Below, one piece after another: positions 1-25,142 of a stretch of DNA of 25,142 nucleotides; position 1 is the first letter of the stretch, and each line of letters opens with the position of its first letter. Under the pieces are notes generated by a model. That model had not been told where the DNA came from. It made no database searches and worked only from the letters and a program-made list of their open reading frames with translations. The stretch lies in the IMG/VR virus record IMGVR_UViG_3300022939_000127, positions 1 through 25,142 of that record, one strand, 5' to 3'. The translations under genes and the position numbers were made by a program. The DNA is from a virus.

Positions 1-225
1 CATAACACCACTGGTGATTGCACCAGTGGAGATGGTGCCAGCAGTCGTGCCATCGGTGGTATCTACACCGTTCCCAGATACGCTATATGAAGAACCAATT
101 CTTGTTGCTTGAGTAGCAGCAGAGTTGACAGTTAATTGTACACTGGAGCTCAATTTATGTGTAAGATCGGCATGTGCGGGTGCCGCCATCAGAATCATAC
201 CAAAAAGCAATGCTAGCTTTTTCAT
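1..225 (-). CDS. Secreted/virion-associated small protein, N-terminal part (partial)
   Basis: The start ATG lies at 223-225 and the frame stays open to the left edge, so only the first 75 codons are present. The protein begins MKKLALLFGMILMAAPAHA: two lysines, a hydrophobic core and an A-H-A signal peptidase I site, which is a classic Sec signal peptide. After the predicted cleavage the chain is rich in Ser, Thr, Gly and Ala with alternating beta-prone stretches and no visible catalytic motif. The signal peptide implies export to the host periplasm or envelope. The gene follows tRNA-Leu directly on the same strand, and I see no Shine-Dalgarno. I do not recognise a function; similar Ser/Thr-rich secreted proteins occur in cyanomyoviruses, and the rest of the gene is needed. 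Confidence 0.75.
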   Translation of the reverse strand, partial: MKKLALLFGMILMAAPAHADLTHKLSSSVQLTVNSAATQATRIGSSYSVSGNGVDTTDGTTAGTISTGAITSGVM

Positions 226-261
226 ATCGTAGATAGAACTATCACGGCTATTTAGCAAAAA

Positions 262-346
262 TAGGACGAGAGGGACTTGAACCCTCACGATCGTAGTGAT
301 CAACAGATTTTAAGTCTGGTGTGTCTACCAATTCCACCACCGTCCC
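262..346 (-). tRNA. tRNA-Leu (anticodon TAA)
   Basis: Read on the minus strand, the gene folds as an 85-nt class II tRNA. The acceptor GGGACGG pairs with TCGTCCT using G-U at both ends. The anticodon arm CCAGA-CTTAAAA-TCTG gives anticodon TAA, and a variable arm is followed by the T arm GAGGG-TTCAAGT-CCCTC. The discriminator is A, and CCA is not encoded. It lies three bases from tRNA-Pro on the same strand. Phage tRNAs of this kind usually supplement codons that AT-richer phage genes use more than the host does (inference here). Confidence 0.93.
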
Positions 347-349
347 ATA

Positions 350-423
350 TCGGAGTGACAGGATTCGAACCTGCGACCCCCCGCTCCCAAAGCGGATGCG
401 CTACCAAACTGCGCTACACTCCG
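350..423 (-). tRNA. tRNA-Pro (anticodon TGG)
   Basis: The minus strand reads a standard 74-nt cloverleaf. The acceptor CGGAGTG pairs perfectly with CACTCCG. The D loop holds TTTGGTAG, the anticodon stem-loop CCGCT-TTGGGA-AGCGG gives anticodon TGG, and the T arm is CGCAGG-TTCGAAT-CCTG. The discriminator is A and no CCA is encoded. Its first ten bases (414-423) are also the last codons and the TAG stop of the small gene upstream, so the tRNA must be processed out of a transcript whose reading frame runs into its acceptor stem. Confidence 0.95.
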
Positions 424-590
424 TAATCTAAGTATTCCTCATAAGGAACAAGGCACATTGTTTTGTTGTTGTGCTCAAACATAAAAGTAATGTTTTCACG
501 ATGGCAAAGATCAACGATAAACTCAAAATGTTCTTCGAGTTCTTTACTCGTGATATTGATAGGTGGGTGGGTGGAAGTGACAGTATTCAT
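414..590 (-). CDS. 58-aa protein, Phd/YefM antitoxin-like pattern (tentative)
   Basis: An ATG at 588-590 opens a 58-codon frame ending with TAG inside the tRNA-Pro acceptor stem. The core reads ITSKELEEHFEFIVDLC, then ENITFMFEHNNKTMCL, then VPYEEYLDY. This order (a helix starting ITSKEL, a beta hairpin ending at a conserved Asn/Lys, then VPYEEY) resembles the N-terminal fold of Phd/YefM-type antitoxins. The resemblance is by eye only. No toxin gene is seen next to it, so it may act as a DNA-binding protein or be a chance resemblance. It overlaps the preceding gene by 47 bases, and no strong Shine-Dalgarno is visible. It is likely real because the codons look natural and the gene sits within a chain of overlapping short genes. 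Confidence 0.6.
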   Translation of the reverse strand: MNTVTSTHPPINITSKELEEHFEFIVDLCHRENITFMFEHNNKTMCLVPYEEYLDYGV

Positions 591-702
591 TGAACGTAAT
601 TTTCATTTCTTTCCAAGATAATCCACAATGCTCTGCTGCTTTTGGAACATTCCACTTAGCAGTGAAGAGTTTCTCCATTGCTTCTCTAGTCTTTGGTCTC
701 AT
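544..702 (-). CDS. Small conserved cyanophage-type protein (52 aa), possible HTH
   Basis: The start ATG at 700-702 overlaps the TGA stop of the upstream gene (ATGA), a typical translational coupling. The product starts MRPKTREAMEKLFTAKW, followed by NVPKAAEHCGLSWKEMK and an aromatic/His-rich tail ending in TYQYHE. The middle (AAEHCGLSWKEMK) looks like the helix-turn-helix part of small DNA-binding proteins: Ala-Ala, then Gly-Leu-Ser in the turn, then a second helix. That makes a regulatory role possible, but this is inference from pattern only. Small proteins of this shape recur in T4-like cyanophages without assigned function. Confidence 0.65.
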   Translation of the reverse strand: MRPKTREAMEKLFTAKWNVPKAAEHCGLSWKEMKITFNEYCHFHPPTYQYHE

Positions 703-896
703 ACAGTAACTGGGTCCAAGTAATAAAGGTTTGCTTCGTCATCTTCCAAAGCATACTTTACGACAGAGAGAACGTCCATGAATTGTTCGGTCGTTTCACA
801 TGTCAAGCTTTGCTCCTCACCAAGGTTGCTGAACATTTTGAAAGACTTGGAGCATACGTCAACTAAGACGCTTTCAACATACTCTTCGGTATCCAT
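699..896 (-). CDS. Hypothetical acidic protein (65 aa)
   Basis: The protein begins MDTEEYVESVLVDVCSKSF and is acidic throughout, with a predicted mixed helix/strand pattern and no catalytic motif or membrane segment. A GAGG Shine-Dalgarno sits seven bases before the ATG (894-896), and an extended -10 promoter lies about 24 bases upstream. It is therefore probably the first gene of a short early transcript running through the next two small genes and the tRNAs. I do not recognise the family. Confidence 0.7.
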   Translation of the reverse strand: MDTEEYVESVLVDVCSKSFKMFSNLGEEQSLTCETTEQFMDVLSVVKYALEDDEANLYYLDPVTV

Positions 897-919
897 GCTG
901 TTGCCTCGGTTACCCTGAT

Positions 920-928
920 ATTATAGCA
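920..928 (-). promoter_or_regulatory. Extended -10 promoter (TGCTATAAT)
   Basis: The minus strand reads TGCTATAAT, an extended -10 (TGn plus consensus TATAAT). The best -35 candidate, TTGGTC 18 bases upstream, is poor, as is usual for extended -10 promoters. It lies just past the stop codon of the beta-helix gene and would start a leader of about 17 nt that includes the GAGG ribosome site of the gene at 699-896. This would give the small-gene/tRNA cluster its own host-polymerase promoter. Confidence 0.5.
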
Positions 929-932
929 CAGA

Positions 933-1430
933 TCAGTCACCAAGACCAACCAGGTTTAAGAAAGTATCCAAAAGACCCATACCACCCTTGGTTTTAATAT
1001 TAGTATCTTGAGCTTTTAATTGAACATCAAATCCTTGCACATTAACAGATCTGGTCATATCATTACCAAGTTGAATCTTCTGTGCCAATACACTGAAAGT
1101 ACCAGGTGTTTCAATAAAAATATTCTTTCCTTTAAGTTGTAAGTTTCCTTTATCAGCATTAATTGTGATGCTACCTTTGGAAGCATAGATTCTAATGTCA
1201 ACACCATCGGGTTCATTCTTAGAACCACCAACAATCTCAGTTGTTCCTTCGTTAGTAATTCTCAGAAGACCATTGGCAGCTAAACTCTGTGTGAAAATAC
1301 TACCATCTGGAGTCTCACCGATGATCTTAAACATCTCGGGTCCAGACTGACCTTCTTGTGGATTGTTTACGTCAATCTTGAAAGACTTTGATCTAGCGTC
1401 AACGTCTCTTTTGCTATAATCTTTTGACAT
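933..1430 (-). CDS. gp5-type C-terminal beta-helix (needle) protein
   Basis: The 165-aa protein has a charged N-terminus, a short linker and then regularly alternating strands: GSITINADKGNLQLKG, then NIFIETPGTF, then VNVQGFDVQLKAQDT. This alternating polar/aliphatic pattern, with Gly/Asp/Asn at turns, is the signature of the trimeric beta-helix found at the tip of T4 gp5 and in VgrG spikes. The tail ends in a hydrophobic segment, LLDTFLNLVGLGD. Its ATG abuts the end of the upstream structural gene. It lies at the end of the hub block, downstream of an OB-domain-like gene that could supply the other half of a gp5 spike. No lysozyme motif is present. Role: probably the membrane-piercing needle or part of it (inference). 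Confidence 0.7.
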   Translation of the reverse strand: MSKDYSKRDVDARSKSFKIDVNNPQEGQSGPEMFKIIGETPDGSIFTQSLAANGLLRITNEGTTEIVGGSKNEPDGVDIRIYASKGSITINADKGNLQLKGKNIFIETPGTFSVLAQKIQLGNDMTRSVNVQGFDVQLKAQDTNIKTKGGMGLLDTFLNLVGLGD

Positions 1431-2929
1431 TATTCGATACAGTCGATGACTTCTTGAAGTTGTTTCTCTACTACAGGCAGAGAATTGATAAGTGGTTTGA
1501 TTCTTGCACCACTACCAGTCTTTGTATTTACATTAAGAGCAGGAAGTTCATTAACAGGAGTGACTCTATTAATCCTTGCATCTATAATTATACCATCTTC
1601 GATGGTGAGATCAAAGCCATCTAAAGTATCATCATCACCAAATCCAGAACCACCATTTTCAATGACGGCACCTACAATACCAAGTGGGATGTCTTCATCT
1701 ACTGGATAATTTATACCACTAGAGATCATGGTAATAGATGTTACCTCACCCTTCTCATTAATATTTGCCTTAGCAAAGGCACCTCGTCCCAATCCACAAC
1801 TATCACTGATAGTAACAAACGGTGCCGTCTTATATCCAGAACCTCCACTAAGAAGATCTACACCAACAACACTACCAACCTTACTAACTACGTCGCTTAG
1901 TCCCTCAGTGTTATCAACAATTCCACCAAGAATTGCTTTACCTGCTGCACCTACACCTCCACCACCAAAGATGGTTATCTTAGGTGCTCCACATGCTAAA
2001 GGATTGCCAGTGTAGCAACTACCATTAGCGTTTACAATGCCACTATCATTAAGAGTTGTTCCATCACCAAAGATATCCCATTGACCAAATTGTCTTTGGA
2101 AATCATTGGATAAGTTTGAAGCACCCTTCGCAATACTCAACTTAGCTAAGATTTTACCAACATCGGGTGGTTCTTCCTCATCTTCTTCTCCTGTGCAGAA
2201 TCCACCACCAACAAAGTATCCTTTAACAGTTGGGCAGTTCTTAGACTCATTGCATTGAAACAAACCACCAATGGCACTGATAGCATCAACGGCACCCAGA
2301 AGAAAATCAACAATCTTAAAAGCAGGAGAGATGATTTTATCAAGTGGTCCTAGAAGTGCCGTTACACCATCAGCAATTTGATCAATGATTGGATTAATAA
2401 ATGCACCCGTAAATTGTTCTGCAGCACAAGAAGCGAAGTTTTGAATCTCACCAACCATATTGGAGAGAAGATCAACGGCAGTATCAAACAAACCACTAAT
2501 GATTTTATTCATCAGACAAACCATGCCTTTGATGAGTGCCTGAACTGCTGGTTTTAGAGCAACAATAGATGGCAGTGCCAATCCACCAGTGGATGCTAAA
2601 AGTGATGCAACTCCTTGTTGTATTAATTCCTTTAACTTCTCCGTCAGTCTATTCATCAAAGATCCGACCAGCAGACCTCCTAACTCCTTCAGAATACCTG
2701 CGGCTGCTTGTACTTCATTTCCAATGTTTCCAGCAAAAGCAAGGACTTTCTTCGCATCTTTCAGAAAGTTCTTAACAGTATTGGTAATCTCACTTACAGG
2801 ATCAGTTTCACAACCTGCAACTTTTACACAAGTTCCATTGGATTGATTATCGTCTCTACCAAGGCTGGGGTTTTTACCAGGATCATATTCACCCTCTGGG
2901 CATAGATATAGTAAAGATGCTGTTGACAT
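1430..2929 (-). CDS. Large Gly-rich baseplate/hub structural protein (499 aa)
   Basis: This is a two-part protein. Residues about 1-60 hold a Cys-containing start (CPEGEYDPGK and VKVAGCETDP). Residues about 60-230 are long amphipathic helices with repeated Leu/Ala/Gly (LKELGGLLVGSLMNRL, LLSNMVGEIQNFASC). From about 300 on the chain is Gly-rich with beta motifs such as SGGSGYKTAPFVTI and a second copy at NGGSGF. A run of acidic residues (EEDEEEPPD) marks the hinge. No enzyme motif is seen. Position between the gp5 OB-like and beta-helix genes points to a component of the central hub or spike. It starts at an ATG 9 bp after the preceding stop codon. Many cyanomyoviruses carry a large uncharacterised structural protein here; the exact role is unknown. 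Confidence 0.65.
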   Translation of the reverse strand: MSTASLLYLCPEGEYDPGKNPSLGRDDNQSNGTCVKVAGCETDPVSEITNTVKNFLKDAKKVLAFAGNIGNEVQAAAGILKELGGLLVGSLMNRLTEKLKELIQQGVASLLASTGGLALPSIVALKPAVQALIKGMVCLMNKIISGLFDTAVDLLSNMVGEIQNFASCAAEQFTGAFINPIIDQIADGVTALLGPLDKIISPAFKIVDFLLGAVDAISAIGGLFQCNESKNCPTVKGYFVGGGFCTGEEDEEEPPDVGKILAKLSIAKGASNLSNDFQRQFGQWDIFGDGTTLNDSGIVNANGSCYTGNPLACGAPKITIFGGGGVGAAGKAILGGIVDNTEGLSDVVSKVGSVVGVDLLSGGSGYKTAPFVTISDSCGLGRGAFAKANINEKGEVTSITMISSGINYPVDEDIPLGIVGAVIENGGSGFGDDDTLDGFDLTIEDGIIIDARINRVTPVNELPALNVNTKTGSGARIKPLINSLPVVEKQLQEVIDCIE

Positions 2930-2934
2930 AACGT

Positions 2935-2942
2935 TATTTATG
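2935..2942 (-). promoter_or_regulatory. T4-late-like box CATAAATA
   Basis: On the minus strand CATAAATA matches the T4 late -10 element TATAAATA at 7 of 8 positions. It contains the TAA stop (2938-2940) of the OB-domain gene. It is only about 6 bases from the next start codon, so a transcript from it would be nearly leaderless. That weakens the call. Confidence 0.3.
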
Positions 2943-3435
2943 CGGAAGATCTAGCATTATTTTGTCTATACTGTTGCACAGCACTTTTTTCTCTCTGAGT
3001 TTCTGCTATTTGAGACGCTCCACCCTTTCCACCAAAGTTTCCCTTTGTGGGTTGTGTTGTCACACCACCCTGATCACCACCAGATGCTCTCGTAAGATCT
3101 TCTGTCTTAACATAGTCATTGTATTTAATGAGAGATGTTCTAGCTAAGACACCAAGAATGACTCCAGTTTGATTTGCAGGAGAGTCAGTATGTAAACCAA
3201 ATACCATGTCTCCATCACTGAGATTTACAGATCTCATTCTTTCACCATCTCCAGAACTTGCTGTCAAAGGAAGAACACAATCAAACATTCTCAATTTCTG
3301 AGGTTCTTTGATAAGCGAAGGATCATCAATACCAACCCTAAGGACACGGTATCTTACACCATGTCCCTCTTGTTTGACGTTTTGATTTTCGTCAACAACT
3401 ATCTGACCAAAGAAATATGATGGATACTTGTTCAT
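2938..3435 (-). CDS. gp5 N-terminal OB-domain-like hub protein
   Basis: The 165-aa protein has a first half rich in beta strands typical of the spike-base OB fold: FFGQIVVDENQN, then GVRYRVLRVGIDD, then LRMFDCVLPL, then LSDGDMVFGLHTD. The second half is a Gly/Gln/Ser-rich low-complexity tail, from about residue 120. In T4 the gp5 OB domain sits under gp27 and leads into a lysozyme domain; here the gene ends instead. I place the start at the ATG at 3433-3435, giving MNKYPSYFFG, because it overlaps the upstream stop as TGATG. A TTG one codon earlier is less likely. Next to it are the gp27-like hub gene (upstream) and a large structural gene (downstream). Confidence 0.65.
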   Translation of the reverse strand: MNKYPSYFFGQIVVDENQNVKQEGHGVRYRVLRVGIDDPSLIKEPQKLRMFDCVLPLTASSGDGERMRSVNLSDGDMVFGLHTDSPANQTGVILGVLARTSLIKYNDYVKTEDLTRASGGDQGGVTTQPTKGNFGGKGGASQIAETQREKSAVQQYRQNNARSSA

Positions 3436-3650
3436 CAATCCTCGTAGATTCTACACTCTAGAGCTTCTGGATTTTCATCACAATACATCTCAAAAGCACT
3501 GGGATCATGATGATCCTCTGGATGTGCCTCATGATATTTCTCCAGATGTTCTAATTCATCTGCAGTATGACGACGTTGTTGTGGTGAAAGTGTTGGATCT
3601 TGAAGGATTTCTTTATCCTTTTCGATATGATCTTCAATAGATTTTTCCAT
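3435..3650 (-). CDS. Small His/Glu-rich hypothetical protein (71 aa)
   Basis: The product is highly charged: a helical first half (IEDHIEKDKEILQD, then SPQQRRHTADELEHLEKY) followed by HEAHPEDHHDPSAFEMYC and a short acidic tail ending IYED. The cluster of six His residues with Asp/Glu between about 39 and 49, plus two Cys, could bind metal, but there is no known motif. The start ATG overlaps the gp27-like stop (TAATG) and its own stop overlaps the next ATG (TGATG), so it is translated as part of the hub operon. Function unknown; a small assembly factor is a fair guess. Confidence 0.7.
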   Translation of the reverse strand: MEKSIEDHIEKDKEILQDPTLSPQQRRHTADELEHLEKYHEAHPEDHHDPSAFEMYCDENPEALECRIYED

Positions 3651-4999
3651 TAATTTGCCTCTTTTCTTTTTTGATCTCTTACCAAAAGTACAGAAGAATA
3701 TGCTCTCTGCATATCAAAAGCATGACAGACAGCGGCTACAATATATAGCCCAGCATCGTCTGAGTCAATAATACCATCTTCAAATGAACACTCTGTTCCT
3801 TCCTCCTTTCTTTTAATATCCAGTTTAACAGAACTACCTGCAATTAGGGAGGTATTACAGGGAACCGACATACTGATCATTTCACCAAACAGACCAGTAT
3901 ATCTTGCTTTTGCAACTGCCTTTGAATCAAATGGGTTGTTTGCAGACTGACAAATGTCCTCTGGGAGTCTATAAAACATACCATAGTTCTCTAACTTAGT
4001 AGCACCCCAAGCTTGTTTTCCAAAATCGGCAACATCTGCAACCTTTACAGATCCGTTTTCAAAAGTGGTGAAATTGGTTTCAAATGTTATTGGTCCAGTT
4101 GCAGCCCAGTCATATGTAATGGGGTCCATCACAATAGGATTCACAGGACGAGATCCATCACTTCTATTTTGATTCTTTATGATCCAGTTATTTGTCTTTT
4201 TAGTAATACTAATCACTGTTCTTGATGCGAGATCAAGATTATCAATACCTGGATTTATTCCATTATATTGATATTCATATGGTTTTCTTTCAATAGCAGA
4301 ATTTTTACCACTCATACCTTCTTCTATTAATCTATCAATAGATTTGAAGTGGTGACCAAATTTTGTTTGGTAGAAGAAAAAACCAGCACTCTTATTATAT
4401 GCAGACTCGGATGCTATTCTCATAATTGATGGGAAAGTATCATCTTTCTTTTCATCACCAAAACTGATACTAAGAGTATTAGTAGCTTGATCTATAAATT
4501 CAATATCTCTATTGAAGTTTGCTTTGAAAACTGTATTTGCAATTTGTGAAGCGGGACCTTTTTTCTCACCCTTGATTTTATTTACATTTTCTAAAGTTTC
4601 TTTCCAAGAACTCTCTAATTTTAATCTAAAAGCCTCTGCAGTTTTACTGGAAGATCTATTATCAGGTGCCTCAACATACATCTTGATTTTTTGAAGACCA
4701 GCATTCTTATCATCATTATTAGCACTAACAAAATCCTTGACGGTGATTGTGACAACCTCACCACCAGCAATGTATAGTTGTTCCAGCAATTTAATGTTGG
4801 AGTATTGATTCAAAATTGCCATAGTGGCAGTTGTATTTGGTGATAAAACAGTTTCATAATAATAAAACTCAGCAACAAAAGGTGTCAGATCAAAGTCTGC
4901 CACATCTCCAACTATCTCGGACTTTGAACCATTCTGAAGCTTATATCTTGGTGTAATTGTAATCTTTTCGATTTTACTGCTAGTTACTGGATTGTCCAT
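3650..4999 (-). CDS. 27: gp27-like baseplate central hub protein
   Basis: The 449-aa protein begins with strand-rich segments (IEKITITPRYKLQNG, VADFDLTPFVAEFYYYET, TATMAILNQYSN) that match the first tube-like domain of gp27/gpD-type hub proteins. A middle part contains SAGFFFYQTKFGHHFKSID, and a C-terminal strand region has MSVPCNTSLIAGSSVKLDI, then GLYIVAAVCHAFD. In T4, gp27 (391 aa) trimerises between the tail tube and the gp5 spike. The neighbours fit that role: OB-domain spike-like gene downstream and tape-measure candidates upstream. The 'GSSVKLDIKRK... YIVAAVCH' arrangement near the end is common to this hub family. Length is slightly above T4 gp27. The call rests on pattern and context. 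Confidence 0.72.
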   Translation of the reverse strand: MDNPVTSSKIEKITITPRYKLQNGSKSEIVGDVADFDLTPFVAEFYYYETVLSPNTTATMAILNQYSNIKLLEQLYIAGGEVVTITVKDFVSANNDDKNAGLQKIKMYVEAPDNRSSSKTAEAFRLKLESSWKETLENVNKIKGEKKGPASQIANTVFKANFNRDIEFIDQATNTLSISFGDEKKDDTFPSIMRIASESAYNKSAGFFFYQTKFGHHFKSIDRLIEEGMSGKNSAIERKPYEYQYNGINPGIDNLDLASRTVISITKKTNNWIIKNQNRSDGSRPVNPIVMDPITYDWAATGPITFETNFTTFENGSVKVADVADFGKQAWGATKLENYGMFYRLPEDICQSANNPFDSKAVAKARYTGLFGEMISMSVPCNTSLIAGSSVKLDIKRKEEGTECSFEDGIIDSDDAGLYIVAAVCHAFDMQRAYSSVLLVRDQKRKEAN

Positions 5000-6483
5000 T
5001 ATTCGAATGTATCTCCTGGAGTTACGCTTCCATCAACACTGACTACTTCAATTTTAATTGTAGAAGCAGCAGCAAAAGCTGCAGCCTTTTCTTTATTTCT
5101 AATTTTTGAAACATCAATTGGTATTTCTCTATCTATGGTAATTTTTTTCTTGGGTGACTCGGATGCCAAAGTATCTGCTCTATCTATCGTGGATGATCTA
5201 TCCACTTGCATAGAAGCAGGTAAAGCTCCATCACTTGCAGTGGACCCAGCGGCACCGTGAGCAATTAATACTCCACCACTACCCATAATTTCTGCCATTC
5301 TACCACCACTACTGCTCTTGTCAGTAATAAGATCTCCAGTAGTAAGTGGGAATACACTGGCAGTTCCTGGTTGACCTGGAATTGTTAATGGTTTTCCTGG
5401 TTCTTGCTCTTGAATATCAATACCACCTTGTGTTCTTCCTGGTTGAGTATGAGCAATTTGTTCTGCATTAATTAAAGATCTCAGTTCTGAGTCCGACATT
5501 GCTTTGGTAGCATATTTTTTCACGTTACCAAAATAAACTGTGGATCCTCTTTCAAGCATTAATCTAACTGCTTTGAATGCTACTGCCCTGGCTTTTGCAT
5601 AACCTTGTGCGTCATTTGTTGGAGGACTTAAGTGGAAGTGTGTAGCATACTCACCCTCTCTACCAAAACCAGAACCACCTTGAATGAATCCTTTTCCACC
5701 AATCATTGGTGTCACTGGCAATACTGGAGGTGCTTTACTTGTTTGTCCTTCACCAGGATCTTGTCCACTTAGTTGAGCATATTCCTTTACCGTAGACTCG
5801 ATGGCTTCATCTTCTTTCATTCCACCTTTGATCTTCTTACTGGCATCTGTATGCATACCAATAAGACCCATAATCATATCCTTTGCTCTTTCAGGAAGAT
5901 CCTTAATAAATTTCATGATCGATTCGATCATTCCACTGATCATGTCACGAACTTTTGTTTCTTCACCTTCACCAAGATCTTTGTTCTGAGTTATCTTACC
6001 AAAAAGTGATCCTACTGCGTTTGAGATATTAATCGCAAAACTCTTTACTCCACCAAAGAATCCATCCAACTTCTTCATGAACTCTTTGGCTTTTGACATG
6101 AATGTCTTAACTGCCTTTATGATCTTTGGCAGTGCCTTAAGCATCCAACCAAGAAGAGTGAAACTAAAGAATAAAACAATTCTATTGAGGAATCCACCAA
6201 GTCCACCAGTGATAGGACCGTCTAACGCTCTTTCTGGTTTGCCAAAGTATTTCTTAGAATTGAATGATCCAGCAGCTTTGCCTTGCTTCTTTTCTAGTTG
6301 TCCTTCACGTTCTTCCTTACGTTTCTGTTCCTTTAACAGACCCTCTTGAAGTTTTAATTGTTTTTGTGATTTCTCAGTTGTTTTTCTATTATTAAGTAGA
6401 GTTTTGCGGATAGCTCCTGTGTTTTTACGAACAGAACCTAAGCTATTCGATAATGATGTGAATACTTTTGCTTCTATTAACAT
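4999..6483 (-). CDS. Tape measure/hub-type protein B (coiled coil, hydrophobic segment, long tail)
   Basis: Of its 494 aa, residues about 15-70 form a highly charged coiled coil (TEKSQKQLKLQEGLLKEQKR). Residues 94-121 contain the hydrophobic GGLGGFLNRIVLFFSFTLLG followed by W113, and Lys-rich amphipathic helices run to about 210. The C-terminal half is Gly/Pro/Ser-rich. It includes THFHLSPP (281-288) and GGIDIQEQEPGKPL (353-366), which faintly resemble a degraded M23 peptidase. The next gene upstream shares the GGLxxFLxxxxxFFxxTxxGW pattern with the same spacing, so the two look like ancient duplicates. Position just before the gp27-like hub fits T4 gp29, the tape measure/hub protein, or a partner of it. 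Not proven. Confidence 0.6.
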   Translation of the reverse strand: MLIEAKVFTSLSNSLGSVRKNTGAIRKTLLNNRKTTEKSQKQLKLQEGLLKEQKRKEEREGQLEKKQGKAAGSFNSKKYFGKPERALDGPITGGLGGFLNRIVLFFSFTLLGWMLKALPKIIKAVKTFMSKAKEFMKKLDGFFGGVKSFAINISNAVGSLFGKITQNKDLGEGEETKVRDMISGMIESIMKFIKDLPERAKDMIMGLIGMHTDASKKIKGGMKEDEAIESTVKEYAQLSGQDPGEGQTSKAPPVLPVTPMIGGKGFIQGGSGFGREGEYATHFHLSPPTNDAQGYAKARAVAFKAVRLMLERGSTVYFGNVKKYATKAMSDSELRSLINAEQIAHTQPGRTQGGIDIQEQEPGKPLTIPGQPGTASVFPLTTGDLITDKSSSGGRMAEIMGSGGVLIAHGAAGSTASDGALPASMQVDRSSTIDRADTLASESPKKKITIDREIPIDVSKIRNKEKAAAFAAASTIKIEVVSVDGSVTPGDTFE

Positions 6484-6484
6484 A

Positions 6485-8131
6485 TCACAAGACTCCTAAA
6501 AGAATATAAGTGCTCTTAGCATATTGCAAGAAGGCATTTTCCGTGTCAAAGGGAGAAATTCCTATACCATCAACAGGAACTGCTGCGATATCATCATCAG
6601 ATTCAGTGGCAACAGGATTAATATTGAAATTAAACTCAATGTCAGAGACGGTGTTTGCCAAATTATTAAATTGTTCGGTAACACCTGCTTTGAAATTGTC
6701 CATCATTGAGACGACGTTCTGCAATGGTGTCTCTACCATATCACCAACAAAATTCAGTCCTTTTCTTATGACAAACGCAGTTTGAGCTTCTGTTAAAGAT
6801 TCTGGGAATAACTGATCTGATGTAATCCCAAGCTTAGTTTTCAACATCTCCTGCTGCTCGGGATTCAACTGATTGAACATTGTAGAAACAATATTCCGAG
6901 CGTGCTTCATGTTATTCTGCTCTGCAGATGCTTGACTCTCTAGGTATTTGATGTAAGATTCTCTTGTGTTGAATCTTTTACCACCCTCTCTTCTAGAAGT
7001 AAAGGTTGCTTGAGCTCTGACTCTTTCTATATCTTTTTGTTTTCCTTCAAAGGCATTCTTTGCTCTATAGTATTCCTTATAAGCAGCACTAATTCTATTT
7101 CCAGTTAGTTGATCCGTGATATCTTTTCTCTGTTTTTCGGTGAGACCAGCGAGTGCTTTCTGTTCTTTGATTGCCTCTCTATTAACCTGCTCCATCTCAC
7201 CAGTTTCTACAATTTTCCCATCCTTATCTTTTCTATAGGTTTTAAACTCTTCATCAAATTTGGTGGCGGAACTTAACAATGTACTGATGTCAGTAGCACT
7301 ATAAAGTTTATCTCCTATCTTGTAGAACTGATCATAATATTTTTCTCCCTTAGTAGCCGTTCTCGGGTTACCTTGTACCAACTCAAGACCAAATTTTCTG
7401 CCCGTCGCAGCTTGTTCGTTCAAAATCCTTCTAACTCTTTCTCTTGCTCTTTGACCAGGATCTAATCCATCCATTCCTCTCTCAAAGAGTTCCATAAGAC
7501 CTACACCTGCACCAACAGCAAGCAAAGCCTTCCAAGTTATGGGATTAAGTAGAGCACCCAGAACAATTGGAATAGTTCCAATCAATGTTCCCAATGCGGT
7601 GAGTAATAATGGCAGACCAAATTGCAGAGCAGCAATGACACCACCAATGATTGCCAATGTCTTAAGAATTTTTGGGACCCACTCTTTTAATTGTTTTTTC
7701 TTCTTTTCACCATCCTGATCAAACCACTTCATTACACCCTTCGAGAACCATCCTATAAAGGTGATTGTAAAGAATTTAATGAATGGTTTTAGAAAACTAA
7801 AAAGTCCACCAGTAATCTTCTTGGCAGTATTTTTTAATCCTCTTATAATATTTTTTCCTACCGTTTTAGTGGTCTCAATCGCATTTTCAGCACTAGCTTT
7901 TGCTGCACTCTCTCTTTGTATTCTCTTTTCTCTCTGTTCTGTTTGCTGTTTCTTGATAGTGAGAGCGTTCTGCTGTTGCAGTAACTTATTAATTGATACT
8001 AAGTTTTTATTGATTGCATCTACCGTCTTCAAAAGAGTCGTAGTGTCTTTTGGAGAAAAACGGCGCATTCCTTTAAACGATGCTGCTCCACCAGATGTGC
8101 CTCGTCTAAAAGAACTTGCCGTAATTGCCAT
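6485..8131 (-). CDS. Tape measure/hub-type protein A (coiled coil and long hydrophobic region)
   Basis: The 548-aa protein starts Ser/Thr/Gly-rich and has a coiled coil at about 35-85 (INKNLVSINKLLQQQNALT, KKQQTEQREKRIQ). The shared motif follows at 108-128 (GGLFSFLKPFIKFFTITFIG, then W128). A very hydrophobic stretch at about 157-216 has helix breaks (LAIIGGVIAALQFGLPLLL, LGTLIGTIPIVLGALL). The rest is charged, helical and Gln/Arg-rich. This layout is usual for tape measure proteins, whose hydrophobic middle inserts into host membrane. It is the first gene after the gp26/gp51 pair, exactly where tape measure genes follow frameshifted tail chaperones in other phages. The start overlaps the gp51 stop (TAATG). 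Confidence 0.62.
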   Translation of the reverse strand: MAITASSFRRGTSGGAASFKGMRRFSPKDTTTLLKTVDAINKNLVSINKLLQQQNALTIKKQQTEQREKRIQRESAAKASAENAIETTKTVGKNIIRGLKNTAKKITGGLFSFLKPFIKFFTITFIGWFSKGVMKWFDQDGEKKKKQLKEWVPKILKTLAIIGGVIAALQFGLPLLLTALGTLIGTIPIVLGALLNPITWKALLAVGAGVGLMELFERGMDGLDPGQRARERVRRILNEQAATGRKFGLELVQGNPRTATKGEKYYDQFYKIGDKLYSATDISTLLSSATKFDEEFKTYRKDKDGKIVETGEMEQVNREAIKEQKALAGLTEKQRKDITDQLTGNRISAAYKEYYRAKNAFEGKQKDIERVRAQATFTSRREGGKRFNTRESYIKYLESQASAEQNNMKHARNIVSTMFNQLNPEQQEMLKTKLGITSDQLFPESLTEAQTAFVIRKGLNFVGDMVETPLQNVVSMMDNFKAGVTEQFNNLANTVSDIEFNFNINPVATESDDDIAAVPVDGIGISPFDTENAFLQYAKSTYILLGVL

Positions 8132-8313
8132 TATGCTGCGCCGTTAGCCTGTTGTTGTTTTAACTTTTCATCTTCAAGATATTGTTGAAGCAACGTAATG
8201 TAAATCTCCCTCTCCCAAGGGATCATATCTTCAAGCTCCGTCAAAGAGTATTTATGGTGCTGTATCAAGGCAAAGTTGATTTTATAGTATGACTCAAGAT
8301 TTTCATGAGCCAT
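8131..8313 (-). CDS. 51: gp51-like tail hub assembly protein / chaperone extension
   Basis: The 60-aa protein has helices SYYKINFALIQHHKYSLTEL, then MIPWEREIYITLLQQYLEDE, and ends in a Gln/Ala tail. The IPWEREIY signature is typical of the short second product of tail assembly chaperone pairs. T4 gp51 is a hub assembly catalyst. The ATG (8311-8313) lies two bases past the gp26 stop with only a weak TAGG ribosome site one base before it. The frame is open upstream through the gp26 stop and back to a T6C slippery run (8322-8328), so a gp26-gp51 fusion by -1 frameshift is possible (see findings). Confidence 0.7.
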   Translation of the reverse strand: MAHENLESYYKINFALIQHHKYSLTELEDMIPWEREIYITLLQQYLEDEKLKQQQANGAA

Positions 8314-8315
8314 AC

Positions 8316-9032
8316 CTAGCTGAAAAAACTTGCTAACCCTTCAAGAACAACATCACTTTCAACACCTGTATTTGGATTTCTAACCTTCACAGTATGAGAA
8401 AGTTTTGGCATTGTAGTAAAAAACTTTTCAATAGACTGGAATTGAGTAGATCCTAAGTTTTCAATAAATTCTACCAACTCTTTGTGTGTATGGTCAGTGC
8501 CAGCCCAAGACTCTTCTTCGGTATAAATTTGATCAATGCAATTAGCGATCATGTCAAAAGACTGTTCGATTTCCGCATCACCCTCGACAAAATTACTCTT
8601 GACAAATTCATTCAAAGATGGATATCTCATCTTCATGAAATATTGGTCATCTAATTGAACAGTGGTACTATGTTCTGGATCTTTTTGAACCTGAATATCA
8701 CTTAGAGCAATTGTCACGGGAACCTGAGTGTCATTATCATCAGGACATGTCAAGAGAACATCCACAGATTCACCAACAGACTTACCACGAATATTGAGAA
8801 ACAGATACTCAATATCAAATGTAGATAGTTTTTCTACTTTAATACCTCTTGTCAAGATACAGTTTGAAATTACCTGTTTAACTGCTGTGGCAATTTCTTT
8901 TAAATTTTCACTCTCCATCGCAATGATAAGAAGTTTCTCTTCCTTGACCAAGAAAGGTCTATATTTTATCTTCCTATCAGATGAGGGTAAAGTCAACTCA
9001 TATGTAGGAGCATTAATCTTTGGCAGTGTCAT
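8316..9032 (-). CDS. 26: gp26-like baseplate hub subunit / tail assembly chaperone
   Basis: The 238-aa protein matches the T4_baseplate (gp26) family by pattern. The N-terminus has YELTLPSSDRKIKYRPFLVK, then EEKLLIIAMESEN. A Cys/Thr-rich region contains ISNCILTRGI, then LSTFDIEYLFLNIRGKSVGE. The chain then has beta strands (CPDDNDTQVPVTIAL) and a helical C-terminus ending LEGLASFFS. T4 gp26 is needed to build the central hub. The last codons AGT TTT TTC AGC form a U_UUU_UUC heptamer. A late-like AATAAATA box lies about 26 bases upstream of the ATG at 9030-9032. Confidence 0.78.
   Translation of the reverse strand: MTLPKINAPTYELTLPSSDRKIKYRPFLVKEEKLLIIAMESENLKEIATAVKQVISNCILTRGIKVEKLSTFDIEYLFLNIRGKSVGESVDVLLTCPDDNDTQVPVTIALSDIQVQKDPEHSTTVQLDDQYFMKMRYPSLNEFVKSNFVEGDAEIEQSFDMIANCIDQIYTEEESWAGTDHTHKELVEFIENLGSTQFQSIEKFFTTMPKLSHTVKVRNPNTGVESDVVLEGLASFFS
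8322..8328 (-). promoter_or_regulatory. Candidate -1 ribosomal frameshift site (T TTT TTC)
   Basis: Read in the gp26 frame (minus strand) the bases are AGT TTT TTC AGC TAG, so the heptamer T_TTT_TTC has the X_XXY_YYZ phase of an efficient -1 slippery site. The -1 frame continues CAG CTA GGT ATG into gp51 without a stop. Phase and openness were checked by hand. Whether slipping occurs is inference from the many tail chaperone pairs that use it. Confidence 0.55.
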
Positions 9033-9057
9033 AACAAACTCAAAGTTTTATTTTTTT

Positions 9058-9065
9058 TATTTATT
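9058..9065 (-). promoter_or_regulatory. T4-late-like box AATAAATA before gp26
   Basis: The minus strand reads GAATAAATA, matching the T4 late element TATAAATA at 7 of 8 positions. It lies about 26 bases upstream of the gp26 ATG, a sensible leader length. The TAA stop of the gp54-like gene (9061-9063) is inside the box. The region is AT-rich, so chance occurrence is possible. Confidence 0.4.
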
Positions 9066-9756
9066 CATCTTTTTTGAAGGTAATGAACTCACCTCTTTGA
9101 TTGAAAGCTTGTCTCAATGACTTGGAATAACTATCCATTGCACCGAAGATATATCGATCATACTCAAATGTAACAGTCACTTCTAATACTCTAGACGCAT
9201 CATAAGAGACCTGAGTAGATGCAACGTTCTTTGGATATGCGCCTAAGAAATTATATTCAATACCATTCTTGTGATCTCTGTCATATTTGATCAGTCTCAG
9301 TCTATCACACTTATAGGCATCTGGATACTTAACTCTATAATAGTAATTCTTTTGATCAAAATCAACACCATCGGTAGTATTTGATCCACTCAAAATAAAC
9401 TCTTGCCAAAGTTCAAAAAACTTCTGAACTCTGTATTCATAGTCAACATAAAAACGCATTGTTACAGGTTGAAACTGTCTCCTGTAAGCAAAGTTTTCGG
9501 TTACACCTGGAAATTGATCTCTGGCAGGTGCAGAAGCAATTTGTGTGCCAGGGATTTGTGCCTGACGACAGTATTCACCTAAGTCCCTTTTAATAAAGTC
9601 TGTTGTTACGCCACGTTGTCTCAAGTAAGTAGACAACTGACCAAGTGCCTCAATTCCTTCAAAACGAACTTTGTAGTGAGAGGTCTGAGCTACTCTGGCA
9701 AAGTTAGCAATGAGATCATCTGTGGTTTTTGGTTTTATGTTCTCTCTAAATGACAC
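9061..9756 (-). CDS. 54: gp54-like baseplate/tail tube initiator (tail tube fold)
   Basis: This 231-aa protein starts at GTG (9754-9756), with AGAGG eight bases upstream. The tail tube fold is visible in order: TSHYKVRFEGIEALGQL, a helix, then EYCRQAQIPGTQIAS and FAYRRQFQPVTMRFYVDYEY. A helix follows (VQKFFELWQEFI), then YYYRVKYPDAYKC and strands ending RVLEVTVTFEYDRYIF. The 'AQIPG...R...PVTMRFYVDYE' layout is common to tube and tube-initiator proteins (gp19, gp48, gp54). Length is above T4 gp19 (163 aa) and below T4 gp54 (320 aa). I prefer gp54 because gp48 is nearby and no sheath gene flanks it. It is transcribed away from the gp4-gp53 operon. Confidence 0.65.
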   Translation of the reverse strand: MSFRENIKPKTTDDLIANFARVAQTSHYKVRFEGIEALGQLSTYLRQRGVTTDFIKRDLGEYCRQAQIPGTQIASAPARDQFPGVTENFAYRRQFQPVTMRFYVDYEYRVQKFFELWQEFILSGSNTTDGVDFDQKNYYYRVKYPDAYKCDRLRLIKYDRDHKNGIEYNFLGAYPKNVASTQVSYDASRVLEVTVTFEYDRYIFGAMDSYSKSLRQAFNQRGEFITFKKDE

Positions 9757-9764
9757 AATAAATA
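9757..9764 (+). promoter_or_regulatory. T4-late-like box AATAAATA before gp4
   Basis: The plus strand reads CAATAAATACC. It matches the late element at 7 of 8 positions and sits 24 bases upstream of the gp4 ATG. It is the only promoter-like sequence seen in the divergent gap that could drive the plus-strand operon 9789-12331. Its first base abuts the GTG start of the minus-strand gene, so late transcription in the two directions may interfere. Confidence 0.4.
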
Positions 9765-9788
9765 CCTCTGGGACTTTTTAATAATATC

Positions 9789-10223
9789 ATGTCGTATAGT
9801 GGTAAATATAAACCTACCAATATAGAAAAATATAAAGGGGATCATCGTAACATTATTTATCGCAGTTTATGGGAACGTAAGTTCATGGTTTACTGTGATA
9901 CTAATGAGAAGATTTTGGAATGGGGAAGTGAAGAACTGGTGATTCCCTACAAGTCCCCTCTTGATAATAAATGGCATAGATATTTCCCCGATTTTTATAT
10001 CAAATATGTTGACAATCAGGGGAATGTCAGAAGGTCAATTATTGAAATCAAACCCAAAAGGTTTTGTGAGGCACCTAAGATTCAATCTAGGAAGTCAAAG
10101 AAATATATCTATGAAGTGACTGAATATGCCAAAAACCAAGCAAAATGGAAAGCGGCAAAAGAATATTGTGAAGACCGTCGTTATGAGTTCAAGATTCTAA
10201 CCGAAGATCATCTAAGGGTATGA
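9789..10223 (+). CDS. 4: gp4-type head completion protein (TnsA-like nuclease fold)
   Basis: The 144-aa protein contains the full family signature in order: GKYKPTNIEKYKGD, YRSLWERKFMVYCD, ILEWGSEELVIPY, WHRYFPDFYIKY and IIEIKPKR. Glu29, Asp68 and Glu86-x-Lys88 line up as a PD-(D/E)XK nuclease core. T4 gp4 (about 150 aa, also called gp50/65) completes the head before tail joining and is needed for infectivity, perhaps by trimming DNA ends. It is the first gene of the plus-strand operon. Its stop overlaps the next start (ATGA). This is one of the most secure calls here. Confidence 0.92.
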   Translation: MSYSGKYKPTNIEKYKGDHRNIIYRSLWERKFMVYCDTNEKILEWGSEELVIPYKSPLDNKWHRYFPDFYIKYVDNQGNVRRSIIEIKPKRFCEAPKIQSRKSKKYIYEVTEYAKNQAKWKAAKEYCEDRRYEFKILTEDHLRV

Positions 10224-10567
10224 ACAGGATTCAACAATATGAAGATAACTTCATTGGATTAGAAAACAATGATGATATCATGCTCGCCCTCATGGAAATT
10301 CTGGATGTTCAGGAACTAGTTCCCGAAGTAGGTAAGTTCTATACTTATGTTTACTCTCCCAAAACACCCAACATTGAATATGATGAGTTTCCTCTCATCG
10401 CATGTATGGAGATTACATCTTGGGGTTGGAAAGGTCTCAACTTTCATTGGGGAAAGATGAGAAACTATACCTTTGAAGAAGTTCAAGGTCAACTATACGA
10501 AGTCTATCCCGAAGAGATGGATAGTGCTCGTGCTCTTGGTTATGGCAATTTCAAGATAAATAGGTAA
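10220..10567 (+). CDS. Conserved hypothetical protein between gp4 and gp48 (115 aa)
   Basis: The protein is aromatic-rich and beta-prone. A helical start (NDDIMLALMEILDVQEL) leads to GKFYTYVYSPKTPNIEYD, then FPLIACMEITSWGWKG and NFHWGKMRNYTFEEV, and a short acidic end. It looks like a small compact globular protein without a membrane segment or nuclease motif. Coupling to gp4 (ATGA overlap) and the gp48 start 8 bases downstream place it in a virion assembly operon. I recall similar proteins in T4-like cyanophages at this spot but know no function. A head-tail joining or baseplate assembly role is plausible. Confidence 0.75.
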   Translation: MNRIQQYEDNFIGLENNDDIMLALMEILDVQELVPEVGKFYTYVYSPKTPNIEYDEFPLIACMEITSWGWKGLNFHWGKMRNYTFEEVQGQLYEVYPEEMDSARALGYGNFKINR

Positions 10568-10574
10568 AAAGGTT

Positions 10575-11678
10575 ATGTCGAGAGAACCAAATTTAGGTGA
10601 AACTCCAAGAGAAAGGGCAATAAGACTGGCTAAAGAAGCTCAGACGAATAAGCCAGCTGCAGGTGGTGGTAATGGAGGAAATGGTGGAGCAGGAGAGACT
10701 AACCAAGGTAAAAGAAAAGTTAAAAGTTTTAGATATCCCACAGATACTCTAACAGAGACCAGTGACTACATGCAAATTCAGGTGGTAAAGTATACTCCAC
10801 CTGGAATTGGTCTTCAAGGTGGTGATGCAGTAAATTCCCTTAAAATTGGAGCGGTATTCACAGGGGCAGCAAATAATAGTGAAGTATCTAATAGAAAGAG
10901 ATCAAAGGAAAAAACACTTGCATTTATTCAGTTACCGATTCCAGCAAAAATAGGTGATAGAAATATTGCCTCTTGGAATAATGGGCAGATGAATGCCGTA
11001 GCTCAATTTGCAGGAGGATTTGTTAATGAATTAATGGCAAATCCATCTGGATCTCTAAACCCGCTGGATTACCTTAGAGAAGGTCTTACAGCGATACAGA
11101 ATGCTGCCAAAGGAATAGCGGGTAATGCTGGTGGGTTAGTAAATCTTGGTCAAGATTTTCTAACTAACATGGCAATTAATATGATTCCTGGAGCCAATGT
11201 TAGTTTTAACGAGTTTCTGGCAAGAAACAGAGGAGTCGTAGTCAATCCAAATATGGAGTTCTTGTTTAATGGACCTTCCTTAAGAAACTTTGGATTTATG
11301 TATACCTTTGTTCCCAGAAACCATAAAGAAGCAGAGGAAGTAAAGCAAATTATTAGAACTTTCAAGCAGGCAATGTCTCCAAGGTCCAATATTGATGCCT
11401 TTGGAAAAGATCAACTTTTTGGTGGGTTTTTGCAGTCACCAGACGTTTTCAAAATCAGATACATGTCTGGAAACAAAGAACATCCGTTTTTGAACAAATT
11501 TAAGTTCTGTGCAATGACACAGTGTGAAGTTCAATATAATGGAGCTGGTCAGGGTTATGTGTCATATGATGATGGCACACCTGTTGTTATAACAATGCAG
11601 CTAGCATTCACTGAATTGACACCTGTTTACCATGAAGATTATGATTCAGAGTTCGGTAGAGGAGGTGTTGGATTCTAA
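10575..11678 (+). CDS. 48: gp48-like baseplate tail tube cap
   Basis: At 367 aa the protein is close to T4 gp48 (364). A Gly/Asn-rich linker at about 28-45 precedes KVKSFRYPTDTLTETSDYMQ, then a long helical, Gly/Ala-rich middle. The C-terminal tube-like domain contains VVNPNMEFLFNGPSLRNFGF, MYTFVPRNHKEAEEV, FKIRYMSG and strands up to VVITMQLAFTELTPVY. gp48 sits on the hub and starts tail tube polymerisation together with gp54. AAAGG lies two bases before the ATG. The stop overlaps the gp53 start (TAATG), linking the two baseplate genes. Confidence 0.8.
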   Translation: MSREPNLGETPRERAIRLAKEAQTNKPAAGGGNGGNGGAGETNQGKRKVKSFRYPTDTLTETSDYMQIQVVKYTPPGIGLQGGDAVNSLKIGAVFTGAANNSEVSNRKRSKEKTLAFIQLPIPAKIGDRNIASWNNGQMNAVAQFAGGFVNELMANPSGSLNPLDYLREGLTAIQNAAKGIAGNAGGLVNLGQDFLTNMAINMIPGANVSFNEFLARNRGVVVNPNMEFLFNGPSLRNFGFMYTFVPRNHKEAEEVKQIIRTFKQAMSPRSNIDAFGKDQLFGGFLQSPDVFKIRYMSGNKEHPFLNKFKFCAMTQCEVQYNGAGQGYVSYDDGTPVVITMQLAFTELTPVYHEDYDSEFGRGGVGF

Positions 11679-12331
11679 TGGCTTACTTTAAATTTTTACC
11701 AAATATTGAATACTTATCACCACTTGATAGCCCCAATAATGACGCTAGAGTCACCGCTAAAAATTTATTTCGTAGAGTAAAATTAGTTGATAATGCTAAC
11801 ATTTTAGATACCGCATATCTATTTGATAAGTATATCATTGAAGAGGGAGATAGACCTGACAATGTTGCACTGAAAATCTATGGTAATTCAAACTTTGACT
11901 GGTTAGTTATCTTTAGTGCTGGTATCGTTCACCAAAGAGACGAATGGCCTCTTTCTAGTCAGCAGTTGTATGACTTTGCAGCAGACAGGTATGGAAATGA
12001 TCTCAATGCAATCAAGTATTATAGGACTACAGAGGTCAAAGATTCCAGTGGTCGTTTGATTCTGCCCGCTGGAAAAGTTGTGGATAAAGAATTTACGATT
12101 CCAAATCCTGATCTCACAACATCAATCCTAAATCCTGTGCAGGGAGTGACCAATTATGAATATGAGTATGAAGAGAACGAAAAGAAGAGAGAAATTAATC
12201 TAATCAAACCAACGTATAAACAGAAGATCGTTTCAGAACTTGCAGGTATTCTGGAATATAAACCAGACTCTTCTCAATACATTAATTCTTTCCTGAAGAC
12301 TACAGAAAACATCAAGAAAAAATCCCCCTGA
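11678..12331 (+). CDS. 53: gp53-like baseplate wedge protein
   Basis: The 217-aa protein begins MAYFKFLPNIEYLSPL and contains KNLFRRVKLVDNANILDTAY. These are followed by GDRPDNVALKIYGNSNFDWL and VIFSAGIVHQRDEWPLSSQQ. A charged helical end (YEYEYEENEKKREINLIKPT) precedes SELAGILEY. This order matches the gp53 family (T4: 196 aa), which joins adjacent wedges around the hub in baseplate assembly. It is the last gene of the plus-strand operon. Its TGA stop lies in the left arm of the terminator hairpin shared with gp32. Confidence 0.82.
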   Translation: MAYFKFLPNIEYLSPLDSPNNDARVTAKNLFRRVKLVDNANILDTAYLFDKYIIEEGDRPDNVALKIYGNSNFDWLVIFSAGIVHQRDEWPLSSQQLYDFAADRYGNDLNAIKYYRTTEVKDSSGRLILPAGKVVDKEFTIPNPDLTTSILNPVQGVTNYEYEYEENEKKREINLIKPTYKQKIVSELAGILEYKPDSSQYINSFLKTTENIKKKSP

Positions 12332-12345
12332 TTTCTCAGGGGGAT
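12322..12345 (-). terminator. Hairpin terminator between gp53 and gp32
   Basis: ATCCCCCTGA-TTTC-TCAGGGGGAT is a perfect 10-bp stem with a 4-base loop. On the minus strand it is followed by TTTTTT, a textbook intrinsic terminator for the gp32 transcript. On the plus strand no T-run follows, so it would stop gp53 transcripts poorly or only by structure. The gp53 stop codon (12329-12331) is in the stem. Confidence 0.88.
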
Positions 12346-12351
12346 CAAGGG

Positions 12352-13281
12352 TCAGAACTCTGCCAGTTTTTGGAAGTAACTCAGAGTATCATCCTCTTCT
12401 TCAGTAGTAGAGGAACTCAGAGAACTCAGTTCGTCTTTCAAGTCTTGAGGGACAGGATTGGACTTCTCAAAGTTTGGTGAGAAATTTCCACGACCTTCAC
12501 TTTCGTCCTCAAGTTCTTCATCCTGAACACGACGAGTAGGAGTATTACCAAGAACGTAGTTCAAACGCTTCTTCAGGTCTTCATAGGACTTGAACTGCTC
12601 GGGAGCAGTCAGTTCTGCAAGACTATACTCTTTCTTCCAGATCTCCTCCAGTTCGGAGTCATCCAGATCACCAAGGGTGCCAGCACGGGCAAACTCACTG
12701 GAGTCATAGTTCCAGTAACCTGCGACCTTCTTGATCTTGATCTTGAAGTCTGCACCTGCCCAGAAGTCGAAGGGGTTGATGGGATCTTCGTCTTCAAACT
12801 CAGGTTGCATGGCAGACATGACCTTATCAAAGATCTTCTTACCAAACTTGTAGAGGAACACCTGTCCTTCGTTGTGAGGATTGGCAGGATCCTTCACGAC
12901 ATAGATGTTAGCATAGTAAGAGAGTTTGCGCTTCTGCTTACGGGCAACTTCCTTATCGGAGTCAATCCCACTGTTCCACAGTTGAGAGTTCAGTTCCGAC
13001 ACGGGATCCTTCTGACCGAGAGTGGTCAGGGAGTTCTCGATGTACCAACCACCAGGACCTTGGAAGGCATGGGTGTACATCTTTGCCCAAGGCAAGTCTT
13101 CCCCTTCGGGAGCAGGAAGGAAACGGACGACAGCATAGCCGTTACCTGCTTTATCTACCTCGGGCTTCCAGAGACGATCGTCTCCAGAACCACCATTGCT
13201 GTTCATTTTTTCGACTTCCTTGACCAGTTTAGAGGTCAAAGAACCGAGACTGGATTGCTTTTTGAGATTTGCGAATGACAT
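12352..13281 (-). CDS. 32: gp32-like single-stranded DNA-binding protein
   Basis: This 309-aa protein coats single-stranded DNA in replication, recombination and repair. The N-terminal cooperativity region is FANLKKQSSLGSLTSKLVKE (basic, Ser-rich, LAST-like). The OB core includes YAVVRFLPAPEGEDLPWAKM, YTHAFQGPGGWYIENS, RKLSYYANIYVVKDPANPHN and QVFLYKFGKKIFDKV. The acidic tail ends in TTEEEDDTLSYFQKL, the partner-binding C-terminus. The protein has no cysteine, so the zinc site of T4 gp32 (His64, Cys77, Cys87, Cys90) is missing although the equivalent His remains. Codon choice looks more G/C-biased than in the neighbours, fitting high expression. A sigma70-type promoter lies just upstream and a strong terminator just downstream, so it can be transcribed alone. 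Confidence 0.93.
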   Translation of the reverse strand: MSFANLKKQSSLGSLTSKLVKEVEKMNSNGGSGDDRLWKPEVDKAGNGYAVVRFLPAPEGEDLPWAKMYTHAFQGPGGWYIENSLTTLGQKDPVSELNSQLWNSGIDSDKEVARKQKRKLSYYANIYVVKDPANPHNEGQVFLYKFGKKIFDKVMSAMQPEFEDEDPINPFDFWAGADFKIKIKKVAGYWNYDSSEFARAGTLGDLDDSELEEIWKKEYSLAELTAPEQFKSYEDLKKRLNYVLGNTPTRRVQDEELEDESEGRGNFSPNFEKSNPVPQDLKDELSSLSSSTTEEEDDTLSYFQKLAEF

Positions 13282-13305
13282 TAGATTTGGCCTTTGTACT
13301 TGTGT

Positions 13306-13333
13306 ATTCTAGGATGCTGAGGAGTCTTTGTCA
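13306..13333 (-). promoter_or_regulatory. sigma70-type promoter for gp32 (TTGACA-16-TAGAAT)
   Basis: The minus strand has a consensus -35 TTGACA (13328-13333), a 16-base spacer and a -10 TAGAAT (13306-13311) at 5 of 6. The TAG stop of the DUF1825-like gene (13309-13311) is the first half of the -10 box. Start would fall near 13299, giving a short leader with AAAGG before the gp32 ATG. Confidence 0.75.
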
Positions 13334-13659
13334 ACACGACTGCGGACTTCATCAAGGGTCCTTTTCATATTACCGAATAGGACACCCACATCGGTGTTCT
13401 TTGGGAACCCCATCATTATAGCAGATGCTTGGATTTGTTCCTTCATCTGCACCGCATCTGGATCATCTCCCGCAAGGGAAAGACGAGTCCACATAATTTG
13501 TTGTTTTTCAATTAGTTCTTCAAGAAGCGTAAGATTATCTAGTTTCTCATTGTGTGAAAGAGAATCAAAAGAAATCATATTATTATAGATGTCTTCCTGA
13601 AGTCTATTAATCTCTGCGAGTTCTGCACGAACTACATCAGACTTAAAAAAATCACTCAC
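13309..13659 (-). CDS. DUF1825-family protein (116 aa)
   Basis: The protein matches by eye the DUF1825 family found in cyanobacteria and their phages: a start of SDFFKSDVVRAELAEINRLQ, then EDIYNNMISFDSLSHNEKLD and LLEELIEKQQIMWTRLSLAG. A second helical part (VQMKEQIQASAIMMGFP) leads to DVGVLFGNMKRTLDEV. The protein is all-helical and acidic with no catalytic motif. Function unknown. The start is GTG (13657-13659), overlapping the gp59 stop as GTGAGTGA. Position between gp59 and gp32 suggests a link to replication or late transcription. A cyanobacterial origin is likely because the family is otherwise cyanobacterial (recalled, not searched). Confidence 0.78.
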   Translation of the reverse strand: MSDFFKSDVVRAELAEINRLQEDIYNNMISFDSLSHNEKLDNLTLLEELIEKQQIMWTRLSLAGDDPDAVQMKEQIQASAIMMGFPKNTDVGVLFGNMKRTLDEVRSRVDKDSSAS

Positions 13660-14263
13660 AGATTATGCTCCTCAGAATTTGTTTGTGCTTCTGCACATCG
13701 ATATTTAGAAAGGGTTCATACTTCTTAAGTTTGAGGGAAACCGAACCCCAAATAGGATCATCCAGTTGCTTATCAAACTTTTGTCTGAACTCAAATATTC
13801 TATCATAAATCACCAGAGTTTCTAGTGAAATTTTTCCACCAAGATACTTTTTTAACAGAGTTGGATGACCTTTCGAACAATCGAAAACATCCTCTAATTT
13901 TCTCTCCGAGAACAATTCGTTGCTTTGCTCTGTAAACAAGTAAGTCAAACTCTGATTCCTCTTGAGCCAGTTTTGATACTCTGTCTCTCCTTCTTTGATT
14001 AAACCACCAATCCATATCTTTTCTGGGGAATCGGATGAGCAAAAGTTTGCGATGAAATAGTTACGGACTTCTTCGTCCTTTTTCTGTCTAGAAAGTTTTT
14101 CGAACCAATACTTATCTTTACGCTTATTGAAAGCAGATACAGATGCTCTAGTTCTACCACCATACTGGAAAAAGTCATACTTCTCTTTTGTGAAGTGGTT
14201 CTTCAAAGACAAATATGTTTGATAGCAATCAAACGGAGTCACTGGAATTTTGTTCTTGTTCAC
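13652..14263 (-). CDS. 59: gp59-like replicative helicase loader
   Basis: The 203-aa protein aligns well with T4 gp59 (217 aa) by eye: CYQTYLSLKNHFTKEKYDFF, then TRASVSAFNKRKDKYWFEKL, RQKKDEEVRNYFIANFC, KIWIGGLIKEGETEYQNWLK and the C-terminal LKKYEPFLNIDVQKHK. gp59 places the gp41 helicase on forked DNA coated with gp32, and both genes lie in this operon. The start at GTG (14261-14263) overlaps the end of the nitrilase-like gene by 35 bases. A second GTG at about codon 8 is an alternative start. Clear family, start slightly uncertain. Confidence 0.9.
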   Translation of the reverse strand: MNKNKIPVTPFDCYQTYLSLKNHFTKEKYDFFQYGGRTRASVSAFNKRKDKYWFEKLSRQKKDEEVRNYFIANFCSSDSPEKIWIGGLIKEGETEYQNWLKRNQSLTYLFTEQSNELFSERKLEDVFDCSKGHPTLLKKYLGGKISLETLVIYDRIFEFRQKFDKQLDDPIWGSVSLKLKKYEPFLNIDVQKHKQILRSIICE

Positions 14264-15158
14264 GTTGCATTAACATCATTTGGTATCGTTCCATTGGAGA
14301 ATAAGTGACATCATGATCGTAATAAAAATACTGACGACCGACACGAGGAACATCTGTCTGCCAACCATGAGGATCAATGAATCCACTTTGACTAGAAGTG
14401 TGATAATGAGTTACTTCTTCTTCGTCACCATCCCATCTCCAATCTGTGCAAGAGTCAACAGTAAGAATAGGGATGTAAGTGTGATTTGATGCCATTCTCA
14501 GGTGTGCATCATGCCACGAATCAAACACAATCATCTGAGGATCATCAAGTTCCATCTTTCTACCATTGGTAGAATGGAACATAAGATCAAGATTCATCTT
14601 GCTGATTTTATCTACCAGTGGTTTCTCACCTGCCTCACTATGACCAAAGAGATCATTGCAAATTAAAGTAGCGGCAGAAGGAACATAATATTGGTTTTCT
14701 GTTCTATCAGTCAATTCAATGACAGTGATAGGATCATTCTCTACCCTACCTAGAGCATGTTCCATATCGTTTAGGACGAAGGTCTTAAAGGTGGCACCAA
14801 TGATATGACCATTCTTGTTGTAATGTCTAACCTCATTCCTACGAATGGTGCCCTTAGACTCATTTTCTTCAAAGTTTGTGCCTAGATGAAGGTAAAGATT
14901 GCACTTTTTTTGATGCTCTTCAATTTCTTTGAGTGCATCTTTAATCTCATCAATATCATTTTCCCATCCATTGAGGTATCCAGAAAGAGATGCCTCTGGT
15001 GTAAGGAGATGGTCAACCTCATTTTCCTTTGCCCAATCAAGCGCTTTCAGAATCTCTCTTTTGTTCGCTTGAATGTTGGTTCCTACAGGAATTTGAGCAC
15101 CAGCGAGTCTAAGACTTTGACGAGGCATTTCCATGCCATGAGGTCCAGTGAAGTACAT
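14229..15158 (-). CDS. Nitrilase-superfamily (carbon-nitrogen hydrolase) protein
   Basis: The 309-aa protein has the nitrilase/amidase pattern: LRLAGAQIPVGTNI at the start, LLTPEASLSGYL with Glu55, GATFKTFVL with Lys125, and AATLICNDLFG with Cys167. These form the expected Glu-Lys-Cys triad. Later segments (DLMFHSTNG, DAHLRMASNHTYIPIL, GFIDPHGWQTDV) fit the core fold. Such enzymes cleave nitriles, amides or N-carbamoyl groups; the substrate cannot be told. It sits between gp33 and gp59 in an otherwise DNA-related operon. Met1 follows TAATA from the gp33 stop; Met9 or Met11 are alternative starts, because homologous regions usually begin near LRLAGAQ. Confidence 0.8.
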   Translation of the reverse strand: MYFTGPHGMEMPRQSLRLAGAQIPVGTNIQANKREILKALDWAKENEVDHLLTPEASLSGYLNGWENDIDEIKDALKEIEEHQKKCNLYLHLGTNFEENESKGTIRRNEVRHYNKNGHIIGATFKTFVLNDMEHALGRVENDPITVIELTDRTENQYYVPSAATLICNDLFGHSEAGEKPLVDKISKMNLDLMFHSTNGRKMELDDPQMIVFDSWHDAHLRMASNHTYIPILTVDSCTDWRWDGDEEEVTHYHTSSQSGFIDPHGWQTDVPRVGRQYFYYDHDVTYSPMERYQMMLMQREQEQNSSDSV

Positions 15159-15160
15159 TA

Positions 15161-15421
15161 TTAATCAATAGGTAAACGAGCTCTAGATGTTTTCTTCATG
15201 AAGTTCAATTTCAGTGCGTCACACTTAATTTTTTCCTTCAAAGGTTTGGAAATGATCTTTGACACTGATTCTACTTCAATGTTGTTCACTTCGCAGAAAT
15301 GAACAATTGCATCTATGTAGTTCATGTCTTCTTCTCTTTGCACAATCCTCTCAATTTCCATCGCAAAGGTTGTAGCAGTGAGAAACTTCTGATCAAATAC
15401 TTTTTTAAGTTCCTGTTCCAT
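15161..15421 (-). CDS. 33: gp33-like late transcription co-activator
   Basis: The 86-aa protein contains TTFAMEIERIVQREEDMNYI, DAIVHFCEVNNIEVESVSK, then IISKPLKEKIKCDALKLNFM. This matches the central part of T4 gp33 (112 aa), where 'YLEATTAFLEEN...' is followed by 'EKIQSEAI'. gp33 links RNA polymerase with the sliding clamp to activate late promoters. The end here is KKTSRARLPID, without the T4 terminal DFLL-type hydrophobic clamp-binding motif, so clamp contact may differ. The start overlaps the end of the nuclease gene by 17 bases. Confidence 0.78.
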   Translation of the reverse strand: MEQELKKVFDQKFLTATTFAMEIERIVQREEDMNYIDAIVHFCEVNNIEVESVSKIISKPLKEKIKCDALKLNFMKKTSRARLPID

Positions 15422-16094
15422 ATTGGTTTAGTTTGTGTTCTACAAAGTTTTGGACGTATCTTGCAAGTAATTTAATATACTCAGTCTTTTCTTCACCTCT
15501 GATGACATACTCTACAACTTCGCCATTTTCACATGACATAAGGATAACAAACTTCTTGACAAGAATATCTGTCAACTCGTAGAACATACAGGCATATGCT
15601 GCTGCCTGTACAAAGTAATTTTCAATCCACTCTTTGGGTTTGGGTTTTGCTGCTGTCTTAAAGTCAATGACTGCCAACTCACCATCATATTCTGCAATGC
15701 AGTCAACGGTGCCAGCAATACCCAAGTGAAGACTGTAAAGACTGTCTTCCAAAGCGTGGATATTGTCAATCTTATTCAGATATGGTTTTGCTTGCTTAAA
15801 CAAATACTCTGACAATGGTTGAACGGAAGGGAGTTCTTCATTCTTCAGGTAACTTTCAGCAAGAGAGTGCATATCAGTCCCACGGCTTGTTGCCTTTCTA
15901 GTAATCTGATTTGCTTTCTCTTCGCCTACTTTTTTTCTCCAATCAGCAAACACCTGCCGATTGTAAAAACTGGTGACCGAAGTAATGGACACCAGTTTCC
16001 GAAGTTCATCCTCTGTGGGAAGTTTATAGTAACGAACTCCATCAATACTCTCCCTCTCAAGTTGAGGGAGATTCACGTCAACAAAATTAAACAT
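15405..16094 (-). CDS. PD-(D/E)XK exonuclease, Cas4/RecB-like
   Basis: The nuclease core of this 229-aa protein is visible: TDMHSLAESYL with His76, GIAGTVDCIAEYDG with Asp131, LAVIDFKTAAKPK with Asp144-x-Lys146, and the following helix YFVQAAAYACMFYEL with Gln163-x3-Tyr167. This is the RecB/Cas4 motif set (H, D, D-x-K, QxxxY). No Cys cluster for an iron-sulfur site is seen, so it is not a full Cas4. Such phage nucleases are thought to act in recombination or host DNA breakdown. TAATG overlap with phoH ties their translation. Confidence 0.83.
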   Translation of the reverse strand: MFNFVDVNLPQLERESIDGVRYYKLPTEDELRKLVSITSVTSFYNRQVFADWRKKVGEEKANQITRKATSRGTDMHSLAESYLKNEELPSVQPLSEYLFKQAKPYLNKIDNIHALEDSLYSLHLGIAGTVDCIAEYDGELAVIDFKTAAKPKPKEWIENYFVQAAAYACMFYELTDILVKKFVILMSCENGEVVEYVIRGEEKTEYIKLLARYVQNFVEHKLNQYGTGT

Positions 16095-16852
16095 TAAAAA
16101 CCCATTGCCAGTTTCTTGATGATATACTCCTTGACAAGTCCAGAACGAACAATATCTTCAGTGTCAAATTCGACGATATTGAATGATTCCATTTGCTCAA
16201 TGATTTTCATGAAATCCATGATTCCATTTCTTTCATTAGATTTTGTCAAGTCGGATTGGGTGGCGTCACCACAGAACATAATTTTAGAATTGTCACCCAC
16301 TCGTGTAATTATACTATCTAATTCGTGAAAATTCAAGTTTTGACACTCATCCACGATGAGAATTGCATCATCAAAGGTGGTTCCACGAACAAAAGATGTA
16401 GACCAGAAGCTAATCGTCTCCTGTGCCTTTAGATTACCATACAGCATCTCAAAGTCTGCATCTGTGGGCATCTCAAACATATACTTGACCATATTCTTAT
16501 AAGGAATCTGGTAAAGTGCAGACTTGTCTTCATGGTCACCAGGGAGAAATCCAATCTCTCTTGTAGCGACCAAAGAACGAATGATGTAAATCTTGTTATA
16601 AGGTGTGTACTCGTTGAGAACGTCTTTTAGTGCATTATATAAAGCAATAAAAGTTTTTCCTGTTCCTGCACATCCATATAGAAAAGCATTCTGTCCTTTT
16701 TCGTATGCGGCAAAAAACTTTTTCTGGTTTTCAGTTAGAGGTTCGATATCAACCAATAAATCTTGGTTGATTGGTTTTCTCCTCTTCATTTGTTTTGCAG
16801 TATAACCAGCACCAACAGGTGAAACTTCAACAGACTTTCTCTTTCTGGGCAT
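16094..16852 (-). CDS. phoH: PhoH-like P-loop ATPase
   Basis: In this 252-aa protein the basic N-terminus is followed by LTENQKKFFAAYEKGQ, Walker A LYGCAGTGKTFIALYNAL (G60-T67), IYIIRSLVATREIGFLPGD, Walker B AILIVDECQNLN (Asp168-Glu169), and CGDATQSDL (194-202). These are the PhoH family motifs in the right order and length. PhoH is almost universal in cyanomyoviruses; it is an ATP-driven enzyme acting on RNA or nucleic acid, with its phage role unproven. No Pho box could be recognised upstream. It leads the replication/late transcription operon. Confidence 0.93.
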   Translation of the reverse strand: MPRKRKSVEVSPVGAGYTAKQMKRRKPINQDLLVDIEPLTENQKKFFAAYEKGQNAFLYGCAGTGKTFIALYNALKDVLNEYTPYNKIYIIRSLVATREIGFLPGDHEDKSALYQIPYKNMVKYMFEMPTDADFEMLYGNLKAQETISFWSTSFVRGTTFDDAILIVDECQNLNFHELDSIITRVGDNSKIMFCGDATQSDLTKSNERNGIMDFMKIIEQMESFNIVEFDTEDIVRSGLVKEYIIKKLAMGF

Positions 16853-16857
16853 AAGTT

Positions 16858-17112
16858 TTAGTCGAGGGTTAGTTTTTGACGGTTTCTACCAGCTGTCTGT
16901 GCTTTTTTAAGCACATCATTCCAGCCAGGGTTTTTATTATACAGTTTATCCTTCCACTCACCAACTTCACCCACACCAGGTACAGTTGATGGATCAGAAT
17001 AATCACGCAGCCAATCTGGATTGTCTGCTTTCCATTGATCCCAGTCATGAACACTCATGACTACTTCTTTTTGTTCACCAGTTTTCGTGTTTACTACAGG
17101 ATAGGATGCCAT
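16858..17112 (-). CDS. Small conserved phage protein (84 aa), FmdB-like remnant
   Basis: I start this gene at the ATG at 17110-17112 (MASYPVVNTKTGEQKEV). A longer frame to 17325 exists but would run antiparallel-phase through thyX. Motifs are VVMSVHDWDQWKADNPDW, SDPSTVPGVGEVGEWKDKLY and NPGWNDVLKKAQTAGRN. The layout (short strand region, a helix with 'W..DNPDW', a loop, then 'PGWNDVLKK') is that of FmdB-like phage proteins that have lost the Cys pairs; no Cys remains. Function unknown. It lies between thyX and phoH. Confidence 0.7.
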   Translation of the reverse strand: MASYPVVNTKTGEQKEVVMSVHDWDQWKADNPDWLRDYSDPSTVPGVGEVGEWKDKLYNKNPGWNDVLKKAQTAGRNRQKLTLD

Positions 17113-17131
17113 GATGATAATAAAAAAGTAT

Positions 17132-17767
17132 TTAGACCCACTCAAGTGCTTCAGACACTGCTGGGAAGACTTCGGTAAAAATCTTCTTGCACTCGTTTGC
17201 AATATCCATGTGTTCCTGCTGAGTGCCGTTAGCAGAACGCAGTTGGATATAGTGAATCCATGAGCGACATGAACCTGACATATAGAGTCTGGTTGGAGTT
17301 GCCAGAGGAAGTACAAAGCGAGCACACTCTTTTGCGATGCCCTCGTCCAACATTTGCTGATACAAATTCATTCCCTGACGGAAGTGATTTTGCATCAGAA
17401 TCTCAAACCTTTGTTTCTTATGCTCGTCAACGTTATCAATAGAATTTTGACGATTCTTATGATCTTGGGATCGCAGTGCTGGGAGGGGAATCTCCTCGGA
17501 GAGTAAGGAAGAATCAGCATATCGTTGTGAGAACTCTTGATATGTGAACGAACGATGTCGCAAAATTTGAGCTGCCAGACCACGAGTAGTTTCAATCTCC
17601 AAAGTCATGAAACTCTGTTCAAATACAGACCAGTGATTGTGCTTGATGCAATATCCCAACAATTTTGCATAGTTAGGATTATCTTGATTGCTAGGGTTTG
17701 AGACTCTAGCAATATATGCCATATTCTCTTCAGGATTCGGTGTTGCTTGAATCAGTTTTACTTTCAT
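17132..17767 (-). CDS. thyX: Flavin-dependent thymidylate synthase ThyX
   Basis: The 211-aa protein holds the ThyX signature RHRX7S: Arg70-His71-Arg72 followed by SFTYQEF and Ser80, then QRYAD. Other family segments are MAYIARVSNPSNQDN, HWSVFEQSFMTLEIETTRGL, ARFVLPLATPTRLYMSGS and RSWIHYIQLRSANGTQQEHM. The enzyme makes dTMP from dUMP using FAD, NADPH and methylene-tetrahydrofolate, feeding phage DNA synthesis. Length is typical. The start ATG lies inside the end of the upstream small gene (38-base overlap). Confidence 0.95.
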   Translation of the reverse strand: MKVKLIQATPNPEENMAYIARVSNPSNQDNPNYAKLLGYCIKHNHWSVFEQSFMTLEIETTRGLAAQILRHRSFTYQEFSQRYADSSLLSEEIPLPALRSQDHKNRQNSIDNVDEHKKQRFEILMQNHFRQGMNLYQQMLDEGIAKECARFVLPLATPTRLYMSGSCRSWIHYIQLRSANGTQQEHMDIANECKKIFTEVFPAVSEALEWV

Positions 17768-17906
17768 TCTTCCTCATTTGTTTCAATTTCAATTGCTTTT
17801 TCGCTGCCTTTCTTGCTTTACGCATGAAAGTCAGTTCTCCTTCATTATACAACCATGGTTGCTTAAGTGCTTCTTTAGTTAATCTGATTGTGTCCTTGAG
17901 ACGCAT
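17730..17906 (-). CDS. Small basic helical protein (58 aa)
   Basis: The frame starts MRLKDTIRLTKEALKQPWLY with an ATG at 17904-17906, continues GELTFMRKARKAAKKQLK and ends with a Ser/Thr-rich tail whose stop lies inside thyX. It is strongly basic in the middle (RKARKAAKKQLKLKQ), which suggests nucleic acid binding or an RNA polymerase or ribosome partner, but no known fold is assigned. Similar small 'RL(K/R)DTIRLT.EAL' proteins occur in cyanomyoviruses. It overlaps neighbours on both sides (32 and 38 bases), consistent with coupled translation. Confidence 0.65.
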   Translation of the reverse strand: MRLKDTIRLTKEALKQPWLYNEGELTFMRKARKAAKKQLKLKQMRKNESKTDSSNTES

Positions 17907-18120
17907 AGTAGACCTCGTAATACTTGATGATACCGTGTGTAATCATATTGCCCTGAGACACCCAATCATGGGCGCACTCATATATGCTCTGATTAGAATA
18001 TTTAGGTGTACCATCTGGAGTCAACTCTGATCCAAATCTCTGCAGAAGCGTCTTCAAACATGCTTGTCTGACCTTCATCTTTTGATCAGAGTATCTCCAA
18101 TCAGTCAGGGTATCCGTCAT
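17875..18120 (-). CDS. Hypothetical protein (81 aa)
   Basis: I take the ATG at 18118-18120, giving MTDTLTDWRYSDQKMKVRQA. The longer frame to 18225 covers most of the upstream gene in another phase. The body reads CLKTLLQRFGSELTP, YSNQSIYECAHDWVSQGN and THGIIKYYEVYYASQG. It looks like a compact helical protein with aromatic residues, two Cys and no catalytic motif. It overlaps the upstream gene by 20 bases. Function unknown; part of the early-type small-gene cluster driven by the promoter at 18324. Confidence 0.65.
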   Translation of the reverse strand: MTDTLTDWRYSDQKMKVRQACLKTLLQRFGSELTPDGTPKYSNQSIYECAHDWVSQGNMITHGIIKYYEVYYASQGHNQIN

Positions 18121-18304
18121 CGTCGTCAAAAATTTCGTCGTAATCGTGGTGAATTGTAGACAGTGTAGAAGATCCTCCATACATATCAACTCTTTCTTCT
18201 GCAACAGCACGGAAAGAGTCAACATCAGAATAAACTTCCGATTCTAGAGATTCAACCAAAAGTTTCAGATTTCGTACAATTAATTTTAACTTGTCTCTGT
18301 CCAT
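18101..18304 (-). CDS. Small acidic protein (67 aa), first gene after the 18324 promoter
   Basis: A helical start (DKLKLIVRNLKLLVESLESE) leads to SDVDSFRAVAEERVD, then a very acidic end (DEIFDDDDGYPD). The ATG at 18302-18304 lies about 13 bases after the predicted transcription start and has no Shine-Dalgarno, so translation starts on a very short leader. The acidic tail could mimic DNA or contact a basic partner, but nothing more can be said. It is the first gene of a run that continues to thyX. Confidence 0.7.
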   Translation of the reverse strand: MDRDKLKLIVRNLKLLVESLESEVYSDVDSFRAVAEERVDMYGGSSTLSTIHHDYDEIFDDDDGYPD

Positions 18305-18323
18305 GGCAGTCTAGTTTACTCAT

Positions 18324-18352
18324 ATTATAAACAAAAAAAGAGGGAAAGTCAA
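18324..18352 (-). promoter_or_regulatory. sigma70 promoter TTGACT-17-TATAAT
   Basis: The minus strand has -35 TTGACT (18347-18352), exactly 17 bases of spacer and consensus -10 TATAAT (18324-18329). The start would be near 18317, just before the gene at 18101-18304. The -35 hexamer forms the loop of the terminator hairpin at 18339-18360 and contains the TGA stop of the gene at 18349-18504. Confidence 0.85.
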
Positions 18353-18360
18353 TTCCCTCT
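18339..18360 (-). terminator. Intrinsic terminator overlapping a promoter
   Basis: AGAGGGAA and TTCCCTCT form a perfect 8-bp stem with a 6-base loop, and the minus strand continues with a T-run (TTTTTTTG). It would end transcripts coming from the DUF4278-like genes. The same T-run is part of the spacer of the next promoter. Confidence 0.75.
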
Positions 18361-18504
18361 CGTTACTAAGACTTTCTCAAGCCAGTCTTTCATGTGAATG
18401 CGATAACAGGACCAGTAGTAACATCCTCTGTATTTGAGTTGATAACACGCTGGTGGTCTATTATCTTTATCCATATCATCGTAATGATATCGATAATACT
18501 CCAT
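18349..18504 (-). CDS. Small YRG-motif protein (51 aa)
   Basis: The frame starts MEYYRYHYDDMDKDN and carries LKYRGCYYWSCYRIHMKDWL. The YRGxxY element (Y25-R26-G27) is the core of DUF4278-like proteins and also appears twice in the gene just upstream, so the two may be diverged relatives. The product is Tyr- and Cys-rich. Its ATG shares one base with the preceding TGA (TGATG). Its own TGA is inside the terminator loop and -35 box. Function unknown. Confidence 0.65.
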   Translation of the reverse strand: MEYYRYHYDDMDKDNRPPACYQLKYRGCYYWSCYRIHMKDWLEKVLVTRGN

Positions 18505-18671
18505 CACTTGTTATAGGTGCGTCCACGATAGCAGAAAGTACCGTGAGTTTCCTTTGGTTCGTGACCACAGGTTTCGTAAACCACACCACGATATGCAGTG
18601 TGAGAAATCTGTGCATCGTGAAGAGCAGATGCCTTGTTGATCTGCTTTTTGATGAGAGTTAAGGTGTTCAT
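18504..18671 (-). CDS. DUF4278-like protein (55 aa)
   Basis: The protein starts MNTLTLIKKQINKASALHD and has two YRG units: HTAYRGVVYETC (Tyr27) and GTFCYRGRTYNK (Tyr48), joined by GHEPKETH. This double x-Y-R-G-x-x-Y pattern is what I know as DUF4278, a short family of cyanobacteria and their phages with no known function. A strong AGGAG site lies eight bases before the ATG at 18669-18671, the best ribosome site of this cluster, which suggests high expression. Confidence 0.75.
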   Translation of the reverse strand: MNTLTLIKKQINKASALHDAQISHTAYRGVVYETCGHEPKETHGTFCYRGRTYNK

Positions 18672-18713
18672 GAGTTTACTCCTGAAATACTAGGGATTTT
18701 TAGCCCCGTTCCT

Positions 18714-18875
18714 TCAGTCGTTTGCGTCCCAATAGCACTCAGGTGCAGATTCCTTGACGGTCTCTACTAGTTCTACCTTCACAAGTGCAGGTAGATCATC
18801 ATGCTTGGAAATCCGAATCATTAAATCATCGGCTTCCTTACATGTGAGCGTTGTGTATAGAAATAATTCTAACAT
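18714..18875 (-). CDS. Small conserved cyanophage-type protein (53 aa)
   Basis: The protein reads MLELFLYTTLTCKEADDLM, then ISKHDDLPALVKVELVETVK, and ends ESAPECYWDAND. The start resembles a tiny signal or surface helix (LFLYTTLTC), and the rest is helical with a conserved-looking Cys/Trp/Asp end. I recall near-identical small proteins in many cyanomyoviruses, all unassigned. There is no Shine-Dalgarno; the ATG (18873-18875) is instead preceded by CGTTCATCC, the same motif found before the gene at 18911-19111. Confidence 0.7.
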   Translation of the reverse strand: MLELFLYTTLTCKEADDLMIRISKHDDLPALVKVELVETVKESAPECYWDAND

Positions 18876-18876
18876 G

Positions 18877-18885
18877 GGATGAACG
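18877..18885 (-). promoter_or_regulatory. CGTTCATCC start-adjacent motif, copy 1
   Basis: CGTTCATCC lies one base before the ATG of the 18714-18875 gene. Its first five bases can pair with GAACG (18889-18893) to form a small hairpin with loop GAG. An identical 9-mer lies at the same distance from the next upstream gene. No Shine-Dalgarno is present at either start. Confidence 0.4.
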
Positions 18886-18910
18886 CTCCGTTCCGCGACT
18901 TACTTGCGTC

Positions 18911-19111
18911 CTAGACCAGCATCTCATTGCACTCACCTTTTACCTTAGATCTAAGATAACCGATAAGATTATACTTGGATCTGGTGTCTAAATTGTCATC
19001 CATAAGGATTTCAATTCGTTGTTGTAGATACCTTTCACAACTCATATGCCACCCATAAGGTGAACTATCATTATGATGGGCTAAGGTAAATGCCAGTAGG
19101 ATACTGAGCAT
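18911..19111 (-). CDS. Small conserved cyanophage-type protein (66 aa)
   Basis: I place the start at ATG 19109-19111 (MLSILLAFTLAHHNDSSPYG). A perfect promoter ends about 12 bases upstream of it, and a longer frame to 19279 would put that promoter inside the gene. The body reads WHMSCERYLQQRIEILMDD and YNLIGYLRSKVKGECNEM. The N-terminus is hydrophobic but short, and the rest is helical with two Cys. I remember the 'YNLIGYLR(S/T)KV' pattern from cyanomyovirus proteins of unknown function. The leader lacks a Shine-Dalgarno and carries CGTTCATCC. Confidence 0.7.
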   Translation of the reverse strand: MLSILLAFTLAHHNDSSPYGWHMSCERYLQQRIEILMDDNLDTRSKYNLIGYLRSKVKGECNEMLV

Positions 19112-19112
19112 T

Positions 19113-19121
19113 GGATGAACG
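19113..19121 (-). promoter_or_regulatory. CGTTCATCC start-adjacent motif, copy 2
   Basis: This is the same 9-mer as at 18877-18885, again one base before an ATG and just after the predicted transcription start of the promoter at 19130-19158. Confidence 0.4.
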
Positions 19122-19129
19122 ACAAGGAT

Positions 19130-19158
19130 ATTATAGTCCTCGTTTCTATTTATGTCAA
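19130..19158 (-). promoter_or_regulatory. Consensus sigma70 promoter TTGACA-17-TATAAT
   Basis: The minus strand has TTGACA (19153-19158), 17 bases and TATAAT (19130-19135), a perfect match to the bacterial consensus. Start would be near 19123, leaving a leader of about 12 bases. It should drive the small genes at 18911, 18714, 18504 and 18349 up to the terminator at 18339. Confidence 0.88.
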
Positions 19159-19215
19159 CACTGTTGCAATCACTACATTTTGTATCATAGCGAACCCTAC
19201 AGAGCAAAAAATTTG

Positions 19216-19231
19216 GGGAATTTTTTTTCCC
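19216..19231 (-). terminator. Weak hairpin, possible terminator
   Basis: GGGAA-A6-TTCCC followed after four bases by TTTTTT on the minus strand, shortly after the stop of the 19243-19554 gene. The stem is only 5 bp (6 with the flanking G), so termination would be weak. Confidence 0.3.
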
Positions 19232-19242
19232 GATATTTTGGA

Positions 19243-19554
19243 TTATTTTTTCGATTTTGGTTTTGGGTCTTCTCCCCATGTCTTTGGGTTGGCAGTGCCT
19301 GGACCCCAGACAATACTCTTCAACCCCTCACGATACTTGTCCCAGTACATATCAAAGAGTCTCAATCTCTTTCCAGTTCTGGTCAAGTCATAGTATGTTT
19401 TCCCATCAATAACGTATGTAACCAAGTATGCATCATTAGGCAGTGACTTGTCATTGAGCTGCCTGGTGTTAGCGTTCTGATGGAGCACGGTACAACCGTA
19501 GATTCTTTTACAATCTTGCAGTTCCTCCGCAGTCCACAGATCGTTATCAGCCAC
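19243..19554 (-). CDS. Hypothetical protein (103 aa, GTG start)
   Basis: I choose GTG at 19552-19554, which overlaps the upstream stop as GTGGCTGA, instead of an ATG at 19621-19623 that would overlap the DUF6433-like gene by 77 bases. The same GTG..TGA arrangement occurs at the DUF1825-like gene. Motifs: LWTAEELQDCKRIYGCTVLH, RQLNDKSLPNDAYLVTYVID, TYYDLTRTGKRLRLFDMYWD and SIVWGPGTANPKTWG, then a Lys/Pro-rich end. The protein is mixed alpha/beta and basic at the C-terminus. No known domain recognised; similar proteins ('LPNDAYLV.Y', 'FDMYWD') occur in other cyanomyoviruses. Confidence 0.68.
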   Translation of the reverse strand: MADNDLWTAEELQDCKRIYGCTVLHQNANTRQLNDKSLPNDAYLVTYVIDGKTYYDLTRTGKRLRLFDMYWDKYREGLKSIVWGPGTANPKTWGEDPKPKSKK

Positions 19555-19996
19555 GGGATCCCCAGATGATGTCGGGATAGGCTTCTTTAACAGTGTTGTG
19601 GGTGATTTTGTATCGTTTTCCAAGTTGCTTATCCTTTACTAGACAAAGACATTCAGCTTCTTCTGGGTGAAGCGACTCAAGAAGTTGAATGAACATAGAC
19701 TCCCTACGAGTGGTCTTCAGAGAGTCATTACCCCCCTTCACAAAGTTATAGAGGATTCTATACTGACTGTTGAGTCTGCTTACACCTTCACCAGTCTTAT
19801 TGTCGTTAGGGGTGTAAGGAACCTCACCATCGGGCACCGCAGACTCAATGGTCTCATCAAAATTCCAAACAAAAAGATGAATCAATGCAGGACTTCTATA
19901 CTCTTGCAAGATAGAGATCTTTTCTGCTTTTGTTTTTGCGTTTGAAACTTTTTGAAATACCTCAGTTACAAGAGGATTGGGGGGCAATTTAGCCAT
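19547..19996 (-). CDS. DUF6433-like protein (149 aa)
   Basis: By eye this is the conserved cyanophage family DUF6433: PLVTEVFQKVSNAKTKAEKI, then ILQEYRSPALIHLFVWNFDE, PDGEVPYTPNDN, RLNSQYRILYNFVKGGNDSL, ESMFIQLLESLHPEEAECLC and YKITHNTVKEAYPDIIWGS. The protein is mostly helical, and its function is not known. It is often found near host-takeover or replication genes in these phages. GGAG lies seven bases upstream of the ATG at 19994-19996. Confidence 0.8.
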   Translation of the reverse strand: MAKLPPNPLVTEVFQKVSNAKTKAEKISILQEYRSPALIHLFVWNFDETIESAVPDGEVPYTPNDNKTGEGVSRLNSQYRILYNFVKGGNDSLKTTRRESMFIQLLESLHPEEAECLCLVKDKQLGKRYKITHNTVKEAYPDIIWGSRG

Positions 19997-20014
19997 GATT
20001 AAACTCCAAAATAA

Positions 20015-20233
20015 TTAATCTTCTTCTTCAAAATCGTCATCATAAGTGAATTTGAATGCAATCAATGAATCATGGATGACGTTTCCATTTTCATCATACA
20101 TCTCTGGGTGCATTGTTGGTTGTTCAGTTGCATTATACAACAGATACTCTCTGGTTGTCCATCCAACCACTCCACCAACCAAGAACGCCATGAACGCAAC
20201 TAACGTTCCAAAAACAAGACTGACTGCTAACAT
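20015..20233 (-). CDS. Small single-pass membrane protein (72 aa)
   Basis: I choose the ATG at 20231-20233, which has AGGAG seven bases upstream, over an earlier ATG at 20284 that falls inside leader hairpins. The product starts MLAVSLVFGTLVAFMAFLVG followed by GVVGWTTREYLLYN, a clear membrane helix at about 3-25. A soluble part then has HPEMYDENGNVIHDSLIAF and an acidic end (DDDFEEED). Similar proteins with 'HPEM(Y/F)DENGN' are common in cyanomyoviruses; role unknown. Its leader (20234-20324) can form alternative hairpins, and two promoter elements lie just upstream. Confidence 0.75.
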   Translation of the reverse strand: MLAVSLVFGTLVAFMAFLVGGVVGWTTREYLLYNATEQPTMHPEMYDENGNVIHDSLIAFKFTYDDDFEEED

Positions 20234-20236
20234 TTT

Positions 20237-20308
20237 AGTTCTCCTGGAACTCCCTAATTGGTCGTTCCTCAAGGGAACAACCACTTTACTTAAAGTGTGA
20301 GTTGTTCC
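20237..20308 (-). promoter_or_regulatory. Structured mRNA leader with alternative hairpins
   Basis: In mRNA order: A GGAACAAC (20301-20308); a small hairpin CACTTT-AAGT-AAAGTG (20282-20297); B GTTGTTCC (20274-20281); C GGAACGAC (20261-20268); D AGTTCC (20246-20251); E GAACT (20237-20241). A pairs perfectly with B. B also pairs with C (one G-U). C pairs with D over GGAAC/GTTCC, and D pairs with E so that AGGAG lies mostly in a 5-base loop. These pairings compete. Complementarity was read directly; regulation is inference. Confidence 0.5.
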
Positions 20309-20324
20309 TCCATAACTTAAAATT

Positions 20325-20332
20325 TATTTATA
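20325..20332 (-). promoter_or_regulatory. T4 late promoter box TATAAATA (perfect)
   Basis: The minus strand carries the exact T4 late -10 element TATAAATA. A transcript would start near 20318, about 10 bases before segment A of the structured leader, and serve the membrane protein gene and those after it. This is the best late box in the window. Confidence 0.65.
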
Positions 20333-20334
20333 CT

Positions 20335-20343
20335 ATTATAACA
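20335..20343 (-). promoter_or_regulatory. Extended -10 promoter TGTTATAAT
   Basis: TGTTATAAT on the minus strand is an extended -10 with consensus TATAAT. It has no good -35. It lies directly before the late box, so this gene may have tandem early and late promoters. The TAA stop of the glutaredoxin gene is inside it. Confidence 0.45.
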
Positions 20344-20596
20344 GGTTTTGCTCCTGAAGGAAGTGCAATGTGTCTTTGCATCCTCCAATGTGTTGGTTGT
20401 TGATTGAAACCTGTGGGAAAGTGGCACCCTCACCAAACTCTTTGTAGAATTGCTCCTTAGTAAAGTCCTCTTCATACTTATATTGAATGTAATCAATGTG
20501 AAGAGTATCAAATAACATTCGGACTCTTTCGCACCATTGACAATTATCTTTGGAATAAAAAACGGCTTTCATTTTAGTCTTTTGATTTACTTCCAT
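20336..20596 (-). CDS. grx: Glutaredoxin
   Basis: The 86-aa protein has the glutaredoxin fold order: KAVFYSKDNCQWCERVRMLF with the active site Cys19-Gln-Trp-Cys22, a helix and a second strand (IDYIQYKYEED). TFPQVSINNQHIGGCKDTLH follows, with the cis-proline Pro61 and GG-C-D for glutathione binding. It reduces disulfides; in phages it often serves ribonucleotide reductase, though none is in this window. The first ATG (AGGAG four bases before it, overlapping the oxygenase stop) is preferred; Met9 is an alternative. It is co-transcribed with the 2OG oxygenase gene. Confidence 0.92.
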   Translation of the reverse strand: MEVNQKTKMKAVFYSKDNCQWCERVRMLFDTLHIDYIQYKYEEDFTKEQFYKEFGEGATFPQVSINNQHIGGCKDTLHFLQEQNLL

Positions 20597-21240
20597 GGTT
20601 CTCCTAAGACCCAGGTCACTAAACTATATCTAGTCCCTCTCGTAACTGGAGAGACTTTGTGCATTGTGAAACTCGGAAAAACAATTGCAGATCCCTTACC
20701 ACAAAACTCTTTAGGGGTGTATGGTTCAGTTTCTCCTAGTTCACCAAAAGTATCAGAAATATATGTAGGGTCGGAGAACATCAACTCTCCACCGTCATAA
20801 TCTTCTAGATCCGACAAGTTTATAGTGATGCTAATCTTTCTTACTTTACCAGCATAATCACTGATGCGTTTTGATCCTTGATATGCACTTGGATGGTCTG
20901 ATCCTCCGTCAGCGTGCCAACTGTAGTGCCCACCGACTTTGTATTCTGTGAACTGAAGTTTCTCACACACAGATACATCCCAGTTCCAACCAGCACCCTG
21001 ATTTGCAACCTCGACTATCTCTTGAATCTTTTCATAAATCCAGCGATCATCTAGCCATGCAATGTTGCAGTCTCTGGCACTCTTATTGACTTGTTTATTC
21101 AAACTATCAGCATATACTTTCCCCACATTCTGATCATCAGACTGTCGATTAAGTATAGAAGTTCCCTTCTCTATAATTTTATCACACTCTTCTTCACTAA
21201 AGATGTAATCAAAATGCCAATAAGTAGTCTGTAAGTGCAT
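20587..21240 (-). CDS. 2OG-Fe(II) oxygenase, PKHD/prolyl-4-hydroxylase type
   Basis: In this 217-aa protein the iron ligands are visible: HYSWHADGGSDHPSAY with His109 and Asp111, and FPSFTMHKVSPVTRGTRYSL with His194 and Arg204 for 2-oxoglutarate. Between them are ISITINLSDLEDYDGGELMF and KGSAIVFP, core strands of the double-stranded beta-helix fold. This is the PKHD-hydroxylase-like group common in T4-like cyanophages. The substrate is unknown; a protein or modified nucleotide is possible. A perfect promoter precedes it and glutaredoxin follows, suggesting both are early genes. Confidence 0.92.
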   Translation of the reverse strand: MHLQTTYWHFDYIFSEEECDKIIEKGTSILNRQSDDQNVGKVYADSLNKQVNKSARDCNIAWLDDRWIYEKIQEIVEVANQGAGWNWDVSVCEKLQFTEYKVGGHYSWHADGGSDHPSAYQGSKRISDYAGKVRKISITINLSDLEDYDGGELMFSDPTYISDTFGELGETEPYTPKEFCGKGSAIVFPSFTMHKVSPVTRGTRYSLVTWVLGEPWK

Positions 21241-21260
21241 GATATATTTCTCGCAAGTAA

Positions 21261-21289
21261 ATTATAAATGTAAAAGATAGAGATGTCAA
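21261..21289 (-). promoter_or_regulatory. Consensus sigma70 promoter TTGACA-17-TATAAT
   Basis: The minus strand has TTGACA (21284-21289), 17 bases and TATAAT (21261-21266), a perfect consensus. Start would be near 21254 for the oxygenase-glutaredoxin pair. The -35 box contains the TGA stop (21286-21288) of the large structural gene upstream. Confidence 0.88.
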
Positions 21290-22815
21290 GCTCTAAAGTT
21301 AGTTCTTGAAGAATTGAAGTCAACAGATGTTACACCAACACCAGGATCTCCATAGTCTGTTGGACCAGCAGAGGAGAAACTGACATTTGGATTGCTTCCA
21401 CCTGTATCACCTTGCGAACTTATAGCGATGTTCGTAGATGTAGAGTAAGTATAGTTTCCATATGTGCCCTGACCACTTCCATCAGAAGGAACTCTCCAAA
21501 GAATTAACACATTTTGTGCAGATCCAATTACGCTTTCGTCTGTCTTAGAGAGATAAACAAGATGACCACCATCACTTGAATCAAGTCTCAAGACTCCCTC
21601 TGGATTACCATCACTTGTTTTGTTTGAGGCATCACCGACCATCTTATTCTGCCACGCAATGCTACCATCGGTAACATCAAACTTGATAAAATGAGTTACC
21701 TCTTCAGTAGATTGAATGACAGCATAGCAGTAATCACCGTCATAAACATAGGTTCTAGCCTTAGCAAAGTCAGTTGTTGCTCCAGTAGTAGAGTCTGTAA
21801 TCGTCCACCCAGCAACGTAACTCAAACCATCATTGAGAACAAAATACGTTTGAGTATTAGAACTACTTCGTTGAGCTGATGCTAGAAGATTCGTTCCATT
21901 AGTCTTGATACCTCTGAATCTCCATAGGTTACTGTTGCTCCCAATGTAAGTATTTTTAATTCCAACCAAAGAGTCTGCTCCTAGTCCAGTCTTAATAATG
22001 GCTGAGTATCCACGTTGTCCGACGTTTGGAGTGAAAGTAACTCCTCCAGATGTCTGCATGTAAAAGTGAGTTCCTAACTTTGCAATCTCTCCAAATCTGA
22101 GACTGGCAAGTCCTGATGGACCACCATTAAATGCATGACTAGTATTTCTTGTGCCATCAGATGCATCAAAGGTATATGAAGATCCTCTATGAATACCACC
22201 TGGTGGATATGGTCTTGGGTAGTCAGCAAATCCACCCATCACAGCGTCTCCACTGCCATTAAAATTTACATCATAAGCGTAGTCAGATCCATTACTATCA
22301 TTTGGATAAGCCCAACGTGTCTGCCATTGTTTTTCACCACTAGAGTTTAGTTTAGTGAGAAATCCACTATTGTTATAAACACCAGATCTATTAACTGACC
22401 CAGCAATAAAGATATTATCACTATCATCTAGGTTTACACCTTCAATCCTATTAGATACATCATCAGTTGATGCACCATTAAAAGCTTTCTCCCAAACTAC
22501 CTTACCAAGTTTAGTTAACTTCGTGACGTAGATAGCTGTAGTCACAGCTGCATTTAGATATCTCACTCCACAAACAATGTAGTCACCGTTGCTATCGATG
22601 TTGAGTGATAGATAACTACTGCTACTTCTGAATATGTTCGTGTTATCTCCTATGATAAGGAGCCATTCTTTACGATCATTCTCATGCACCAGAGTCCAAG
22701 TATCATCTTGTTTTTTATAAACTTGATTCGCTGCTTTCCATTGACCACTATCTTTGATAAACAACTGAGTTGGAGTCACCCAGTTCCCATCATCATTTAC
22801 ATAAAGATTGGGCAT
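21286..22815 (-). CDS. Propeller-like virion surface protein with N-terminal W-repeats (509 aa)
   Basis: The first 42 residues after MPN form three 14-residue repeats ending in Trp at a fixed place: LYVNDDGNWVTPTQ, LFIKDSGQWKAANQ and VYKKQDDTWTLVHE. The rest is beta-rich with repeated blades such as DSNGDYIVCGVRYL, DDSDNIFIAGSVNRSG and KLNSSGEKQWQTRW, like SBBP or PQQ-type propellers. The end is Ser/Gly/Asp-rich. No enzyme site is visible. It lies after a fibre-like gene and a secreted-type protease, so a tail fibre tip or virion decoration that binds the host surface is likely (inference). Its start follows the previous stop within a few bases. Confidence 0.65.
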   Translation of the reverse strand: MPNLYVNDDGNWVTPTQLFIKDSGQWKAANQVYKKQDDTWTLVHENDRKEWLLIIGDNTNIFRSSSSYLSLNIDSNGDYIVCGVRYLNAAVTTAIYVTKLTKLGKVVWEKAFNGASTDDVSNRIEGVNLDDSDNIFIAGSVNRSGVYNNSGFLTKLNSSGEKQWQTRWAYPNDSNGSDYAYDVNFNGSGDAVMGGFADYPRPYPPGGIHRGSSYTFDASDGTRNTSHAFNGGPSGLASLRFGEIAKLGTHFYMQTSGGVTFTPNVGQRGYSAIIKTGLGADSLVGIKNTYIGSNSNLWRFRGIKTNGTNLLASAQRSSSNTQTYFVLNDGLSYVAGWTITDSTTGATTDFAKARTYVYDGDYCYAVIQSTEEVTHFIKFDVTDGSIAWQNKMVGDASNKTSDGNPEGVLRLDSSDGGHLVYLSKTDESVIGSAQNVLILWRVPSDGSGQGTYGNYTYSTSTNIAISSQGDTGGSNPNVSFSSAGPTDYGDPGVGVTSVDFNSSRTNFRA

Positions 22816-22817
22816 AA

Positions 22818-23408
22818 TTAATTACCTGTATAATACCAAATGTCACCGTTGTGACCCACAGAGTTACTTCCTGGTGTTGATGCGGCAGAAACATAGAAAG
22901 AACCAGAAGCATTACTCGTAGAACCGATGGTGATACTTGATCCAGTAGATACGATTGGATTGATCCCACTATAATTTTCTTGATAGATTGTTCTAGCAGG
23001 TGCCGTGATTGTTACTGCAGCACCAGAGACAGGACTTACATCTAAGTTCTCACCAAAGTTAACGGTTCCTGCTGTTCCAACGACAACTCCATTATCTTTT
23101 ACCTCAATACCACCACCAACACCAGTAATGTTGGTTAGACCAGAACCATCACCAACAAATTGAGCAGCAGTGACAACTCCGATCGTTTGAAGATTACCCT
23201 GAGCAGTGATTGTGATAGCAGTTCCTACTCTAAAGGAATATCCTGCTCCGACTTTCAAGTCAGACTTAACTGTACCACCGATAGAAACATCGGTGCTGAT
23301 TGCGACTTCAACAGCGTTGATGTTTAAGTTGTTAACACTATCAATCTTCGGTGTACCACTGACACCGATAAGATTAATTTTCTTTGCACCAAAACCCTTT
23401 TCTGCCAT
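22818..23408 (-). CDS. Fibre-like structural protein (196 aa)
   Basis: The chain is low in charge and rich in Gly, Val, Thr and Ser, with strands such as VNNLNINAVEVAISTDVSIG, GTVKSDLKVGAGYSFRVG and TAAQFVGDGSGLTNITG. The FVGDGSGLTNI element is common in phage fibres and adhesins. Later parts are VVGTAGTVNFGENLDVS and a Ser-rich end closing with GHNGDIWYYTGN. No catalytic residues are seen. A trimeric fibre or whisker role is plausible. A late-like GATAAATA box lies 18 bases upstream, overlapping the protease stop. Confidence 0.65.
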   Translation of the reverse strand: MAEKGFGAKKINLIGVSGTPKIDSVNNLNINAVEVAISTDVSIGGTVKSDLKVGAGYSFRVGTAITITAQGNLQTIGVVTAAQFVGDGSGLTNITGVGGGIEVKDNGVVVGTAGTVNFGENLDVSPVSGAAVTITAPARTIYQENYSGINPIVSTGSSITIGSTSNASGSFYVSAASTPGSNSVGHNGDIWYYTGN

Positions 23409-23425
23409 GACAGTTCTTTATTGAA

Positions 23426-23433
23426 TATTTATC
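23426..23433 (-). promoter_or_regulatory. T4-late-like box GATAAATA
   Basis: GATAAATA on the minus strand matches the late element at 7 of 8 positions, 18 bases upstream of the fibre-like gene. It contains the TAA stop (23429-23431) of the subtilase gene. Confidence 0.4.
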
Positions 23434-25142
23434 TTGAGATAGTAATACCAGTCATTGCAACACCTTGAAACGCAAGTAACACATCATTATCTAACGCTGC
23501 TGGTGGATCAGGATCTGGATCAGGATCTGGGTCGGGATCTGGATCAGGATCTGGTGGAGTGACTGTGTATGGATTGTATGCAATCCTCGTGCTGGCACCT
23601 CTCAAATTGTAGGAACCAGTCCAGTACGCAGTATTAGTATCAACAGCGTCATCATCTTGATAAAGATCCGTTCCAACCTCTTGAGTTGCGTGACTATTTA
23701 ACCAAGTTTTCACGTCTAAAGAACTAGATGATGGTCTAGACTCCATGTATAAAGCTATGAGACCTGCTGCAACAGGAGCAGCAGCACTGGTTCCATTGAA
23801 AGATCTATCGTAGAACCGAGTATCATCTTGTCTCTGGTAATTTTGATTACGTCCAGTTGATGTAGCAGCGATAGTTTCATCAGCAGGTGCCCAGAGATCG
23901 ATGCCAGGACCATTATTAGAATAAGATGCCTGCCTCTCTCTGTAATCAGAAAGAATAAATTCATCCATTGCACCGACACAAATGACTGGATGGAAGTCAG
24001 TTCCACTATCAAATCCAATCCCTTGAGGATTCATCCAGTCCCTGTGATTACAAGGCACAGTTCCTGCGGGAAACTCTGCCCTGGGATCCGTAGTTCCAAA
24101 ATAATTGTCAGACATATAATTCAAACGATCTGGATCGGTAGCACCAATTCCCAGTCTCTGATTATTATTACCTGCTGCTGCCACATAGATGACTCCTTCT
24201 GCCATCATCTCATTAGCAGCAGTGTCGATCGAATTAGAACGTGATGAAGTTGACCAAGACTTATATGCAAAAAGAATCTGATTATTAAGACCGTTCTTCA
24301 TTGCCGTTACTAAATCTGTAGTCGCAACATTCCCATTAAAGGTTCCTGTTGTCCCTCTAAACTTATAACTTACTACACTACCACCATAGAATGCCGCTTG
24401 ATACCCCCAACTACCATTTGCAACCGTGGGATTCTTAACACCAGTTTCGGAGTTTACTGGTTTGTGCTTGTGAAAAATCTTCAGTAGGTCATAGTTAGCT
24501 TCAATACCCATGCTAACATTGTCAGAAATACCAGGAAGATTCCAAATGTTTGCTTCAAATGCCAGTCCATAAGTCTTACCAGCAGCAAGAGAAGCACAGG
24601 CAGTTCCATGACTACTGGTTAAACTATTAACACCGTCTAGTCTATCTCCCACTGCTCTAGCAGCGGTGTAAGTAGCGGGAATAGATACGGTTCCAATAGA
24701 TGCAAACTCAGCAGATCTATTAGCACCATTCTCCCACCATGCCTCTGCGGATGCTGTAGTGATTCCAGTTCTACCATCTGGTTTCGTATATGTGAACCCA
24801 TTAGTATTAAAGTAGTCTGGATCAATATAATACGGACCATCCAGAACAATATCACTTACTCTAGATGTACCATCACTTTTTATAAACTCTGGATGGTATT
24901 GAGATACACCAGAGTCATGAATAACAATATCAACGTTTGCACCAGTCAGAGTGTAAGTTACATCACCAAACTTTACTGGTGGATTGCCAGTTACTCCTGC
25001 CCAGAAATCACCATTCGTTTGAATACCAGTTCTGGGAAGAGCCCAAGTTGTTCTGTTTAACTCACCAGGATCAAACGCATCAAGAGTGATTGCACCATAC
25101 ATGTTAGGATGGACAGTACACTGATAATAGTATGTACCTGCT
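23429..25142 (-). CDS. Subtilisin-like (S8) protease with cupredoxin-like N-terminal segment (partial)
   Basis: The frame is open to the right edge, so the start is missing. The first visible residues are AGTYYYQCTVHPNMYGAI, with the Cys-x2-His-x2-Met and G-x-I pattern of a blue copper (cupredoxin) C-terminus. Counting from the Met at 25100-25102, the protease triad is Asp63 (DIVIHDSGVS), His165 (SSHGTACASLAAG) and Ser439 (FNGTSAAAPVAAG), with oxyanion Asn312 (VAAAGNNN). All expected S8 residues are intact. A (Asp-Pro)n linker at about 518-535 precedes a short hydrophobic end. It is likely a virion or secreted protease that matures virion proteins or digests host surface protein (inference). 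Fibre-like genes lie downstream. Confidence 0.88.
   Translation of the reverse strand, partial: AGTYYYQCTVHPNMYGAITLDAFDPGELNRTTWALPRTGIQTNGDFWAGVTGNPPVKFGDVTYTLTGANVDIVIHDSGVSQYHPEFIKSDGTSRVSDIVLDGPYYIDPDYFNTNGFTYTKPDGRTGITTASAEAWWENGANRSAEFASIGTVSIPATYTAARAVGDRLDGVNSLTSSHGTACASLAAGKTYGLAFEANIWNLPGISDNVSMGIEANYDLLKIFHKHKPVNSETGVKNPTVANGSWGYQAAFYGGSVVSYKFRGTTGTFNGNVATTDLVTAMKNGLNNQILFAYKSWSTSSRSNSIDTAANEMMAEGVIYVAAAGNNNQRLGIGATDPDRLNYMSDNYFGTTDPRAEFPAGTVPCNHRDWMNPQGIGFDSGTDFHPVICVGAMDEFILSDYRERQASYSNNGPGIDLWAPADETIAATSTGRNQNYQRQDDTRFYDRSFNGTSAAAPVAAGLIALYMESRPSSSSLDVKTWLNSHATQEVGTDLYQDDDAVDTNTAYWTGSYNLRGASTRIAYNPYTVTPPDPDPDPDPDPDPDPDPPAALDNDVLLAFQGVAMTGITISR
23505..23554 (-). repeat. Tandem repeat coding (Asp-Pro)n
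   Basis: About four copies of a 12-bp unit related to CCAGATCCTGAT code for alternating Asp-Pro near the C-terminus of the protease. Units differ by one or two third-position changes. Such repeats are rigid spacers and can change length by slippage. Confidence 0.85.

Follow-up and report, generated by a model that had tools for sequence, protein, structure and literature searches.

The genes annotated as gp26 and gp51 in this T4-like cyanophage genome are best read as one expression unit, in which a -1 frameshift at the end of gp26 would yield both a short tail assembly chaperone (TAC-N) and a longer one (TAC-NC); judging from the sequence evidence, we put the probability of this reading at about 0.94. 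Many other tailed viruses make their longer chaperone by frameshifting, and the virus described here, an ocean virus of the T4-like cyanophage group, very probably does likewise. A preliminary description of this DNA had proposed the fusion, and sequence comparison supports it on several lines: a slippery heptamer conserved in site and phase, an extension in the -1 frame, loss of the gp51 start codon in some lineages, a covarying hairpin and a Shine-Dalgarno (SD)-like element, a homologue of the whole fusion in T4 gp51, and a chaperone-like fold.

The junction of gp26 and gp51

The window, meaning the whole 25,142-nt stretch of DNA that was analyzed (positions 1 to 25,142 of IMG/VR record IMGVR_UViG_3300022939_000127), is a 25-kb genome fragment with a single match to gp26. 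The features of the locus are as follows.

8316..9032, minus strand: gp26 ORF, 238 aa, putative short tail assembly chaperone (TAC-N), from Pfam T4_baseplate, PHROG 150 and the predicted fold
8337..8342, minus strand: SD-like element GAAGGG, 8 nt upstream of the heptamer (GAGGG in most relatives)
8322-8328, minus strand: slippery heptamer T_TTT_TTC in the X_XXY_YYZ phase of gp26, invariant at codon level among relatives
8316-8318, minus strand: gp26 0-frame stop TAG, one codon past the heptamer
8311-8313, minus strand: gp51 ATG, 2 nt after the gp26 stop
8286..8316, minus strand: predicted downstream hairpin with an 11-bp stem (arms 8306-8316 and 8286-8296), 5 nt after the heptamer
8131..8322, minus strand: -1 frame extension, predicted C-terminal domain of the long chaperone, from PHROG 634 and the C-terminal end of PHROG 150, alignments and start-less relatives

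In the gp26 frame the minus strand ends GAA GGG TTA GCA AGT TTT TTC AGC TAG GT ATG GCT, which bears out the earlier observation that T_TTT_TTC stands in the exact phase for -1 slippage. Also as described, the -1 frame after the slip (CAG CTA GGT ATG GCT) runs into gp51 and is stop-free to 8131. The annotated gp51 begins at 8313 and is 60 aa long in the window; the predicted junction peptide, SFF-QLG-MAHEN, continuing as ...SFF-QLG-MAHENLESYYKINF..., would add the three residues QLG before the annotated gp51 Met. The near absence of a Shine-Dalgarno sequence at the gp51 ATG was likewise confirmed, the sole SD-like triplet (AGG) ending 1 nt before the ATG and leaving no usable SD. Since TTTTTT[C/T] occurs in phase 3 times in 7438 codon steps across the main ORFs of the window, a heptamer at one gene end is a modest surprise in a single genome, and among the sequence evidence it is conservation that is decisive.

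Conservation of the heptamer across relatives

Relatives were collected by scanning IMG/VR with gp26, which returned 80 close ones, by further scans that returned distant ones, and by adding named phages; 128 loci were compared, and twelve further named phages were read separately. Dereplication at 90% identity left 82 sequences (lineages), 63 of them close relatives. T_TTT_TTC or T_TTT_TTT lies in phase at the gp26 end in 124 of the 128 loci, with the second ORF in the -1 frame, and the gp26 stop (TAG, TAA or TGA) follows 0-2 codons past the heptamer. In the alignment of relatives the second ORF is open from the heptamer onward and conserved as a protein. The preliminary description had suggested aligning this junction, and none of the contrary outcomes that could be checked in this way was found. 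The four loci without the heptamer are one of T4 type (L087), two Vibrio phages with TAATG overlaps (L088 and L089), and an IMG/VR contig (L093) with an early stop inside gp26 that is probably a sequencing error.

The arrangement is found in named phages from many genera, P-SSM2, S-N03, S-RSM4, HTVC008M and Melnitz-1 among them, and those with the site include cyanophages, a pelagiphage and a Methylophilales phage. Straboviridae outside Tevenvirinae also carry it (Vibrio phage VH7D, Aeromonas phages P19 and 65), as do Stenotrophomonas phage BUCT608, Pseudomonas phages Astolliot and pf16, Sinorhizobium phage M7, Agrobacterium phage OLIVR6 and Xanthomonas phage X1; the heptamer of Sinorhizobium phage phiM9 is TTTTTTG. 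Frameshifting was also considered for VAP7, D506 and Maynard, relatives of the Ackermannviridae/Vibrio type, but no canonical heptamer was found in them. These relatives do retain the -1 extension (L088 5239-5241, L089 5089-5091, L138 3796-3798), with TAATG in VAP7 and D506 and no nearby start in Maynard.

Codon usage at the site suggests that selection acts on the nucleotides of the heptamer and not on the protein. Among the dereplicated close relatives the first codon of the C-terminal Phe pair is TTT in 63/63 and the second TTC in 63/63, and each of the other conserved Phe columns, ten in all, contains both codons. The codon in front of the pair encodes Ser (AGT, TCT), Ala (GCT) or Asn (AAT), or in distant relatives Asp (GAT), and always ends in T. 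Probabilities of 10^-45 and 10^-14 calculated for this conservation assume independence and take no account of shared ancestry; a fairer control is the mixture of codons seen at the remaining Phe columns.

Loss of the gp51 start codon

In 16 of the 82 lineages gp51 has no start codon: the stretch between the last -1-frame stop and the fifth codon beyond the slip contains neither ATG nor GTG nor TTG, so that only a frameshift could express gp51 there. The -1 frame opens merely 7-10 nt before the gp26 stop in 10 lineages, which confines the switch to the heptamer or its immediate neighbourhood, and in the shortest cases (L126 and L129, for example) a TGA directly touches the heptamer, so that the frames can meet only there. 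The depositors of ACG-2014b and ACG-2014d left gp51 unannotated, and in both genomes the -1 extension and the heptamer are intact. The gp51 ATG is retained in 65 of the 82 lineages. Four contigs from different samples (L012, L020, L027 and L028) have lost the gp51 ATG and kept the heptamer; L012, the one of the four that was checked for it, has lost the hairpin along with the ATG.

Stimulatory elements around the predicted slip site

Two stimulatory signals, a hairpin and an SD-like bias, are present around the slip site and are missing in some lineages. The hairpin of the window has a minimum free energy of -15.6 kcal/mol (z -5.1). Across 62 distinct sequences, 91% of its cells are paired and five pairs have changed on both sides; its covariation score lies above all 500 shuffles (0/500 as high) and all slid versions, the clearest covarying pair (columns 21/35) appearing as U-A, G-C and A-U. 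The distant lineages L084, L099 and L105 have stems of unrelated sequence at about the same place. The 5' arm of the hairpin contains the gp51 ATG, which argues against independent initiation. No convincing hairpin was found in the frameshift-type lineages L012, L104, L126, L129 and Astolliot; with the hairpin weak or absent in several lineages, the stimulators are not universal and the hairpin is not indispensable.

Upstream, the Glu codon that begins the SD-like element is GAG in 57/63, compared with 443/1470 (30%) at the other Glu codons of gp26 (Fisher p 1.6e-22). Anti-SD duplex energies were computed for the element; the GAA of the window gives a weaker anti-SD match than the GAG of most relatives. 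Its position, about 8 nt before the heptamer, has the spacing that stimulates -1 slippage in dnaX.

The following account of what ribosomes do at the site, how often they slip and what the products are for is inferred. Most ribosomes would stop at the gp26 TAG and release TAC-N. On a minority, with tRNA-Phe paired to the TTT and TTC of T_TTT_TTC, a pause at the hairpin 5 nt downstream, aided by the SD-like GAGGG/GAAGGG upstream, would allow a slip of one base backward into the -1 frame. The resulting TAC-NC would be gp26 minus its last residue, continued by QLG and all 60 residues of gp51. On the model of lambda gpG/gpGT and P2 gpE/gpE+E', the role of TAC-N would be to coat the tape measure protein, and that of the TAC-NC C-terminal domain to bring in tail tube subunits.

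Fold and identity of gp26

The short protein of the window is a member of Pfam T4_baseplate (1.7e-75) and PHROG 150 (3.9e-83). An AlphaFold2 model built from a 36-sequence alignment (pLDDT 87.7, pTM 0.80) has as its best matches among solved structures the HK97 TAC 2ob9 (Z 8.0), 3fgx (7.9) and YqbN 3klu (7.2), the last two of which we take to be TAC-like phage proteins; the fourth, 5ir0, is of unknown function (Z 5.4), and the next rows are unrelated at 4.2 and below. These matches span the N-terminal 86-96 residues of gp26 only, at an rmsd of 4.0-4.2. A plain Foldseek search also placed 2ob9 among its top matches, with weak E-values, and a gp26 profile search against solved structures gave chance matches only. 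The modeled N-domain of gp26 thus appears, by its best matches, to have a tail-assembly-chaperone-like fold. Together with the tail tube gene that immediately precedes gp26, this favors TAC-N as the identity of gp26 and TAC-NC as that of the frameshift product. The fold likewise supports the suggestion, made in the preliminary description and apparently already published, that T4-type gp26/gp51 belong to the general tail chaperone system. The cyanophage 'gp51' is on this reading just the C-terminal domain of the long form.

Citrobacter phage Moon (L148 2620-4258) carries an annotation that conflicts with gp26/gp51 as the chaperones, its gp27 and gp28 being joined as a 'GT-like' tape measure chaperone fusion. 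We set that assignment aside because T4 gp27 is a structural hub protein of solved structure (PMC3004832).

The counterpart in T4

The gp26 and gp51 proteins of T4 have been listed as hub assembly chaperones, gp51 being needed for assembly and absent from the particle (PMC3004832). The preliminary description noted that genes 26 and 51 are separate in T4; this is true, but T4 gp51 (249 aa) matches the whole predicted fusion and not the 60-aa ORF. T4-type gp51 matches PHROG 150 over 13-280 of 282 and Pfam T4_baseplate over its residues 1-201. Its match to the family of the cyanophage gp51 ORF lies in the C-terminal part. The junction aligns without gaps between ASFFQLGMAHENLESYYKINFAL of the window and T4 gp51, the residues before the gp51 ATG included. 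This domain content and the ungapped junction indicate that T4 gp51 is the in-frame equivalent of the predicted gp26-gp51 fusion. T4 encodes the long form in a gene of its own, the full-length gene 51, whereas the window locus has no separate complete long-form gene of T4 type, its 'gp51' comprising 60 aa and the C-terminal domain only, and the long form would have to come by frameshift.

All four T4-type gp26 genes keep Phe-Phe in the non-slippery order TTC TTT and are followed by gene 25. In an N-domain tree, which has long branches and no fixed root position, Tevenvirinae gp26 and gp51-N form a group separate from the rest (100/93), the pattern that a duplication in that line would produce. 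We see an even chance that phages of the T4 superfamily have at least two, and possibly three, interchangeable routes to the one chaperone pair: the three-part frameshift cassette in cyanophages and many others, a gene duplication (gp26 and full-length gp51) in Tevenvirinae with the slippery site silently erased, and perhaps stop-start coupling in Vibrio/Ackermannviridae-type relatives. If so, the group amounts to a natural experiment in ways of encoding a fixed ratio of chaperones.

Neighbouring genes and the tape measure

The gene order places the tail tube gene upstream of gp26/gp51, and the gene downstream fits a tape measure in position and size.

9061..9756, minus strand: tail tube protein, directly upstream of gp26 (Pfam Phage_TTP_2 3.6e-10, PHROG 45 tail tube 3e-34)
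6485..8131, minus strand: 548-aa gene, candidate tape measure protein in the tape measure position, overlapping the end of gp51
4999..6483, minus strand: 494-aa gene, N-terminal paralogue of the 548-aa gene (hhalign P 95.8, E 6.6e-9, about 140 residues)

Counterparts of the 548-aa gene lie directly downstream in essentially all relatives, mostly at 426-648 aa and in some cases up to about 1000, and they form a fast-evolving family with 10-36% identity to the window copy. Some members hit tape measure PHROGs, the best at 1.4e-15, and muralytic domains occur in some. The 548-aa protein has a hydrophobic stretch at 151-198, and the 494-aa protein a weak tape measure PHROG match (0.0026). The 548-aa protein of the window matches neither the tape measure families of its relatives nor T4 gp29, and direct profile comparison of both proteins with T4 gp29 returned nothing; the tape measure claim therefore rests on position and family neighbours. 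The preliminary description took the gene at 6485-8131, if the fusion held, to be the tape measure, which position and family fit and which finds no direct sequence match in T4 gp29. Tape measure is a plausible and the likeliest candidate identity of the 548-aa product, the 494-aa product or both.

The shared N-terminal region of these tandem genes suggests an old duplication of a tape-measure-like gene. Elsewhere on the minus strand of the window, a CP12-domain gene (3435-3650; Pfam 3.3e-14), a cyanophage metabolic gene, sits amid tail baseplate genes, and a subtilase-family protein (Peptidase_S8, 5.6e-20) is encoded near the window end at 23429-25102. Typical cyanophage genes lie within 16094-21240, namely PhoH (16094-16852), ThyX (17132-17767), a glutaredoxin (20336-20596) and a 2OG-Fe(II) oxygenase (20587-21240).

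Alternative explanations

Ribosomes might instead terminate at the gp26 TAG and begin again at the gp51 ATG 2 nt on, making separate proteins and no fusion. The TAG-GT-ATG spacing in the window and most close relatives would suit such termination-reinitiation, from which a free gp51 could also arise, and coupling of this kind may serve the side branch in which VAP7 and D506 have TAATG overlaps and no canonical heptamer. As an account of the locus it is nevertheless very unlikely: it fails the start-less lineages (16/82) and the ORF that the annotators of ACG-2014b and ACG-2014d left out, and it leaves unexplained why the heptamer is conserved codon by codon, while the residues before the ATG align ungapped with T4 gp51 and the hairpin covers the ATG. 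Both routes could operate, the frameshift giving the long form and the ATG a little free C-terminal domain in the lineages that have it. That 65 of the 82 lineages keep the ATG speaks for this, but the ATG lies within the stem and has no usable SD, and the Met it encodes often has a Leu at the same position of the fusion elsewhere, so that the ATG may be mere amino-acid preference; we consider dual expression doubtful.

Two further proposals concern the heptamer itself. Slippage of the transcribing polymerase in the T run, and not of the ribosome, could make the fused frame, since the run is homopolymeric with six or seven T. Six T is a short run for transcriptional slippage, however, the run never exceeds seven T in the 124 loci, and the phase, the hairpin spacing and the SD-like spacing all fit ribosomal -1 slippage, leaving this origin barely credible. 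To the idea that the Phe-Phe codons are conserved for the protein alone, the heptamer being incidental, we attach a negligible probability: Phe-Phe is indeed conserved even in T4-type gp26, but there in the order TTC TTT, and the codon statistics contradict it, the other conserved Phe columns varying freely.

Prior descriptions and significance

The frameshift idea for T4-like TACs is not new. Going by the papers that cite it, Vladimirov, Gautam and Davidson (2022, Virology 566:9-15) described T4-like TACs as a short gene and a fused long gene (PMC10885494, PMC12846349), and poly-T slippery signals in the TAC-N genes of T4-like phages are attributed to that study by PMC12846349. The T4-like TACs gp26/gp51 of that work would, again according to PMC10885494 and PMC12846349, be of the same protein family as those of the window; that gp26 is their short form is what we infer ourselves. 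In the open-access literature we found no report of the cyanophage frameshift cassette, and one may exist elsewhere. The full cassette (heptamer, SD-like element, covarying hairpin and start-less gp51) may therefore be undescribed for cyanophages, and it and the silenced heptamer of Tevenvirinae are additions at least to the literature surveyed.

By DNA, 412 phage records match the locus, among them hundreds of deposited marine cyanophage genomes, and in the records inspected gp51 either appears as a free-standing 'baseplate hub assembly catalyst' or is left out of the annotation. If correct, the frameshift reading tells which proteins are the tail chaperones of phages that rank among the most abundant in the ocean. 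It would then account for the long-standing T4 finding that gp51 is needed for assembly yet missing from the virion (PMC3004832), and it would direct attention to the likely tape measure gene. A further gain is a matched natural contrast between a frameshift where one gene makes both forms and a silenced slippery site where two genes do.

Comparison with known systems

The locus shares with lambda gpG/gpGT, a -1 frameshift TAC system (PMC5009743), and with P2 gpE/gpE+E' the order tail tube, TAC, TAC and, putatively, tape measure, as well as a -1 slip, here predicted, on an XXXYYYZ heptamer close to where the short form ends, which gives a minority fusion product. Unlike the lambda and P2 proteins, those of the window belong by sequence to a different family, and the TTTTTTC site has an SD-like element before it and, 5 nt beyond it, a compact hairpin. 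The slippery site of P2 is T_TTT_TTG. The TAC locus of Vandenendeviridae/Andersonviridae (phage Adele, PMC12846349) resembles that of the window in belonging to a myophage, in having a poly-T -1 site that is conserved, and in a -1 frame that runs on without interruption; its motif is GTTTTT and that of the window TTTTTTC, and the likeness described here is one of site and frame.

In the layout of its signals the site resembles E. coli dnaX, each having an SD-like element in front of a homopolymeric heptamer and a hairpin behind it. In dnaX the SD-like element stands about 8-10 nt before the heptamer, which is A_AAA_AAG, and the hairpin about 5 nt after. There the gene is cellular and the shift shortens the product, whereas at the gp26/gp51 junction the predicted shift would lengthen it.
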